A DNA stretch of 64,000 bases, taken from the NCBI RefSeq assembly GCF_009789575.1, contig NZ_CP046908.1:4679001-4743000 (forward strand). The letters are read 5' to 3'. The stretch's first letter is position 1. Each line of letters opens with the position of its first letter. The notes beneath the pieces were generated by a model. It saw only the letters and a program-made list of their open reading frames with translations. It did no database searches and had not been told where the DNA came from. This document shows positions 1-64,000 of the stretch, in pieces. The translations under genes were made by a program, and so were the position numbers. The stretch is from Stappia indica (lineage in GTDB: Bacteria; Pseudomonadota; Alphaproteobacteria; Rhizobiales; Stappiaceae).

Positions 1-1586
1 ACATCCTCAAGGACTTCGTCGAGGAGGACGGGCGCAGTTTCACCCTCACCCTGCGCAAGGGACACAAGTGGTCGGACGGCCACCCGTTCACCTCCGAGGA
101 CATCCGCTTCTGGTACGAGGATGTTGCCTCGAATGCCGAGTTGCAGCCTTCCGGCCTGCCGCAGTTCATGCTGGCTGGCGGGAAGCCGCCGATCTTCGAG
201 GTGATCGACGAGACGACCGTCCGCTTCACGTGGGAGGCTCCCAACCCGCTGTTCAAGCCGGAGCTAGCCAAGTCGCGCCCGCCCTTCATCTATCGTCCGG
301 CGCACTACCTGAAGCAGTTCCACGCGCGCTACGGGGATGCGGAGAAGATCCAGAAGCTGGCGGAAGAGCGCAAGCTGCGCAGCTGGGCCGCGCTCTTCAA
401 CAAGATGGACGACATGTATGATGCCCGGAACCCGGAGCTGCCGAGCCTGCAGCCATGGGTGAGGCTGGTGGATGACAGCGAGCGGCGGTTCGTGCTGCAC
501 CGCAATCCGTTCTACCATCGGATCGACTCCGCAGGGCAGCAGCTGCCCTATCTCGACAGCGTCGTGATGACGGTGGCCGACGGCAAGATTATCGCCGCGA
601 AGACCCAGGCCGGCGAGGCCGACCTGCAGGCGCGCAATATCGGCTTTTCCGACATCACGATCCTCAAGCGCGGTGAAAAGCTCGGCCGGTTCGAGACGTA
701 TCTGTGGCCGATCAGCAAGGGCTCGCAGATTTCCCTGCAGCCCAACCTGACGGTCGCCGATCCGGTCTGGCGCAAGCTGATGCTGGATACGAGGTTCCGC
801 CGTGCGCTCTCGCTCGGCATCGACCGCGAGATGATCAACAAGGTGCTTTATCTCGGGCTTGCCACGCCGGGTAACGACACGGTGCTCGAGCAGAGCCCGC
901 TGTATCGCCAAGAGTACCGCGATCTCCATGCCCAGTTCGACCCCGAGGAGGCGAACCGCCTGCTGGACGAGATCGGCCTGACGGAGCGCCGGGGCGACGG
1001 GGTGCGGCTGATGCCGGACGGCCGGCCGCTCGAGATCATCGTCGAGGCGACCGGCGAGAGCCAGGAAGAGCTCGATGCACTGGAACTCGTCGGCGAGACC
1101 TGGCGCGAGATTGGTGTGAAGCTGTTCGCCAAGCCGAGCCAGCGCGACATCATCCGCGAACGGGCGCTGTCGGGTCTGCTGGTCATGTCGGTGTGGGCGG
1201 GTTTCGAGAACGGGATTCCGACCTCGGAAATGCCGCCGGAGGACTTTGCGCCGGTGCGCAGCGACTTCCTGTCCTGGTCGCGTTGGGGCAATTGGTACGA
1301 GACCGACGGTCAGACCGGAGAAAAACCGGACTGGGAGCCGGCGATCCGGCTGACGCAGCTCTACGACGACTGGCTGAAGTCCAGCTCCGAGGAGGAGCGG
1401 ACGGAAATCTGGCACGAGATCCTGAAGATCCATGCCGAGGAGACCATTCATATCGGGCTGGTGTCGGAAGTCCGCCAGCCGGTTGTGGTGAAGGGCCTCG
1501 GCAATGTGCCGAAGGAAGGCATCTACGGCTGGGATCCCGGTGCCCAGTTCGGCATTCACCGAATGGACGAGTTCTACCGGAAGTGA
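1..1586 (+). CDS. ABC transporter substrate-binding protein, family 5 (5' end missing)
   Basis: Periplasmic solute-binding protein of the peptide/nickel/opine (SBP_bac_5) family. The gene enters the window already open; its frame starts at base 3, so the signal peptide lies outside. The conserved family segment WSDGHPFTSEDI is near the visible N-terminus, followed by the usual mixed alpha/beta body ending in DEFYRK. About 527 residues are visible, so the full protein is probably above 600, large for the family. The stop lies about 40 bases before a DppB-type permease, so it heads the operon. The ligand cannot be read from the sequence; a peptide, an opine or a sugar is possible. Confidence 0.9.
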   Translation, partial: ILKDFVEEDGRSFTLTLRKGHKWSDGHPFTSEDIRFWYEDVASNAELQPSGLPQFMLAGGKPPIFEVIDETTVRFTWEAPNPLFKPELAKSRPPFIYRPAHYLKQFHARYGDAEKIQKLAEERKLRSWAALFNKMDDMYDARNPELPSLQPWVRLVDDSERRFVLHRNPFYHRIDSAGQQLPYLDSVVMTVADGKIIAAKTQAGEADLQARNIGFSDITILKRGEKLGRFETYLWPISKGSQISLQPNLTVADPVWRKLMLDTRFRRALSLGIDREMINKVLYLGLATPGNDTVLEQSPLYRQEYRDLHAQFDPEEANRLLDEIGLTERRGDGVRLMPDGRPLEIIVEATGESQEELDALELVGETWREIGVKLFAKPSQRDIIRERALSGLLVMSVWAGFENGIPTSEMPPEDFAPVRSDFLSWSRWGNWYETDGQTGEKPDWEPAIRLTQLYDDWLKSSSEEERTEIWHEILKIHAEETIHIGLVSEVRQPVVVKGLGNVPKEGIYGWDPGAQFGIHRMDEFYRK

Positions 1587-1625
1587 CGTGAGAATGGCGC
1601 TGCGGGGCGCTGGGGGAACCGCTTG

Positions 1626-2645
1626 ATGCTCTACTATATCGTGCGCCGGGTGTTGACGATGATCCCGACGCTGTTCGTGATCAGCCTGCTGACATTCGTC
1701 ATCATCGAGCTTCCGGCCGGTGACTATATTTCCAACCAGATTGCCGCTCTGCGGGCGACCGGAGAAAGCGCATCCATCGCCAAGCTCGAGTTCCTGCGGG
1801 CGGAGTTCGCGCTCGACCGGCCGTTCCTGGAGCGCTACCTGATCTGGATCGGCCTTTGGCCGGGGGTGCACGGCTTCGACGGGCTGCTGCAGGGCAATTG
1901 GGGCTGGTCTTTCGAATACGAGAAGCCGGTGTCCGAAGTGGTGGGGCCGACCCTGCCGCTGACCATCGTGCTGAACACGGCGACGATCCTGTTCGTCTAT
2001 GTCGTCTCCTTCCCGATCGGCATCTATTCGGCGACCCGGCAATATTCCTGGGGTGACTACGGCTTCACGTTCATCGGCTATATCGGGCTTGCGACGCCGA
2101 ACTTCCTTCTCGGCCTGATCATGCTGTATTTCGCCAATCTCTGGTTCGGCCTCTCGGTCGGCGGGCTCATGGCGCCGGAATATATCGGCCAGCCCTGGAG
2201 CGTGGGGAAGGCGCTGTCGGTGCTGGCGCACCTGATCGTGCCGACGGTGGTCATCGGAACCGCCGGCACGGCGGCGATGATCCGGCGGCTGCGGGCGAAC
2301 CTTCTGGATGAACTCCACAAGCAATACGTGACGACCGCGCGCGCCAAGGGCCTGCGCGAATCCCGCCTCCTGGTGAAGTATCCGCTGCGCATGGCGCTCA
2401 ATCCGTTCATTGCCGATATCGGCAACCTGATCCCTTCGCTCGTCTCCGGCTCGGTCATCGTGTCGGTCGTGCTCAACCTGCCGACCGTCGGACCGGTGCT
2501 GCTGAATGCCCTTCAGTCGCAGGACCAGTTTCTCGCCGGCTTCATCCTGCTCTTCGTCGCGGTCCTGACGCTGATCGGCATGCTGGTATCCGACCTGCTG
2601 CTGGCGGTCCTCGACCCGCGCATCCGGCTTGGGGGGAAGGCGTGA
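1626..2645 (+). CDS. ABC transporter permease, DppB type
   Basis: First inner-membrane permease of a peptide/nickel-type ABC importer, 339 residues. An N-terminal membrane segment (about residues 9-29) is followed by a periplasmic stretch and five more hydrophobic segments. The cytoplasmic EAA loop that contacts the ATPase is recognisable as VTTARAKGLRES in the second half. The ATG at 1626 is preferred over the TTG just before it (1623); a G-rich ribosome-binding stretch lies upstream. The next gene overlaps the stop in a TGATG arrangement, indicating translational coupling. No ATPase gene follows, so the ATPases must lie upstream of the window or elsewhere. Confidence 0.92.
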   Translation: MLYYIVRRVLTMIPTLFVISLLTFVIIELPAGDYISNQIAALRATGESASIAKLEFLRAEFALDRPFLERYLIWIGLWPGVHGFDGLLQGNWGWSFEYEKPVSEVVGPTLPLTIVLNTATILFVYVVSFPIGIYSATRQYSWGDYGFTFIGYIGLATPNFLLGLIMLYFANLWFGLSVGGLMAPEYIGQPWSVGKALSVLAHLIVPTVVIGTAGTAAMIRRLRANLLDELHKQYVTTARAKGLRESRLLVKYPLRMALNPFIADIGNLIPSLVSGSVIVSVVLNLPTVGPVLLNALQSQDQFLAGFILLFVAVLTLIGMLVSDLLLAVLDPRIRLGGKA

Positions 2646-3805
2646 TGAGCATGCGCAACGAGCCCGAGCACTACGTCAATCCGGATGTGTTCAACCCGTC
2701 TCACGCAGAATCGCTGACCCCGGAGCAGGAGCGCTACTACCAGGCCTCGCAGTGGACGATCATGTGGTGGAAGTTCCGCCGCCATCGGGTCGCCGTGTGG
2801 TCGGGCGTGATCCTCATCCTGTTCTACCTGTGCGTCCCGTTTGCCGAGATCATCGCTCCCTACTCGCCGAACCAGCGCTCCAACGACCACCTCTACGCGC
2901 CGCCGCAGACGCTGCGCCTGTTCCACGAAGGCTCCTTCGTCGGCCCGTTCGTCTACGGCCTGAAGGCGGATATCGACCTGGAGACGGTGCGCTGGGTCTA
3001 TACCGAAGACCGGCAGGACGTGCAGCCGCTGCGCTTCCTCTGCTTCGGACCGCAATACAGGTTCTGGGGCCTTTTCGATGCGAGCTTCCACCTTGTCTGT
3101 CCGGCGAAGGAGGGGACGCTCTACCTCCTCGGCACCGACCGATTGGGGCGGGATGTGTTCTCCGGCCTCGTATACGGTGCGCGCCTGTCGCTCACCGTCG
3201 GCCTGATCGGTGTGACCATCTCCATCGTGCTGGGACTGTTCTTCGGCGGGCTGGCCGGCTTTTTCGGCGGCCTTATCGACAGCGCGATCCAGCGGGTGAT
3301 CGAGATCCTGCGCTCTCTCCCGGAATTGCCCCTGTGGATGGCGCTGTCGGCCGCTCTTCCGGTCACCTGGTCGCCCGTTTGGATTTATCTCGGCATCACG
3401 GTGATCCTCGGCCTGCTCGACTGGCCCGGTCTTGCGCGTGCCGTGCGCTCCAAGCTGCTGGCTTTGCGCGAGGAGGAATATGCCAAGGCCGCACTGCTGA
3501 TGGGGGCGAAGCCTTCGCGCGTCATCCGCAAGCACCTGCTGCCGGGCTTCACGAGCCACATCATCGCATCGGCCTCCCTGTCGATCCCGGCGATGATCCT
3601 CGGCGAGACGGCGCTGTCCTACCTCAACCTCGGTCTGCGCCGGCCTGCGGTGTCCTGGGGCGTCCTGCTCAACGAGGCGCAGGATATCTCGGTTGTGGTC
3701 ATCTATCCCTGGCTGATGGCGCCGGTCGTTCCCATCATCATCGTCGTGCTCGCATTCAATTTCCTTGGCGATGGTTTGCGCGACGCCGCCGACCCGTATA
3801 AGTGA
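2645..3805 (+). CDS. ABC transporter permease, DppC type, with enlarged periplasmic loop
   Basis: Second permease of the importer, 386 residues against roughly 280-300 for ordinary DppC proteins. The first membrane segment is near residues 50-72. The conserved LLGTDRLGRD motif comes only at about residue 161, so about 85 extra residues, including two cysteines (LCFGPQ and LVCPAKE), form a periplasmic insertion. The EAA loop (EEYAKAALLMGAKPS) is intact. The start overlaps the preceding stop by one base. The insertion probably contacts the large binding protein, but that is inference; it is typical of one DppC subgroup rather than a defect. Confidence 0.92.
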   Translation: MSMRNEPEHYVNPDVFNPSHAESLTPEQERYYQASQWTIMWWKFRRHRVAVWSGVILILFYLCVPFAEIIAPYSPNQRSNDHLYAPPQTLRLFHEGSFVGPFVYGLKADIDLETVRWVYTEDRQDVQPLRFLCFGPQYRFWGLFDASFHLVCPAKEGTLYLLGTDRLGRDVFSGLVYGARLSLTVGLIGVTISIVLGLFFGGLAGFFGGLIDSAIQRVIEILRSLPELPLWMALSAALPVTWSPVWIYLGITVILGLLDWPGLARAVRSKLLALREEEYAKAALLMGAKPSRVIRKHLLPGFTSHIIASASLSIPAMILGETALSYLNLGLRRPAVSWGVLLNEAQDISVVVIYPWLMAPVVPIIIVVLAFNFLGDGLRDAADPYK

Positions 3806-3863
3806 TGCCCGGCAGGGGGCGTTGAAAGACCGGCCGCCACGCCGGCGAACAGGAAGACAAGGC

Positions 3864-4457
3864 ATGTCCAAGAACGCATCGACCGCCGACGGCTGGGACG
3901 AGGAATATCGGCGCGGGCGCTGGGCGTTCCTTCGCGATCTGCCCGAAAGCGGTCGTTACGGCATCATCGGTATGTGGCTCGCCCTCAACGGCTCGCTCGA
4001 CCGGGTGCTGGACATCGGGTGCGGCGAAGGCTTGCTGTATGAGCGCCTTCAGCCGATGGGCATCCAGCGTTATGTCGGCGTCGATCTCGCGCCGGCCGCG
4101 CTCGGCATCGCCAACGTGGACCCGGAGATCGCGTCTCTGCGCGCCGGCGACCTGCATACGTTCGCACCGGAGCAGGGCGAGGCCTTCTCCGCCATCGTCT
4201 TCAACGAGGTGCTGCACTTTTCCGACGATCCGGCAGCGGCGGTGGCGCGCTACGTGCCGTTCCTGGCGCCGGGTGGCGTGATCGCCATTTCGATGTACTC
4301 GCCGAAGCGGCTGGAGTCGGGCGCCAACCGCCTGATCGCCCGCCTGTGGGAAGCAACCGACGGACCGGACTGGGAAGTCCTCGACGATTACCGCCTGACC
4401 TCCGACAAGAAGAACGTCACCTGGCGGCTGCGGCTGCTCAGGCCTGCGGCTGGCTGA
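3864..4457 (+). CDS. class I SAM-dependent methyltransferase
   Basis: Soluble methyltransferase of 197 residues. Motif I (VLDIGCGEG, about residues 47-55) and the acidic end of strand 2 (VGVDLAP) form the SAM site; VFNEVLHF is the motif IV region. The start is the ATG at 3864, 6 bases after a purine-rich ribosome-binding stretch (aggaagac); an earlier in-frame start would run back into the permease. Its last 20 bases overlap the 3' end of the opposite-strand deacetylase-like gene, so the two converge. Proximity to glycosyltransferases makes a glycan or lipid acceptor plausible, but the substrate is unknown. Confidence 0.85.
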   Translation: MSKNASTADGWDEEYRRGRWAFLRDLPESGRYGIIGMWLALNGSLDRVLDIGCGEGLLYERLQPMGIQRYVGVDLAPAALGIANVDPEIASLRAGDLHTFAPEQGEAFSAIVFNEVLHFSDDPAAAVARYVPFLAPGGVIAISMYSPKRLESGANRLIARLWEATDGPDWEVLDDYRLTSDKKNVTWRLRLLRPAAG

Positions 4458-5247
4458 CCGGCGGCAGGCCTCGCTCCATGCGCGTCACGTCCAGCAGCTC
4501 GGATATGCGGGTGAAGCGGGCGCCGGGATGCGCACTCAGGATAGCGAACGTCCTCTCCAGGAACTCGAAGCAGGCATCGTTCTGCGCCAGGTGATGGGAG
4601 AGGACGCCCAGCGGCTCGGCCGGGTTCGTGCGTCTTCGCGCCAGATGGTAGTCGAAGCGCAGGCCGGCCGACTGCCAGCCGATGAAGCGTCGCTCCTTCT
4701 TCCACTTGATCATGTCCACATGCGTCTGCACCTGCACAAGTGCGCGCGGATGGAACTGGGTGAAGGTCGAAAGGCCGGAAAGTCCGGCTTCCGCAAGGCG
4801 CGCTGAGATGCGTGGTGCGATACGGTTCCACGGCGGCACCATGACCGGCACGAAGCGCGGGCCGAACAGGCCCGCCAGGCGCCTGTTGCCACGGGCAAGA
4901 AGGGCAAGCGCCTCGTCGGGATCGCGCCGACGGCCGAACTCCGCGGCCTTTTCTCCCCGCGACTTGTCCTGAAAGTTGCGGTGCTCGTATCCGTGCTGAA
5001 GGACCGAGGCGAAGCGCTCGCCGGAAAGCCGATCTGCAAGAGCCTTTGTCGCATTCGCGGGGATCACTGCGAGTGCGACCTCGATCTCGTGGGTGTTTGC
5101 GATCTGCAGCAGCCGCTCAAGCGCCGGGGTGGGCTCGATTGCATCGTCGTCGCGCCACCAGACCGGCACGTCGTGGCCGCGTTCGGCGAACCAGTCGAGA
5201 TGCCGGTTGAGACCGTCCCGAAAGTCGCGAAAACCGGCCTCGCTCAT
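4438..5247 (-). CDS. polysaccharide deacetylase-like protein
   Basis: A 269-residue protein of the NodB/CE4 deacetylase superfamily. WWRDDDA (about residues 29-35) supplies the Asp pair expected of motif 1, HGYEHRN (about 105-111) supplies two metal-binding histidines (motif 2, an H-x3-H pattern), and PPWNR (about 158-162) resembles motif 3. No signal peptide is visible, which argues for a cytoplasmic enzyme acting on a sugar nucleotide or lipid-linked glycan rather than on exported polymer. It overlaps the upstream glycosyltransferase by 4 bases (ATGA), so it is the last gene of a coupled leftward set. True activity (deacetylation or another amide cleavage) is not settled. Confidence 0.75.
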   Translation of the reverse strand: MSEAGFRDFRDGLNRHLDWFAERGHDVPVWWRDDDAIEPTPALERLLQIANTHEIEVALAVIPANATKALADRLSGERFASVLQHGYEHRNFQDKSRGEKAAEFGRRRDPDEALALLARGNRRLAGLFGPRFVPVMVPPWNRIAPRISARLAEAGLSGLSTFTQFHPRALVQVQTHVDMIKWKKERRFIGWQSAGLRFDYHLARRRTNPAEPLGVLSHHLAQNDACFEFLERTFAILSAHPGARFTRISELLDVTRMERGLPPVSQPQA

Positions 5248-6398
5248 CGGTGGGCCTCCAGCGCATCCACCAGTATATCGGCAGCTGTCTCCGCCCCGCC
5301 GAACCGAACCGGGATATCGCGTTGCGGCAGGCTCAATGCGTCGTCGGCGGCCCTTGCAAGGGCCTCAGGGGTCAAGGTCTTTTCCGGCACTGCGACGGCA
5401 CGGCCATGGCGCACCAGCGCATCCGCTCGCTGCTGCTGCTCCGTTTCCTTGATCTGGGCGAAGGGCACGAGCACGCTGGGCACGCCGGCCCGTAGAATGT
5501 CCAGAACGGTGTTGTAGCCCGCCTGGCTGATCGAAAGGCGGGCCCGTTCGAGCAACGATGGAAAGTCTCGCCGAGCCCGCTCGACAATGATGTTCTCTCC
5601 GCCCTGTCTGGACAGCCCCACAAAGCTCTCCCCGTCGATGTCATGGCCGGCGAGCAGCCGCCAGCGACACTCGCCGGCAAGGCGGGAAAGGGCAGGAGCG
5701 TTCAGCGCAGCCCTGAGCAGTCCGATGCCGACGGCGCCGCCGCCGCAGGAGACAATGACCTCGTCGCGGCCGTCATCGCCGGGGGCGTCTCTACCGCCCG
5801 TGCCGGTCTCGGCAAAGCCCGTATAGCGCAGCAGATGCGACACGCGGTCGGCGAAGGGAAAGCTGTCTTCCAGCCGGATGAAGGACGGGTCGGAGTGGAT
5901 GAGGACAAGATCGTAGGCGGCCAGCGCCCGCTCGGCCATTTCCTCTTCCTTCCAGAGCTCCTGCTTTCGCACCAGAATGTCGCGGATGGAGGAGGAGATG
6001 AGCGGCGGGCGGGACTGCGCCCTCGCGGTGTCGACCAGACTTTGCATCTCGAACGCGAAGGGGCGCCGCCCGAACGGCCATGTTTCAGTGAGCAGAAGGT
6101 CGAACGGCCGAGCCTGAAAGGCGTCCAGAGTTGCTTGGCTGCGAGCCGTCTTCCACGCCTCGTCGATCTCGTGCCCCTCCGGTGTCAGGAAGGTCTTGAA
6201 GCGCGCGTCCTGTGCCCTCACCGGCGGCAGTTCGACGATCTCGATGCCCGTCGTGTCGAGCAGCGGCGGAAGCCGGTTCCCGGTTGCCAGCGTCACCGAG
6301 ACACCGCGCGCTGCGAGCGCGCGGCCGATGGCGGCAGCACGCAGCGCGTGGCCGGTGCCGAGCAGGTGCTGGACATGGATGAAGGCGGATCGTGTCAT
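5244..6398 (-). CDS. glycosyltransferase, MurG/GT28-like fold
   Basis: A 384-residue GT-B glycosyltransferase. The N-terminal GTGHALRAAAIGRAL matches the acceptor-side glycine loop of MurG-like enzymes. The C-terminal SQAGYNTVLDILRAGVPS matches the nucleotide-sugar-binding half. It shares the GYNT segment with the glycosyltransferase at 8848-10068, and both resemble the predicted glycosyltransferases of COG4671. Four-base overlaps with both neighbours show a tightly coupled operon. No membrane segment is obvious. The sugar donor and acceptor are not known. Confidence 0.8.
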   Translation of the reverse strand: MTRSAFIHVQHLLGTGHALRAAAIGRALAARGVSVTLATGNRLPPLLDTTGIEIVELPPVRAQDARFKTFLTPEGHEIDEAWKTARSQATLDAFQARPFDLLLTETWPFGRRPFAFEMQSLVDTARAQSRPPLISSSIRDILVRKQELWKEEEMAERALAAYDLVLIHSDPSFIRLEDSFPFADRVSHLLRYTGFAETGTGGRDAPGDDGRDEVIVSCGGGAVGIGLLRAALNAPALSRLAGECRWRLLAGHDIDGESFVGLSRQGGENIIVERARRDFPSLLERARLSISQAGYNTVLDILRAGVPSVLVPFAQIKETEQQQRADALVRHGRAVAVPEKTLTPEALARAADDALSLPQRDIPVRFGGAETAADILVDALEAHR

Positions 6399-7522
6399 TG
6401 CGGCGAAGCGGTAGCGCGCAGGGCGAAGTTGCGCAAGGCTTGCTCCAGAAGGGCATCGAGACTGGAGGCACCGCTGGCCAGCGTGTGCCGTTCGCGGATG
6501 TGGTCGCGGGCAGCAAGCCCCATGTCCGCCGCGCGAGCGGGATCCGACACAAGCGTCGCGAGATTTTCCGCGAAAGCTGCGGCGTTTCCCTCACTCGACA
6601 GAAGTCCGGTCCTTCCATGGGCGACGATGTCGGGCACGCCGAACGTGTCGCCTCCCACAATGGCAAGGCCGGCCGCCTGGGCCTCGAGGAAGACGAGGCC
6701 GAATGCCTCGCGGATCGCCGGCCAGACGAAGATGTCGTGGGACGCGCAAAGGCCCGGGATGTCTTCTCCCGTAACTGCGCCCGTGAAGGTGACCGGATGG
6801 CGGGCGAACAGCGCCTCGACCTCCGCCCTGCAAGGCCCGTCACCGGCAACGGTGAGGGCGAAACGGGATGAGTCAGGCAGTCGGTCCAGCGCATCGGCGA
6901 GCAGGCGATAGGAGGCGAGCTTCGCTCCCTCGCGCATCATGCCGATGGCAAGCAGCCGGATGGGCTCACCCTCACGGCGCGGGATACGGGAGGCCTGCAG
7001 GAACCGGCTTGCATCGAGAAACGGGGCAAGGACCGCGAGGCGTTCCGCGGGAACGACCGCGGCAAGGCATTCCCTGTCGGCCCTGTGCATGGCCGCAACC
7101 AGATCGGCGCGGGCGAGTGCCGCATCTGCCGCGGCAAAGCCATAGGCCCATTCGCCCGTCTTGCGCTTCGGGGCGCGGCTGGCCTCGACGACGACATAAG
7201 GGATGCCCAGCCGCGAAGCTATCGCCGGGCCGATCCAGTCCGGGGCCTTGTGGTAGAGATGATAGGTCAGGAAGAGGTCGGGGCGGTAACCTGACACCTC
7301 CCACGAGGAGAGAACACGTTCCGCCTCTACGTGTGCGGCCTGCTCCACCTCCTGCTGTACCTCGGCGCCGCCGGTTGCCCTCCATGACCGAAACCGTGTT
7401 GCGACCGTCACCTCGTGGCCCGCTGCTTCCAGCGCCTGGACGATCAGCCTGCCCATGGTCCGGTCGCCGGACGGCACCGGATCGTCGAGCGGTTTCATCG
7501 GAGCTGTGAAGGCGACGCGCAT
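6395..7522 (-). CDS. glycosyltransferase family 4 (GT-B)
   Basis: A 375-residue retaining GT4-type glycosyltransferase. The donor-binding E-x7-E motif is visible as EAFGLVFLE, followed by GVPDIVAHGRTG, typical of the UDP-sugar side. The start is set at MRVAFTAPM (7522), the expected N-terminal beta strand; the open frame runs about 90 residues further upstream but that part is low-complexity Arg/Ala/Gly-rich and overlaps the neighbouring gene. Its stop overlaps the next gene by 4 bases. It probably adds one sugar of the glycan made by this cluster; the acceptor is unknown. Confidence 0.85.
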   Translation of the reverse strand: MRVAFTAPMKPLDDPVPSGDRTMGRLIVQALEAAGHEVTVATRFRSWRATGGAEVQQEVEQAAHVEAERVLSSWEVSGYRPDLFLTYHLYHKAPDWIGPAIASRLGIPYVVVEASRAPKRKTGEWAYGFAAADAALARADLVAAMHRADRECLAAVVPAERLAVLAPFLDASRFLQASRIPRREGEPIRLLAIGMMREGAKLASYRLLADALDRLPDSSRFALTVAGDGPCRAEVEALFARHPVTFTGAVTGEDIPGLCASHDIFVWPAIREAFGLVFLEAQAAGLAIVGGDTFGVPDIVAHGRTGLLSSEGNAAAFAENLATLVSDPARAADMGLAARDHIRERHTLASGASSLDALLEQALRNFALRATASPQ

Positions 7523-7542
7523 GCCGGTCTCCTGGGGAACCC

Positions 7543-8784
7543 TTAAGAGGCTCGCACCCGCTCCTTCAGAAGGGGGGCAAATCGCGCCGCCAGCCGGTCG
7601 AGGCCCGGGTCCGTCGAAAAGCGTCGACGGACGTCGTCGGAGGCGGCACGGCCAAGCCGCTCGCGCAGAGCCGGGTCGGCTATGAGCGAGGCCAGCGCAG
7701 CGCGCAAGCGCTCGCGATCCCCCGGCGGCACCAGGAGACCGGTCTTTCCATCGCGAATGAGCTCGGGGATTGCCGAGACATCGGTGGCGAGGCAGCACAG
7801 GCCCATCGCCTGGGCCTCCATCAGCACGTTGGGCAGGCCGTCGCGGTCGCCCGACTTCGCCACCTTCGAGGCGAGGACGAAGAGGTCCGCACGCGCAGTG
7901 GCCTCGATCACGTCTTCGCGCGGTCGCGCCCCGCGCCAGGTGACGCGGTCGGAGATACCGAGGGAGCCGGCGAGATCGGCCAGCCGGGTCGCCTGCTCGC
8001 CGCCGCCGATATGCTCGAAATGCCAGTCAAGTCCCTCCGGCAGGGCTGCCAGCGCCGCCAGAAGATCGTCGTAGCCCTTCTTCTCCACGGCTCTGCCCAC
8101 GGAGAGAATGCGGACCGGCCCGGCTTGCCCGCCATCGCCCTTGCCGTAGTCATCGCGGCCGGGGAACGGGGTAAAGTCCAGCCCGTGATAAACCAGCTCC
8201 AGCTTGCCCGGCTGCGCGCAGAGCGAGCGAAGATGGTCGAGGTTGACACGGGTGCAGGTGACGCCCCATGCGGCGTCGTCGAGCTTCACCCGCAGGTCCC
8301 ATTCCTCGCTGGTCCAGATGTCCTTGGCATGGGCGGAAAACGACCAGCCGCGGCCCGAAAGGTGAGCCGCATATCGCGCTACCGAACAGGGCGTGTGTAG
8401 GTAGTGGGTGTGGATCCAGGCGATGTCGCCGGGGAGTTCATGTGCGAAGACGCAGGCCTGAGCCCAGCGACGCTGGCGGTTGGCATTCGGTTCCTTGGCG
8501 AAGTCGGCCATGAACAGGGCGTGGGCATCGCGGTAGGTCGGCTGCCGTTCGGCCCAGCGTTTTGCCCGGGCGACGCGCGCGGGATCATCCTTCACATATT
8601 CCGGCAGATAGAGCACTTCGGCCGAGATCTGCCGGTGCACTTCGTGGATGAAAGGGTCGTAGGGCTGGCGCAGGGCGACGATCAACTGGCCGATCCCGCG
8701 GCGCTCCAGGCCGAGGGTCTCCTGCGCGATGAAAGTCTCCGAAAGACGTGGATACCCTTTTACGACAACGGCGATACGGGACAT
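7543..8784 (-). CDS. glycosyltransferase family 4, colanic/exopolysaccharide-type
   Basis: A 413-residue GT4 enzyme beginning with the strand IAVVVKGYPRLSETFIAQE, a signature of exopolysaccharide glycosyltransferases related to the colanic acid WcaL/AmsK group. IHTHYLHTP and SFSAHAKDIW mark the acceptor half; DGLPNVLMEAQAMGLCC carries the donor-binding glutamates, and GKTGLLVPPGD follows. It lies 20 bases upstream of the next leftward gene. Presence of two GT4 and two MurG-like enzymes suggests a short oligosaccharide or glycolipid rather than a large capsule locus, since no polymerase or flippase is seen nearby. Confidence 0.85.
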   Translation of the reverse strand: MSRIAVVVKGYPRLSETFIAQETLGLERRGIGQLIVALRQPYDPFIHEVHRQISAEVLYLPEYVKDDPARVARAKRWAERQPTYRDAHALFMADFAKEPNANRQRRWAQACVFAHELPGDIAWIHTHYLHTPCSVARYAAHLSGRGWSFSAHAKDIWTSEEWDLRVKLDDAAWGVTCTRVNLDHLRSLCAQPGKLELVYHGLDFTPFPGRDDYGKGDGGQAGPVRILSVGRAVEKKGYDDLLAALAALPEGLDWHFEHIGGGEQATRLADLAGSLGISDRVTWRGARPREDVIEATARADLFVLASKVAKSGDRDGLPNVLMEAQAMGLCCLATDVSAIPELIRDGKTGLLVPPGDRERLRAALASLIADPALRERLGRAASDDVRRRFSTDPGLDRLAARFAPLLKERVRAS

Positions 8785-8847
8785 GCGATGCGAAGGTCCT
8801 GAAAGCGTGAAGGTCTGCCCTAAACGACGCGGATGAACGCGGGACGG

Positions 8848-10068
8848 TCAGGCGCGCGCGGAAGCGAGTTCCCGGACGGCGGCGCTACGCTGCGCGAGGA
8901 TGCGCTCCACCCGGTCGCCGATCACGTCGAGACCGCCGAGCAGGTTGTCGATGCCGGCGGCGGAGGGGGGAGCGAGCCAAGGCAGTTCCGCCAATGCGTC
9001 GATCATCTTGTCGACGTCCGGGTAGGCGTCGATCGGCAGCACCTTCAAAAGACCGATGGTCTCGGCTCTTGTGGCCCGGATCGACTGCTCGCGGCGCGGA
9101 ACGACGCGCGGCACCAGGAGCGTCGGCTTGTCGAAGGACAGGATCTCGCAGAACGTGTTGTAGCCGCCCATGCCGACGATGGCCTTGGCACCGGCCATGT
9201 AGGGCTCGATGGTCGGCAGGAAGCGCAGGATATGCACGTCGCGCAGCGATTCTGCCCGCGCCAGGAACTCCGCTGCGGCCTGTGCCGGCATGAACGGGCC
9301 GAGGACGATCAGGGCGGGGAAGAGCGGTTGCGCGCGGGATTCGTAGGCGCGCATTACCCAGTCGACCATTTCGACGCCGTCGCCGCCGCCGCCCGGCGTG
9401 ACAAGGATGTAGGGCTCGTCGTCGAAGGGCAGGGGCTCGGTGATTCGTGCGTCGGCCGGCACGTCGCGGCGCAGATAGCCGGTGTTCACCGCCTTCGCGT
9501 GGACATTGGCCGAAAGGCCCATTCCCGCCAGCGGGTCATGCAGGTCGGGTGGGCCGTAGATCCAGATTTCGTCGTAGAGGCTCTCCAGTGCCGGATCGAC
9601 GTTCTTGCGCGTCCATTCCTCGCGCAGCACGGTCGGATCGTCCATCACGTCGCGCAGACCCAGGATCAGGCGTGTGTTGCCGCGCTCCTTGAGCATCTCC
9701 AGCGTGCCGAGGATCTCGCCGCGCAGACCGAGCGGCTCCTTGTCGACGATCAGGATGTCAGGGTCGAACACCTTGGCCGTATGCTCGATGATCGAGGTCC
9801 GGATCGCGAGAATGTGCTCGATGTTGAGCGAGAGCGACAACGGCGTGTATTCGCCGTTGCGCAGCTTGATTACACCGGGGATGCGCACGAAGTCGACGCG
9901 CGAGCGGAACTCGAAGCTGCCGATGATCGGAGAGCCCGACAGGATCAGCACGGACATGTCGGAAAAGCGGCGGGTCAGCGCATGTGCGATGGTGCGGCAC
10001 CGTCGCAGATGACCGAGCCCGAAGGAATCATGGCTGTAGATCAGCACTTTCGGGGCGCTATTGGTCAT
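8848..10068 (-). CDS. predicted glycosyltransferase, COG4671-like
   Basis: First gene of the leftward glycan set, 406 residues. The N-terminus SHDSFGLGHLRRCRTIAHAL is the glycine-histidine acceptor loop of MurG-like enzymes; the C-terminal half has IVGMGGYNTFCEILS followed by PTLLVPR, the nucleotide-sugar side. The same fold and GYNT segment recur in the gene at 5244-6398, so the cluster holds two paralogous enzymes. It is separated by 63 bases from the next gene and by 198 bases from the divergent ABC gene, so its promoter lies in that 198-base region. Activity is uncharacterised. Confidence 0.8.
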   Translation of the reverse strand: MTNSAPKVLIYSHDSFGLGHLRRCRTIAHALTRRFSDMSVLILSGSPIIGSFEFRSRVDFVRIPGVIKLRNGEYTPLSLSLNIEHILAIRTSIIEHTAKVFDPDILIVDKEPLGLRGEILGTLEMLKERGNTRLILGLRDVMDDPTVLREEWTRKNVDPALESLYDEIWIYGPPDLHDPLAGMGLSANVHAKAVNTGYLRRDVPADARITEPLPFDDEPYILVTPGGGGDGVEMVDWVMRAYESRAQPLFPALIVLGPFMPAQAAAEFLARAESLRDVHILRFLPTIEPYMAGAKAIVGMGGYNTFCEILSFDKPTLLVPRVVPRREQSIRATRAETIGLLKVLPIDAYPDVDKMIDALAELPWLAPPSAAGIDNLLGGLDVIGDRVERILAQRSAAVRELASARA

Positions 10069-10179
10069 GCCTACCCATTCGGTCAGCGCGTCGGTACTGG
10101 CGCACGGCCGCGCGTCCCCATTGTCAGTCTTTCTCTATCTTCCGATTGCGGTTGATGCAAGGGTGAGCGCTATTGTTAC

Positions 10180-10209
10180 TTGTAGCGGTTTTGGCGGGCT
10201 GCGTTATGA
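10180..10209 (+). promoter_or_regulatory. candidate sigma-70-like promoter of the cyclic-nucleotide cassette
   Basis: In the divergent intergenic region a TTGTAG (10180-10185) and TTATGA (10204-10209) are 18 bases apart, close to -35/-10 spacing, and point toward the ABC gene whose ATG is at 10267. This is a match by eye in an AT-richer patch, not a mapped start. Confidence 0.35.
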
Positions 10210-10266
10210 TACGCGCGAGACCTGCCGGATGGTGAACAGGCCCGCGACCCGATAACGCGACCGACG

Positions 10267-12861
10267 ATGGAAAAAAGCCTCTTCAAGTTCATCTGGCGAT
10301 ACAGCGCCCGTCAGCAACTGACGATCCTGCTCATTACGGTGATCGCCTATCCGGTCACCTATGTGCTGCTGGAGCTTCCGAAGCTCATCGTCAACGATGC
10401 GATTCAGGGCGAAAACTTCCCGCGTGAGGTCTATGGGCTCGAGTTCGATCAGGTGTCTTACCTGGTCGTGTTGTGCCTGGCCTTTCTCGGTCTGGTGATT
10501 CTATCCAACGGCATCAAGCTTGCCTTGAACGTCTACAAGGGCCGGCTCGGCGAGCGCATGTTGCGCCGTCTGCGATTCGAGCTGTTCCAGCGCGTCCTGC
10601 GCTTCCGCCTGCCGCACTTCAAGAAGGTCAGCTCCGGCGAGATCATCCCTATGATCACCTCGGAGGTCGAGGATGTCGGCGGCTTCATCGGCGAGGCGGT
10701 GGCACTTCCCGCCTATCAGGGCGGCATGCTGGCCGTGCAGATCGGCTTCATCTTCATGCAGGATCCGCTGCTCGGACTGGCAGCGATCTCCTCCTATCCG
10801 ATGCAGGCCTATGTCATCCCGAAGCTGCAGAGGCGGGTCGTCCTGCTGTCGCGCCAACGCGTACGCAATGTACGGGTGATCGCCGACAAGATTGGTGAGA
10901 GCATCGGCGGTGTGTCGGAAATTCATGCCAACGACTCATCTGCTTGGCATTCTGCGGATATTTCCGAGCGTCTCTACACCAACTACCAGATCCGCTTCAA
11001 GATCTTCAATTGGAAGTATTTCATCAAGTTTCTGAACAACTTCATGAACCAGTTGACGCCGTTCCTTTTCTATCTGATCGGTGGCTGGCTGGTGATCGAA
11101 GGTGAGCTGTCGATCGGCGCGCTGCTGGCCGTCATCGCTGCGTACAAGGATCTCGCAGGTCCCTGGAAGGAGCTGCTCGCCTATTACCAGATGGTGGCGG
11201 ATGTCGAGGTGAAGTACCAGACGGTGGTCGAGAATTTCGATCCCGCCGACATCTATCCGGTTACGCGCCTGACAGACGAGAGCGCGGATACGCAGCTGGC
11301 CGGCGATCTGGTGATGCGCAGCGTCAGCTTCTCCGGTGGAGCCGCGGGGCAGGAAGTGTTCGATGTCTCGTTGACCGTGAAGGCCGGTGTGCATGCGGCT
11401 GTCGCTGGGCCGGATGGGTCCGGCCGCACTGAAGTGCTCCAGCTCGCGGCTGGTTTGCTGGGTGCGACAAGCGGACGGGTGGAGATAGGCGGGCACAATC
11501 TCGACAATCTGAGCGAGGCGGTGCTTGGCCGTCAGATCGCCTATGTCGGCCCTTCGGTACATGTGTGGACCGGCACCGTACGCGACAACATTCTCTATGG
11601 CCTCCGCCACCGGCCATTGCGCCCGCCCGAACGGGAAGGGGATGACAAGGCAAGGCACGCCCGCCGGCTGGCCGAGGCGCGAGCAACGCAGAACCCGGAA
11701 TACGACATCCAGGCGGAATGGGAAGACTTCGAGGCTGCCGGTGTCGATACGGTCGACGCTCTGGATGCCCGTGCGCTCGAACTGATCGAGATGACCGGCC
11801 TTGCCGCCGACGTGTTCCGGATGGGCTTGCAGTCGCCCATCGATCCGGCGCGCTACCCGGAGTTCGCCGACCGCGTGCTTGCCGTGCGCAGGGCGCTTGC
11901 CGACAGGGTTGCCGGCGACGGCCGCCTCGCGGCGATGGTCGAACTCTGGGATGTCGAGCGCTTCAACAATTCCGCCAGTCTTGCCGAAAACCTGTTGTTC
12001 GCGATGCCCGTGGAACCGACCCTCGGCGTCGATACCCTGGCGTCGGATCCGGATGTCGCCGCGGCGCTTGAAGAGACGGGGTTGCGGGATCGGCTTGTCG
12101 AGATCGGCCTGAAGATCGCCGGCACGATGGTCGAGCTGTTCGCAAATGTCAGCGACGATTCCGGCTTGCTCGGCGACTACTCCTTCATCACGCTCGACGA
12201 GTTGCCGGAATTCGACAGGATTGTGCGCATCTCTCGCCTCGAATCCTCGAAGGGGCAACTGCGCGGCCCCGACAAGGAGCGGCTGATCGGTCTGGCCTTC
12301 AAGCTGATTCCCGCCCGTCACCGCCTCGGTGTCCTCGACGATGCCATGCGAGATGAGATCGTCGCGGCACGTGCGGCCTTCCATAAGCGCCTCAATGGCG
12401 ACCAGAGCCGCTTTGTCGTGTTCGACCGCGACAGCTTCATCGCGCCGATGTCGATCGAGGACAATCTTCTGTTCGGCCGTCCGCGCGTCGACCGGCGCGA
12501 TGCGCGCGAGAAGATCGACGGGCTGATCCGCTCGATCGTCGACGAGATGGAACTGCGCCGCCCGATCGTGCGCGCCGGCCTCGATTTCCATGTCGGTGTC
12601 GCGGGGTCGCGCCTTTCCACCGGTCAGCGCCGGCGCGTCGCGCTGGTGCGGGCGTTGATGAAGAACGCCCCGATCACCATTCTCGACGACACGGCAAGCA
12701 GCGGCAGCGACGATGACAAGGCGCTTCGCTCCTCCATCCGCCGGGCGCTCAAGGGGCGGATGCTGCTGTTCGGCGCGCCCAATTTGATCGTGGCGGGCGA
12801 GTTCGACCATAGTATCGTGATGAACCAGGGACGCGTCGTGGATGAGGAAGCTGCCTCATGA
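10267..12861 (+). CDS. ABC exporter-type membrane protein with aberrant ATPase domain
   Basis: An 864-residue fused membrane/ATPase protein. The N-terminal half (about residues 1-330) has the hydrophobic segments and linkers of a type-IV exporter. The C-terminal ATPase region is unusual. Walker A (381-388) reads GPDGSGRT, with Arg387 in place of the catalytic Lys. The Q-loop glutamine is missing (YVGPSV at 426-431). The signature LSTGQ (783-787) is intact, Walker B ends in Asp807 followed by Asp808 rather than Glu, and the H-loop His is absent (FGAPN at 835-839). About 400 residues separate Walker A from the signature instead of roughly 100. Three NILYG/NLLF-type segments lie at about 441, 575 and 733. 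It heads a cassette with cyclic-nucleotide genes. Role unknown: slow exporter, sensor or regulated channel-like protein. Confidence 0.85.
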   Translation: MEKSLFKFIWRYSARQQLTILLITVIAYPVTYVLLELPKLIVNDAIQGENFPREVYGLEFDQVSYLVVLCLAFLGLVILSNGIKLALNVYKGRLGERMLRRLRFELFQRVLRFRLPHFKKVSSGEIIPMITSEVEDVGGFIGEAVALPAYQGGMLAVQIGFIFMQDPLLGLAAISSYPMQAYVIPKLQRRVVLLSRQRVRNVRVIADKIGESIGGVSEIHANDSSAWHSADISERLYTNYQIRFKIFNWKYFIKFLNNFMNQLTPFLFYLIGGWLVIEGELSIGALLAVIAAYKDLAGPWKELLAYYQMVADVEVKYQTVVENFDPADIYPVTRLTDESADTQLAGDLVMRSVSFSGGAAGQEVFDVSLTVKAGVHAAVAGPDGSGRTEVLQLAAGLLGATSGRVEIGGHNLDNLSEAVLGRQIAYVGPSVHVWTGTVRDNILYGLRHRPLRPPEREGDDKARHARRLAEARATQNPEYDIQAEWEDFEAAGVDTVDALDARALELIEMTGLAADVFRMGLQSPIDPARYPEFADRVLAVRRALADRVAGDGRLAAMVELWDVERFNNSASLAENLLFAMPVEPTLGVDTLASDPDVAAALEETGLRDRLVEIGLKIAGTMVELFANVSDDSGLLGDYSFITLDELPEFDRIVRISRLESSKGQLRGPDKERLIGLAFKLIPARHRLGVLDDAMRDEIVAARAAFHKRLNGDQSRFVVFDRDSFIAPMSIEDNLLFGRPRVDRRDAREKIDGLIRSIVDEMELRRPIVRAGLDFHVGVAGSRLSTGQRRRVALVRALMKNAPITILDDTASSGSDDDKALRSSIRRALKGRMLLFGAPNLIVAGEFDHSIVMNQGRVVDEEAAS

Positions 12862-12946
12862 CGCAACTGCCCGCCATAACGGCCGTCCCCAACCTGACTG
12901 CGGAGGCGTACGGTACCGTTCCGGCCGCGCTCCCGAAGGAGGACAT

Positions 12947-13405
12947 GTGACCCTTGATGCGGAAGTCGATGCATTGCGGCGCGTGCCGCTTTTCCGGGGC
13001 ATCGACGCCACCAAGCTGAGGCTCCTGGCCTTCATCTCCGACCGGACGCGCTTCACGCCGGGCGAGCATCTTTGCGATCAGGGGGACGAGGGCGATTCCG
13101 CTTTCATCATCCTTGCCGGTGAGGCCGAGGTGCGTGTGAGCACCCCGGACGGCGAGCGTGCGGTGGCGCGACTGGGCGAGAATTCGATAGTTGGCGAGAT
13201 CGCGATCCTGTGCGACGTTCCCCGGACGGCCACTGTCGTAGCTACCAAGGAGATGGACGTCCTGACTGTCTCGAAGGATGATTTCCTCCGTCTCCTCAAG
13301 GAGTTCCCGGATATGTCGCTAGAGGTGATGCGCACGCTCGCCAAACGCCTGGATCGTACCACGCAGGATCTCGTTGCACTCCAGTCCTCGGGCGGCAGGG
13401 CGTGA
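12947..13405 (+). CDS. stand-alone cyclic-nucleotide-binding domain protein
   Basis: A 152-residue protein consisting of one cNMP-binding beta-barrel with no DNA-binding, kinase or membrane part. The phosphate-binding cassette is intact: GEIAILCDVPRTATV includes Glu84, which contacts the ribose, and Arg93, which contacts the cyclic phosphate, so it should bind cAMP or cGMP. The start is the GTG at 12947 just after GAAGGAGG; the ATG two bases before is closed at once by TGA. It follows the aberrant ABC gene by 85 bases and precedes the MBL-fold gene. It likely acts as a soluble receptor that modifies the ABC protein, but that is inference. Confidence 0.88.
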   Translation: MTLDAEVDALRRVPLFRGIDATKLRLLAFISDRTRFTPGEHLCDQGDEGDSAFIILAGEAEVRVSTPDGERAVARLGENSIVGEIAILCDVPRTATVVATKEMDVLTVSKDDFLRLLKEFPDMSLEVMRTLAKRLDRTTQDLVALQSSGGRA

Positions 13406-13424
13406 AGACGGGGATGGCCTTTCT

Positions 13425-14243
13425 GTGACCCTTTCGCTGAAGCTGTGGGGCGTGCGTGGATCGACGCCGACGCCCGGTCCCTCGACACTGCGCTACGGCG
13501 GAGAGACCACGTGTTTCGAGATTCATGCCGGTGGCGATATCTTTATGATCGACTGCGGATCAGGCGCACGCAATCTAGGAATGGAATTGCACGCCCGTCC
13601 GCCGGCGGAATACGACCTCTTCTTCACCCATACCCATCTCGACCATATTTGCGGGCTGCCGTTCTTCACGCCGGCCTATGACGACCGGTTTTCCATCAAC
13701 GCCTGGGCCGGGCATTTCGCCGACAGTTCGGGGTTGATGGACATCATCTGCCGCATCATGTCGCCGCCGATCTTTCCCGTGGCAGCCAACACGCTGCGGG
13801 CGGTGACGTTCCGCAATTTCCGCGCCGGTGGAGAGATCGAGCGCAAGGGGGCGGCACGCCTGACCACGGTTGCCCTCAACCATCCGGGCGGCGCGACGGG
13901 CTATCGGATCGCGCATGAGGGAAAATCGATCTGCGTGATCACCGATCACGAGCATGGCGACGCCGAGGTGGATCGGGCCGTCCGGCGCTTCGTGGAAGGC
14001 GCCGACGTGATGATCTACGACGCCATGTACACGGACGAGGAATATGCCCGTTATGCCGGTTGGGGACATTCCACCTGGCAGAAGGGTGTCGAGCTGGGGT
14101 TGGAGGCCGGGATCTCGCAGGTGGTTCTGCATCACCATGATCCGAGGCGGTCCGACGACGCGCTCGACGCTATCGGCGAGGAAGCCTCCCGCCGGCATCC
14201 CGGTGCCGTTGTCGGGCGTGAGGGGATGGTTGTCGTTCCGTGA
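13425..14243 (+). CDS. MBL-fold metallo-hydrolase, possible cyclic-nucleotide phosphodiesterase
   Basis: A 272-residue metallo-beta-lactamase-fold protein. The dinuclear metal motif H-x-H-x-D-H is complete (His69, His71, Asp73, His74 in THTHLDH), with later ligands in NHPGG, TDHEHGD and LHHHD. The WGVRGSTPTPGP opening with YGG-TTC is typical of a bacterial subfamily often annotated as hydrolases of phosphodiester or cyclic nucleotide bonds. The GTG at 13425 is preferred because homology-like sequence begins there; the in-frame ATG at 13374 would overlap the previous gene. Lying between a cNMP receptor and a cyclase, it is a good candidate to degrade the signal. Activity is inferred, not shown. 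Confidence 0.82.
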   Translation: MTLSLKLWGVRGSTPTPGPSTLRYGGETTCFEIHAGGDIFMIDCGSGARNLGMELHARPPAEYDLFFTHTHLDHICGLPFFTPAYDDRFSINAWAGHFADSSGLMDIICRIMSPPIFPVAANTLRAVTFRNFRAGGEIERKGAARLTTVALNHPGGATGYRIAHEGKSICVITDHEHGDAEVDRAVRRFVEGADVMIYDAMYTDEEYARYAGWGHSTWQKGVELGLEAGISQVVLHHHDPRRSDDALDAIGEEASRRHPGAVVGREGMVVVP

Positions 14244-14362
14244 GGCCGAACGCGACGCCCTTGCGCGGGTGACGACCGCAAGGCGATCGGGCCCGTCGAG
14301 GGAACGTGACGAGGCCGCGACAACACCTGTGCGTTAGGATCGTCCTGGCGAGGGGAGGGGCG

Positions 14363-15694
14363 ATGGCACGAGGCGGCAACAGAGGTGACCAAACGAGCGG
14401 CGCTCCCGCGCGTGTACGCTCGGAAATCGCTCTGCGCGAAACAGAGGCGGAGCGCCTGATCGGCTGGATCCAGCTGGCCATGGTGCTGTTCTTCGCGGCG
14501 CTTTACTCGCTCGCGCCTCGTGCGGAAGGGGGCGGTGGCTTCAATTTCGTGCCGCTGGCCCTTGGCGCCTATTTCCTGTTCACGATCCTGCGTGTGGCGC
14601 TGTCCTACCGGATAGTCCTGCCGTTCTGGTATCTGGTGATTTCGGTCATCGTTGACGTTGCCCTTTTGTGCGGGCTGATCTTCTCGTTCCACATCCAGTA
14701 CGCGCAACCGGCGACCTTCTATCTGAAGGCGCCGACGCTGATGTATCTGTTCCTGTTCATCGCGCTGCGGGCGCTGCGCTTCGAACCGCGTTTCGTGTTG
14801 ATCACAGGTCTCGTCGGGGCGCTCGGCTGGGGTGCGCTCGTCCTCTATGCCGTCCTCCAGGGCATGGGCTCCATGTCCATCACCCGCAACTACGTCGAGT
14901 ATCTGACGTCGAACGCGATCCTGATCGGCGCAGAGCTCGACAAGGTCATCGTCATTCTCGGGGTTACCCTGTGTCTCTCCGTCGCGCTCTACCGCGGGCG
15001 CAAGATGTTCTTCGAGGCTGTGCGCGACCACGCGGCCGCTCAGGACCTGAGTCGGTTCTTTGCGACTGAGGTGGCCCGTTCGATCACCGGCGCCGAGGAA
15101 GCGTTGACCGCGGGACAGGGAAGCCTACGGGACGCCGCCGTGATGATGGTCGATATCCGCGGCTTCACGCGTATCGCTGCCACCTTGCCGCCTGAGACGG
15201 TGATGATGGTCCTGTCTCGATACCAGGAAGCGGTGCTTCGCGTCATCGCCCGCCATGGCGGCGAGGTCGACAAGTTTCTGGGCGACGGGGTCTTGGCGAC
15301 GTTTGGTGCGGTGGCGCCCAGTCCGACAGCCGCGGCGGATGCGGTGCGGGCGGGCCTGGAACTTCCGCAGGTTTTCGCCGATCTGGCACCGGATCTGACG
15401 CTTGAGGGATGGCCTGAAGCCTTGCGGGCGGGGGCGGCCATTGCGTCCGGCCCGGTCACGGTCGGCGTGGTGGGCGCCGCCGGCAGGCTCGAGTTCACCG
15501 TCATTGGAGATGCAGTCAACCGAGCGGCAAAACTGGAGGACGCCAACAAGCAACAGGGCACCACCGTGCTGACGGATGCCGCCACCTATGCGGCTGCGGT
15601 GGCTCGGGGGTTGGCGGATTTCGGGCCGGAACTGCGCCCTTGCCAGGTCGTGTCCGGACTGTCCGAAAGAGCCGATCTCGTCGTTCTCGCATGA
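14363..15694 (+). CDS. membrane-bound class III adenylate cyclase
   Basis: A 443-residue protein with six predicted membrane helices (about residues 32-220) and a C-terminal class III cyclase domain. Both metal-binding aspartates are present (Asp264 in MVDIRGFT; Asp308 in FLGDGV), and adenine-specifying Lys304 and Asp383 (IGDAVN) point to ATP as substrate. Asn386 is present, but the transition-state arginine of the N-x3-R pair is Lys390, seen in some alphaproteobacterial cyclases. The ATG at 14363 directly follows a strong AGGGGAGGGG site. As last gene of the cassette it supplies the likely signal for the cNMP-binding protein. The six-helix membrane part may sense a lipid or membrane state. 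Confidence 0.88.
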   Translation: MARGGNRGDQTSGAPARVRSEIALRETEAERLIGWIQLAMVLFFAALYSLAPRAEGGGGFNFVPLALGAYFLFTILRVALSYRIVLPFWYLVISVIVDVALLCGLIFSFHIQYAQPATFYLKAPTLMYLFLFIALRALRFEPRFVLITGLVGALGWGALVLYAVLQGMGSMSITRNYVEYLTSNAILIGAELDKVIVILGVTLCLSVALYRGRKMFFEAVRDHAAAQDLSRFFATEVARSITGAEEALTAGQGSLRDAAVMMVDIRGFTRIAATLPPETVMMVLSRYQEAVLRVIARHGGEVDKFLGDGVLATFGAVAPSPTAAADAVRAGLELPQVFADLAPDLTLEGWPEALRAGAAIASGPVTVGVVGAAGRLEFTVIGDAVNRAAKLEDANKQQGTTVLTDAATYAAAVARGLADFGPELRPCQVVSGLSERADLVVLA

Positions 15695-15805
15695 CGTTAG
15701 GTCATAGGCGGCAGATGCTTGACCGCTCGTCCGCTTCCTGCCACCTGTTGCTCACCCATCCGGTCCAGAAGGTGCGTTGCACCTCGATAAAATCAGGGAG
15801 TGAAC

Positions 15806-16573
15806 ATGAAGCTTGGGGAAGGAATTGCCGCCGTCGTAACGGGCGGTGCGTCGGGTCTTGGCGCTGCGACGGCTCGCCGTCTTGCCGCCGCTGGCGTGAA
15901 GGTCACGCTGTTCGACATGAATGTGGAGCAGGGCGAGGCGATCGCCAAGGAGATCGGCGGCGCGTTCGTCGCGGTCGACGTGACCAGCAATGACAGCGTC
16001 AAGGCCGGCTTTGTGGCCGCTCGCGAGCATTTCGGTGTCGAGCGTATTCTCGTCAACTGCGCGGGCATCGCACCGGTCGCCAAGACCACGTCGCGCGGCG
16101 AACCGCACCCGCTGGACATGTTCGAAAAGGTGATTGCGGTCAATCTGGTCGGCACCTTTCGCTGCATCGCGCACTCATCCACGGCGATGGTGGAGCTCGA
16201 TCCGATCACGGCCGATGGGGAGCGCGGCGTGATCGTCTCCACGGCCTCCGTGGCAGCCTTCGACGGCCAGATCGGACAGGTCGCTTATGCCGCGTCCAAG
16301 GGCGGCATTGCCGCATCGACGCTTCCGATCGCCCGCGATCTGTCGAAGTCCGGCATTCGCGTCATGACCATCGCACCGGGCATCTTCGAGACGCCGATGC
16401 TGCTGGGACTTTCTCAGGAAGTGCAGGATTCGCTCGGCCAGCAGGTGCCGTTTCCCTCGCGCCTCGGTCGTCCGTCGGAATATGCGGACCTCGTCGCGGC
16501 GATCTGCGAAAATCCGATGCTCAACGGCGAGACCATCCGTCTCGATGGCGCGATCCGCATGGCACCGCGCTGA
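15806..16573 (+). CDS. SDR-family 3-hydroxyacyl-CoA dehydrogenase-like oxidoreductase
   Basis: A 255-residue short-chain dehydrogenase resembling HSD17B10-type 3-hydroxy-2-methylbutyryl/3-hydroxyacyl-CoA dehydrogenases. TGGASGLG near the N-terminus binds NAD(H), VNCAG replaces the usual NNAG, and YAASK holds the catalytic Tyr-x3-Lys. The ATG at 15806 is six bases after AGGGA; a GTG at 15800 is the alternative. The last codons (APR, stop) are duplicated twice downstream in a 32-base tandem repeat. It has its own terminator 110 bases downstream and is probably monocistronic, perhaps acting in isoleucine or fatty-acid breakdown. Confidence 0.88.
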   Translation: MKLGEGIAAVVTGGASGLGAATARRLAAAGVKVTLFDMNVEQGEAIAKEIGGAFVAVDVTSNDSVKAGFVAAREHFGVERILVNCAGIAPVAKTTSRGEPHPLDMFEKVIAVNLVGTFRCIAHSSTAMVELDPITADGERGVIVSTASVAAFDGQIGQVAYAASKGGIAASTLPIARDLSKSGIRVMTIAPGIFETPMLLGLSQEVQDSLGQQVPFPSRLGRPSEYADLVAAICENPMLNGETIRLDGAIRMAPR

Positions 16574-16649
16574 TGCGCAGGTGCCGGCAAGGTGCACCGC
16601 GCTGATGCGCAGGTGCCGGCAAGGTGCACCGCGCTGATGCGCAGGTGCC
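16562..16649 (+). repeat. 32-bp tandem repeat, 2.75 copies, spanning the SDR stop codon
   Basis: A 32-base unit begins at 16562 and repeats at 16594 and 16626; the third copy is cut after 24 bases at 16649. The full copies are identical. Each begins with GCACCGCGCTGA, so each restates the last three codons and stop of the SDR gene. The pattern fits recent replication slippage and leaves the protein unchanged. Confidence 0.95.
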
Positions 16650-16685
16650 TCAGATGGTTGGCATCGTATTCATGAGCACAAAATG

Positions 16686-16717
16686 AAACCGGCCGCCCGA
16701 TGGGCAGCCGGTTTTTT
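16686..16717 (+). terminator. Rho-independent terminator between SDR gene and ilvD
   Basis: AAACCGGC (16686-16693) pairs with GCCGGTTT (16707-16714) and GCCC with GGGC inside, around a short GAT loop. Six T follow the right arm (16712-16717) on the plus strand, and A-rich sequence precedes the left arm, so it can serve both converging genes: the SDR gene from the left and ilvD from the right. Confidence 0.85.
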
Positions 16718-16737
16718 CGTGTTCAGCGGCTGTTGGC

Positions 16738-18582
16738 TCAGTCGACGCGGCGCACGGCGCCTTCTGCGGCCGAGGTCGCGAGCAGCGCATAGGCCTTCAG
16801 GGCCGTGGAGATCTTGCGCGTGCGCTTCTCGCCCGGCTTCCAGGCGGCCGCGCCCCTGGCTTCCATCTCCGCACGCCGGCGCGCCATCTCCTCGTCCGAG
16901 ACGGCAAGGTGGATCGTCCGGTTCGGGATGTCGATCTCGAGCGTGTCGCCTTCCTGCGCAAGGCCGATCTCTCCGCCTTCCGCCGCCTCGGGCGAAACGT
17001 GGCCGATGGACAGGCCGGAGGTGCCGCCGGAGAAGCGCCCGTCGGTGACGAGGGCGCACTTCTTGCCGAGGCCTTTCGACTTCAGATAGCTCGTCGGATA
17101 GAGCATTTCCTGCATGCCGGGGCCGCCGCGCGGGCCTTCATAGCGGATCAGCACCACGTCGCCGGCTTCGATCTTGCCGGTCAGGATGGCGCTGACGGAG
17201 CTGTCCTGGCTTTCGAAGATGCGGACACGGCCGGTGAACTTGAGAATGGACTCATCGACGCCGGCCGTCTTCACGATGCAGCCGTCACGAGCGATGTTGC
17301 CGTAGAGAACGGCAAGGCCGCCGTCCTGGGAATAGGCATGCTCCTTGGCGCGGATCACGCCCTTCTCGCGGTCGGTGTCGACGCTGTCATAGCGGCAATC
17401 CTGCGAGAACGCGGTCTGACTGGGGATGCCCGCCGGGCCGGCGCGGAAGAAGTCGTGGACGCTCTGGCTGGTGGTACGCTTGACGTCCCAGCGGTCCAGC
17501 GCGTCGGCGAGGCTCGGCGAATGGACCATGGGCAGGGACGTGTCGAGCAGGCCGGCACGGTCGAGCTCGCCGAGAATGCCCATGATGCCACCGGCCCGGT
17601 GCACGTCTTCCATGTGAACATGCGAGACCGACGGGGCGACCTTGCACAGCACCGGCACCTTGCGCGACAGCTTGTCGATGTCGGCCATCGTGAAGTCGAT
17701 CTCGCCCTCGCGGGCCGCGGCCAGCAGGTGCAGCACGGTGTTGGTCGAGCCGCCCATGGCGATGTCCAGCGACATGGCGTTGTGGAACGCCTGACGATTG
17801 GCGATCGAGCGCGGCAGCACGCTGTCGTCGTCCTGCTCGTAGTGCCTGCGGGTGACATCGACGATCAGGTGGCCGGCCTCGACGAACAGCCGCTTGCGGT
17901 CCGCATGGGTGGCGAGCGTCGAGCCGTTGCCGGGGAGCGACAAGCCGAGAGCCTCGGTGAGGCAGTTCATCGAGTTGGCGGTGAACATGCCGGAGCAGGA
18001 GCCACAAGTCGGGCAGGCGGACCGCTCGATGGCCTGAACGTCCTCGTCGGACATGCTGTCGTCGGCTGCCGCGACCATCGCATCGACCAGGTCGAGGTGG
18101 CGCTCCTTGCCGTCGGCCAGCTTGACCTTGCCGGCCTCCATCGGGCCGCCCGAGACGAACACGGCCGGGATGTTGAGGCGCATTGCGGCCATCAGCATGC
18201 CGGGAGTGATCTTGTCGCAGTTGGAGATGCAGACCATGGCGTCGGCGCAATGGGCGTTGACCATGTATTCGACGCTGTCGGCGATGATCTCGCGCGAGGG
18301 CAGCGAGTAGAGCATGCCGTCATGGCCCATCGCGATGCCGTCGTCGACGGCGATCGTGTTGAACTCCTTGGCAACGCCGCCGGCAGCCTCGATCTCTCGG
18401 GCAACCAACTGACCGAGATCCTTCAGATGCACATGGCCCGGCACGAACTGGGTGAAGGAGTTGACCACGGCAATGATCGGCTTGCCGAAATCTCCGTCCT
18501 TCATGCCTGTGGCGCGCCACAGGCCGCGTGCGCCCGCCATGTTGCGTCCGTGGGTGGTGGTTCTGGACCGGTAAGTCGGCAT
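16738..18582 (-). CDS. ilvD: dihydroxy-acid dehydratase IlvD
   Basis: Third step of valine/isoleucine synthesis: dehydration of 2,3-dihydroxy acids to 2-keto acids in the cytoplasm by an Fe-S enzyme. The 614 residues match the usual length of about 610-616. Cluster-ligand segments [10 protein letters not shown] and [10 protein letters not shown] are present, as are the glycine-rich [12 protein letters not shown] and [20 protein letters not shown] regions. The start [19 protein letters not shown] agrees with the family N-terminus. It is transcribed leftward, apparently alone, and ends at the bidirectional terminator. Nothing unusual was seen. Confidence 0.97.
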
Positions 18583-18710
18583 GCTCGCCTCGATCAGTTC
18601 GTATGACTATTAGTTCGGAAGGATGGGGTACGGGATCGGGACCGTCGACGCAAGGAAATTGCTGGACGGGCCGGCAATCCGGCCATGCGTTGCGCGCAAG
18701 GGTGCCGGAT

Positions 18711-18729
18711 CGGGCGCTTTGCGCGCCCG
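18711..18729. other. hairpin in the livF-ilvD intergenic region
   Basis: CGGGCGC and GCGCCCG form a perfect 7-bp stem around a TTTGC loop, 22 bases beyond the stop of the Liv ATPase gene. No T-run follows on the minus strand, so it is at best a Rho-dependent or processing element. The 169-base gap must also hold the ilvD promoter. Confidence 0.3.
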
Positions 18730-18751
18730 TATTGGCTGAAAATCGTGGTTT

Positions 18752-19461
<710 letters not shown>

Positions 19462-19462
<1 letters not shown>

Positions 19463-20214
19463 CAGGCGGCCTCCTCGCCGAGATAGGCTTCCCGCACCTT
19501 GGTGCTGGCGCGGATCTGGTCCGGCGTGCCGGTCTCGATGATCTGTCCGTAAACGAGGACCGAGATGCGGTCGGCAAGCGCGAAAACCGCGCTCATGTCG
19601 TGCTCGACAAGGAGCATCGCATAACGGCCTTTCAACTGGCCGAGGACCTCGACCAGGCGGTCGGTCTCCTCACGCCCCGTGCCGGCCATCGGCTCGTCGA
19701 GCAGCAGCAGCTTGGGCTCGCAGGCCATGGCGATGGCGAGCTCCAGCGCGCGCTTTTCGCCATGCGACAGGATGCCGGCCGGCAGGTCCGCGCGATGGTC
19801 GAGCCCCAGTTCGGCAAGGCAGGCGAGGGCGCGCTCGTTGAGGTCGCGGTCGCGCGATACGTTGCGCAGAAAGCGGAACGAGTGGCCCTGTTTCGCCTGC
19901 AGTGCCAGTGCAACATTCTCGCGGGCCGTGAAGGTCGGCAGGATCTCGGTGATCTGGAAGGAGCGTGCCAGGCCAGCGCGCGCCCTTGCATGCATAGGGA
20001 GATGGGTCACGTCCTCGCCGGCGAAGCGGATGCTGCCGCCATCCGGGCGCAATGAGCCGGAGATCTGGCCGATCAGCGTGGTCTTGCCGGCCCCATTCGG
20101 GCCGATGATCGCGTGGATCTCGCCGGGCAGCACGTCGAGCGATACGTGGTCGGTGACCTTGAGCGCGCCATAGGCCTTGGTGAGGTCCTGAAGCTGCAGG
20201 ATCGGATCAGCCAT
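19462..20214 (-). CDS. Liv-type ABC transporter ATP-binding protein (LivG-like)
   Basis: Partner ATPase of 250 residues. Walker A is GPNGAGKTTL, Walker B LLLLDEPMAG, and the signature is the variant LSHGEKRALELAIAMA rather than LSYGQQR, a form common among LivG relatives that carry aromatic acids or urea. It pairs with the LivF-like protein to drive the two permeases. The start overlaps the upstream permease gene by 8 bases. No defect in the ATP site was seen. Confidence 0.93.
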
Positions 20215-21208
20215 TCTTGCGTCCTCCGCCGAGCATTGCGGTCAGGCCGCCCTTGCCGAACAGCACGACCAGCACGAGAAGCGGGCCGAAGATCAGCCGC
20301 CAGTGTTCGGTGAAATGCGCAAGCACCTCCTCCAGGATGAGGAAGCTTGCGGCTCCGACGATGGAACCCGCGAGCGAGCCGAGGCCGCCCAGGACCACCA
20401 TGACGATGAGCTCGCCCGACCGATGCCAGGACATGTAGGCCGGCGACACGAACTCGGCCGCATTGGCAAGCAGCGCACCGGCAACACCGGCCATCATGCC
20501 GGCAATCACATAGGCGACCAGCCGGTACCAGTAGGGGTCGATGCCGACGGCCCGCAGCCGCATCTCGCTCTGCTTGGCGCCCTGCAGCACCCGGCCGAAG
20601 CGGGAGGCGACGATGACCCGTGCGATGACATAGCTCAGCAGCAGCATGCCGAGGACGACATAGTAGAACGTCGTCCGGTCGCCGAGGACGGACGCGCCGA
20701 AGATCTCGGTGCGGCCCCAGATGGTCAGCCCGTCGTCACCGCCATAGGCCGACAGCGAGGTCGCCGTGTAATAGGCCATCTGTCCGAAGGCGAGGGTGAT
20801 CATGATGAAGTAGACGCCGCGCGTCTTCAGGCTGATGGCGCCCGTAACCGCGGCGAACAGCCCGCAGACGAGCAACGTGACGGGTAGCGAGATGGTCACG
20901 TCCCAGTAGCCGTGCTCGGCGAGAATGCCGACGCTGTAGGCGCCGAGGCCGAGATAGGCGGCATGGCCGAAGCTGACGAGCGCGCCGAAGCCGAGGATCA
21001 GCGACAGGCTGACGGCGGCGATGGCGAACACCATTACGCGGATTGCGAAGAAGACGAAGAACGTGTCGTTCATTGCGCTGGCCACCGGCGGCAGCAGCGC
21101 GAACAGGATGAACGCGACGGCGGCAATCAGCGTTTCGCGGGAACGTCGCGGAGCCATAGGTGCTGCACTCGTTGCGGGCTCGCTCGTGGAGGCGGGACTT
21201 GCGGTCAT
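20207..21208 (-). CDS. Liv-type ABC transporter permease (LivM-like)
   Basis: A 333-residue inner-membrane permease. After a short Ser/Ala/Pro-rich cytoplasmic tail come multiple hydrophobic segments and the typical LSLILGFGALVSFGHAAYLGLGAY region. The ATG at 21208 is chosen because GGAGG lies seven bases upstream and the LivH-like gene stops just before it; a GTG at 21223 in the same frame would overlap that gene. It forms the heteromeric channel with the LivH-like protein. Confidence 0.92.
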   Translation of the reverse strand: MTASPASTSEPATSAAPMAPRRSRETLIAAVAFILFALLPPVASAMNDTFFVFFAIRVMVFAIAAVSLSLILGFGALVSFGHAAYLGLGAYSVGILAEHGYWDVTISLPVTLLVCGLFAAVTGAISLKTRGVYFIMITLAFGQMAYYTATSLSAYGGDDGLTIWGRTEIFGASVLGDRTTFYYVVLGMLLLSYVIARVIVASRFGRVLQGAKQSEMRLRAVGIDPYWYRLVAYVIAGMMAGVAGALLANAAEFVSPAYMSWHRSGELIVMVVLGGLGSLAGSIVGAASFLILEEVLAHFTEHWRLIFGPLLVLVVLFGKGGLTAMLGGGRKNG

Positions 21209-21212
21209 CGGC

Positions 21213-22136
21213 TCAGCCTCCACGCGCCGGGAACAGGCCGGTCGGCCGGAAGAACAGGACCGCAGCCATCAGGAGATAGATCAGCATCGAGGCGATGGCC
21301 GGGCCGACGCTGTTGGCGGCGGACGGCGACATCACCAGCTTGGCGATATCGGTGGCAAAGCCCCGGCCAAGCGTGTCGACGAGCCCGACGATCAGCGCGG
21401 CGATGAAGGCGCCGCGGATCGAGCCGATGCCGCCGATCACGATGACCACGAAGGCCAGGATCAAAAGATTGTCGCCCATGCCCGGCTCGACCACCAGGAT
21501 CGGCGCGGCGAGGATGCCGGCAAAGCCTGCGAGCATCGTGCCGAAACCGAAGACCAGCATGAACAGGCGGCGGATATCGACGCCGAGCGCGGCCACCATC
21601 GGCGCATTGGTGGCGCCGGCGCGCACCAGCATGCCGGCACGGGTGTGGGTGACGAGGACGTAAAGCACGGCAGCGACGACCAGGCCGGCAACGATCAGGG
21701 CGATGCGGTAGACTGGATAGAGCAGGCCATCCATCAGCTCGAAGGAGCCGCTCAGCAAGTCGGGCATCGGCAGGGTCAGCGGAGTAGATCCCCAGATGGT
21801 GCGGACAGCCTCATTGAGGAAAAGGATGATGCCGAAGGTCGCGAGCACCTGGTCAAGGTGGTCCCGGTCGTAAAGATGCCGGAACACCAGCAGCTCGAGA
21901 ACCAGCCCGACGACGAGAGCGCCCAGCACGCCGAACAGCAGGGCACCCCAGAAGGTGCCGGTTAGGCTGTATCCGGTGACCGCGAGATAGGCCCCGAGCA
22001 TGTACTGCACGCCGTGCGCCAGGTTGATGAAATCCATGACGCCGAAGACCAGCGTCAGGCCCGCAGCGATCAGGAACAGCAGGATGCCGAGTTGCAGGCC
22101 GTTCAGGGTCTGGACGGCAAGAAGGGTGGCGCTCAA
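21213..22136 (-). CDS. Liv-type ABC transporter permease (LivH-like)
   Basis: A 307-residue permease with eight or so hydrophobic segments and the conserved LVFGVMDFINLAHG motif near residue 35. The best start is a TTG at 22136 with a GAGG site upstream; no ATG in frame precedes the conserved region, so this gene seems to use a weak start. It lies 94 bases downstream of the binding-protein gene, a common place for a hairpin that raises binding-protein expression, though none stands out by eye. Confidence 0.9.
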   Translation of the reverse strand: MSATLLAVQTLNGLQLGILLFLIAAGLTLVFGVMDFINLAHGVQYMLGAYLAVTGYSLTGTFWGALLFGVLGALVVGLVLELLVFRHLYDRDHLDQVLATFGIILFLNEAVRTIWGSTPLTLPMPDLLSGSFELMDGLLYPVYRIALIVAGLVVAAVLYVLVTHTRAGMLVRAGATNAPMVAALGVDIRRLFMLVFGFGTMLAGFAGILAAPILVVEPGMGDNLLILAFVVIVIGGIGSIRGAFIAALIVGLVDTLGRGFATDIAKLVMSPSAANSVGPAIASMLIYLLMAAVLFFRPTGLFPARGG

Positions 22137-22230
22137 CGGACCGGCCTCGTCGGTTGCGCAAGCATTGCGATGGGATGGGGTCGGGCGAAAATCCCGCCGG
22201 GGCGTGCACAGGCCCCGGCGGGGAACTGCA

Positions 22231-23397
22231 TCAGTTCATTCCGCACTCGCCGACATAGGCGTCGATCTTGTCGTCGAACACCATCTCGACGGTCTCGGTC
22301 GCATACTTGCCGTCGTCGCGCTTCACGGCTTTCACCACGTACACGTCCTGGATCGGGAAGTGGTTGGTGTTGAACTTGAAGTCGCCGCGCACGCTCTCGA
22401 AGGGAGCTTCCTTCATCGCAGCCATGAGCTTGGCCTTGTCGGCCTTGCCGCCGGCCTTCTTCACGGCGCCGTCGATCAGGCGCGCCGCGTCATAGCCCTG
22501 CGAGGCGTAGATGGACGGAACGTAGCCGTATTCCGCTTCGAAGGCAGCGACGAAGGCCTTGTTGGCCTCGTTGTCGAGGTTCGGTGCCCACTGCGCGCCC
22601 GACAGCAGGCCGAGTGCGGTGTCCTGGGTCGCCGGCAGCGTCGTCTCGTCGACGGTGAAGGCCGACAGGAACGGCACCTGACCGGCGAGACCTGCCTGGG
22701 CATACTGCTTGACGAGGTTGACGCCCATGCCGCCCGGCATGAACACGAAGACGGCGTCCGGCTTGGCCGCTGCGATCTTGGTCAGCTCCGAGGAGAAGTC
22801 GAGCTGGCCGAGCTGTGTGTACATCTCGTCGACGATTTCGCCCTTGAAGTAGCGCTTGAAGCCGGCGAGCGAGTCCTTACCGGCCTGGTAGTTCGGCGCC
22901 ATGATGACCATGCGCTTGTAGCCGGCATCCTCGGCATACTTGCCCATCGCCTCGTGGTTCTGGTCGTTCTGGTAGGACGTGGTGAAGAAGTAGGGCGAGC
23001 AGGCCTTGCCGGCGATCGGCGAGGGGCCAGCATTGCCGCCGACAAAGATCTTCTCGGCATCGATGATCGGCTTGTAGACGGCCATCATCACGTTGGAGAA
23101 GACGATGCCGGCCAGCATGTCGACCTGGTCGCGCTCGATGAGGCCGCGTACCTTGGTCAGAGCCGCATCCGGCTTCAGCTCGTCATCGACCACCTGAACC
23201 TCGGTGTCGAGGCCGCCGAGCTTGCCGCCCGCCTGCTTGACGCCGAGCAGGAAGCCGTCGCGCATGTGCTCGCCAAGCGCGGCCGGCGGGCCGGACAGCG
23301 TGGCGAGGAAACCGATCTTCAGGCTTTCGGCCTGAGCGGCCATGCCGGTCAGGCCAAGTGCCGCTGCGGCAACTGCCGCCGTGAACATACGCTTCAT
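22231..23397 (-). CDS. Liv-type ABC transporter substrate-binding protein
   Basis: Periplasmic type I binding protein of 388 residues with a clear Sec signal peptide (MKRMFTAAVAAAALGLTGMAAQA, cut before ESLKIGF). Two alpha/beta lobes follow; IGFLATLSGPPAALG is the usual ligand-side opening. It is the first gene of the leftward Liv operon, preceded by GAGGGGAGA. A palindromic site about 120 bases upstream of its start nearly matches the one before the aromatic monooxygenase, so ligand and regulation are likely shared with that pathway. Aromatic-acid binders of this family are known. Confidence 0.92.
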   Translation of the reverse strand: MKRMFTAAVAAAALGLTGMAAQAESLKIGFLATLSGPPAALGEHMRDGFLLGVKQAGGKLGGLDTEVQVVDDELKPDAALTKVRGLIERDQVDMLAGIVFSNVMMAVYKPIIDAEKIFVGGNAGPSPIAGKACSPYFFTTSYQNDQNHEAMGKYAEDAGYKRMVIMAPNYQAGKDSLAGFKRYFKGEIVDEMYTQLGQLDFSSELTKIAAAKPDAVFVFMPGGMGVNLVKQYAQAGLAGQVPFLSAFTVDETTLPATQDTALGLLSGAQWAPNLDNEANKAFVAAFEAEYGYVPSIYASQGYDAARLIDGAVKKAGGKADKAKLMAAMKEAPFESVRGDFKFNTNHFPIQDVYVVKAVKRDDGKYATETVEMVFDDKIDAYVGECGMN

Positions 23398-23516
23398 TGT
23401 AGTCTCCCCTCAGGACCGCCCGCATCGAGGCTCTGCGGCCCCCTGCGTGCATCTGGATGGCATATGGTCGTTATCGCGGTTGTTCCGCCGCTTCCGCTCT
23501 CCCGGCGGCCTGGAAA

Positions 23517-23534
23517 TAGTTTAAGCCTAAAATA
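23517..23534. promoter_or_regulatory. candidate MarR-family operator upstream of Liv operon
   Basis: TAGTTTAAGCCTAAAATA is an imperfect palindrome and agrees at 16 of 18 positions with the perfect palindrome at 28195-28212. It lies about 120 bases before the binding-protein start, in an AT-rich patch suitable for a promoter. The MarR protein at 29057-29632 is the likely ligand. Confidence 0.65.
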
Positions 23535-23671
23535 TTTCCTCTGTGAAGCCCCGTCATGCACGGACGCGCAAGTTAAGCATGCGGAAAGCGGAAACCGAAT
23601 AGGCTCCAAGGTGTTTCCGGCAGGCATTTTGTGGTTGCGTTGAGGGCAGGGCAGCCTGAGGAGCGGTGAAG

Positions 23672-24184
23672 ATGGCGATACGGTGCGGGAAAGGGAATGC
23701 AGGCCAACGAGCCGCGGCGCTTGCCGGCGCGCTTGCATGCCTGCTGTCGATGTCGTCGGCGGGCCGCGCTGATTCCGGTCCGGAACCGGTCGATCCGACT
23801 CGCTCGCAAGCCTGTATCGACATGGCATCCGACTTTGCCGATCAGGACACGCCGAGAGGGCCGGATGCGGACGATGTTGCCGCGGCCGGCATCGACGGCG
23901 CCATCGTCGGTGGTCTCGCAGGGCGCGACCGTTTCGGCGCGGGCTGGAGCCCTGGAGGCGCCGCGCGCGGCGCACGAACGGCCGGCGGCATTGTCGCGCT
24001 GCAGGGGCTCGGCCGGGTGAACGCGGAGGCGTGGCAGGCAGCCTTCGACAAGGCCTACGCCGCCTGCATGGCCGGAGAACCGCGCCCGCTGACCCGCCGG
24101 GAGCGCTGCCGGTCGACTGGCGTCGTCTCGGGAGGCGGGCAGCTGGGCGGCGTCGCGGTCTCATCGCGTCGGGGTTGCGACTGA
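23672..24184 (+). CDS. small secreted protein of unknown function
   Basis: A 170-residue protein I do not recognise. The N-terminus has a basic head and a hydrophobic run (AAALAGALACLLSM) ending at AGRADS, a plausible Sec signal peptide. The mature part is rich in Gly/Ala, with five cysteines (QACIDM, YAACM, RERCRS and a C-terminal RRGCD) that could form disulfides. The ATG at 23672 is eight bases after GAGGAG; a GTG at 23666 is possible. It is divergent from the Liv operon and converges on the DUF418 gene 13 bases away. It could be a lineage-specific periplasmic protein. Confidence 0.55.
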   Translation: MAIRCGKGNAGQRAAALAGALACLLSMSSAGRADSGPEPVDPTRSQACIDMASDFADQDTPRGPDADDVAAAGIDGAIVGGLAGRDRFGAGWSPGGAARGARTAGGIVALQGLGRVNAEAWQAAFDKAYAACMAGEPRPLTRRERCRSTGVVSGGGQLGGVAVSSRRGCD

Positions 24185-24197
24185 CGTCCTGCCCGTA

Positions 24198-25589
24198 TCA
24201 AGCTTTCCGGTCGCCGTCTGTGGATGCCTGCGGCCCTTGCTGGACCAGCCAGCGCAACAGCCATTCCAGCGGGCCCTGACGTCCCGTGCGCTGCCAGGCG
24301 AGGGCGAGGAGGATCTGCGCGACGTTGATGCCGAGTGCGACCATCAGAAGCTGATGGTGCTCCATCGATCCGAACAGGCCGAAACCGAAGCCGTAGAAAA
24401 CGACCCCGCAGATCACCGTCTGGCCGATATAGACGGTGAGGGGGATCTTGCCGACCGCCACGAAGGGCGCGAGCAGGACCCGTCCCGCGCCGCCGCGCGC
24501 CAGCAGATTGGCCAGGCCGATCAGGCCCAGACCGATCAGCAGTCGCCGAAGATTGTAGAAATAGGCATCCCACGATCCGAGCGACCAGCTCTCGAATCCG
24601 GGAATCGCGTTGGTGCCATGGACCAGGAAACCGAGGAGGATGCCGCCCGAAAGGCCGGCGAGAGCCATCGCCGCGTACTGCCCTGCGGTCCAGCTGCCCG
24701 AGAAGGCTCCCAGGCGATACAGGGCCATGCCGAAGAACATCATCGCGCCGACATCGAGAATGTGGTCGGTGAAGAACAGCGTTGTCTGCTCCTGGAATGT
24801 TTCGGGAGCAAGGTTGCGAACCACTTCGGTATAGCCGGCTAGGCGTTCATCCATCTCCGCCAGAGCCATGCGCTCCAGCTCCTCGAACATGGCCGCCTCG
24901 TCCTCGCTCTCCTGCTGTTCCGCTTCCTGCTGCGCGTTGTCCTGGGGCGGTGCCAACGGAGGCTGGCCGGCGACATTCGGCTGCGCGCCGGTTCCCTCGT
25001 CCGGCAGCACCTGCTCGCTCTGGGCCGCCTCGAACGCATCGCTCGAGATCTGGTCGAGCGACAGGCCCGTCCCGTCCTTCAGCGAGGAGATTGCGAAGAT
25101 CACGAGGGCGATGGCCAGCAGCTTGCGGCCCGACAGATTGCGGAAGACGAAGAGGAACATGCCCAGAAGACCGTAGACGTAGAGCACGTCATGCGGCCAC
25201 AGCAGCAGATACCCATGGATGATGCCGAAGGCGATCAGCCACATCAATCGGCGGAAATAAAGGTCGGCTGCCAGCAATCCCCCCGGATTGCGGGCGTGCC
25301 GCTCCATCAGCAGGATCGCCGTCGCGCCGAAGATCAGCGAGAACAGCCCGCGCATGGTTCCGTCTACGAAGATGACGACGAACAGCCAGGAAGCGACATT
25401 CGAGACGACGGCCTCGCCCCATTCCTCGGGCAGGGAGAAGGCGACCGCCGGCATGCCGAAGACGAAGATGTTGCGCCACAGGATGCCGAGGGCCGCAAGG
25501 CCGCGCAGGGCGTCCAGCACGACCAGCCGGCTCGACCCGGTCGCGCTTGCGGCCGCATCGATGCTGGTCCGACGGATGCTTTGATCCAC
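24198..25589 (-). CDS. DUF418-type multipass membrane protein
   Basis: A 463-residue inner-membrane protein of the DUF418/YeiB group, distantly related to membrane acyltransferases. VLDALRGLAALGILWRNI is the typical opening, followed by about ten hydrophobic segments and a conserved C-terminal membrane block. Between about residues 180 and 250 lies an unusual Gln/Glu/Pro-rich acidic stretch, longer than in most relatives. The start is a GTG at 25589 without a good ribosome-binding site, so it could be slightly off. It sits between the small secreted protein and the aromatic monooxygenase; no functional link is evident. Confidence 0.82.
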   Translation of the reverse strand: MDQSIRRTSIDAAASATGSSRLVVLDALRGLAALGILWRNIFVFGMPAVAFSLPEEWGEAVVSNVASWLFVVIFVDGTMRGLFSLIFGATAILLMERHARNPGGLLAADLYFRRLMWLIAFGIIHGYLLLWPHDVLYVYGLLGMFLFVFRNLSGRKLLAIALVIFAISSLKDGTGLSLDQISSDAFEAAQSEQVLPDEGTGAQPNVAGQPPLAPPQDNAQQEAEQQESEDEAAMFEELERMALAEMDERLAGYTEVVRNLAPETFQEQTTLFFTDHILDVGAMMFFGMALYRLGAFSGSWTAGQYAAMALAGLSGGILLGFLVHGTNAIPGFESWSLGSWDAYFYNLRRLLIGLGLIGLANLLARGGAGRVLLAPFVAVGKIPLTVYIGQTVICGVVFYGFGFGLFGSMEHHQLLMVALGINVAQILLALAWQRTGRQGPLEWLLRWLVQQGPQASTDGDRKA

Positions 25590-25721
25590 GGTGTGATGTC
25601 CGGAAAGGAGAAAACTTGCGCGACTGCTTACTCCCGGGCGCCGAGTCGCACAAGCGTGATTGCAAAGGGCGCGGCCTGCTGCCGCAGGTCGCGCCCCGAT
25701 CAGTCCGCCAGGTTTTCCGCC

Positions 25722-28061
25722 TTATTCCGCGGCTTCGCGGTAGGCCGGGTTGTGCGTCTTCGGCTTCGCCTTGAGCTTCAGCTCCTTCAATTCCTCGCGA
25801 GCACGCTCGGCATTGCGCAGCAGCTGGAACTTGCCCGGCTGGTACTGTTTCGGCGCGAAGATGTCGCCGACGCCATAGTCGCCAGCCGCGCGCAGGGTGA
25901 AGGACGGGTCCGCCAGATGCGGCCGTCCGAGCGCGATCAGGTCCGCACGCCCAGCCGCCAGGATCGTGTTGGCCTGATCCGCCGAGGTGATGGCGCCGAC
26001 CGCCATGGTGGCGATCTCGGCCTCGTTGCGGATCTGGTCGGCGAAGGACGTCTGGAACATGCGGCCGTAGACGGGCGAACTCGCCGGGCTGGTCTGTCCG
26101 GTGGAGACGTCGATGAGATCGGCTCCTGCCTGAGCGAAGGCGCGGGCGATCACGACGCTGTCGTCGCCGGTGATGCCGCCCTCGATCCAATCCGTCGCCG
26201 AGACGCGGACCGACATCGGCTTGTCCTTCGGCCATGCCGCCCGCATCGCCTCGAACACCTCCAGCGGATAGCGCAGGCGGTTCTCGATGGAGCCGCCATA
26301 TTCGTCGTCACGCTGATTGGTGACCGGCGACAGGAAGCTTGCCAGCAGGTAGCCGTGGGCGCAGTGCAGCTCGATCATGTCGAAGCCGCAGGCGATTGCC
26401 CGCTCGACGGCGGCGACGAAATCCGCCTTCACCGCATCCATGTCCGCGCGGTCCATCGCCTTCGGCGTCTGGCTCTCCGGATAGTAGGGCAGGGCAGACG
26501 CCGACAGGATCGGCCAGGCCTCGCCTTCGGGCAGCGGGCGGTCCATGCCCTCCCACATCAGCTTCGAGGCACCCTTGCGCCCGGCATGGCCGAGCTGCAG
26601 GCAGATCTTCGCATCCGACTGTCCGTGGACGAAGTCGACGATCCGCGTCCATGCACTCTGCTGCTCGTCGGTCCACAGGCCGGCGCAGCCCGGCGTGATG
26701 CGCGCGGTCGGCGATACGCAGGTCATCTCGGTGAAGACGAGGCCGGCGCCGCCCATGGCGCGCGAGCCGTAGTGGACGAGGTGGAAGTCCTGCGGCATGC
26801 CGTCGACGGCCGAATACATGCACATCGGCGAGACGACGAAGCGGTTCGCGACCTGCATCTCGCGCAGGCGCAGCGGCTGGAAGGCGGGCACCGTCGGGTT
26901 CTGCGTGTCGACGTCGAGCCCGGACGCCTTGACCTTCTCGGCAAAGGCGCGGGTCGCGGCCGCCACGAAATCGGGCGCGCGCAGCTCCAGATTGTCGTAG
27001 GTGATCGCCTTGGAGCGGGTCATCACACCGAAGGCGAAGGTCACCGGGTCCATGTGCCAGTAGCGCTTCACGTGCTCGAACCAGACCAGCGACACGTCCG
27101 CCGCATGCTGGGTCTTCTCCACCTCCTCGCGGCGCGTTTCCTCGAAATGGGCAAGCGCATCGGCAATGGTCGGCTTGCGCATGACGCTCTCGTAGAGCGC
27201 AATGGCATCCTCCATGGCCAGCTTGGTGCCGGAGCCGATGGAGAAGTGTGCTGTCGATTTGGCGTCGCCCAGCAGCACCACATTGCCCATCGTCGTGCGG
27301 GCGTTGCGGATCATCGGGAAGTTGCGCCACATCGAGCGGTTGATCAGCAGCTTGTGGCCGTCGAGCTCCTCCGCGAACACGCCTTCCAGGAAGTCGGCGG
27401 ATTCCTGCTCCGACATCGCACCGATGCCGGCCTTCTCGAAGGTCTCCGGATCGGTCTCCAGGACCCAGGTCGAGCGGCCCGGCTCATACTGGTAGGTGTG
27501 AGCGATGAAGATGCCGTGCTCGGTTTCCTTGAAGTAGAAGGTGAAGGCGTCGAGCGGCTTGGTGGAGCCCATCCATGTGAACTTGTTCGGGCGCATGTCG
27601 ACGGACGGGCGGAAGTGGTCCCGATGCGCCTCGCGCACCGCCGAATTGATGCCGTCGGCTGCGACGATCAGGTCGGCGTCGGGGAACTGTTCGATACCCG
27701 GCACGTCCGCCTGGAAGTGCATCTCCACACCCAGTTCGCGGGCGCGCTCCTGCAGGAGCAGCAGCAGCGTACGGCGGGAGCAGCCGCAGAAACCGTTGCC
27801 GCCGACACGGAAGCTCGCGTCCTTGTAGTGGATCGCGATGTCGTCCCAATAGGCGAAGTTCTCGGTGATGGCGCGATAGCTCTCGCGGTCGTATTTCTCG
27901 AAGGTTTCCAGCGTCTGGTCGGAAAACACCACGCCGAAGCCGAACGTATCGTCCGCCCGGTTGCGTTCGTGCACGGTGATGCGGGCCGACGGGCGCGCCT
28001 TCTTCATGAGGATCGCGAAATAGAGCCCTGCCGGGCCGCCGCCGATGACCTCGATACGCAT
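25722..28061 (-). CDS. 2-aminobenzoyl-CoA monooxygenase/reductase-like bifunctional flavoprotein
   Basis: A 779-residue fusion. Residues 1 to about 390 form an FAD monooxygenase ([11 protein letters not shown] at the N-terminus; [14 protein letters not shown] in the middle). From about 395 to the end is an old-yellow-enzyme FMN reductase ([26 protein letters not shown]). This architecture is 2-aminobenzoyl-CoA monooxygenase/reductase of aerobic anthranilate breakdown; databases also name it bifunctional salicylyl-CoA 5-hydroxylase/oxidoreductase. It would hydroxylate and reduce the CoA-activated ring. The start MRIEVIGGG at 28061 is well supported. It is divergent from the SDR-MarR-hydratase-ligase operon, with a perfect palindromic operator between. 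Anthranilate is preferred over salicylate because of the ligase and RidA-like neighbours. Confidence 0.9.
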
Positions 28062-28194
28062 GACCAGATCCTTCCCTGTCCGTTCTCGGTTTGCGGGACA
28101 TCGCCGCCGGCCGGATTTCCGCTGGCCTCCCGTCAGGCCGGCGTGCCGCCGGTATCGGGTCGCCGCATGGATGCGCTTGCGTCCCCCTCGCAGA

Positions 28195-28212
28195 TATTTT
28201 AAGCTTAAAATA
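28195..28212. promoter_or_regulatory. perfect 18-bp palindrome, candidate MarR operator
   Basis: TATTTTAAGCTTAAAATA is a perfect inverted repeat between the divergent monooxygenase and SDR genes, 60 bases before the SDR start and 133 bases before the monooxygenase start. Size and symmetry fit a MarR dimer site. It recurs in near-identical form at 23517-23534. Confidence 0.75.
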
Positions 28213-28272
28213 ATTCGGGACGCAACGTCGTTCTGGTGGTGCGGCAACGACCGGAAAATTTCGGGGAGAGGC

Positions 28273-29046
28273 ATGGCGAAAGAGGCTCCGTTTCACGGCC
28301 GTCACGCCCTGGTAACCGGGGGAACGCGCGGTATCGGGCTTGCCATCGCCCGTCGGCTGATTGCCGGGGGCGCGTCCGTCACCATCCTTGGCCGCAATGC
28401 CGAGCGGGCTGCTGCAACGGCGCAGGAGATCGGTGCTGCGGGTTTTGCCGCCGCCGATGTCACCGACCGGGACGCCTTGACGGAAGCGCTTCGCAAGGCC
28501 GAAGCGGAGCAAGGTCGGATCTCCATCCTCGTCAACAACGCGGGGCAGGCGGAGAGCGCTCCCTTCCTCAAGACGTCGCCCGAGCGCTTCGAACGGATGT
28601 TCTCCCTCAACCTGATGAGCATCGTGAACGCCTGCCATGCGGTCCTGCCGAACATGATCGAGGCCCGCGAGGGGCGCATCGTCAATGTCGCCTCCACCGC
28701 CGGGCTCAAGGGCTATCGCTATGTCTCGGCCTATGTGGCCGCCAAGCATGCGGTGATCGGCCTGACGCGGTCCCTGGCACTGGAAACGGCCGAAGCCGGC
28801 GTGACCGTCAACGCGGTCTGCCCGGGGTTCGCCGACACGGATCTCGTGCGCGAGAGCGTTGCCAGGATCCGCGAAAAGACGGGCCGCGAAGAGGCGGACA
28901 TCATCGCCGACATGGTTCGCGACAATCCGCAGAAGCGGCTGATCGACCCGGATGAAGTGGCCGACACGGTTGCCTGGCTGGCGGGAGAAGCTGCCCGTTC
29001 GGTGACGGGGCAGGCGATCGCGGTCGCCGGCGGCGAGGTGATGTGA
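28273..29046 (+). CDS. SDR-family oxidoreductase of the aromatic degradation operon
   Basis: A 257-residue short-chain dehydrogenase: TGGTRGIG binds NAD(P), VNNAG is present, and the catalytic pair is in YVAAKHA. C-terminal [12 protein letters not shown] is typical. It starts the rightward operon with MarR, enoyl-CoA hydratase, acyl-CoA dehydrogenase and CoA ligase, so it probably oxidises a hydroxyacyl-CoA intermediate formed after ring reduction of 2-aminobenzoyl-CoA. A short-chain dehydrogenase is also known in the characterised anthranilate-CoA pathway. GGGGAGAGG directly precedes the ATG. Confidence 0.88.
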
Positions 29047-29056
29047 GGGCGTGCAG

Positions 29057-29632
29057 ATGGATGAGAGCGGAAATGGCGGCATGACGGAGAGTGGGGCGGA
29101 CGCCGCCGCGATCCTGCTCGACGCGGAAACCCGCGTGCACGGCGACGACCATCGTGCGGAGCTGCGCCTCTGGCTGCGCCTGCTGACGCTGACGAACCTG
29201 ATCGAAAGCGAGATCCGCTCGCGGCTGCGCGGTGAGTTCGACGTGACGCTGCCGCGTTTCGACCTGATGGCGCAGCTGGAAAAGGCGCCCGAGGGGCTGA
29301 CCCTTGGCGATCTGTCCCGGCGCATGATGGTCTCGGCCGGCAATGTCACGGGCCTTGTCGAGCGTCTCGTCCAGGACGGGCTTGTCGAGCGCCGCCCGGC
29401 GCCGGGAGACCGGCGTTCGGCTCTCGTCAGCCTGACGCCGGAAGGGCGCTCCGGCTTCGAGGCGATGGCGCATGCCCATGGCGACTGGATCGGCGACCTG
29501 TTCGCGGATCTTTCCGATGCCGACATCGACGACCTGATGCGCCTGTTGGGACGGGCGAAGACATCGGCACGCACTGCCGCCGACCCGACACGCACAACGA
29601 CTTCCACCGACAAGGAGCCGTCCAATGGCTGA
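29057..29632 (+). CDS. MarR-family transcriptional regulator
   Basis: A 191-residue winged-helix repressor-type protein. The DNA-binding part spans roughly residues 60-130, with [21 protein letters not shown] as helix-turn-helix and [19 protein letters not shown] as the wing. The ATG at 29057 is chosen over a GTG at 29051 because GAGGG is seven bases before it. Its end overlaps the enoyl-CoA hydratase start by 8 bases. It is the obvious candidate to bind the palindromes at 28195-28212 and 23517-23534, with a CoA thioester such as 2-aminobenzoyl-CoA as inducer, as for BadR- and CouR-like regulators. Confidence 0.92.
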
Positions 29633-30494
29633 TGCCGCCGTTTCCGCCCCGCACGCTGGCGCGCAGGAGACCTATTCGATCACGCTGCCCGTGCGAGAGT
29701 ATCAGCCGACCCATTTCCGCCTCGACGTGGACGGCAAGACAGCGGTGATCACACTGAACCGCCCGGAGCGCAAGAACCCGCTCACCTTCCATTCCTATGC
29801 GGAGTTGCGCGACCTGTTTCGCGCCCTGCAGTTCGACGAGGAAGTGAAGACGGTGGTGGTCACTGGCGCCGGCGGCAACTTCTGCTCCGGCGGCGACGTG
29901 TTCGAGATCATCGAGCCGCTTCTGTCGCGCGACATGCCCGGACTGCTGCAGTTCACTCGCATGACCGGCGAACTGGTCAAGGCGATGCGCGCGTGTCCGC
30001 AGCCGATCGTCGCGGCCATCGACGGCGTCTGCGTCGGTGCCGGCGCCATCGTCGCCATGGCGTCGGACCTGCGTGTCGGGACGGCCGGCGCCAAGGTCGC
30101 GTTCCTGTTCAACCGGGTGGGCCTTGCCGGCTGCGATATGGGCGCTTGCGCCATCCTGCCGCGGATCATCGGGCAGGGGCGTGCCTCGGAGCTTCTCTAT
30201 ACCGGCCGCGTCATGAGCGGCGAGGAGGCCGAGCGTTGGGGCTTCTTCAACCGTCTGGCGTCGTCCGAAACCGTTCTCGATGAGGCGAAGGCGCTCGCCG
30301 ACAGCCTGTCCGCCGGCCCGACCTTCGCCAACGCCATGACCAAGCGCATGCTCCACATGGAGTGGGATATGTCGGTCGACCAGGCCATTGAGGCCGAGGC
30401 GCTCGCGCAGGCGGTCTGCATGAAGACCGAAGACTACCGCCGGGCCTTCGAGGCCTTCGCAGCGAAGCAGAAGCCCGTCTTCGAGGGCAATTGA
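29625..30494 (+). CDS. enoyl-CoA hydratase/isomerase family protein
   Basis: A 289-residue crotonase-fold protein with an N-terminal extension of about 30 residues. The oxyanion-hole segments are [15 protein letters not shown] and [15 protein letters not shown]; the usual acidic active-site region reads [18 protein letters not shown], with Asp in the second catalytic position. It likely hydrates an unsaturated ring-derived CoA ester in the lower anthranilate pathway. Overlap with the MarR gene and a 27-base gap to the dehydrogenase show one transcription unit. Confidence 0.9.
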
Positions 30495-30521
30495 CGCGCC
30501 GTCGTCGAGGAGGAGCATGCG

Positions 30522-31721
30522 ATGACCGACCTGAGCTTTCTCGAGTGGCCGTTCTTCGATGACGGACATCGGGCTTTCGCCGCGCGGGTGGAGGCCTTTG
30601 CCGCCGCCGAGGTCGCCGGCCTTGCCGACCATCACGACGTCGACGGTTCCTGCCGCCGGCTGGTCGCAGCCCTTGGAAAGGCAGGCCTCCTGCGTGCGGC
30701 CGTGCCGGCCTCCCATGGCGGCCTGCATGAGCGGCTGGACGTTCGCAGCCTGTGCATCGCCCGGGAAACGCTGGCCCGCTACAACGGTCTCGCCGATTTT
30801 GCCTTCGCCATGCAGGGGCTGGGAACGGGCTCGATCACGCTTGCCGGCTCCGACGAGTTGAAGGACCGCTACTTGCCGCCGGTCATGCGCGGCGAGAAGA
30901 TCGCGGCATTTGCCCTGTCCGAGCCGGAGGCCGGATCGGATGTGGCAGCCCTCGCCACACTCGCCGAGGCCGACGGGCCGGATCATGTCCGCATCACCGG
31001 CGAGAAGACGTGGATCTCGAACGGCGGCATCGCCGACCACTACGTCGTTTTCGCCCGCACCGGCGAGGCGCCGGGCGCCCGCGGGCTTTCTGCCTTCGTG
31101 GTGGACGCGGATGCGGCCGGGTTCTCCGTCAAGGAGCGGATCGACACGGTCGCGCCGCATCCGCTGGCGACCCTGTCCTTCGATAGCGTCCGGGTGCCTG
31201 TTTCGGCGCGTCTCGGCCGGCCGGGGGAGGGCTTCAAGGTCGCGATGGCGACGCTCGACATCTTCCGCTCTACCGTCGGTGCAGCGGCGCTCGGGTTTGC
31301 GCGGCGGGCACTGGCCGACACGCTGGAGCACACCACCAGCCGCCAGCTGTTCGGGGCGCCGCTTGCCGACCTCCAGCTGACGCAAGGGGCGCTCGCCGAC
31401 ATGGTCGCCGACGTCGATGCGGCTGCGCTGCTGGTCTATCGCGCCGCTTGGACCAAGGACATGGGCGCGCCGCGGGTAACCCGCGAGGCGGCGCTCGCCA
31501 AGATGGTGGCGACCGAAAATGCCCAGAAGGTGGTGGACCGCGCGGTTCAGCTTCACGGCGGCCATGGCGTGCGCGTCGGCTGCAAGATGGAAGAACTCTA
31601 CCGCGACGTGCGCGCCCTGCGCATCTACGAGGGTGCAACCGAAATCCAGAAGATCGTGATCGCCCGGCAGGCGATTGCCGACCATGCCGCCCGCCGCTCC
31701 TCCGCGGTGGCGGCCGAATGA
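30522..31721 (+). CDS. acyl-CoA dehydrogenase
   Basis: A 399-residue FAD enzyme of the acyl-CoA dehydrogenase family. [11 protein letters not shown] and [12 protein letters not shown] are the flavin- and substrate-binding signatures, and Glu370 in [11 protein letters not shown] occupies the catalytic-base position. It probably carries out a beta-oxidation-like dehydrogenation of alicyclic or ring-opened CoA intermediates. AGGAGGAGC precedes the ATG. Spacing to the next gene is about 50 bases. Confidence 0.92.
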
Positions 31722-31772
31722 CCATAAAACGCGCCGGAAACCGGCCGCCCCAACCTTCCACAGGAGTGCCGA

Positions 31773-33425
31773 ATGGCCCGCTCAGCCCACACCGACACTT
31801 TCGCGGCGGACAATCTGCCACCGCGTGAGCTCTGGCCCGACTTCATCAATCTGGAAAGGCTCGGCTATCCCGAGCGCATGAATTGCGCGGTCGAGTTGAT
31901 CGACAGGAACGTCGCGGAAGGCCGCGGTGACAAGCTGGCCCTCGTTTCCCCGACCGAGCGCTGGACCTATGCGGAACTCGCCGAAAAGGTGAACCGGATC
32001 GCCAATGTGCTGGTTGCCGACTTCGGCTTGCAGCCGGGCAACCGGGTGCTCCTGCGCTTTCCCAACACGCCGATGATGACGGCGGTCTATTTCGCCATTC
32101 TGAAGGCCGGCGGCATCGTCGTGGCCACCATGCCGCTGCTGCGCGCCAAGGAACTCGCCGTCATCGTCGACAAGGCCGAGTTGTCGCTCGCTGTCTGCGA
32201 CCATCGTCTCGCCGAAGAGATGGAGCTGACCCGCGGCCGCACCGACAGGCTGACGACGATCCTCTATGCCGGCAGCGGCGACGAAGGCTCGCTGGAGCGC
32301 CGCATGGAATCCGCCTCGCCGGACTTCACGGCCTGCGATACCGCCGCGGACGATGTCTGCCTGCTCGGCTTCACCTCCGGCACGACGGGCGTTCCGAAGG
32401 CGACGATGCATTTCCATCGCGACATGCTGGCGATCTGCGACTGCTATTCGCGCGAAGTGCTGCGCCCGCAGGAAAGCGACGTGTTCATCGGCTCGCCGCC
32501 GCTCGCCTTCACGTTCGGGCTCGGTGGCCTCGTGCTGTTTCCCTTCCGGGTCGGCGCGACGGCGATCCTGCTGGAGCGCGCCGGACCCGACGATCTGCTG
32601 AAGGCGATCCCGGAGATGCGCCCGACGGTGATATTCACCGCGCCGACCGCCTATCGAGCGATCCTCGCCAAGAAGGGCGATGCGGATCTTTCCTCCTTGC
32701 GCAAATGCGTGTCGGCCGGAGAGGCGCTGCCGAAGGCGACCTGGGACGACTGGCAGGCGGCGACCGGCATCCGTATTCTCGATGGCATCGGCGCGACCGA
32801 GATGCTGCACATCTTCATCGCCGCGCGCGAGGACGAGGTGCGCCCCGGAGCAACCGGAAAGCCCGTGCCCGGATACGAGGCCAAGGTCATCGGGCCGGAC
32901 GGCAACGAAGTGCCGGACGGCACGCCCGGGCGGCTCGCGGTGCGCGGCCCCACCGGTTGCCGCTACCTCGCCGATGATCGCCAGACCGCCTATGTGATCG
33001 ATGGATGGAACGTCACGGGCGACACCTATATTCGCGATGCCGATGGCTACTTCTGGTACCAGGCGCGCTCCGACGACATGATCGTCTCGTCGGGCTACAA
33101 CATCGCCGGTCCTGAGGTGGAGGGCACGCTGCTCGCTCATCCGGCGGTTGCCGAATGCGGTGTGGTGGGAGCGCCGGACCCGGACCGCGGCCGCATCGTC
33201 AAGGCCTATGTGGTGTTGAAGCCGGGCGTTGCCGGCGACGCGGCCCTGGTCAAGACGCTGCAGGACTACATCAAGGCGGAGCTCGCTCCGTACAAATATC
33301 CGCGCGCCATCGAATTCGTCACCGCGTTGCCGCGCACCGAAACCGGCAAGCTGCAGCGTTTCGCTCTGCGCGAACTGGCTGCAGGAGAAGGCGAACCGCC
33401 GGCCGCAAGATCCGCCGCGTCTTGA
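31773..33425 (+). CDS. 2-aminobenzoate-CoA/benzoate-CoA ligase family enzyme
   Basis: A 550-residue AMP-forming acid-CoA ligase. The ATP-binding loop GFTSGTTGVPKATMH is at about residue 198, the adenylation motif DGIGATEMLHIF follows near 335, and YQARSDDMIVSSGYNI and TGKLQRF (the catalytic Lys) lie in the C-terminal domain. The sequence is of the benzoate/2-aminobenzoate ligase group. It would activate anthranilate to 2-aminobenzoyl-CoA, the substrate of the divergent monooxygenase/reductase. Choice between anthranilate, benzoate and salicylate rests on context. Confidence 0.9.
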   Translation: MARSAHTDTFAADNLPPRELWPDFINLERLGYPERMNCAVELIDRNVAEGRGDKLALVSPTERWTYAELAEKVNRIANVLVADFGLQPGNRVLLRFPNTPMMTAVYFAILKAGGIVVATMPLLRAKELAVIVDKAELSLAVCDHRLAEEMELTRGRTDRLTTILYAGSGDEGSLERRMESASPDFTACDTAADDVCLLGFTSGTTGVPKATMHFHRDMLAICDCYSREVLRPQESDVFIGSPPLAFTFGLGGLVLFPFRVGATAILLERAGPDDLLKAIPEMRPTVIFTAPTAYRAILAKKGDADLSSLRKCVSAGEALPKATWDDWQAATGIRILDGIGATEMLHIFIAAREDEVRPGATGKPVPGYEAKVIGPDGNEVPDGTPGRLAVRGPTGCRYLADDRQTAYVIDGWNVTGDTYIRDADGYFWYQARSDDMIVSSGYNIAGPEVEGTLLAHPAVAECGVVGAPDPDRGRIVKAYVVLKPGVAGDAALVKTLQDYIKAELAPYKYPRAIEFVTALPRTETGKLQRFALRELAAGEGEPPAARSAAS

Positions 33426-33461
33426 ACGCGAACAATTGAAGATCGGGACCTGGAAGACCCA

Positions 33462-33911
33462 ATGAGCAAGACAGCCGACACCGCCACCGCGATGCCCGCG
33501 CGTGCCTCCGTACCTTCACCGCTCGCGGCCCTGCAGCCGGAAGGTTGGCCCGTCCCGAGGGGCTATGCCAATGGCATGGCCGGCGAAGGGCGGATGGTGC
33601 TGACCGGCGGCCAGATCGGCTGGACGCCGGATGGCGTCTTCCCGCCCGACTTTCTCGGCCAGATTCGCCAGACGCTCGAAAACGTCGTGGCGGTCGTCGG
33701 CGCGGCCGGAGGCGGTCCGGAGCATATCGCCCGGCTGACTTGGTACGTCACCGACATCGACGCCTACCGGGAATGCCTGAAGGAGCTGGGCCCCGTTTAC
33801 CGCGCGGTCATGGGCCGCAACTATCCGGCCATGGCGGTGGTTCAGGTGGTCGCGCTGGTCGAGCCGGAGGCGAAGGTCGAGATCGAGGGAACGGCCATCG
33901 TGCCGGTGTGA
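33462..33911 (+). CDS. RidA-family protein lacking the canonical arginine
   Basis: A 149-residue YjgF/RidA-fold protein with about 30 extra N-terminal residues. The trimer-interface segments VLTGGQIGW, QTLENVVAVV and VEIEGTAIV are clear. In classical RidA the deaminase arginine lies in NFPARS; here the same place reads NYPAMA, with Met124, so the usual enamine/imine deaminase chemistry is doubtful. It is the last gene before the nitroreductase. In this pathway an amino-enoyl-CoA intermediate is expected, so a binding or modified deaminating role would make sense. Confidence 0.88.
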   Translation: MSKTADTATAMPARASVPSPLAALQPEGWPVPRGYANGMAGEGRMVLTGGQIGWTPDGVFPPDFLGQIRQTLENVVAVVGAAGGGPEHIARLTWYVTDIDAYRECLKELGPVYRAVMGRNYPAMAVVQVVALVEPEAKVEIEGTAIVPV

Positions 33912-33959
33912 CCGGCTCCGCAGTTTCCACAAGGCCCCTTGATCGCATCGGGCGGCGAA

Positions 33960-33988
33960 GGCAGGGTGGCACGCCAAGTCACCCTGCC
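33960..33988. other. hairpin upstream of nitroreductase gene
   Basis: GGCAGGGTG and CACCCTGCC form a perfect 9-bp stem around an 11-base loop, 17 bases before the nitroreductase ATG. No T-run follows. It could end the catabolic operon with Rho or shape the 5' leader of the next gene. Confidence 0.35.
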
Positions 33989-34005
33989 GCCGGAGCGCCT
34001 TTGCG

Positions 34006-34677
34006 ATGAACGTTCTCGATGCGCTCGACAGCCGCTATTCCTGTCGGGCATTCCGCCCCGATCCGGTGCCGGAGCGTGTCGTGCGCGAGATTCTGGTCGC
34101 TGCCGGCCGTGCTCCTTCCGGCGGCAACCTTCAGCCCTGGCACGTCCATGCGCTGACGGGCGCACCCCTGGCTGCTCTTCTCGACGATGTCGAGGCAAGG
34201 ATGCAGGAGATGCCGCGCGGCGAGACGCCGGAGTACCGCATCTATCCCGCAGACCTGAAGGAGCCTTATGCCTCTCGCCGGTTCCAGGTGGGAGAAGCGC
34301 TCTACTCTGCGCTTGGGGTCTCCCGCGAGGACAAGGCGGGGCGCGGCCGCCAGTTCCGCAGGAACTTCCGCCTCTTCGGCGCGCCGGTCGGCCTTTTCAT
34401 CTATCTGGACCGCTCCATGGGCCCGCCGCAATGGGCCGATTGCGGGATGTTCCTGCAGTCGGTGATGCTGGCGGCCCGGGCGCATGGGCTCCACACCTGC
34501 GCCCAGGAAGCCTGGGCGCAGTGGCACGGAACGGTCGCGCGCCACCTTCGTCCGGATCCCGAACACATGCTGTTCTGCGCCATTGCACTCGGGCATGCGG
34601 ATGCTGCGGCGCCGGTCAACCGCTGGAGGAGTGACCGTGCCCCGGTCGGGGATATTGCGAGCTTCAGAGGGTTCTAA
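34006..34677 (+). CDS. nitroreductase family protein
   Basis: A 223-residue FMN-dependent oxidoreductase. The N-terminal SRYSCRAF and AAGRAPSGGNLQPW segments bind FMN and are family hallmarks; GLHTCAQEAWAQWH lies at the dimer interface. It reduces nitroaromatics, quinones or similar acceptors with NAD(P)H in characterised relatives. It follows the RidA-like gene by 94 bases, with a hairpin between, so co-transcription with the aromatic pathway is possible but not certain. Confidence 0.9.
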   Translation: MNVLDALDSRYSCRAFRPDPVPERVVREILVAAGRAPSGGNLQPWHVHALTGAPLAALLDDVEARMQEMPRGETPEYRIYPADLKEPYASRRFQVGEALYSALGVSREDKAGRGRQFRRNFRLFGAPVGLFIYLDRSMGPPQWADCGMFLQSVMLAARAHGLHTCAQEAWAQWHGTVARHLRPDPEHMLFCAIALGHADAAAPVNRWRSDRAPVGDIASFRGF

Positions 34678-34745
34678 ACGCACGCTTGTGCTGGCTTTCA
34701 CCCTGTGGATAGACTTCTGCATCTCCAAAAGGAGTGCAGTCCGCC

Positions 34746-36752
34746 GTGACACCTGCCGCCTACCGACCGGATGTTGATGGCCTTCGCGCCGTAGCTGTCC
34801 TGTCGGTGGTGGCGTTCCACCTCAATGCAGATTGGTTGCCCGGCGGCTTTGTCGGTGTCGACATTTTCTTCGTCATCTCGGGCTATCTGATCACCGGCAT
34901 CGTCTGGTCGGAACTCGCGGCCGGGCGGTTCTCGCTCAAGACCTTTTACCAGCGCCGCATCCTGCGCATCGTGCCAGCCTATTACCTGGTGCTCGCCGCA
35001 AGCTTCCTCGTCGCTGCGCTGGTGCTGATGCCGGTGGAGTTCGATGCGTTCTCCATGTCTGCACGGGCGTCCGTGCTCTTTGCCGCCAATTTCTGGTTTG
35101 CCCAGCGGATCGACTATTTCGACCAGGCGTCCGAACAGGATCAGCTGCTGCATTTGTGGTCGCTGGCGGTCGAGGAACAGTTCTACATCGTCTTCCCGCT
35201 GCTCTTGACGTTGCTCGTGCGCTTCGCTGGCACGTCGTCACGCAGGGCTCTATTGCTGGTGCTCGTACTGGGCGCAGCCTCGCTCGCCGCCAGCATTGCC
35301 ATGGCGGTCGTTGCTCCGCGCGCGGGCTTCTTCATGCCGTATACGCGGGCCTTCGAGCTGATGATCGGCGCGCTGCTCGCCATATCGGGAGCGGGCACAA
35401 GGCTTTCGCCTGCCGCTCGAGAAGCCGCCGGAGCACTCGGACTTGCGCTGATCGCAGGGTCCTTCGTCCTGCTGTCCGAGGAATTGGCTTACCCCGGAGG
35501 CTGGGCATTGCTGCCTTGCCTGGGGGCCGGGCTCATCATCCTGTCCGGCACCGACGGCCAGCCCCGCGTGACTGCCGCCCTGCGCTGGCAGGTCAGCATC
35601 GCCATAGGCCTCGGTTCCTATTCCCTCTATCTTTGGCACTGGCCGGTGATCGCCTTTGCCCGCACCCTCGGGCTCGATCCCGCTGCGCCAGCAACCACAG
35701 CCTCGCTCCTCCTGCTGATGGCGGTGCTTTCGGCGGCGACCTGGCGCTTCGTCGAGCAACCTGTCCGGAGCTGGCGGCACAAGGAGGCTGCGCGCGCCTT
35801 CGGTCTTTTCGCCGGTCTCTCGCTGGCGACGCTGGCGGTAACCGTCGTGGTGGAGGCGACCGACGGACTGCCGCAACGTATCCCGCCGCGCGTTGCCGGG
35901 CTGATGGCCGCGAACGAGGAGTGGCGGACGAGCGACCGCCTCGCCTGCATGAGCCGTTGGAGCGACGATAGCTTCGATCTTGCCGAACGTGGGCAGTCCG
36001 ACAGCCCGTGCCGACTGGGGACGGGGGAGAGGCGCGCAAGCGTGGTGCTTTGGGGCGATTCCCACGCCGCCGCCCTGGCGCCGGGTGTCGATGCCGCGCT
36101 GGCCGAGCTCGAGATTGGCGGACTTCTGGTTGCCAAGGCCGGTTGTCCGCCGCTGGTCGATCCGCGTATCGGGGGCTCCGAGCTGGACGGCACATGCCAG
36201 CAATTCACGACCCGGGTGCTGGACGGGATCCTCGCAGTCCGCCCCGATGCGGTGATCCTTGTCGCGCGCTGGACGCTCATCGCTGAAGGCGGTACGGGCG
36301 TGGATCTTCGCTTTGCGCCACCTCTCTCCGCATCGTTGCGCCGCGAGCGTCTGAAGGCGTTTGAGGAAGCCGCCGAGGCTCTGGCTGTGCGGCTCGATCA
36401 AGCCGGCATTCCGGTGATCCTGGTTCACACGGTGCCTGAACCGGGCATCAATGTACCCTCGGCAATCGCCGTGTCGGATCGTTTCGGCTTTGCAGAGCCT
36501 GTCGGGCCGGAGCGCGAAGCGGCTCTTCTGCGCCAGCATGCGACCCGCGCGGCGTTGGACCGGGCGGCAAGGCGCCACGACTGGCACGTGGTCGACCCGC
36601 TCGATGTGCTGTGCAGCGTCGGTGGCGCCTGCAGGATCGAGGCTGCGGGCGAGCCGCTCTATTTCGACTCCAACCACCTGACGGTGCGCGGTGCCGAAAC
36701 GTTGTCGCCCGACCTGGCCGAGGGGCTGGCACCGCTACTCCGCCGCAACTAG
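34746..36752 (+). CDS. OafA-type acyltransferase with SGNH domain
   Basis: A two-part membrane protein of 668 residues. The N-terminal acyltransferase-3 domain (about residues 1-370) begins YRPDVDGLRAVAVLSVVAFH, with RRILRIVPAYYL and LWSLAVEEQFYI, and has about ten membrane helices. A periplasmic SGNH hydrolase-like domain follows, with the Ser motif WGDSHAA and the Asp/His-like SNHLTVRG. Proteins of this kind move acetyl groups across the membrane onto O-antigen or other surface glycans. The GTG at 34746 is chosen, 11 bases after AAAAGGAG; a GTG at 34734 overlaps that site. It ends 15 bases from the convergent tautomerase gene. Confidence 0.9.
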   Translation: MTPAAYRPDVDGLRAVAVLSVVAFHLNADWLPGGFVGVDIFFVISGYLITGIVWSELAAGRFSLKTFYQRRILRIVPAYYLVLAASFLVAALVLMPVEFDAFSMSARASVLFAANFWFAQRIDYFDQASEQDQLLHLWSLAVEEQFYIVFPLLLTLLVRFAGTSSRRALLLVLVLGAASLAASIAMAVVAPRAGFFMPYTRAFELMIGALLAISGAGTRLSPAAREAAGALGLALIAGSFVLLSEELAYPGGWALLPCLGAGLIILSGTDGQPRVTAALRWQVSIAIGLGSYSLYLWHWPVIAFARTLGLDPAAPATTASLLLLMAVLSAATWRFVEQPVRSWRHKEAARAFGLFAGLSLATLAVTVVVEATDGLPQRIPPRVAGLMAANEEWRTSDRLACMSRWSDDSFDLAERGQSDSPCRLGTGERRASVVLWGDSHAAALAPGVDAALAELEIGGLLVAKAGCPPLVDPRIGGSELDGTCQQFTTRVLDGILAVRPDAVILVARWTLIAEGGTGVDLRFAPPLSASLRRERLKAFEEAAEALAVRLDQAGIPVILVHTVPEPGINVPSAIAVSDRFGFAEPVGPEREAALLRQHATRAALDRAARRHDWHVVDPLDVLCSVGGACRIEAAGEPLYFDSNHLTVRGAETLSPDLAEGLAPLLRRN

Positions 36753-36767
36753 CGGGACGAGCTGTCG

Positions 36768-36986
36768 TCACTGCTCCGCGGCGGCCTTTTTGCGGGCGCG
36801 GAAGACATCCGTCTGCACGCCGGCGATGCCCCAATTCTCCAACTCCACCTCGTCGATCACGACGAAGGTGGTCGCGGGATCCTTGTCGAGCACCTCGACG
36901 AGGAGATCGGTGACGCCGGCTATCAACCGGGCCTTCTGCTCGCGGGTGACGCCTTCACGGGTCACCTTGATATTCACGTAGGGCAT
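36768..36986 (-). CDS. 4-oxalocrotonate tautomerase family protein
   Basis: A 72-residue small tautomerase. MPYVNIKVTREGVT places the catalytic Pro as the residue exposed after Met removal; VVIDEVELENWG carries the usual later active-site region. It is the last gene of a leftward operon with an SnoaL-like protein and a glutathione transferase. It lies 16 bases after the SnoaL-like stop and has a GAGG site. The substrate is not known. Confidence 0.9.
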   Translation of the reverse strand: MPYVNIKVTREGVTREQKARLIAGVTDLLVEVLDKDPATTFVVIDEVELENWGIAGVQTDVFRARKKAAAEQ

Positions 36987-37002
36987 GGAAACCTCGTTGG
37001 TC

Positions 37003-37404
37003 TCAGGCCGCCGCGTCGCGTGGCCGGGTGGTGTAGTCGAACACCTTGGCGGCGATCAGCCAGCGGCTGTCGATCTTCACCAGCGACAGGAAGTCGGTGA
37101 AGAAGCGCTCGCCGATCGAGCTACGCACCTGAGCAAGTGCGGCATGCGGTCCGGCGAAGGCGATGGCGACGACTTCCCCGTCTGCCGCTTCGCCGCGCGA
37201 GGCGGGCGAGGGCCGGGTGGCTACGATCGGCAGATAGCGATCCATGGTCCAGAAGCGGACGTCGCCATCGGTCGTGGCGGCATAGAGGGCATTTTCATGA
37301 AACAGGCTGCCGAGCGAAGCCGCGTCGCTGCGGTGCAAGGCATCGTGATAGCGCCCGCAGAGATCGAGAATGGCGGTGAAATTCGCGGTTTCAGTGGGTG
37401 TCAT
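37003..37404 (-). CDS. SnoaL-like/NTF2-fold protein
   Basis: A 133-residue alpha+beta barrel protein of the nuclear-transport-factor-2 superfamily (SnoaL-like/putative lumazine-binding group). CGRYHDALHRSDAASLGSLF is the first helical part, and FFTDFLSLVKIDSRWLIAAKVF is the closing strand pair. The start MTPTETANF at 37404 is favoured; the frame extends about 40 residues upstream without family features. Its position between a GST-like and a tautomerase gene suggests handling of a small reactive carbonyl or aromatic compound. Confidence 0.82.
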   Translation of the reverse strand: MTPTETANFTAILDLCGRYHDALHRSDAASLGSLFHENALYAATTDGDVRFWTMDRYLPIVATRPSPASRGEAADGEVVAIAFAGPHAALAQVRSSIGERFFTDFLSLVKIDSRWLIAAKVFDYTTRPRDAAA

Positions 37405-37489
37405 CAGAGGGCTCCCATCCTGACCTTTCCGGAAGCGACGGACAGGCAATCTGCCCGCCGCTCCGATATGCTTGCAGGAAACCGCCTGT

Positions 37490-38104
37490 TCAGGCGGCCT
37501 TGAGCAGGCCCTCGCGCTCCAGCGCATGGCGGGTGGCCGCGCGGCCGCCGGCGCGTGCCTGGAAGGCCTTCACGTTCGGGAACTCGTCGAGCGAGATGCC
37601 GACGAAACCGGTCCAGTTCAGCACGGTGAAGAGATAGGCATCGGCGACCGAGAACGTGTCGCCCATCAGGTAGGAGCGGCCGTCGGCGAAGATCGGCTCG
37701 AAATGCGCGATCCGCTTGCGCGCCTTCTCGACCGCCGCATCGCGGGCGGCGCCTTCCGCGCCCTGGAACAGCGGCCCGAAGGACTTGTGCAGCTCGGCAG
37801 AGATGAAGTTCAGGTGCTGGTGCAGCTGCGTGCGCTCCCAGGAGCCGGGTGCGGGTGCCAGGCCGGAGGCCGGGTGCTGGTCCGCGAGATACTGCAGGAT
37901 CGCGGCGCCCTCGGTCAGCACGTTGCCGTTGTCCAGCTCCAACGCGGGAACGTAGCCGTCCGGGTTGATCTCGAGGAAGTCGCGCCCACTCGCCGTCTTC
38001 TTGGCGGCCGTATCGACGCTTTCCACGTCGAAGGACAGGCCCAGCTCGTTGAGGACGATATGAGTGGCGAGCGAGCAGGCGCCCGGCTTGTAGTAGAGCT
38101 TCAT
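37490..38104 (-). CDS. glutathione S-transferase
   Basis: A 204-residue cytosolic GST of the bacterial beta-like type. The N-terminal thioredoxin fold begins MKLYYKPGACSLATHIVL, where the Cys and Ser near residues 10-11 are the usual glutathione-activating pair; LTEGAAILQYLADQ is the glutathione-binding helix, and YLMGDTFSVADAYLFTVLNW the C-terminal domain N-capping motif. It heads the leftward operon and faces the HxlR regulator across a 222-base region containing repeated GGTTAC-type elements. Confidence 0.93.
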   Translation of the reverse strand: MKLYYKPGACSLATHIVLNELGLSFDVESVDTAAKKTASGRDFLEINPDGYVPALELDNGNVLTEGAAILQYLADQHPASGLAPAPGSWERTQLHQHLNFISAELHKSFGPLFQGAEGAARDAAVEKARKRIAHFEPIFADGRSYLMGDTFSVADAYLFTVLNWTGFVGISLDEFPNVKAFQARAGGRAATRHALEREGLLKAA

Positions 38105-38200
38105 GTTTCAATGCTCCCATATGTCTGACCGTCCGGTTGTGTCCGGAGCGGAACATGTTGCTGCGGTTGATCGCGGCGTCTTCGGCATCTAGGAAGCTTT

Positions 38201-38217
38201 GGTTACCTTTGTAAACC
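38201..38217. promoter_or_regulatory. candidate HxlR operator
   Basis: GGTTACCTTTGTAAACC is an imperfect inverted repeat centred between the divergent GST and HxlR genes. Related half-sites follow at about 38218-38235 (GCAAACCTTGTGTTAC) and at about 38255 (GGTAACCC). Position and symmetry suit an HxlR dimer; no experimental site is known to me. Confidence 0.45.
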
Positions 38218-38326
38218 TGCAAACCTTGTGTTACGGGAGAATGAGATTTCCGACTGGTAACCCGTTCCCGTTTCGCTTTGGCGTGCAGGAATAGAACCCG
38301 GCATTCGTTCGCCGGGGAAGGCAGGC

Positions 38327-38716
38327 ATGGCCCTCAAGATCCGAAAGAACCAAAGCCCTCCGCCGCCGGAGGGCTGCCCGCTCAGCCACTGCATGGAGAT
38401 CCTCAAGGGCGCGTGGACACCGAACGTGATCTGGTGCCTGGCGGCCGGACCGCGCCGGTTCTCCGAGCTGCGGCTGGACATTCCGGCCGTCTCGGCAAAG
38501 GTGCTGACTGCACGGCTCAGGGATCTGGAAAAGAAGGGCGTGGTCGCGCGCGCCGTGCGCCCGACATCGCCGCCGTCGGTGGAATATTCGCTGACCGATC
38601 TTGGCGCAGAACTGCTGCCGGCGATCCGTGCCATCGTCGAGGTGTCGCACAAACTGAAGATGCGCAACAGGCAGAGCTGCCTCGGCAGGGACGCGCAGCT
38701 GGACGCTGCCGAATAG
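38327..38716 (+). CDS. HxlR-family transcriptional regulator
   Basis: A 129-residue winged-helix regulator. CMEILKGAWTPNVIWCLAAGPRRFSELRLDIPAVSAKVLTARLRDL is summarised as the family's wHTH, with VEYSLTDLGAEL as the wing and following helix. Cysteines at 17 and 22, near the N-terminus where HxlR proteins often keep a redox- or aldehyde-sensing Cys, suggest control by electrophiles. It is divergent from the GST operon, the likely target, and converges on trpE(G) with a hairpin between. Confidence 0.9.
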   Translation: MALKIRKNQSPPPPEGCPLSHCMEILKGAWTPNVIWCLAAGPRRFSELRLDIPAVSAKVLTARLRDLEKKGVVARAVRPTSPPSVEYSLTDLGAELLPAIRAIVEVSHKLKMRNRQSCLGRDAQLDAAE

Positions 38717-38722
38717 AGAAGA

Positions 38723-38745
38723 CGGGCGCGGAACCGCCGCGCCCG
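38723..38745. terminator. hairpin between convergent HxlR and trpE(G) genes
   Basis: CGGGCGCGG and CCGCGCCCG form a perfect 9-bp stem with an AACCG loop, 7 bases after the HxlR stop and 23 bases from the trpE(G) stop. Only weak pyrimidine runs flank it, so it is a probable shared terminator of modest strength. Confidence 0.5.
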
Positions 38746-38767
38746 AATTCAGGTGTCGTGCTGCCGG

Positions 38768-40951
38768 TCAGCTGGCAGCGGCCATCGCCTGCAGCTTCTG
38801 CCGGGCGAGGCGTGTCACCACGTTCTGGATGATCCGGTGGCCGGCATCCTGGTCGAGCGACATGATCGACTCGGGATGGAACTGCACTGCTGCGACCGGC
38901 TCGCTTTCGTGCTCGATAGCCATGATCACCCCGTCATCGGTCTGCGAGGTTATCCGGAAGCCGGCCGGCAGCTTGTCCCGTCTTGCGTGCAGCGAGTGAT
39001 AGCGCCCGACCGTCACCGGCGAGGCGAGCCCCTCGAACAGCATTGAGCCTTCGGTGAAGGAGACGGGCGAGGGCTTGCCGTGCATGGGGATGGCGAGCTG
39101 GGCGAGTTCGCCGCCATAGGCCTCCGTCAGCGCCTGCAGGCCGAGGCAGACGCCGAAGATCGGCAGCCCGCGTGCCCGCGCCCGGCCGATGGTCGCCGCG
39201 CAGTCGAAGTCCTTCGGGCTGCCGGGACCTGGCGACAGCACCACCAGGTCCGGTGCTGCGTCGTGGAACACACTGTCAGCAACTGGCGAACGATACGTGA
39301 CTACTTCGGCGCCGGTTTGCCGGAAGTAGTTGGCGAGCGTGTGGACGAAGCTGTCCTCGTGGTCGACGAGCAGGATCTTCAGCCCCTTGCCCGGTTGGGC
39401 GGCGAGCGGATCGAGCTTGCGCTCGCGGGCAAGCCCGGCCTCGCGTACGGCAGCGCGCATGGCCTCCGCCTTCAGCTCCGTCTCGGCCTCTTCCTCCTCG
39501 GGCACGCTGTCGTAAAGCAGCGTCGCGCCGGCGCGGATCTGCGCGACGCCGTCCTTGATCCGGACGGTGCGAAGCGTCAGGCCGGTGTTCATGTCGCCGT
39601 TGAACAGGATCGCGCCGATGGCGCCGCCATACCAGGCGCGCGGGCTTTTCTCGTTGCGCTCGATGAACTCCATCGCCCACCGTTTCGGCGCGCCGGTCAC
39701 CGTCACCGCCCATGTGTGCGACAGGAAGGCGTCGAGCGCGTCGAGATCGTTGCGCAGGATGCCCTCGATGTGGTCGACCGTATGGATCAGGCGGGAATAC
39801 ATCTCGATCTGGCGCCGGCCGATCACCCGGACGGAGCCCGGCACGCAGATGCGGCTCTTGTCGTTGCGATCGACGTCCGAGCACATGGTCAGCTCGGCCT
39901 CGTCCTTGGCCGAATTCAACAGCTTGCGGATCTGTGCCTCGTCCTCGATGGCGTTGCGGCCACGCCGGATCGTGCCGGAGATCGGGCATGTCTCCACGCG
40001 CCGCCCGGACACACGCACATACATCTCCGGACTTGCGCCGACGAGATACTCGGCATTGCCCAGGTTGATGAAGAAGCCGTAGGGGGACGGGTTGATCTCC
40101 GTCAGTCGCCGGCTCACGGCGGAGGGCGCTGCCGGGCAGGCTTCGTAGAACACCTGGCCGGGGACGGTCTCGAACAGGTCGCCGCGCCGGAAATAGTCCT
40201 TGGCGGCGTCCACCAGCTTCGCGTATTCGCCGGGCTCATGGTCGCCCCGCCCGGGGTCCTCGTTGGCCGGGCGATAGGCCTCCTTCGATCCGCCGCGCGG
40301 CAGGTCGGCGGTGCTGATCCCGTCGACCTCGAAGTCGTAGCTTCGCACATGTGCCTTGCGGCCGTAATGGTCGACCAGCAGGATCTCGTCCGGCAGATAG
40401 AGCACCACGTCGCGCTGGTCGTCGGGGCGGGCGAGCACCAGTTCGATAGGCTCGAACTGGAACGCGAGATCGTAGCCGAAGGCGCCATAGAGGCCGAGAT
40501 GGCCGTCGTCGCAGGCAAACAGCGCGCTGATCGCCCGGATCACCGAGAAGACGGAGGGTTGGCGCGAGCGTTCTTCCTCGGAGAAGGCGCGGGTCGCGGG
40601 ACGGACCCTCAAGGTGAGCAACTCGCTGTCGCGTGCGAGCCCCTCGACGTCCTCATGTGCGGCAAGGCAGCGCTCGACCGCAGGCAGCAGCAGGCGTCCG
40701 CGCTCGTTCAGCGCCTCGACGCGCACGTTGGACCCGCGCGATTCCAGCACCAGCGGCGGATTGACCAGCGCCATGTCCCAGCGGGTATAGCGGCCGGGAT
40801 ATTCGTAGGAAGAGGAGAAGACCGCACCGCGCTCCGCATCCAGCCGGTCTATCCAGGGGGAGGTGCCCTGTTCGTAGTCGGCGGCCCGCGTCACGACGCT
40901 GATGCCGATGCCTCCCTTCGTCACGAAGGTCTCTTCGCGTCCTGTCTGCAT
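38768..40951 (-). CDS. trpE: anthranilate synthase TrpE(G), fused components I and II
   Basis: First committed step of tryptophan synthesis: chorismate plus glutamine to anthranilate. The 727 residues fuse the TrpE synthase (to about residue 510) with the TrpG glutamine amidotransferase (from about 525: [18 protein letters not shown]). [10 protein letters not shown] is the tryptophan-site region typical of the rhizobial fusion, and [14 protein letters not shown] the chorismate/Mg site. Cys602 in FGVCLGLQ is the amidotransferase nucleophile, with its His in VQFHPES. The fused form is characteristic of rhizobia and relatives. A leader peptide with tandem Trp codons and an attenuator precede it. 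It makes the compound that the operon at 25722-33911 appears to degrade. Confidence 0.97.
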
Positions 40952-40999
40952 GTCCGTCTTCCCTGCCTCCGCTGGCCGCGATCCTCCCGGCCGGACATG

Positions 41000-41034
41000 A
41001 CAAAGCCGCCGGCGGGACCCCGCGGCGGCTTTGT
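41000..41034 (-). terminator. trp attenuator hairpin
   Basis: ACAAAGCCGCC and GGCGGCTTTGT form a perfect 11-bp outer stem, extended inside by GCGG/CCGC, between trpL and trpE(G). The 3' arm ends in TTTGT on the minus strand. The GCCGCC arm can instead pair with GGCGGC at 41074-41079 just after trpL, giving a competing antiterminator, as attenuation requires. Confidence 0.85.
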
Positions 41035-41046
41035 GAAACTCCTCGA

Positions 41047-41061
41047 GTGACGTTACGTCAC
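41047..41061. repeat. 15-bp palindrome in the trp leader
   Basis: GTGACGTTACGTCAC is a perfect inverted repeat around one central base, between the trpL stop and the terminator hairpin. In RNA it could form a small hairpin that separates the antiterminator arms, or in DNA a protein site. Confidence 0.5.
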
Positions 41062-41081
41062 GCGCTGTCGTTCGCCGCCTG

Positions 41082-41129
41082 TTACCAGGAGCGCCACCAC
41101 CAGCCGTTGATCGTCGTCGTCATCGTCAT
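41082..41129 (-). CDS. trpL: trpL leader peptide
   Basis: A 15-codon reading frame, [15 protein letters not shown], ends at a TAA 130 bases before the trpE(G) start. It holds three tandem Trp codons plus a fourth near the end, the hallmark of transcription attenuation: ribosome stalling at Trp codons when charged tRNA-Trp is low favours the antiterminator. Rhizobial trpE(G) leaders have the same WWW core. A start at the second Met (41123) is possible. Confidence 0.92.
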
Positions 41130-41190
41130 GCTCTTGTCAGTAGCGCATGCGTGCTCCCGCCGCAACGGCGAAAGTCGCCGGGCCGGCTCG

Positions 41191-42150
41191 TCACGCGCCG
41201 GCAACGAAGCGACCCAGCCGAACGGCGGTCTGGCCTTTCACCGGTCGCCGGTTCGGCATGATCAGCACCGTGCGGTCTTCCGGCACGGTCACGGGCGTAT
41301 CGCCGTCATGGGCAATCACCGTACCGGCCTTCTCGATCACCTCCTGCCCGACATAGTCGTCCACGAAGCGGAAGGCATCGGTCATGATGGTCACCGGCTC
41401 GATGATCTCGATGAAGCTCTGAGCCTTCGGCGTGGGGAAGTGCGCAAGTTCGTCGGTAAAGGCGTTTTCGGCAACGGCGCCCGTCACCTGCAGGAAGCGG
41501 AGAGTGGTCTCCAGCGCCACATCGGCGCTGGCCGCCTCCCAATGCTGGCCGCACTCCACCAGCAGCGCGTTCTTCTCGCTTGCCGGGTCGCCGAAGCCCG
41601 CATAGTCGCGCATCCGCTTGCCGGCCGCGTGGCCCTCGTCGCTGACCACCAGCGCCGGCGTTCCGACGGCACGGGCAAGCGTGCGTCCCTTGGTCAGCGG
41701 GCCGGCGATGTAGAGCGGTGCCGTCGCGCTCTGCATCGAGTGGATGTCGAGCAAGAGGTCGACATCGTCGATGAAGGGACGCAGGTCCCTGGCACGCTTG
41801 CGCTCCAGCGTCTCGCCGCCGCCGAGCGTCTCCGGCTGCCACAACCGGTTCATGTCCTCGTCCGCCCAGCGCGAGGTGAAGGGATCGGCCGGGTCGAAGC
41901 GGTCATAGGCATCCAGGTTGATGAACGCGAGCGAGAGCTTGCCGCGCACCGGGCGGACATCCTTGCGGAACAGCCAGTCCAGTGCGATCGGGCCGCACAA
42001 CTCGTTGCCGTGCACCACCGCCGTCACGGCCACATGCGGGCCGGCGACGCCGCTGTCGAAGGTGGTGACGCCCTCGATGCCGGTATTGCCGGCGCGATAG
42101 GGGGTGATGTCGGTTTTCGACAGTTCGACAGGCGGAGTCTGGGCGGTCAT
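41191..42150 (-). CDS. M14-family succinylglutamate desuccinylase/aspartoacylase-like hydrolase
   Basis: A 319-residue zinc amidohydrolase. AVVHGNELCGP supplies the first zinc-binding His and Glu, DIHSMQS the second His, and LLVECGQHW a later glutamate region likely to hold the general base. Relatives cleave N-acyl groups from amino acids (succinylglutamate, N-acetylaspartate, N-acetyl-diaminobutyrate). It follows the argE-like gene by 37 bases in the same direction, so both are probably co-transcribed and divide work on N-acylated amino acids brought in by the nearby importer. Confidence 0.87.
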   Translation of the reverse strand: MTAQTPPVELSKTDITPYRAGNTGIEGVTTFDSGVAGPHVAVTAVVHGNELCGPIALDWLFRKDVRPVRGKLSLAFINLDAYDRFDPADPFTSRWADEDMNRLWQPETLGGGETLERKRARDLRPFIDDVDLLLDIHSMQSATAPLYIAGPLTKGRTLARAVGTPALVVSDEGHAAGKRMRDYAGFGDPASEKNALLVECGQHWEAASADVALETTLRFLQVTGAVAENAFTDELAHFPTPKAQSFIEIIEPVTIMTDAFRFVDDYVGQEVIEKAGTVIAHDGDTPVTVPEDRTVLIMPNRRPVKGQTAVRLGRFVAGA

Positions 42151-42187
42151 GGCGTCTCTCGGCGAAGGTGGTACGGAAAACGGTGGT

Positions 42188-43354
42188 TCAGCGGGCGGCT
42201 TCCTCGATCAGCCGGTCGAGGAAGGCCTCGCACTTGGCGAGTTCCGAGACGGCGATGAACTCGTCCGCCTTGTGGGCCTGCTCGATGGAGCCGGGGCCGA
42301 TCACCACGGTCGGGATCGCGGCAATCTCGACGAACCGGCCGCCCTCGGTGCCGTATGCCACCTTGGCGTGGTCGTTGCGCTCGGCCAGCCGCTTGGCGAG
42401 GCGGGTCACATCGGCATCGGCCGCGGTGTCGAGACCGGGGAAGCTCGAGATCTGTTCGAAGGCGATGCCGGTTTCGGGCGCACGCGCCTTCATCTCCGGC
42501 TCGATCTCCTCGTGGGCAAAGCGCATCACCTCATCGACCAGCGCATCCCCGTCCTCGCCGGGGAGCACGCGGAACTCGAAGGCGAATTCGCAATGGTCCG
42601 GCACGATGTTGAGCGCCGTGCCGCCGGAAACCGTGCCGGTATGGGCTGTCGTCACCGGCACGTCGTAGAGCGGATCGCTCGGCCCTTCCGCGAGCTCCAT
42701 TCCCATCTCGCGCACCTTGAGGATCAGCCGCGCGGCATGGTCGATGGCGTTGACGCCCTGCGGGGCCAGCGAGGAGTGGCAGGTGCGCCCCGTCACGATG
42801 GCCCGGTAGGAGCGCTTGGCCTTGTGGCCGATGATCACCTGCATTTCCGTCGGCTCGCCGACGAAACAGGCTTCCGGCAGCGCGACGGTCTCGACAAGCC
42901 GCTCGATGAGGCTCGGCACGCCCTTGCAACCCACTTCCTCGTCATAGGAGAAGGCGAAGTGGATCGGCTTCGCAAGATCACGCGCCAGCATGTCGTCGAC
43001 TTTGGCGAGGCAACAGGCGAGGAAGCCCTTCATGTCGCAGGCGCCGCGCCCGTAGAGCAGGCCGTCGCGCTCGGTCAGCGTGAAGGCGTCGCTGGTCCAG
43101 CTCTGGCCGTCCACCGGCACCACATCGGTGTGACCGGACAGCACATAACCGGGTACGTCCTTCGGCCCGATGGTGGCGATCAGGTTCGCCTTCTCGCCGG
43201 TCTCGTCCGGCACGCGCGTCGTGGCGATCCCGCGTGCGGCGAAGAACGCTTCGACATGGGCAATCAATGCGAGATTGGAATTGCGGCTTGTCGTGTCGAA
43301 GCCGACAAGGTCCTTCAGGATGCCGGCCGAGCGCGGGGCAGCAGGCTGGAGCAT
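42188..43354 (-). CDS. argE: acetylornithine deacetylase/ArgE-DapE family peptidase
   Basis: A 388-residue M20 metallopeptidase-fold deacylase. Zinc-ligand regions are LSGHTDVVPVDG, GRGACDMKGF and SYDEEVGCKG (catalytic Glu pair), and the dimerisation-domain histidine lies in GRTCHSSLAPQGVNAI. The sequence is of the proteobacterial ArgE type, which removes acetyl from N2-acetylornithine. Its place beside another N-acyl hydrolase, a LysR regulator and a peptide importer suggests a catabolic paralogue rather than the arginine-biosynthesis enzyme; the symbol marks family only. Confidence 0.88.
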   Translation of the reverse strand: MLQPAAPRSAGILKDLVGFDTTSRNSNLALIAHVEAFFAARGIATTRVPDETGEKANLIATIGPKDVPGYVLSGHTDVVPVDGQSWTSDAFTLTERDGLLYGRGACDMKGFLACCLAKVDDMLARDLAKPIHFAFSYDEEVGCKGVPSLIERLVETVALPEACFVGEPTEMQVIIGHKAKRSYRAIVTGRTCHSSLAPQGVNAIDHAARLILKVREMGMELAEGPSDPLYDVPVTTAHTGTVSGGTALNIVPDHCEFAFEFRVLPGEDGDALVDEVMRFAHEEIEPEMKARAPETGIAFEQISSFPGLDTAADADVTRLAKRLAERNDHAKVAYGTEGGRFVEIAAIPTVVIGPGSIEQAHKADEFIAVSELAKCEAFLDRLIEEAAR

Positions 43355-43378
43355 GCGATTTCCTTTCCTTGCGGCCGC

Positions 43379-44341
43379 TCAGGCCGGATGCGAGTAGGCG
43401 TCGACCGGAACGGCCCGGCGCGCATGTTCGATGAAGCGCTGGGCGATCGGCGAGACGCGCCCGGCGGGAACGAAGAACTGGGTGAGGTAGTCGACCCTCG
43501 GCGAGAAGCGGCGGAACACCACGCCCTCGAGCGGACGCAGGCTCACCGGGAACGGGTTCACCAGCCCGATTCCCATCCCCTCGCGCACCAGTTCGCAAAT
43601 GGCGATGCTGGTTGCCGTTTCGGCACGGATCTTCCGCTCGATGCCGCGTTCGGCGAAGATCCGGTCGTAGACGTTGCGCTGGTGGAAGCGGCGGGTCAGC
43701 GCGATGAAGGATTCTCCGGCAAGGTCCTCCGGCACGATCTCGTCCCGGTGCGCAAGTCTGTGGTCGACCGGAATCGCGGCGTGGGCGATGGCCTGTCGGA
43801 ACGGATACATCTTCAGGCCGTCATGCCGCACTCGGCCGTCGCTGATGCCGAGATCTGCGTTCTCGTCGGCGACTGCCGCCGTGACGTTGGTCGACATGCC
43901 GATTTCCAGATGCACGGAGGCTTCCGGGTTTTCCTTCAGGAAACCGGGGATGAGCCGCGTCATCAGCCTGTGGGCGAGGGTGGGCGGTGCTGCGATCCGC
44001 AGCCGCTGGGCGTTGAGGTCTTCGGTCTCTGCCGCATCAAGGCGGGCGAGCGTCGCGAAGATCGGTTCGATCTGCTCGTTGAATGCCAGCCCCTCAGAGG
44101 TCGGCAGGATCTTGTTTCCGTTGCGGTGGAAGAGCTGGCGATTAAGCCGCGCCTCCAGCTGGGCGATCGCACGGCTGACGGCCGGCTGGGATATCCCCAG
44201 CCGATGTGCCGCCGCCGTCGTCTTGCCTTCGGAGATGACCGCTCGCAGCACCTCCAGCTCGCGAAGCGTCAAGCCGCTGCGGTTGAGACTGTTGGCAGCT
44301 TGCCGGGCCGGGGCCTCGTCCGTAACCTCTGTATTTGCCAT
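43379..44341 (-). CDS. LysR-family transcriptional regulator
   Basis: A 320-residue regulator. The N-terminal helix-turn-helix is in the TLRELEVLRAVISEGKTTAAA and LGISQPAVSRAIAQLE segments (about residues 24-65); a two-lobe ligand-binding domain follows. The ATG at 44341 (MANTEVTDEA) is chosen; the frame runs further upstream without homology-like sequence. It is divergent from a five-gene peptide-type importer, with an 11-base-arm dyad between the starts, and upstream of argE- and M14-like hydrolases in its own direction. It likely controls this locus in response to an acyl-amino acid or product. Confidence 0.93.
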   Translation of the reverse strand: MANTEVTDEAPARQAANSLNRSGLTLRELEVLRAVISEGKTTAAAHRLGISQPAVSRAIAQLEARLNRQLFHRNGNKILPTSEGLAFNEQIEPIFATLARLDAAETEDLNAQRLRIAAPPTLAHRLMTRLIPGFLKENPEASVHLEIGMSTNVTAAVADENADLGISDGRVRHDGLKMYPFRQAIAHAAIPVDHRLAHRDEIVPEDLAGESFIALTRRFHQRNVYDRIFAERGIERKIRAETATSIAICELVREGMGIGLVNPFPVSLRPLEGVVFRRFSPRVDYLTQFFVPAGRVSPIAQRFIEHARRAVPVDAYSHPA

Positions 44342-44350
44342 GGGAATAGC

Positions 44351-44402
44351 ATTATGCGTTTGAGTTATCGTTTTTCGTTTGTCGATTATATAAACGCATA
44401 AT
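44351..44402. promoter_or_regulatory. dyad between LysR and importer genes, candidate LysR operator
   Basis: ATTATGCGTTT (44351-44361) and AAACGCATAAT (44392-44402) are perfect 11-base inverted arms separated by 30 AT-rich bases. The spacing allows two LysR dimers to bind side by side or bend DNA over the promoters. It begins 10 bases before the LysR start codon, so LysR autoregulation is expected. Confidence 0.65.
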
Positions 44403-44520
44403 AGCCTTTCCCACAAGCCGCCGGGGCGATCGACCTCGAGACAAGGCACCAGCAGACGGGGACCACTCGATCCCGCCCCGTCTGGAAAAATCCAGAGGGG
44501 ATCCAGAGGGGAGTTACCTG

Positions 44521-46113
44521 ATGAAGTCTGCAAGGACGCCGCTCGCGCGCGCGCTCATGGGGGCGGCTTGTGCCGTTGTCGCCTTCTCCGCGCCCGCGGC
44601 CGCCGAGGATCTCGTGATCGGGCTCGATTCCGAGGCGACCTCCATCGATCCGCATTTCCATAATCTGGGACCGAACAACCAGCTCGGCTTCATGATGTTC
44701 GACCGCCTGGCCAATCCGGACGAGCGGCAGAACTTCAAGCCGGGCCTTGCCGTCTCGTGGAAGCCGATCGACAGCACCACCTGGGAGTTCAAGCTGCGCG
44801 AGGGCGTGAAGTTCCACGACGGGTCGGACTTCAATGCCGACGACGTCATCTGCACCTTCGAGCGCGCCCCCAACGTGCCGAACTCGCCCGCCGGTTTCGA
44901 TACCTACATCAAGGGCAAGACCTTCGAGAAGATCGACGACTTCACCGTGCACGTGAAGACGGAGGCTCCCTATCCGGTCATGGTCAACGACCTCGGCAAC
45001 GTCGCCATCATCTCCAACGAGACGGGCTGCAACGGCACGACCGAAGCCTTCAACTCGGGTGAGGCGGCTGCCGGCACCGGGCCTTACAAGTTCGCCGAAT
45101 ACGTGCCGGGCGACCGGATCGTGCTGGAGGCCAACCCGGACTACTGGGGCGAGAAGCCTATCTGGGACAAGGTCACCCTGAAGCCGATCAAGTCCGGCCC
45201 TTCGCGCGTCGCCGCTCTTCTTGCCGGCGATGTCGACATCATCAACGGCGTGCCGACGACCGACATCGAGACGCTGAAGGGTCGCGACAACGTGGCCCTC
45301 TCGCAGGGCGTTTCCAACCGCGTCATCTATCTTCACCTCGACCACTTCCGCGAGAACTCGCCCTTCGTGAAGGCGAATGGCGGCGGCGACATCAAGAACC
45401 CGCTGCAGGACCTGCGCGTGCGTCAGGCGATTTCCAAGGCGATCTCGCGCGAGCTGATCCGCGACCGCGTTATGGAAGGGCTCGCCATTCCCGCCGGCCA
45501 GCTGCTGCCGGAAGGCTTCTTCGGCGTTTCGGAGAAGCTGAAGGCCGAAGCCTACGATGTGGAAGGCGCGAAGGCGCTGCTCGCCGAGGCCGGGCTGCCG
45601 GACGGCTTCGAACTGACCATCCACGGGCCGAACGACCGCTATCTGAACGATGCCAAGATCGCCGAGGCCATCGCCCAGATGCTGACGCGGGCGGGCATCA
45701 AGACGGCCGTCGAGACGATGCCGCGTTCGGTCTACTTCACCCGTGCGTCCACCGGTGCGGACGGCCTGCCCGAGTTCTCGCTGATCCTCGTCGGCTGGGG
45801 TGCCGGTTCGGGCGAGGCCTCCTCGCCACTGCGCGCGCTCATCGCCACCTTCGACAATGACAAGGGCATGGGCACGGCCAACCGCGGCCGCTACTCCAAC
45901 CCCGAGGTCGACAAGCTGATCGAGGATGCGCTGTCCGAGGTGGATGACGAGAAGCGCGCAGGCTTGCTGGCCAAGGCGACCGAAGTGGCCATCGGCGATC
46001 TCGCGATCATCCCAATCCACTACCAGGTCAACACCTGGGCGAGCCGCAAGGGCCTCAAGTACATCCCGCGCACGGACGAGTACACGGTCGCCTATGGCGT
46101 GCTGAAGGACTGA
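44521..46113 (+). CDS. ABC transporter substrate-binding protein, family 5 (dipeptide type)
   Basis: A 530-residue periplasmic binding protein with a signal peptide ending APAAAEDL. DLVIGLDSEATSIDPHF and REGVKFHDGSDFNADDVICTF are family 5 signatures (each part short and typical), and GTGPYKFAEYVPGDRI follows. GGGGAGTTACCTG precedes the ATG. It heads the importer operon (binding protein, two permeases, two ATPases, N-formylglutamate amidohydrolase-like enzyme). Context suggests acylated amino acids or short peptides as ligand. Confidence 0.93.
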   Translation: MKSARTPLARALMGAACAVVAFSAPAAAEDLVIGLDSEATSIDPHFHNLGPNNQLGFMMFDRLANPDERQNFKPGLAVSWKPIDSTTWEFKLREGVKFHDGSDFNADDVICTFERAPNVPNSPAGFDTYIKGKTFEKIDDFTVHVKTEAPYPVMVNDLGNVAIISNETGCNGTTEAFNSGEAAAGTGPYKFAEYVPGDRIVLEANPDYWGEKPIWDKVTLKPIKSGPSRVAALLAGDVDIINGVPTTDIETLKGRDNVALSQGVSNRVIYLHLDHFRENSPFVKANGGGDIKNPLQDLRVRQAISKAISRELIRDRVMEGLAIPAGQLLPEGFFGVSEKLKAEAYDVEGAKALLAEAGLPDGFELTIHGPNDRYLNDAKIAEAIAQMLTRAGIKTAVETMPRSVYFTRASTGADGLPEFSLILVGWGAGSGEASSPLRALIATFDNDKGMGTANRGRYSNPEVDKLIEDALSEVDDEKRAGLLAKATEVAIGDLAIIPIHYQVNTWASRKGLKYIPRTDEYTVAYGVLKD

Positions 46114-46268
46114 GCGGACAGCCTCTGCCGCCGGCGTCGAGCCGGGGCAGGGGCACCCGCAATTTCCTGTCGCGATGAACTGGCCGGTAGGGGCGGGCTC
46201 CCGCCCTTGCCGGTCGTCGCTACCGCCTTTCCTGTCCAGCCCATGCCGCAAGGCCGGGAGACCGCCCC

Positions 46269-47246
46269 ATGAGCGTCTTCATCCTCCGCCGCCTCCTGCA
46301 GAGCGCGCTGGTCATGGTCGCCATGGCCATGATCGTCTTTTTCGGCGTCCATCTGGTCGGCGATCCGGTCTACATGTTCGTCACGCCGGACATGGACCAG
46401 CAGGATATCGAGAACGTCACGCGGGCGCTCGGCCTCGACAGGCCGATCTGGGAACAGTTCTGGCTGTTCATGGTCAACGCGCTCACCGGCAATCTCGGCC
46501 AGTCCTTCATCTTCGGCGAGCCGGCGCTCGGGCTGATCATCCAGCGCATGCCGGCGACGCTGGAGCTTGCCTTCGCCGCCTTGCTCATGGCGGTGGTGAT
46601 CGGCATCCCCCTCGGCCTCTATGCCGGGCTGTATCCCGACAGCCTCGCCTCCAAGGCGATCATGGCCGGGTCCATCGTCGGCTTCTCGCTGCCCACCTTC
46701 TGGGTCGGGATCATGATGATCATGGTCTTTGCCGTGATGCTCGGCTGGCTTCCCTCGACAGGGCGCGGCGATACCGTGGATGTCTTCGGCATCCACCTGT
46801 CGTTCCTGACCCTCGACGGGCTGCGGCATCTGGCGCTTCCGGCGCTCAATCTCGCGCTGTTGAAGATCTCGCTGGTGATCCGCCTGACCCGCGCCGGCAC
46901 GCGCGAGGCGATGCTGCAGGACTACATCAAGTTCGCCCGCGCCAAGGGCCTCTCGCGCTCGCGCATTGTCGGCGTGCACCTGCTGAAGAACATCCTGATC
47001 CCGGTCGTCACGGTTCTCGGCCTCGAGTTCGGCTCGCTCATCGCCTTCTCGGTCGTGACGGAGACGATCTTCGCCTGGCCGGGCATGGGCAAGTTGCTCA
47101 TCGAGTCGATCCAGCAGCTCGACCGGCCGATCATCGTCGCCTACCTGATGATGATCGTCTTCCTGTTCGTCGTCATCAACCTGGTGGTCGACATCCTCTA
47201 TTCGGTCCTCGATCCGCGCGTGCGGCTCGGCGATCGCGGCCAGTGA
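46269..47246 (+). CDS. ABC transporter permease, DppB type
   Basis: A 325-residue inner-membrane permease with the usual N-terminal helix (RRLLQSALVMVAMAMIVFF), a periplasmic loop and five further membrane segments. The EAA loop reads IKFARAKGLSRSRIV. A 155-base gap separates it from the binding-protein gene, and its stop abuts the next permease. It pairs with the DppC-type protein to form the channel. Confidence 0.93.
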   Translation: MSVFILRRLLQSALVMVAMAMIVFFGVHLVGDPVYMFVTPDMDQQDIENVTRALGLDRPIWEQFWLFMVNALTGNLGQSFIFGEPALGLIIQRMPATLELAFAALLMAVVIGIPLGLYAGLYPDSLASKAIMAGSIVGFSLPTFWVGIMMIMVFAVMLGWLPSTGRGDTVDVFGIHLSFLTLDGLRHLALPALNLALLKISLVIRLTRAGTREAMLQDYIKFARAKGLSRSRIVGVHLLKNILIPVVTVLGLEFGSLIAFSVVTETIFAWPGMGKLLIESIQQLDRPIIVAYLMMIVFLFVVINLVVDILYSVLDPRVRLGDRGQ

Positions 47247-47257
47247 AGGCGGATCCC

Positions 47258-48181
47258 ATGGCATCCACGGAAACTCCGGCGGGCGGGGCGACGCCCGTCC
47301 GACGCGCAGCCGATACGCCGTTCCGCCGCTTCCTGTCGGACTTCACCGACAGCTGGCTCGCCGTCGGTGCGGCGGTGCTGCTGGCCGTCATCATTCTCGC
47401 GGCGGTCCTCGCGCCCTGGATCGCGCCTCAGAACCCTTACGATCTTGCCGTCGTCTCGATCTTCGACGCCCGTCTGCCGCCGGGCTCGCAGAGCATGGAC
47501 GGCGTCACCTTCTGGCTCGGCACGGATGGCGCCGGCCGCGACCTTCTCTCGGCCATCATCTATGGGCTGCGCATCTCGCTCTCGGTCGGCGTCGCCTCGG
47601 CCATCATCGCGCTCACGGTCGGCATGATCGTCGGTCTTCTTGCCGCCTATGCGGGCGGCCGGACCGAAGGATTGATCATGCGCATCGTCGACATCCAGCT
47701 GTCGCTGCCCGCCGTGCTGATCGCGCTGATCCTCCTTGCGATCCTCGGCAAGGGCATCGACAAGATCATCATCGCGCTCGTCATCGCGCAGTGGGCCTAT
47801 TATGCGCGTACGGTGCGTGCCTCGGCGCTGGTCGAGCGCCGGCGCGAATATGTGGAGGCTGCCGCCTGTCTCGGCCTGTCCCATGCGCGCATCGTCTTTC
47901 GCCACATCCTGCCGAACTGCATCGCCCCGCTGATCGTCGTCGGCACCGTGCAGACGGCGCATGCCATCGCACTGGAGGCGACGCTGTCCTTCCTCGGCGT
48001 CGGTCTGCCGCAGACCGAGCCGTCCCTTGGGCTGCTGATCTCCAACGGCTTCGAATACATGCTGTCCGGCAAGTACTGGATCGCCGTCTTCCCGGGCGTG
48101 GCGCTGCTGATCACCATCGTCACCATCAACATTGTCGGCGACCAGCTCCGCGATGTGCTGAACCCGCGGCTGCAGAAATGA
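47258..48181 (+). CDS. ABC transporter permease, DppC type
   Basis: A 307-residue permease. FWLGTDGAGRDLLSAIIYG is the conserved post-TM1 motif, and EYVEAAACLGLSHARIV the EAA loop for ATPase contact. The ATG at 47258 has GAAGGCGGA upstream; a GTG at 47243 overlapping the previous stop is an alternative that would add five residues. No enlarged periplasmic loop is present, in contrast to the DppC-type protein at 2645. Confidence 0.92.
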   Translation: MASTETPAGGATPVRRAADTPFRRFLSDFTDSWLAVGAAVLLAVIILAAVLAPWIAPQNPYDLAVVSIFDARLPPGSQSMDGVTFWLGTDGAGRDLLSAIIYGLRISLSVGVASAIIALTVGMIVGLLAAYAGGRTEGLIMRIVDIQLSLPAVLIALILLAILGKGIDKIIIALVIAQWAYYARTVRASALVERRREYVEAAACLGLSHARIVFRHILPNCIAPLIVVGTVQTAHAIALEATLSFLGVGLPQTEPSLGLLISNGFEYMLSGKYWIAVFPGVALLITIVTINIVGDQLRDVLNPRLQK

Positions 48182-48188
48182 GGGCCGC

Positions 48189-49183
48189 ATGACCCGCGAA
48201 ACCATTCTCGAGGTCCGCGACCTGCGGACCCACTTCTTCACCAAGGCCGGCGTCGCCCGCGCTGTCGACGGCGTCTCCTTCTCGCTCGCCCGCGGTGAGG
48301 TGCTCGGCCTTGTTGGCGAAAGCGGATCGGGCAAGACCGTCACCGGCTTTTCGCTGATGGGCCTTGTTGATCCGCCTGGCCGTCTTGTCTCGGGTTCGAT
48401 CCGCCTGGGCGGCGAGGAATTGGCGGGTCTGCCCGAGGAGGGATGGCGACGGCTGCGCGGCCGTCGCATCGCCATGATCTTCCAGGACCCGATGATGACG
48501 CTCAATCCGGTCCTGCGCATCGATACGCAGATGATCGAGGCGATCCGCGCCCATGCCGGCGTGTCGCGCGAGGCGGCCCGCGAGCGGGCCCGTGAGGCAC
48601 TTGCCCGTGTCGGCATCCCCTCGCCGGACGAGCGGCTCGCCGCCTATCCGCACCAGTTCTCGGGGGGCATGCGCCAACGTGTCGCCATTGCCATTGCGCT
48701 GCTCAACGAACCGGAGGTGATCGTCGCCGACGAGCCGACCACCGCGCTCGACGTCACCATCCAGGCGCAGATCCTCTACGAGGTGCAGAAGCTGTGCGCC
48801 GATACCGGTCTTGCGATGATCTGGATCACCCATGACCTTGCCGTTGTCGGCGGGCTCGCCGACCGGGTGGCGGTGATGTATGCCGGCCGCATCGTCGAGC
48901 AGGGGCCGGTCGATGCCGTTCTCGATGCGCCGTTCCATCCCTACACGCATGGGCTCATCGGCTCGGTGCCGAGCCAGAACCGTCGCGGCGAACGCCTCAC
49001 CCAGATCCCGGGCATGGCGCCCTCGCTGTTGTCCCTGCCCGAGGGGTGCAGCTTTGCCGCCCGCTGTCCGCGCGCCGATGCCGCCTGCACGGTCATGCCG
49101 GAGCTGAGCGAGCTGGAGGCAGGCCGTCTCGCGCGCTGTCACCATCCGCACCGAACTCTCGAAACCGCCAGGGGAGGTGCCGC

Positions 49184-49187
<4 letters not shown>
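48189..49187 (+). CDS. ABC transporter ATP-binding protein, DppD type
   Basis: A 332-residue ATPase. Walker [11 protein letters not shown], signature [15 protein letters not shown] and Walker [13 protein letters not shown] are intact. The C-terminal oligopeptide-transporter extension has three cysteines ([15 protein letters not shown]) typical of an Fe-S-like site in DppD/OppD proteins. It starts 7 bases after the permease stop and overlaps the next ATPase gene in an ATGA. Confidence 0.93.
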
Positions 49188-50182
<995 letters not shown>

Positions 50183-50186
50183 GGCC

Positions 50187-51065
50187 ATGGCCGGGGCGAT
50201 ATCGGAGGGCGGAGAGGGGGCGTTGTTCGACATCCTGCGCCCTGCCGCTCCGGCCTCGCCGCTCGTCCTCGACAGCCCGCATTCCGGGACGCTCTATCCG
50301 CCGGACTTTCGGCCGGCGCAGCCGCCCGAGCGTTATCGCCGGGCGGAGGACATGTATGTCGACGAGCTCTTTTCCGCAGCTCCCGCCCTCGGCCTGCCGC
50401 TGTTGCGGGCGCGGTTCGGCCGCATCTACTGTGACGTCAACCGGGCCTTCGACGATCTCGTTCCGGCATCGCTCGATGATGCGGGCGAGCTGAACCTCGC
50501 CCCGTCCGCAAAGGCGCGGCTCGGCAAGGGGGTACTCTGGACCGCGACGCCGCCGGATGGTGCGCCGCTTCTCGCCGGGCCGGTCCTCCGCGCGGAGTAC
50601 TTCGACCGGCTGGAGCGCTGCTGGTATCCGTATCACGATGCGCTTGGCGAGCTGATCGCCGAAACCCGTGCGGCGCATGGCCGCGTCTTTCATCTCGACC
50701 TGCATTCCATGCAGCCGGTGGCCAACGCCATGCATGAGGACGCGGTCGGGTCTCTGCGTCCCGATATCGTGCTGTCGGACCGCGAGGGCACGAGTGCCGG
50801 TGTCGGCTATCTGGAGGCGGCGCGCGCCCTGCTGTTGGACCTCGGTTTCTCGGTGGCGGTCAACGATCCTTTCAAGGGGGCGGAGATACTGCGTCGCCAC
50901 GGCAATCCGGCGCGCGGCGTCCATTCGCTGCAGATCGAGGTCAACCGCGCACTTTACATGGATGTCGAGACCTACGGCAAAACCGTGCGGTTTTCCGAGA
51001 CGCGAGCGCGGCTTTCCGCCTTTATCGGCTCGCTGGGGGACTGGGCTGCAAAAAGCGGCGGTTGA
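50187..51065 (+). CDS. N-formylglutamate amidohydrolase-like protein
   Basis: A 292-residue member of the N-formylglutamate amidohydrolase (HutG-type) family. DSPHSG near residue 30, CDVNRAFDDL, and FHLDLHSMQP hold the conserved metal and substrate residues. It starts 4 bases after the DppF-type stop, so it is part of the importer operon. No histidine-utilisation gene is nearby, which suggests that the substrate is an imported N-acyl amino acid rather than the Hut intermediate. Confidence 0.87.
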   Translation: MAGAISEGGEGALFDILRPAAPASPLVLDSPHSGTLYPPDFRPAQPPERYRRAEDMYVDELFSAAPALGLPLLRARFGRIYCDVNRAFDDLVPASLDDAGELNLAPSAKARLGKGVLWTATPPDGAPLLAGPVLRAEYFDRLERCWYPYHDALGELIAETRAAHGRVFHLDLHSMQPVANAMHEDAVGSLRPDIVLSDREGTSAGVGYLEAARALLLDLGFSVAVNDPFKGAEILRRHGNPARGVHSLQIEVNRALYMDVETYGKTVRFSETRARLSAFIGSLGDWAAKSGG

Positions 51066-51147
51066 ATTTTTACGGCAGACAGGGCACCAGAGCGCAGCGG
51101 CGGCAATCGCCGCCCCCTCCCTTGCACCGCATACGGAACGCCGTTTC

Positions 51148-52392
51148 ATGAAGACCGGTCTGTCGCGCCCGAAGCACCAAATCCGCTGGCTCCTGCTGGA
51201 AGGCATCAGCCCGACCGCCTCCGTCCTGCTGGAGCAGGCGGGCTACACCAATGTCACCAAGCTGAAGACGGCGCTCGACCGCGATGCGCTGATCGAGGCG
51301 CTGCAGGGCGTCCATATCGTCGGCATCCGCTCGCGCACGCAGATCGACGAGGAGATTCTCAAGGCGGCGGGCACCCTGGTCGCGGTTGGCTGCTTCTCCG
51401 TCGGCACCAACCAGGTGGATCTCGTCGGCTCCAACCGGCGCGGCATCCCGGTCTTCAACGCGCCGTTCTCCAACACCCGCAGCGTCGCCGAACTGACCAT
51501 CGCCGAGATCGTCATGCTGATGCGCGGTGCCTTCACCAAGTCGATGGCCGCCCATAACGGGCGCTGGGTGAAGACGGCTGCGGGGAGCAACGAGGTCCGC
51601 GGCAAGACCCTCGGCATCGTCGGCTACGGCAATATCGGCTCTCAGCTTGCCATGCTTGCCGAGGCGATGGGCATGCGGGTGGTCTATTACGATCACACCG
51701 ACAAGCTGCGCCACGGCAATGTCGAGCCGGTCTCCTCGCTCGGCGAACTGCTTGCGGTGGCCGACGTCGTCTCGCTGCACCTGCCGCAGACGCCGGAAAC
51801 CCGCGGCATGATCGGTGCTGCCGAACTCGCGTCGATGAAGAAGGGCGCCTACCTGATCAACAACGCCCGCGGCACCGTGCTCGACATCGATGCGCTGGCG
51901 CAGGCGCTTCGTTCCGGTCATCTGGCCGGTGCTGCCGTCGACGTCTTCCCGAGCGAGCCCAAGTCCAACGACGAGGAATTCGTCTCGGCCCTGCGTGGTC
52001 TCGACAACGTCATCCTCACGCCGCATGTCGGCGGCTCGACGGAGGAAGCGCAGGAGCGGATCGGCGAGGAAGTCGCCCGCCGCCTCATCGAATATTCCGA
52101 CGTCGGCTCGACCATCGGCGCGGTGAATTTCCCGCAGGTTCAGCTGCCCAAGGGGACGAGCAACACCCGCTTCATCCAGGTCCAGCGCAACCTGCCGGGC
52201 GAGCTCGGCAAGCTCAACGACCTCTTCGCCCGCTACAAGATCAACATCGCGGCCCAGCATTACCAGACCGATGGCGAGATCGGTTATGTCGTGCTCGATG
52301 CCGACGGGCCGGTGGCGAACGCGGTGGAGATCCTTGAGGAGATCCGCCTCCTGTCGGGCACCATTCGCGCGCGCCTGCTGAACCGGGTCTGA
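51148..52392 (+). CDS. serA: D-3-phosphoglycerate dehydrogenase
   Basis: A 414-residue D-2-hydroxyacid dehydrogenase with a C-terminal ACT domain, close to the E. coli SerA length (410). GIVGYGNIGSQLAMLAEAMG binds NAD, and the catalytic Arg, Glu and His are in NNARGTVLD, the following acidic stretch and LTPHVGGSTEEA. The ACT domain (about residues 340-414) is the serine feedback site. It oxidises 3-phosphoglycerate at the start of serine synthesis. It lies 82 bases after the importer operon and may be read through from it. The ATG at 51148 is favoured by family N-termini though the ribosome-binding site is weak. Confidence 0.92.
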   Translation: MKTGLSRPKHQIRWLLLEGISPTASVLLEQAGYTNVTKLKTALDRDALIEALQGVHIVGIRSRTQIDEEILKAAGTLVAVGCFSVGTNQVDLVGSNRRGIPVFNAPFSNTRSVAELTIAEIVMLMRGAFTKSMAAHNGRWVKTAAGSNEVRGKTLGIVGYGNIGSQLAMLAEAMGMRVVYYDHTDKLRHGNVEPVSSLGELLAVADVVSLHLPQTPETRGMIGAAELASMKKGAYLINNARGTVLDIDALAQALRSGHLAGAAVDVFPSEPKSNDEEFVSALRGLDNVILTPHVGGSTEEAQERIGEEVARRLIEYSDVGSTIGAVNFPQVQLPKGTSNTRFIQVQRNLPGELGKLNDLFARYKINIAAQHYQTDGEIGYVVLDADGPVANAVEILEEIRLLSGTIRARLLNRV

Positions 52393-52604
52393 TCGGGCAG
52401 GGCCGCCGCCATTTTCCGGCAGCGGTTGTTCTTCAACGGGAATTTGCTACGCTTTGCGGCAGATGCCGGCTGCTTCGCGCTGCCGGCTTTCGCCGCCGCC
52501 TGCCTCAATTCCGACGCAGGCCCGCAAGATAGGTTGGGCGACGGCCTTCCGGCCCCGCCCTCCTGCGCTGCAGGCATTCCCGTTTCGCCAGCCCACGGGC
52601 CCGC

Positions 52605-53867
52605 ATGACCCAGATCGTTCCCATCGCCGCCCTTCTCATCGGTTCCGCGCTGCTGCTGCTCGCGGGCGGTCTACAGGGGCTGCTGCTGCCGCTGAGGGGC
52701 TCGTTCGAGGGGTTTTCCGACAGTTCTCTCGGTCTTCTGGGTACCGGCTGGGCCATCGGCTATATCGGCGGCTGCCTGCTGACGCCGGTGATCGTCAGCC
52801 GCGTCGGCCACATCCGCTCCTTCGGTGCGTTCTGTTCGCTCGCCTCCATCGTCGTGCTGCTGAACCTCGTCTTCATGACGCCCTGGGCGTGGATCCCGCT
52901 GCGGGCGCTCTCCGGCTTCTGTTTCGCCGGGGCTGCGATGGTGGTGGAGAGCTGGCTGAACGAGCGGGCCAACCCGGAAACGCGCGGCCGCATCTTCGGC
53001 ATCTACACGATGATCAATCTCGGCGCGACGACCGCCGGGCAGATGCTGCTGACTCTCGGAGATCCGGCCGGATTTCTGTTCTTCGTGGTCGGCGCAATGG
53101 TCTATTCCTGCGCTCTGCTTCCCACCGCCCTGTCGACCGCCGCTGCCCCCCAGCCGCTGTCCCAGGTGCGTCTGGACATTCGCTCTCTGTGGCGAAATTC
53201 GCCGGTTGCCGTGATCGGCGTCTTCCTCGTGGGCATTTCCAACAGCGCCTTCGGCACGCTCGGCGCCGTCTATGGCCGCCAGGTCGGGCTGTCCGTCTCG
53301 TCCATCGCCACCATGATGTCGGTGGCGCTGCTCGCCGGTGCCCTGATCCAGATCCCCATCGGCGTCCTGTCCGACCGCATCGACCGACGCATGGTCCTGA
53401 TCGGCATCGCCGTGGTCGGCTGCCTGCTCGGGGCCGCCCTCACGTTCGGCGGGACTCTCTCGCCGCTGGCGATCATCGCGCTGGTCGGGGCCTTCGGCGG
53501 CATGATCTATTCGATGTATCCGGTCATCGTCGCTCATGCGAACGACCACTCGCCGCCGGGCGAATTCCTCAAGACCAGCGGCGGCCTGCTTCTGCTGTTC
53601 GGCGTCGGCTCCGTGGTCGGTCCGCTGCTTGCAGCCGTGATGATGACGATGACGCGCCCGCAAGGGCTCTTCGCCGTCACCTCGGCTGCACATGCGCTGA
53701 TCATCGGCTTTTCCATCTGGCGCATGACCCAGCGCGCACCGGTCGCGCAAGGGGAGAAGGAGGACTTCGTCGCCATGGCGTCGGGCGTCCGCTTCTCCAC
53801 GCCGGAAACGCTCGCGCTCGACCCGCGCGCCGAGGACGAGGAAGAGACGTCGCGCGACGCCGCCTGA
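52605..53867 (+). CDS. MFS transporter, YcaD-like
   Basis: A 420-residue major facilitator with 12 predicted membrane helices. LLGTGWAIGYIGGCLLTPVIVSR is the region of the first cytoplasmic loop; WLNERANPETRGRIFGIYTM the second-domain start; LSDRIDRRMVLIG is the central MFS motif A repeat. The C-terminal tail of about 45 residues is acidic. The sequence resembles the YcaD group, whose substrate is unknown. A S-box-like element lies just downstream but faces the next gene. Confidence 0.88.
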   Translation: MTQIVPIAALLIGSALLLLAGGLQGLLLPLRGSFEGFSDSSLGLLGTGWAIGYIGGCLLTPVIVSRVGHIRSFGAFCSLASIVVLLNLVFMTPWAWIPLRALSGFCFAGAAMVVESWLNERANPETRGRIFGIYTMINLGATTAGQMLLTLGDPAGFLFFVVGAMVYSCALLPTALSTAAAPQPLSQVRLDIRSLWRNSPVAVIGVFLVGISNSAFGTLGAVYGRQVGLSVSSIATMMSVALLAGALIQIPIGVLSDRIDRRMVLIGIAVVGCLLGAALTFGGTLSPLAIIALVGAFGGMIYSMYPVIVAHANDHSPPGEFLKTSGGLLLLFGVGSVVGPLLAAVMMTMTRPQGLFAVTSAAHALIIGFSIWRMTQRAPVAQGEKEDFVAMASGVRFSTPETLALDPRAEDEEETSRDAA

Positions 53868-53930
53868 CCTTGGCGAAGAGGCGGGCAGCGTTGCCGCTTG
53901 CATGCGCGCGCGCCGCATGGCATAGAACCC

Positions 53931-53998
53931 GGGTCATCAAGAGAAGGGCTGGCGCCCTCGCCAACCTGCCCGACCGGGCAAGGTGGTCTCCCTGACAC
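53931..53998 (+). promoter_or_regulatory. SAM-I (S-box) family-like riboswitch aptamer
   Basis: The RNA core matches S-box landmarks in order: UCAAGAGAAG (53937-53946), CUGGCGCCC (53949-53957), GCCAACC (53960-53966), a P3 stem CCUGCCC/GGGCAAGG (53965-53971 with 53976-53983), and AAGGUG (53980-53985) followed by UCUCC. GUCA (53933-53936) pairs with UGAC (53993-53996) as P1. It is shorter than Bacillus S-boxes and lacks an obvious P4, like the SAM-I/IV variants. A T-tailed hairpin follows at 54002-54026. The next gene, 112 bases downstream, encodes a small unknown protein. Confidence 0.72.
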
Positions 53999-54001
53999 AG
54001 G

Positions 54002-54026
54002 AACCGGGACAACCGGTTTGCGTTTT
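54002..54026 (+). terminator. riboswitch-linked terminator hairpin
   Basis: AACCGG (54002-54007) and CCGGTT (54013-54018) form a 6-bp stem with a GACAA loop, followed by TGCGTTTT. It lies just after the S-box-like aptamer and before the ATG at 54111, the expected place of an expression platform. The stem is short, so it is tentative. Confidence 0.55.
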
Positions 54027-54110
54027 GGGGATGTGGCCGCAGATCAGCGGCAACGAAACGGTCATTCGATCCGCGCCAGTCCTCCTCGGGAAACCGATGG
54101 AGGATTTTTC

Positions 54111-54491
54111 ATGTCTACAGCCGCTTTCGCTGCGCAGACGAGCCTTGATCCCGCCGCCGCGGACCGTAAAGCGCCCTGTGCTTTGGCTGCCCAGGCACCG
54201 CTGCGTCTTTCCGAAATTCGCGTTCTGGCCGCGGGACTGAGGATGCGCGCGACCTGCATCGGCCTCGGCCGGGCAGGGCGGCCGGGACAGGCCCTTCTTG
54301 ACGATGCCGAACGTGCGCAGCGTCTTGCAGATCTTGAGCGCCTGTGGACCGGCGGGTGCCGCAGGGCGGTCGACGAAGTGCTGTTTCGCGACATCGCCGC
54401 CCGCCATCCGCAGCTCGCCGTGGCGCTGCGTGCCCGCCTGCGACGGCGTCAGTCCTCGTCTTCTGCCGGGACCGGGATCGGCCGCCCCTGA
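54111..54491 (+). CDS. small protein of unknown function under S-box-like leader
   Basis: A 126-residue protein I do not recognise. No signal peptide or membrane helix is evident; it is rich in Ala, Arg and Leu, with two or three predicted helices (LSEIRVLAAGLRM; AERAQRLADLERLW; AVALRARLRRR). GGAGG lies seven bases before the ATG, a strong site. Its last 43 bases overlap the convergent thioesterase gene, and the low-complexity tail (QSSSSAG) comes from that overlap. An S-box-like aptamer and terminator precede it, so its expression may fall when SAM is plentiful, suggesting a methionine/SAM-linked role. Confidence 0.55.
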   Translation: MSTAAFAAQTSLDPAAADRKAPCALAAQAPLRLSEIRVLAAGLRMRATCIGLGRAGRPGQALLDDAERAQRLADLERLWTGGCRRAVDEVLFRDIAARHPQLAVALRARLRRRQSSSSAGTGIGRP

Positions 54492-54853
54492 TCGTCGACC
54501 GCGACGAAGGTGAAGGTCGCGTCCGTCACCTTTTCGCGCTGGCCGTGCCGATGGCGCAGGGCCCAGGCCTCGATGCCGATCTTCATCGAGGTGCGGCCGA
54601 CGCCTGTCACCCGGCAATAGACGCAAAGCACGTCGCCTACATGCACCGGGCGGATGAAGGTCATCCGCTCGACGGAGATCGTCACGACGCGCCGGCGCGC
54701 CCGCTGCCCGGCCGCGATGCCCCCGGCAAGGTCCATCTGCGACAGCACCCAGCCGCCGAAGATGTCTCCGGCCGCGTTGGTGTCGGCGGGCATGGCCATC
54801 GTCCGCAGCGTCAGTTCGCCGTTCGGGGTTTCGATGGTCTCCTGGTCGCTCAC
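54449..54853 (-). CDS. acyl-CoA thioesterase, YciA-like hotdog fold
   Basis: A 134-residue thioesterase with the typical NAAGDIFGGWVLSQMDLAG catalytic stretch (Asn and Asp) and VERMTFIRPVHVGD. It hydrolyses acyl-CoA in the cytoplasm, usually as a hexamer. The GTG at 54853 is chosen because AGGAGA lies eight bases before; the frame extends upstream without family sequence. It follows the MCP terminator and is probably transcribed alone. Confidence 0.87.
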   Translation of the reverse strand: MSDQETIETPNGELTLRTMAMPADTNAAGDIFGGWVLSQMDLAGGIAAGQRARRRVVTISVERMTFIRPVHVGDVLCVYCRVTGVGRTSMKIGIEAWALRHRHGQREKVTDATFTFVAVDDQGRPIPVPAEDED

Positions 54854-54939
54854 GGGCGATGTCTCCTGTCTCTTTGCGGAATCGCGGGATATCCCGTGCA
54901 AGCCTAGCCTCGCTTTGCCGCAACGCGAAAGAAAAAGCC

Positions 54940-54964
54940 CCCGGTTCGTGGCGCGAACCGGGGG
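54940..54964 (-). terminator. Rho-independent terminator of the chemoreceptor gene
   Basis: CCCCGGTTCG (54940-54949) pairs with CGAACCGGGG (54955-54964), loop TGGCG. On the minus strand it is followed by CTTTTTCTTT. It lies just past the methyl-accepting protein stop at 55017 in that gene's direction. Confidence 0.85.
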
Positions 54965-55016
54965 CAATTGTTTGCGCAAGGGAGCAGCTCCCTGCCGTGG
55001 GCGGGGCGCTGCGATG

Positions 55017-57071
55017 TCAGGCCGCCGCGACGTCCTTCAGGAACCTGTCGATCTCGCCGCGCAGGGCGTCGGTGTTGCGGGCCATGGCGCCGGAGGCGTC
55101 GAGGACGTTGTCGGCGGCAGCCGATGTGCTGTCGACGGTATGGGCGAGCATCTCCATGTTGCGTGTGACGGCGCCGGTGCCTTCTGCCGCCTGCTGCACC
55201 GAGCGCGAGATGTCGCTGGTGGCGGCCCCCTGCTGCTCGACGGCCGAGGCGATGGAGGCGGTGTAGCCGTTCACTTCCTGCATGATCTGGGCGATCTCGC
55301 CGATGGCGGCTACCGCCTCGCCGGTCGAGCCCTGGATCGCGGCGATCTGGGCGCCGATTTCCTCGGTAGCCTTGGAGGTCTGGGTGGCCAGCTCCTTGAC
55401 CTCGGCGGCAACGACGGCAAAGCCCTTGCCGGCCTCGCCGGCGCGTGCCGCCTCGATGGTGGCGTTCAGCGCCAGCAGGTTGGTCTGCTCGGCGATCGCC
55501 TGGATCAGCGAGACGACCTCGCCGATCTTGTTGGCGGCGGCGGCAAGGCCGGCGACCTTTTCGTTGGTGGAGTGGGTGCCCTGGGTGGCCTGGTCGACGA
55601 CCTGGGTGGTCTGGCCGACCTGGCGGGAGATCTCGGCGATGGAGGCGGAGAGCTCCTCGGCGGCGCTGGCCACGGTCTGGACGCTGCCGGTGGCGGCGGA
55701 GCTGGCCTGGGAGGTCTCGCTGGCGCGCTCGGCGCTTTCCTGGGCCGAGGCGGAGAGGGTACGGGCGGTCTCGTCGAGCCCGTTCGCCGTCTCGCTCACC
55801 GTGCCGATCAGCGCCTGGACCTTGTCGCGGAAGTCCGCGATGAGCTGTTCCGTGCGGGCCTGGCGGGCGGCGCGGGCGTGCTCGTCTTCGGACTGCGCTT
55901 CTTCCAGCCGCTGGCGCTCGAGGGCGTTCTCGCGGAAGGTCTCGACCGCGCGGGCCATGTCGCCGATCTCGTCGCGGCGCTCGTCCATGCCGGCATCGAC
56001 CGAGGTGTCGCCGGCGGCCAGCCGGCCCATCACGTCGGTGAGGCGTGCAACCGGGCGGGCAAGGGCGCCTGCGCCGAGCCAGACGACCACGAGGACGACA
56101 CCCAGAAGGCCGACGCCAATGGCCAGCATCGTGTTACGCGCGGCCACGGCACCGGCGATCATTGCCGAATGCGGCACGTCGATCATGACATACCAGCGCT
56201 CGGCAACGCCGGGAAACGACACCGGAATGGCCGCGATATAGCGCTCGCCCACCAGGTTCGAGGCTTCGCCGCTCTCGGAGGCTCGGATCAGCTTCAACAC
56301 CTCGGCGTTCTCGACCTTCTTGCCGAGCAGCGAGGCGTCGGAGGTGGAGACCCACAGATCGTCGCCGCCGATCAGCTTCACTTCGCCTTCACCGAAGGGC
56401 TTGTTGGACGACATCTTGTCGACGATGGCCGTGAGCGACAGGTCGGAGGTGGCGATGCCGACCGGCTTGCCGTCCTTGCGCACGACCCAGCTGATGGTGG
56501 TCATCAGCACGTCCTTGCCGTCGATCGGATAGGTGTAAGGCGGGGTCACCAGCGAGCGGTTCTCACGCACCGGCATGTCGTACCAGCCTTCGGTGCCGGA
56601 TTCCTTGGTCATCACCAGCTGCTCGACGGTCACCTTCTTGTCGGCGCCGAAGTAGAAATAGGGAACGAAGCGGCCGTTGGCGTCGGAATACTTGTGGGCC
56701 TTGAAGTCGGCATCGCGGCCGTCGAGCCCGTTCGGCTCGAACGCCAGCGTCATGCCGACCAGGGAGGGATTGCCCTCCACTGTGCGGATCATCATGTCGC
56801 CGAGCCGGTCGCGGTCGGTCATGCCGTTGGCGATCAGGCCTTCGACTGCGGCGGCAGTGGTTTGTGCGACGGTCAAAGACCGGGTGATGCCGCCCGAAAC
56901 GTCATTGGCATAGGACGACAGCAACGCCTGTGCTTCCCGCTCGGCTGCCTTCTCGGCGGCCGACGACATGACCATCGAGCCGACGAGGCTGACGCCGATG
57001 ATGGAAACGGAAAACAGTGCGCCAGCACTGACCAGCAGCTTGTTTCTGATCGACAGATCGGAAAAACGCAT
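55017..57071 (-). CDS. methyl-accepting chemotaxis protein with periplasmic Cache domain
   Basis: A 684-residue chemoreceptor. A first membrane helix (about residues 11-33) and a second (about 290-312) enclose a Cache-type periplasmic sensor with [21 protein letters not shown], typical of dCache ligand pockets. A HAMP domain and a cytoplasmic hairpin follow; the tip [20 protein letters not shown] is the CheA/CheW-binding signature. The C-terminus (FLKDVAAA) lacks the NWETF-like CheR tether. It is transcribed alone, with AGGGGG before the ATG and a strong terminator after. Ligand unknown; amino acids or carboxylates are usual for such sensors. Confidence 0.94.
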
Positions 57072-57274
57072 TTCGAACCCCCTGAAGGCCAGTCGCGAAA
57101 ATCTCCGTCTTAGTGCCTATAGGGGTTCGCGTTACCATCGACTTAATCATCGGCAACTTTGCTGATTTCTTTTGCAAGCCGTTGAGCCGATGTCTTTTCT
57201 CCGAGATTGTGATCCGGCGAAGCCCTTTCCTCAAGTTGTTTTGCAGCGTTGCTGGGCTCAAAGGGATGGTGCCT

Positions 57275-57889
57275 CTATGGCGCCGGCTGTTGCCGGATCG
57301 CCTCCAGGTCGATGCGTACCGTGACCTCGTCGCCGACCAGCCCATCCGCCACGGCATAGGTCATGCCGAAGTCGGAGCGTTTCAGCACGGTGCTTGCGCT
57401 GATGCCGACCACATAGGTTCCGCCGAAAGGATAGGGGCCGATCTTGTTGAGCGTGACATCGAGCGTTACCGGCCGCGTCACGCCGCGCAGCGTCAGGTCG
57501 CCGGTCACGGTTCCGCTCGTGTCCGTTTTCGGCTGTGCATCTGTCATCACGAAAGTGATGCTCGGGTGTGCTTCCGCGCTCAGGAAGTCGTCCGAGCGCA
57601 GATGGCCGTCGCGTCGCTCGTCGTTGGTAAAGACGCTGCCGGCCTCGATGGTGACCGACAGGTCCGAGAGCTCGCGCGTGTCCTCGTCATAGGTGAAGCC
57701 GCCTTCGCCCTTCAGGAACAGGCCCCATGTCGGGGCGTAGCCGATATGCATGGCGTTGAAGACGATGGAGAAGTGGCTCGGATCGATCCGATAGGCCCGC
57801 GGCTCGGCCTGGGCGGGCAGGGCAGTGGCCGTCAGGCTTGCGGCAAGAGCGGCGCAGGCGGCGATGCGGACAGGCTTGAATGAAACCAT
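57275..57889 (-). CDS. YceI-family periplasmic protein
   Basis: A 204-residue secreted lipocalin-like protein. The signal peptide ends LPAQAEP; the mature part begins YRIDPSHFSIVFNAMHIGYAP, the YceI hallmark, and has GDLTLRGVTRPVTLDV. YceI proteins bind isoprenoid chains such as polyprenyl or quinone precursors in a beta-barrel. It is separated by about 200 bases from the chemoreceptor and by 106 bases from the ROK gene, so it probably has its own promoter. Confidence 0.92.
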   Translation of the reverse strand: MVSFKPVRIAACAALAASLTATALPAQAEPRAYRIDPSHFSIVFNAMHIGYAPTWGLFLKGEGGFTYDEDTRELSDLSVTIEAGSVFTNDERRDGHLRSDDFLSAEAHPSITFVMTDAQPKTDTSGTVTGDLTLRGVTRPVTLDVTLNKIGPYPFGGTYVVGISASTVLKRSDFGMTYAVADGLVGDEVTVRIDLEAIRQQPAP

Positions 57890-57995
57890 GTGAGAACTCC
57901 TCCCTGATGATCCTCAAGAAGCATATAGGCAGGCTGCCCGCGTCAGCGAGGGGAGGGCGGCGAGCCGCCGCAGAAGGATTGAGACGGGATCCGGG

Positions 57996-58916
57996 TCAGT
58001 CGTTCCACAGCCAGGCGGCGCCGCGGACGCCGGAACTGTCGCCATGCAACGCCTTGCGGACCGGTACGTCATACTGGTCCGAGAAGACATGCCGGCCGAT
58101 TTCCAGCGGCAGCACCTCGTAGAGCTCGTCGATATTCGACATGCCGCCTCCCAGCACGAAGACATCCGGATCGAGGATGTTGGCGACCATCGCCATGGCG
58201 CGCGCCAGCCGCGACACGTAGCGTTCCAGATTGGCGGCAGCTTCCGCCTCTCCCGCCCGGGCTCGTTCCATGATCTCGTGGCCGGAGAGCGAGCGTCCGG
58301 TCGCCTGTTGGTAGTCCCACTGGAAGCCCGTTCCCGAGCACCAGCGGTCGATGGTGCCGCGCTTGCCGGTCCAGCAGTCGGGGCCGGGGAACTCCTCGTC
58401 GGTCATCCACGGCACCGGGATGTTGCCCCATTCGCCGCCGATGCCGTTGCGGCCGCGATGCGCCCGCCCGTCGATGGCGATCCCTGAGCCGCAGCCCGTG
58501 CCGATGATGATCGCATGCACCACATGCGCGCCCCTGCCGGCACCGTCCGTCGCCTCGGAGACCGCAAGGCAGTTGGCGTCGTTCTCGATGCGGACCGGCC
58601 GCGCCAGCGCGGCCTCCAGGTCGCGGTCGAGCGGCATGCCGTTCATCCAGGTGGAATTGGCGTTCTTGACGAGACCGGTTGCCGGCGACAGCGAACCGGG
58701 GATACCGAAGCCCACCGTGCCGCGCCGGCCCGTTGCGGTTTCGGCCGCGTCGACGAGCCCGACAACGGCACGGATGCAGCCCTGATAGTCGTCGCGCGGC
58801 GTCGGCACCCGCAGGCGGAAGCGCTCGGTGCCGTCGCGCTCTAGCGCGATGATCTCCATCTTGGTGCCGCCCCAGTCGATGCCGAGGCGAAGGTCGTCTC
58901 CCGCTCCTGCCGTCAT
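57996..58916 (-). CDS. ROK-family sugar kinase with degenerate zinc site
   Basis: A 306-residue ROK protein of the fructokinase/Mak type. GIDWGGTKMEIIAL is the phosphate-binding start, and Asp113 in IENDANCLAVSE is the catalytic base, so kinase activity is expected. The zinc motif is lost: the usual GEWGH reads GEWGN (Asn165), and the C-x-C-G-x2-G-C set reads Cys181, Thr183, Thr188. No DNA-binding domain is present. It follows the ABC ATPase gene by one base, so it likely phosphorylates the sugar brought in by that importer, or a hydrolysis product of it. Confidence 0.88.
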   Translation of the reverse strand: MTAGAGDDLRLGIDWGGTKMEIIALERDGTERFRLRVPTPRDDYQGCIRAVVGLVDAAETATGRRGTVGFGIPGSLSPATGLVKNANSTWMNGMPLDRDLEAALARPVRIENDANCLAVSEATDGAGRGAHVVHAIIIGTGCGSGIAIDGRAHRGRNGIGGEWGNIPVPWMTDEEFPGPDCWTGKRGTIDRWCSGTGFQWDYQQATGRSLSGHEIMERARAGEAEAAANLERYVSRLARAMAMVANILDPDVFVLGGGMSNIDELYEVLPLEIGRHVFSDQYDVPVRKALHGDSSGVRGAAWLWND

Positions 58917-58917
58917 C

Positions 58918-60567
58918 TCAGCCTGTGCCCGCCTCCTCGATCCGTCGCCGTGCCGCCAGTGCCTCCTCCAGGCGCGGTGCGGCCGCCACGAGAAGCCGCG
59001 TATAGGGGTGGCGCGGATGGTCGAACACCCGCGCCGTCCGCCCGCGTTCGACGATCTGGCCGCCGTTCATCACCATCACGTCGTCGGTGATCGCGCGCAC
59101 CACGCTGAGGTCGTGCGAGATGAACAGATACGCGAGCCCGTGCCGGGTCCTGAGGTCGGCGAAGAGATCGAGGATCTGCGCGCGGATCGACACGTCGAGC
59201 GCGGAGACCGGTTCGTCGGCGATGATCAGCTTCGGGCGCGTGACCAGCGCCCTTGCGATGGCGATGCGCTGGCGCTGTCCGCCGGAGAACTCGTGCGGAT
59301 ACTTCGCCATGTCGGCTTCCGTCAGGCCGACTTCGATCAAGGCTGCGGCGACCCGCTCCTTCGCCTCGCGCCCGTCGATCTCGCCGCGCAGCAGATAGAG
59401 CGGTTCGGCCACCACGCGGCCGATGCGATGGCGCGGATTGAAGCTGCCGTAAGGGTCCTGGAACACCACCTGCACGGCCCGGTGCACCGCCTCGCGCGTT
59501 GCCCCGCGCGCCGAATGCGGGTCCTGGCCCAGAACGGAGATGGCCCCGCCGTCCGGTGCCTCGAGCCCAAGCAGGGCGCGCGCCAGCGTCGACTTTCCGC
59601 AGCCCGATTCCCCGACGAGCCCGACGCTCTGGCCGGGCCGGATGTCGAAGCTGACGCGGTTGACCGCGACCACCGGCGGGCTCTTGGCGAACAGGCTCGC
59701 GCGCGGCTGCGGATAGGCGCGCACCAGCTCGCGCACCGAAAGGATCGGCTGCAAGCCGTGGTTGGCCGGGCTGTGCGCGGGTCCCTTCGCCCTCTTCGGC
59801 ACATGGTTCGAGGCCGCCATCAGCGCCTTCGAATAGGGATGCGTGAGATTGGCGAACAGCGCGGCCGTGCGCCCGCTCTCCACGATCTCGCCGTCCTTCA
59901 TGATCGCCACCCGGTCGGCCATCTCCGCGACCACGGCAAGGTCGTGGCTGATCAGCAGGCAGCCCATCTTCTCCGCTTCGACGATTTCGCGGATCAGGGC
60001 CAGGATCTGCGCCTGGATGGTGACGTCGAGCGCGGTCGTCGGCTCGTCGGCGATCAGCAGGTCCGGTTGGCAGGCGATCGCCATGGCGATCACCACGCGC
60101 TGCCGCTGGCCTCCGGACAACTGGTGGGGAAAGCGCTCCGGCGTCACCCGCGCGCGCGCCAGTCCCACCCGGTCGAGCAGCGCGCGCACCCGTTCCATCG
60201 CCGTAGCCCGCGTCATCCGCATGTGCAGGGCCAGCCCTTCGGCGATCTGCTCGCCGATGGTCTTGACGGGATTGAGCGCGGTCATCGGCTCCTGGAAGAC
60301 CATGCCGATGCGCCGCCCGCGCAGCCGGCACATCGCCGCCTCGCTGAGCGACAGCATGTCGGCCCCGTCGAGCAGGATGCGCCCGCGCGCCTCGGCTCCG
60401 TGCGGCAGCAATCGCATTGCGACCAGCGCGGTCATCGACTTGCCCGAGCCGGATTCGCCCACCAGCCCGAAGATCTCGCCGCGGCCGATCTCCAGAGAGA
60501 CGCCTTTGAGGATCCGCTTGCCGTGGATGTCGATGTCGAGCCCCTCGACCGCGAAGAAGCCGCTCAT
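58918..60567 (-). CDS. ABC transporter ATPase with two fused domains (peptide/oligosaccharide type)
   Basis: A 549-residue fusion of DppD- and DppF-like ATPases, like YejF. The first domain has Walker A GESGSGKSMT, signature LSGGQRQRVVIAMAI and Walker [13 protein letters not shown]. The second has GESGCGKSTL, FSGGQRQRIAIARAL and LIIADEPVSALD. Both are intact. It overlaps the upstream permease gene by 4 bases and is followed immediately by the ROK kinase gene. No binding protein is encoded in this cluster within the window. Confidence 0.94.
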   Translation of the reverse strand: MSGFFAVEGLDIDIHGKRILKGVSLEIGRGEIFGLVGESGSGKSMTALVAMRLLPHGAEARGRILLDGADMLSLSEAAMCRLRGRRIGMVFQEPMTALNPVKTIGEQIAEGLALHMRMTRATAMERVRALLDRVGLARARVTPERFPHQLSGGQRQRVVIAMAIACQPDLLIADEPTTALDVTIQAQILALIREIVEAEKMGCLLISHDLAVVAEMADRVAIMKDGEIVESGRTAALFANLTHPYSKALMAASNHVPKRAKGPAHSPANHGLQPILSVRELVRAYPQPRASLFAKSPPVVAVNRVSFDIRPGQSVGLVGESGCGKSTLARALLGLEAPDGGAISVLGQDPHSARGATREAVHRAVQVVFQDPYGSFNPRHRIGRVVAEPLYLLRGEIDGREAKERVAAALIEVGLTEADMAKYPHEFSGGQRQRIAIARALVTRPKLIIADEPVSALDVSIRAQILDLFADLRTRHGLAYLFISHDLSVVRAITDDVMVMNGGQIVERGRTARVFDHPRHPYTRLLVAAAPRLEEALAARRRIEEAGTG

Positions 60568-61409
60568 GCCGTGCGTCTCTTCAGCCGCGGGTCGAGCAGG
60601 TCGCGCAACCCGTCGCCCATCAGGTTGAGCCCGAGCACGGTGACGACGATGGCCAGGCCCGGATAGAGCGCAAGGCTCGGCGCCAGCGCCATCATCGTCT
60701 GCGCCTCGTTGAGCATGCGCCCCCAGGAGGCGAGCGGCGGCTGCGCGCCGAGGCCGACATAGGACAGGCCCGCCTCGGCCAGGATGCCGAGCGAGAACTG
60801 GATCGTGCCTTGCACAATCAGCAGGTTGGCGATGTTCGGCAGCACGTGCTCGGCGATGATCCGCACCTCACCCTTGCCGGAGACGCGGGCGGCGAGCACG
60901 AATTCGCGCGACTTCAGCGACAGCGCGCCGCCGCGCGCCACCCGAGCGAAGACGGGAATGTTGAAGATGCCGATGGCAAGGATCGCGTTGATCGCGCCGG
61001 GGCCGAGGATCGCAGTGATCATCACCGCCGACAGCAGTGCAGGAAAGGCGAAGACGAGATCGTTCGCCCGCATCAAGGTCTCGTCCAGCCAGCCACCGCG
61101 CGCTGCCGCCAGCAGTCCCAGCGGCACGCCGACGAGGATGCCGATCCCCACCGCCACCAGAGCGACGGCGATGGACGTGCGCGCGCCCACCATCAGCATC
61201 GACACCATGTCGCGGCCGTACTGGTCCGTGCCCAGAAGATGGGCGGGCGAGGGGCCTTTCAGCCGGTCGGCGACCGACAGCACGTCGATGGGGTAGGGCG
61301 TCCACACCAGCGAGATCAGAGCCGCTGCCAGGACGCCGACGACGATCGCCGCGCCCGCGATCAGCGTCTTGTGCTGTGCGGCGAACCGCAGTGGCCCCGG
61401 TCTTGCCAT
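60564..61409 (-). CDS. ABC transporter permease, DppC type
   Basis: A 281-residue permease with six predicted membrane helices. HLLGTDQYGRDMVSMLMVG is the family motif after the first helix; REFVLAARVSGKGEVRI is the EAA loop. It lies between the DppB-type permease (3 bases upstream) and the fused ATPase gene (4-base overlap), so the three are coupled. Confidence 0.93.
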   Translation of the reverse strand: MARPGPLRFAAQHKTLIAGAAIVVGVLAAALISLVWTPYPIDVLSVADRLKGPSPAHLLGTDQYGRDMVSMLMVGARTSIAVALVAVGIGILVGVPLGLLAAARGGWLDETLMRANDLVFAFPALLSAVMITAILGPGAINAILAIGIFNIPVFARVARGGALSLKSREFVLAARVSGKGEVRIIAEHVLPNIANLLIVQGTIQFSLGILAEAGLSYVGLGAQPPLASWGRMLNEAQTMMALAPSLALYPGLAIVVTVLGLNLMGDGLRDLLDPRLKRRTA

Positions 61410-61412
61410 CGC

Positions 61413-62357
61413 TCAGCGCCTCCTCAGCCGCGGATCGACCAGCGCATAGGCGAGGTCGACGAGGAAAGTCACCAGGATCACACAGGCGACGAGCAGCACG
61501 ACGACGCTTTTCACCACGATCAGGTCGCGCTGGGTGATCGCCTGGAAGATCAGCCGCCCGAGGCCGGGCAGGTAGAACACGTTCTCGATGATGATCGTAC
61601 CGGCGATGAGGAACGAGAACTGCAGGCCGAGGATCGTCAGAACCGGGATCAGCGCGTTGCGCACCGCATGCTTCCACAGCACCGCGCGCCGGGTCAGGCC
61701 CTTGGCACGCGCTGTGCGCACATAGTCCTCGTGCAGCGCATCGATCAGCGAGGAGCGCATCACGCGGGCAAGGATCGCCGCCTGCGGCAGCGCCAGCGCA
61801 ATGGCCGGCAGCAGCAGCGCCTTCAGCGCCGGCCACAGCCCGGCCTCCCAGCCTGGGAAGCCGCCGGAGGGCACCAGCCGCAGCGTCACCGCGAAGACGA
61901 AGACCAGCAGCATGGCGAACCAGAAGTTCGGCACGGCGATGCCGACCTGCGTCAGCGCCATGATCCCGCCGTCCTGCCAGCGGCCGCGCTTGGAGGCGGC
62001 GTAGACGCCGACGGGAATCGCGATGACGGTGGACAGCGCCAGCGCCAGCAGCGCCAGCGGCAATGAGACGGTGATGCGGGCGGCGATGAGATCGGCCACC
62101 GGCACCGAATAGGTATAGCTGGTGCCGAGATCGCCGGTGGCAAAGCCGGCGACCCAGCTCACATAGCGCTCCCAGGCAGGTCGGTCGAGGCCGAGCTGGC
62201 CGCGCAGCGCGGCGAGCGTGTCGTCCTGCGCGTTGATGCCCAGCATCACCTGCGCAGGGTCGCCCGGCACCACCTCCAGCACCAGGAACACGACCGCTGT
62301 CGCGACGATCAGCGTCGCGAACAGTCCGGCAAAGCGTTTGGCGGCGTGGACCAGCAT
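61413..62357 (-). CDS. ABC transporter permease, DppB type
   Basis: A 314-residue permease that starts the leftward operon. The start MLVHAAKRFAGLFATLIVA at 62357 gives the usual N-terminal helix; the frame continues upstream but without a matching membrane start. The EAA loop reads VRTARAKGLTRRAVL. The operon then runs permease, permease, fused ATPase, ROK kinase. Its divergent neighbour is a TRAP binding protein, not an ABC one, so the ABC binding protein is absent here. Confidence 0.92.
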   Translation of the reverse strand: MLVHAAKRFAGLFATLIVATAVVFLVLEVVPGDPAQVMLGINAQDDTLAALRGQLGLDRPAWERYVSWVAGFATGDLGTSYTYSVPVADLIAARITVSLPLALLALALSTVIAIPVGVYAASKRGRWQDGGIMALTQVGIAVPNFWFAMLLVFVFAVTLRLVPSGGFPGWEAGLWPALKALLLPAIALALPQAAILARVMRSSLIDALHEDYVRTARAKGLTRRAVLWKHAVRNALIPVLTILGLQFSFLIAGTIIIENVFYLPGLGRLIFQAITQRDLIVVKSVVVLLVACVILVTFLVDLAYALVDPRLRRR

Positions 62358-62613
62358 CGGGCGAGGCGGCTCCGGGCGAGAATCTGTCGACGCGCCAACG
62401 CTATAGGGGAAGAGCCCGGCGGAAAAGGGGGAGGTGACGGCGTAGTGGTCGAACCCGGTCGTTACACCCTCGTCATTTTCCGCGATTTCAGGGGTGCATG
62501 GCGCGCACGAGCGGACTAATCTCTGCCTCCCGATCCGCTTGCCGGCCCGGCCGTCCCGCTTGCGGGCGGCGCGCCCCGAAAACACTGCAACGAACGATCC
62601 CTTGGGAGGATAC

Positions 62614-63567
62614 ATGACGATCTGGAGCAAACTCGCCATCGCCGGCCTTGCCGCGCTCGTGCCGCTGTCCGCATCCGCCGAGACGCGCGTGACCTACAAG
62701 TCGGCCTCCGCCGGCACCTCCTACTACCAGATGGGTGTGCAGATCGCCGAGGCGATCAAGGCCGGCACCGACGGCGGCATCATCGTCACGCTGGAAGAGA
62801 GCCAGGGCTCGGTCCAGAACGTGATGGAAGCGGCAGTTCGGCCGGGCAACTACGTCTTCACCACGCCTCCCGGCCTCGTCGGCCTGGCCCAGGGCGCCAA
62901 GGGGCCGTTCGACGGCAAGGGCAACCCGAAGTTCGACGAGATCCGCGCGCTCTTCCCGATCCCTTCGCTGACGATGCATTTCATCATGTCGACGGAGAGC
63001 GGCGTGACCGATTTCGCCGGCATGGAAGGCAAGAACATCCTGATCGGCAAGGGTTCCTTCGGCGCGACGGAAGGCGCCAAGTATCTCGAGCTCTTCGGCC
63101 TGAAGGACAAGGTCAACCTTGCCGACGTCGAGCTGTCCAACGCGGGCGCTGCGCTCAAGAACGGCCAGATCGACGGCTTCGTGACCGCCGGCTCGTGGCC
63201 GGCGCCGAACGTCATCGAGGCAGCCGCCGGCACCGGCGTGGCTCTGCTCTCGCTCTCCGACGAGCAGGTCGCCGCGACCAAGCGCAGCCGTACGGTGATC
63301 CCGGCCGGCACCTATGCGGGTCAGGACAAGGACGTCGTCACCACCTCGCTGGACGTGGTCGCCTTCGCCACCACCGCGATGGATGACGAGACCGCCTACC
63401 AGATGACCAAGACCTTCTGGGAGCAGAAGGAAAAGATGAGTGCCGATGCGCCGTGGTGGAAGGGCGTGACGACCGACATGCTCGCCAGCATTCCCGGCAA
63501 GATCCATCCGGGCGCGCAGCGCTACTATGCGGAAAAGGGCGTCGCCCTGACCGACGCGCAGAAGTAA
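62614..63567 (+). CDS. TAXI-family TRAP transporter solute-binding protein
   Basis: A 317-residue periplasmic binding protein of the TAXI (TRAP-associated extracytoplasmic immunogenic) family. The signal peptide ends ASAETRV; KSASAGTSYYQMGVQIAEAI is the family start, and GSWPAPNVIEAAAG lies in the second lobe. GGGAGGA precedes the ATG. It is followed by the TRAP permease gene at 63719. TAXI-TRAP systems take up dicarboxylates or amino acids such as glutamate in the few cases studied. Confidence 0.93.
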   Translation: MTIWSKLAIAGLAALVPLSASAETRVTYKSASAGTSYYQMGVQIAEAIKAGTDGGIIVTLEESQGSVQNVMEAAVRPGNYVFTTPPGLVGLAQGAKGPFDGKGNPKFDEIRALFPIPSLTMHFIMSTESGVTDFAGMEGKNILIGKGSFGATEGAKYLELFGLKDKVNLADVELSNAGAALKNGQIDGFVTAGSWPAPNVIEAAAGTGVALLSLSDEQVAATKRSRTVIPAGTYAGQDKDVVTTSLDVVAFATTAMDDETAYQMTKTFWEQKEKMSADAPWWKGVTTDMLASIPGKIHPGAQRYYAEKGVALTDAQK

Positions 63568-63718
63568 ACATCTGCAACGAACGTCTGGGGCTGGCGCCAG
63601 TGCCGGCCGTCTTCCAGACCGACGCGGTTCCGGCCCGGACACAGTCCGGGCCGATGCCTTTTCCCCCTCATGGCTTTTGGTTCCGGCTCGGTGCCGGCAG
63701 TTCACCAGGACGGCGTTC

Positions 63719-64000
63719 ATGTCTCTTTCGGCCCGGCTTTTCTGGGCAGCGCTCGGTGCGCTGTCCATCGGCTTCCACCTCTGGCTGGTCTTCACCGGCC
63801 TGGTGCCAAACCTGGTGAGCCGGCCGTTGCACATGGCCCTTGCCGTCCCCTTCGTCTTCGTGCTGATGGCGCGCACTCCGTTCCAGCGCTGGACCGGCCT
63901 GCCGTTGGCTGCCGTCGGCATCGCCGCATGCCTTTGGGTTGCCTGGAACCACGACATGCTGGGCGACCAGTACGGCTTCCTGGCCGACAACGGACAGCTC
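63719..64000 (+). CDS. TRAP transporter fused permease (3' end beyond window)
   Basis: An open frame from the ATG at 63719 to the window edge (94 codons, no stop) encodes a multi-helix membrane start: MSLSARLFWAALGALSIGFH, then LHMALAVPFVFVLMA and GLPLAAVGIAACLWVAW. RPLH in the first loop and the YGF segment match the N-terminus of TAXI-type fused DctQM permeases. CCAGGACGGC is a modest ribosome-binding region. It lies 151 bases after the binding-protein gene, as usual for this system. Confidence 0.85.
   Translation, partial: MSLSARLFWAALGALSIGFHLWLVFTGLVPNLVSRPLHMALAVPFVFVLMARTPFQRWTGLPLAAVGIAACLWVAWNHDMLGDQYGFLADNGQL

What the first reader, a model, noticed from the sequence alone, without database searches (positions are those of the whole stretch)
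10267..15694. Self-contained cyclic-nucleotide cassette around an aberrant ABC protein
Four co-directional genes make a complete loop: a membrane class III cyclase with ATP-specific residues (Lys304, Asp383), a one-domain cNMP receptor with intact Glu84/Arg93, an MBL-fold hydrolase with a full H-x-H-x-D-H site that could degrade the signal, and an ABC-type membrane protein with a damaged ATP site as the only evident output. Seen: motifs, order and spacing. Known: CNB and class III cyclase chemistry. Inferred: that cAMP gates or tunes the ABC protein. I know of no described function for this arrangement.
Basis: partly seen in the sequence, partly recalled or inferred. Interest (0 to 1): 0.78.

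Follow-up and report, generated by a model that had tools for sequence, protein, structure and literature searches.

The report
cAMP-linked degenerate ABC protein, glycan locus
Many alphaproteobacteria carry a transporter-like membrane protein with a worn-out ATP engine, paired with a small cyclic-nucleotide receptor and usually accompanied by the same sugar-transferring enzymes, which suggests a second messenger acting directly on a cell-surface polysaccharide.

Summary
Host: Stappia or near kin. The core is two genes: an ABC-exporter-derived protein with a degraded nucleotide-binding domain and a ~270-residue insert holding extra copies of the NBD helical segment, and the single-domain CNB protein. 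In 120 alphaproteobacterial loci the CNB is fused to the ABC (13) or encoded just downstream (102); 5 lack it. The family was found in 131 of 385 class genomes. None of 135 members keeps all six ATPase residues tested, while the CNB phosphate-binding Arg is kept in 132 of 132. MBL and cyclase are lineage-restricted additions. Four glycosyltransferases lie divergently upstream (at least one in 88 of 120 loci); one, GTd, is in 124 of 131 ABC-positive and 1 of 254 ABC-negative genomes, also where unlinked. The Sinorhizobium meliloti counterpart falls, by gene counting, in the published PPP surface-polysaccharide region. Best reading: a cyclic-nucleotide receptor controls a surface-glycan system through a transporter-like membrane protein. 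Ligand binding, contact and transport are untested.

The parts
10267..12861 (+). Pseudo-ABC: ABC-exporter-derived membrane protein (864 aa); TMD ~1-325, NBD first half ~345-445, insert ~446-715, NBD second half ~716-864
11602..12411 (+). Insert inside the NBD (about residues 446-715) with extra copies of the NBD Q-loop/helical segment
12947..13405 (+). Single-domain cyclic-nucleotide-binding protein (152 aa)
   Evidence: cNMP_binding 78.5 bits; Glu84 in 125 of 132 and Arg93 in 132 of 132 members
13425..14243 (+). MBL-fold hydrolase (272 aa), possible cNMP phosphodiesterase
   Evidence: Lactamase_B_2 62.2 bits, PDEase_II 12.2 bits below its cut-off; HxHxDH kept in 24 of 24
14306..15694 (+). Membrane class III nucleotide cyclase (462 aa from GTG, 443 aa from ATG 14363)
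   Evidence: Guanylate_cyc 40.9 bits; D264, K304, D308, T379, N386 and K390 each 16 of 16
8848..10068 (-). GTd, glycosyltransferase divergent from the ABC gene; co-occurs with the ABC across genomes
   Evidence: Glyco_tran_28_C 26.8 bits; 124 of 131 vs 1 of 254 genomes; 48% identical to the S. meliloti protein at the matching place
7543..8784 (-). GTc, family 4 glycosyltransferase
   Evidence: Glycos_transf_1 120 bits; in 86 of 120 loci
6395..7522 (-). GTb, glycosyltransferase (start inferred from homology)
   Evidence: Glyco_trans_1_4 92.7 bits; in 79 of 120 loci; 38% identical to the Mesorhizobium counterpart
5244..6398 (-). GTa, MurG-like glycosyltransferase
   Evidence: Glyco_tran_28_C 50.5 bits; in 76 of 120 loci
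4438..5247 (-). Deacetylase-like protein
   Evidence: No Pfam or NCBIfam match at E<=0.001; 37% identical to a protein annotated 'polysaccharide deacetylase family protein' in the Mesorhizobium locus; in 61 of 120 loci
141..3805 (+). Oligopeptide-type importer genes: substrate-binding protein and two permeases; part of the neighbourhood in some lineages
   Evidence: SBP_bac_5, BPD_transp_1, OppC_N; in 5 of 120 loci, an undercount because only about 8.5 kb on each side was fetched; on S. meliloti pSymB
3765..4457 (+). SAM methyltransferase
   Evidence: Methyltransf_23 51.7 bits; matched in 16 of 16 loci L031-L046

Best explanation
The core is a two-protein membrane switch derived from an ABC exporter. 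The ABC protein keeps an exporter's transmembrane domain but its nucleotide-binding domain has lost residues of the ATPase cycle and carries an insert made partly of extra helical segments. The partner CNB protein binds a cyclic nucleotide (most likely cAMP) and docks on the degenerate NBD/insert, so that ligand state rather than ATP hydrolysis sets the conformation of the membrane part. The output is a cell-surface polysaccharide or glycolipid built by the four co-conserved glycosyltransferases and the deacetylase-like protein: the switch gates or scaffolds its synthesis or export. In Stappiaceae and a few other groups a membrane class III cyclase and an MBL hydrolase joined the operon, probably as local source and sink of the ligand. 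Shown: gene order, fusions, conserved CNB ligand residues, ATPase-motif loss, repeat in the insert, co-occurrence with GTd. Inferred: ligand identity, docking, gating, glycan as output, role of MBL.
For: CNB fused in 13 and encoded downstream in 102 of 120 loci, 101 of the 102 within -20..+300 nt, median 31. Arg93 132/132, Glu84 125/132. Of 135 ABC proteins: Walker A Lys 64, next Ser/Thr 21, Q-loop Gln 21, Walker B Asp 34, Glu 70, His 35; none has all six, one has five, while the TMD is the best-conserved part (49 of 320 columns at >=95%, against 1 of 40 in the linker, 2 of 85, 10 of 270 and 8 of 149 in the NBD and insert). Insert repeats. Confident models with exporter fold. Insert and CNB distances correlate, r 0.72 over 70 loci, against 0.48 for TMD and CNB. 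GTs: at least one in 88, three or more in 80, all four plus deacetylase-like in 57 of 120 loci. GTd in 124 of 131 ABC-positive and 1 of 254 ABC-negative genomes. S. meliloti: passages of PMC10128002 report a surface polysaccharide (PPP) needing nine genes between smb21252 and smb21271, mutant smb21265 (glycosyltransferase family protein) with phazolicin MIC 0.18 vs 1.47 ug/mL, and depletion of adenylate cyclase cyaA insertions; a passage of PMC11387232 gives SM_b21272 as LacI family; in a pSymB record a 'glycosyltransferase family protein' and a LacI gene stand seven genes apart with the ABC and CNB genes between them.
Against: No binding, contact, ATPase or transport data. The Walker A Lys survives in 64 of 135 members, Walker B Glu in 70 and the signature Ser in 76, so ATP binding may persist. 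5 of 120 loci have no CNB nearby. 32 of 120 loci have no GT within the stretch fetched, and 7 ABC-positive genomes lack GTd. Co-occurrence was not corrected for relatedness and had no unrelated gene as control. Insert and GTd correlate even more (r 0.77), so correlation does not single out the CNB. The identity with smb21269/smb21270 is inferred from gene counting (the record has a second 'glycosyltransferase family protein' five genes from LacI), the passages seen do not name these two genes, and the 1021 record reads the ABC gene in two frames although the PPP work used that strain. cyaA there is smc00339, not a gene of this locus. HetC's CNB domain binds ppGpp and was not stabilised by cAMP (PMC10986499 passages). 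Lys390 in place of Arg could mean a weak cyclase.
Confidence: 0.5

Rival explanations
1. A working ATP-driven glycan or lipid flippase with unorthodox catalytic residues, merely tuned by the CNB protein, as in CNB-containing exporters such as HetC.
For: TMD and NBD folds are intact in the model; Walker A Lys in 64, Walker B Glu in 70, signature Ser in 76 of 135, one member with five of six residues. HetC needs both its ATPase residue and its CNB domain in vivo (PMC10986499 passages).
Against: None of 135 keeps all six residues; the Mg-coordinating Ser/Thr is kept in 21 and the Q-loop Gln in 21 of 135; the insert separates the two NBD halves.
Confidence: 0.27
2. A pure regulatory scaffold that transports nothing: it holds glycosyltransferases at the membrane and switches them with the cyclic nucleotide.
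For: Near-perfect co-occurrence with GTd even where unlinked; degenerate NBD.
Against: The TMD is the most conserved region, which fits a transport path or conserved helix packing better than a plain anchor.
Confidence: 0.17
3. A cyclase-effector defence system of the Pycsar kind.
For: PADLOC models PycTIR (CNB part, 65.4 bits) and PycC (71.5 bits) match at domain level.
Against: The CNB protein has no second domain in Pfam; a cyclase was found in only 11 of 120 family loci; the module recurs with glycan genes.
Confidence: 0.02

Closest known systems
Type IV ABC exporters (MsbA, Sav1866, NdvA, TM287/288)
   Same: TMD and NBD fold; best sequence and structure matches
   Different: Degenerate catalytic residues, ~270-residue insert with extra helical segments, CNB partner
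HetC of Nostoc (peptidase-containing exporter with a CNB domain; PMC10986499, passages seen)
   Same: CNB domain joined to an ABC exporter and required for its function
   Different: HetC has a C39 peptidase, needs its ATPase residue, and its N-terminal CNB binds ppGpp; here the CNB is a separate gene or C-terminal and keeps the cNMP phosphate-binding Arg
Heterodimeric exporters with one degenerate site (TM287/288, MsRv1273c/72c)
   Same: Degenerate nucleotide site
   Different: Those keep one canonical site in the dimer; no second exporter gene was seen next to this one in the window
PPP locus of Sinorhizobium meliloti (PMC10128002, passages seen)
   Same: Matching GTs (48, 52 and 39% identical), ABC and CNB genes in the same place
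   Different: In the S. meliloti stretch shown no MBL or cyclase gene follows; an FkbM methyltransferase does
Pycsar
   Same: Class III cyclase plus CNB domain
   Different: No effector domain; different neighbourhood

Membership tests
ABC exporter (type IV) | Exporter transmembrane domain and NBD fold | tested here: met
ABC exporter (type IV) | Intact Walker A, Q-loop, Walker B and H-loop residues | tested here: not met
   0 of 135 members have all six residues tested; window protein has R387, P429, D808, P838 and keeps T388, D807
ABC exporter (type IV) | ATP-driven transport | not testable with these tools
   needs biochemistry
CNB domain receptor | Phosphate-binding cassette Glu and Arg | tested here: met
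   Glu84 125/132, Arg93 132/132
CNB domain receptor | Binds cAMP or cGMP | not testable with these tools
   needs binding assay
CRP/Fnr transcription factor (name given in some S. meliloti records) | DNA-binding HTH after the CNB domain | tested here: not met
   152 aa, only cNMP_binding over cut-off
Class III nucleotide cyclase | Two metal Asp, substrate Lys, Asn | tested here: met
   D264, D308, K304, N386 16/16; roles recalled
Class III nucleotide cyclase | Transition-state Arg | tested here: not met
   K390 16/16; position recalled
Class II cAMP phosphodiesterase (PF02112, NF041851) | Profile score above curated cut-off | tested here: not met
   12.2 of 23.7 bits and 37.6 of 400 bits
MBL-fold hydrolase | HxHxDH | tested here: met
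   24 of 24
HetC-type exporter | C39 peptidase domain | tested here: not met
   only ABC_membrane and ABC_tran in Pfam
Pycsar | CNB-linked effector domain (TIR or TM) | tested here: not met
   no second domain in Pfam; PADLOC matches cover the CNB part only
PPP-type polysaccharide locus | Homologous glycosyltransferases beside ABC and CNB genes | tested here: met
   gene-number identity inferred
PPP-type polysaccharide locus | Makes a surface polysaccharide in Stappia | not tested
   no data
Insert as a known separate fold | Clear match to a solved fold | tested here: inconclusive

The most novel reading that the evidence does not exclude
An ABC-exporter architecture has been turned into a cyclic-nucleotide-driven machine: ATP hydrolysis was lost, extra helical segments became a docking platform for a cAMP receptor, and cAMP directly gates a glycan flippase or polymerase in a widespread alphaproteobacterial system, with no transcription factor in between.
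Probability: 0.2. Interest if true: 0.9.

Novelty: new variant of a known kind. Interest (0 to 1): 0.7.

Why it matters
If right, it links a second messenger to a cell-surface polysaccharide by a route other than transcription, in about a third of the sampled alphaproteobacterial genomes (131 of 385), through proteins that records name only 'ABC transporter', 'cyclic nucleotide-binding protein' or 'Crp/Fnr regulator'. It gives the uncharacterised PPP polysaccharide of a model symbiont two new candidate genes, and a natural series of degenerate ABC proteins for asking what an exporter fold does without its ATPase.

Tried and rejected

Dropped rows: two of 136 ABC ORFs (L130, L175) under 800 aa were left out of the motif counts; L047 and L048 are not in the counts; 114 of the 137 places and 6 of the 37 were fetched for neighbourhoods, and several stretches are cut by contig ends, so counts of neighbours are lower bounds.
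Full report
What is there. The window lies in a 5.1-Mb single-contig genome whose nearest named relatives are Stappia (98% identity over the ABC protein). The four genes are real and in the order described. Two details change. The residue called Asp383 is not the substrate-selecting one; by alignment to the canonical motif (recalled) that position is Thr379, invariant in 16 sequences, whereas 383 is D10/N5/R1. Lys plus Thr is what I recall for class IIIb adenylyl cyclases. The cyclase also has Lys390 where the transition-state Arg is expected (recalled), in 16 of 16.

How conserved. In 16 named loci (L031-L046: Stappia, Hongsoonwoonella, Roseibium, a Tepidamorphaceae MAG and a MAG labelled Rhodobacteraceae) CNB and MBL follow the ABC in 16 and the cyclase in 14. 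In 25 genomes (own plus 24 relatives) a match to the cyclase at E<=1e-60 stands in 20; in one genome of the same genus (G003) and in two of the order (G026, G028) it lies on another contig than the ABC. Beyond this group the core shrinks to two genes. With a profile of the insert alone the ABC family was found in 131 of 385 genomes of the class and in 31 of 398 of a phylum sample, all 31 inside the same class. I fetched 120 places (114 of the 137, 6 of the 37). The CNB is fused to the ABC protein in 13, lies downstream on the same strand in 102 (101 of them within -20..+300 nt, median 31; the other at 618), and is missing in 5 (L186, L204, L207, L210, L213). MBL was found in 7 and cyclase in 11 of 120 at the thresholds.

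The CNB protein. One domain only. The phosphate-binding Arg is kept in 132 of 132 and the Glu in 125 of 132 members, fused ones included. Thr after the Arg is common, which I recall as permitting cGMP as well as cAMP, so the ligand is open. In an S. meliloti record it is named 'Crp/Fnr family transcriptional regulator', although no DNA-binding domain was found in the window's protein.

The missed partner. Directly upstream and divergent lie four glycosyltransferases and a deacetylase-like gene. Among the 120 loci at least one GT is present in 88, three or more in 80, all four plus the deacetylase-like gene in 57. GTd alone was then sought in a class sample of the same size, 385 genomes with the same handles: present in 125, namely in 124 of 131 with the ABC and in 1 of 254 without it (Fisher p 3e-91, not corrected for relatedness, no unrelated gene as control). 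The single GTd-only genome (G065) is 86% complete. The 32 loci without a GT nearby lie in 29 genomes, of which 24 have GTd elsewhere or at a second copy; all 13 fused loci are among them, and all 10 of their genomes have GTd (counted by hand). Of the 7 ABC-only genomes, one has GTc at E<=1e-40 and six do not. Distances of insert, CNB and GTd correlate with each other (r 0.71-0.77 over 70 loci).

Link to a phenotype. In a Sinorhizobium meliloti pSymB record the order is importer genes, three GTs, methyltransferase, ABC, CNB, FkbM methyltransferase, LacI, with GTs 48, 52 and 39% identical to GTd, GTc and GTa. Passages of PMC10128002 describe an uncharacterised surface polysaccharide, PPP, needing nine genes between smb21252 and smb21271; mutants in smb21252 and smb21265 (a glycosyltransferase family protein) drop the phazolicin MIC from 1.47 to 0.18 ug/mL, and insertions in adenylate cyclase cyaA (smc00339) are depleted, the cyaA mutant itself changing little (0.74). 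A passage of PMC11387232 names SM_b21272 as LacI family. A 'glycosyltransferase family protein' and a LacI gene seven genes apart fit smb21265 and SM_b21272, which would make the ABC smb21269 and the CNB smb21270. This is inference by gene counting; a second gene of the same name stands five genes from LacI, and the two numbers are not named in the passages seen. A passage of PMC10315480 reports up-regulation of seven of the nine genes under predation. Against an easy reading, the ABC gene of the 1021 record is read in two frames, while 9 of 11 records checked, including the sister strain 2011, have it open.

Mechanism. Shown: order, fusions, CNB residue conservation, ATPase-motif decay, insert repeat, co-occurrence. 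Inferred: cyclic nucleotide binding, docking on the NBD/insert, control of glycan synthesis or export, local cAMP supply and removal by cyclase and MBL. I give 0.5 to the whole reading, 0.27 to a working but unorthodox transporter, 0.17 to a non-transporting scaffold.

Known or new. CNB domains joined to ABC exporters are known (HetC, PMC10986499 passages: required in vivo, binds ppGpp), and degenerate sites are known in heterodimeric exporters (listing). The combination seen here, family-wide ATPase decay, duplicated helical segment, separate CNB partner and glycan linkage, did not appear in the listings, which cover an open-licence library only.

Noticed in passing
L234:8696-10603 (G000:C1, roughly 2.4-4.3 kb before window position 1): A second class III cyclase, with HAMP and weakly matched Cache domains, stands next to the importer ATPase gene at the far end of the same neighbourhood.
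   Followed up: partly
L232 (S. meliloti 1021 pSymB) and L228 (strain R11): The ABC gene is read in two frames in these two of 11 Sinorhizobium records checked, and the CNB gene also in R11; strain 2011 and the others are open.
   Followed up: partly
L027 (G022:C1:1722663-1725217): In one genome of the same family the ABC protein is matched in two adjoining pieces (residues 1-457 and 461-857), an interrupted gene or a sequence error; G014 has one stop inside.
   Followed up: no
L048:9833-12028 (Paenibacillus turpanensis): An ABC exporter with ordinary-looking motifs carries a CNB domain at its C-terminal end, a possible model for the ancestral arrangement.
   Followed up: no
L047 (Granulosicoccaceae MAG, 3.4-kb contig): A partial relative of the ABC protein in a record labelled Gammaproteobacteria by name; may be a stray contig, as the phylum sample gave hits only in the window's class.
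   Followed up: no
L216, L219, L221 (G194): One genome carries three fused ABC-CNB paralogues.
   Followed up: no
L231:15028-19223 (Mesorhizobium pWSM1497): A DUF3095 protein, a nucleotide-sugar dehydrogenase and another class III cyclase follow the glycan genes; that cyclase is only 30% identical to the window's over 167 residues.
   Followed up: partly
window 10001-12000: G+C dips to 0.605, the lowest 2-kb block of the window, over the ABC gene.
   Followed up: no
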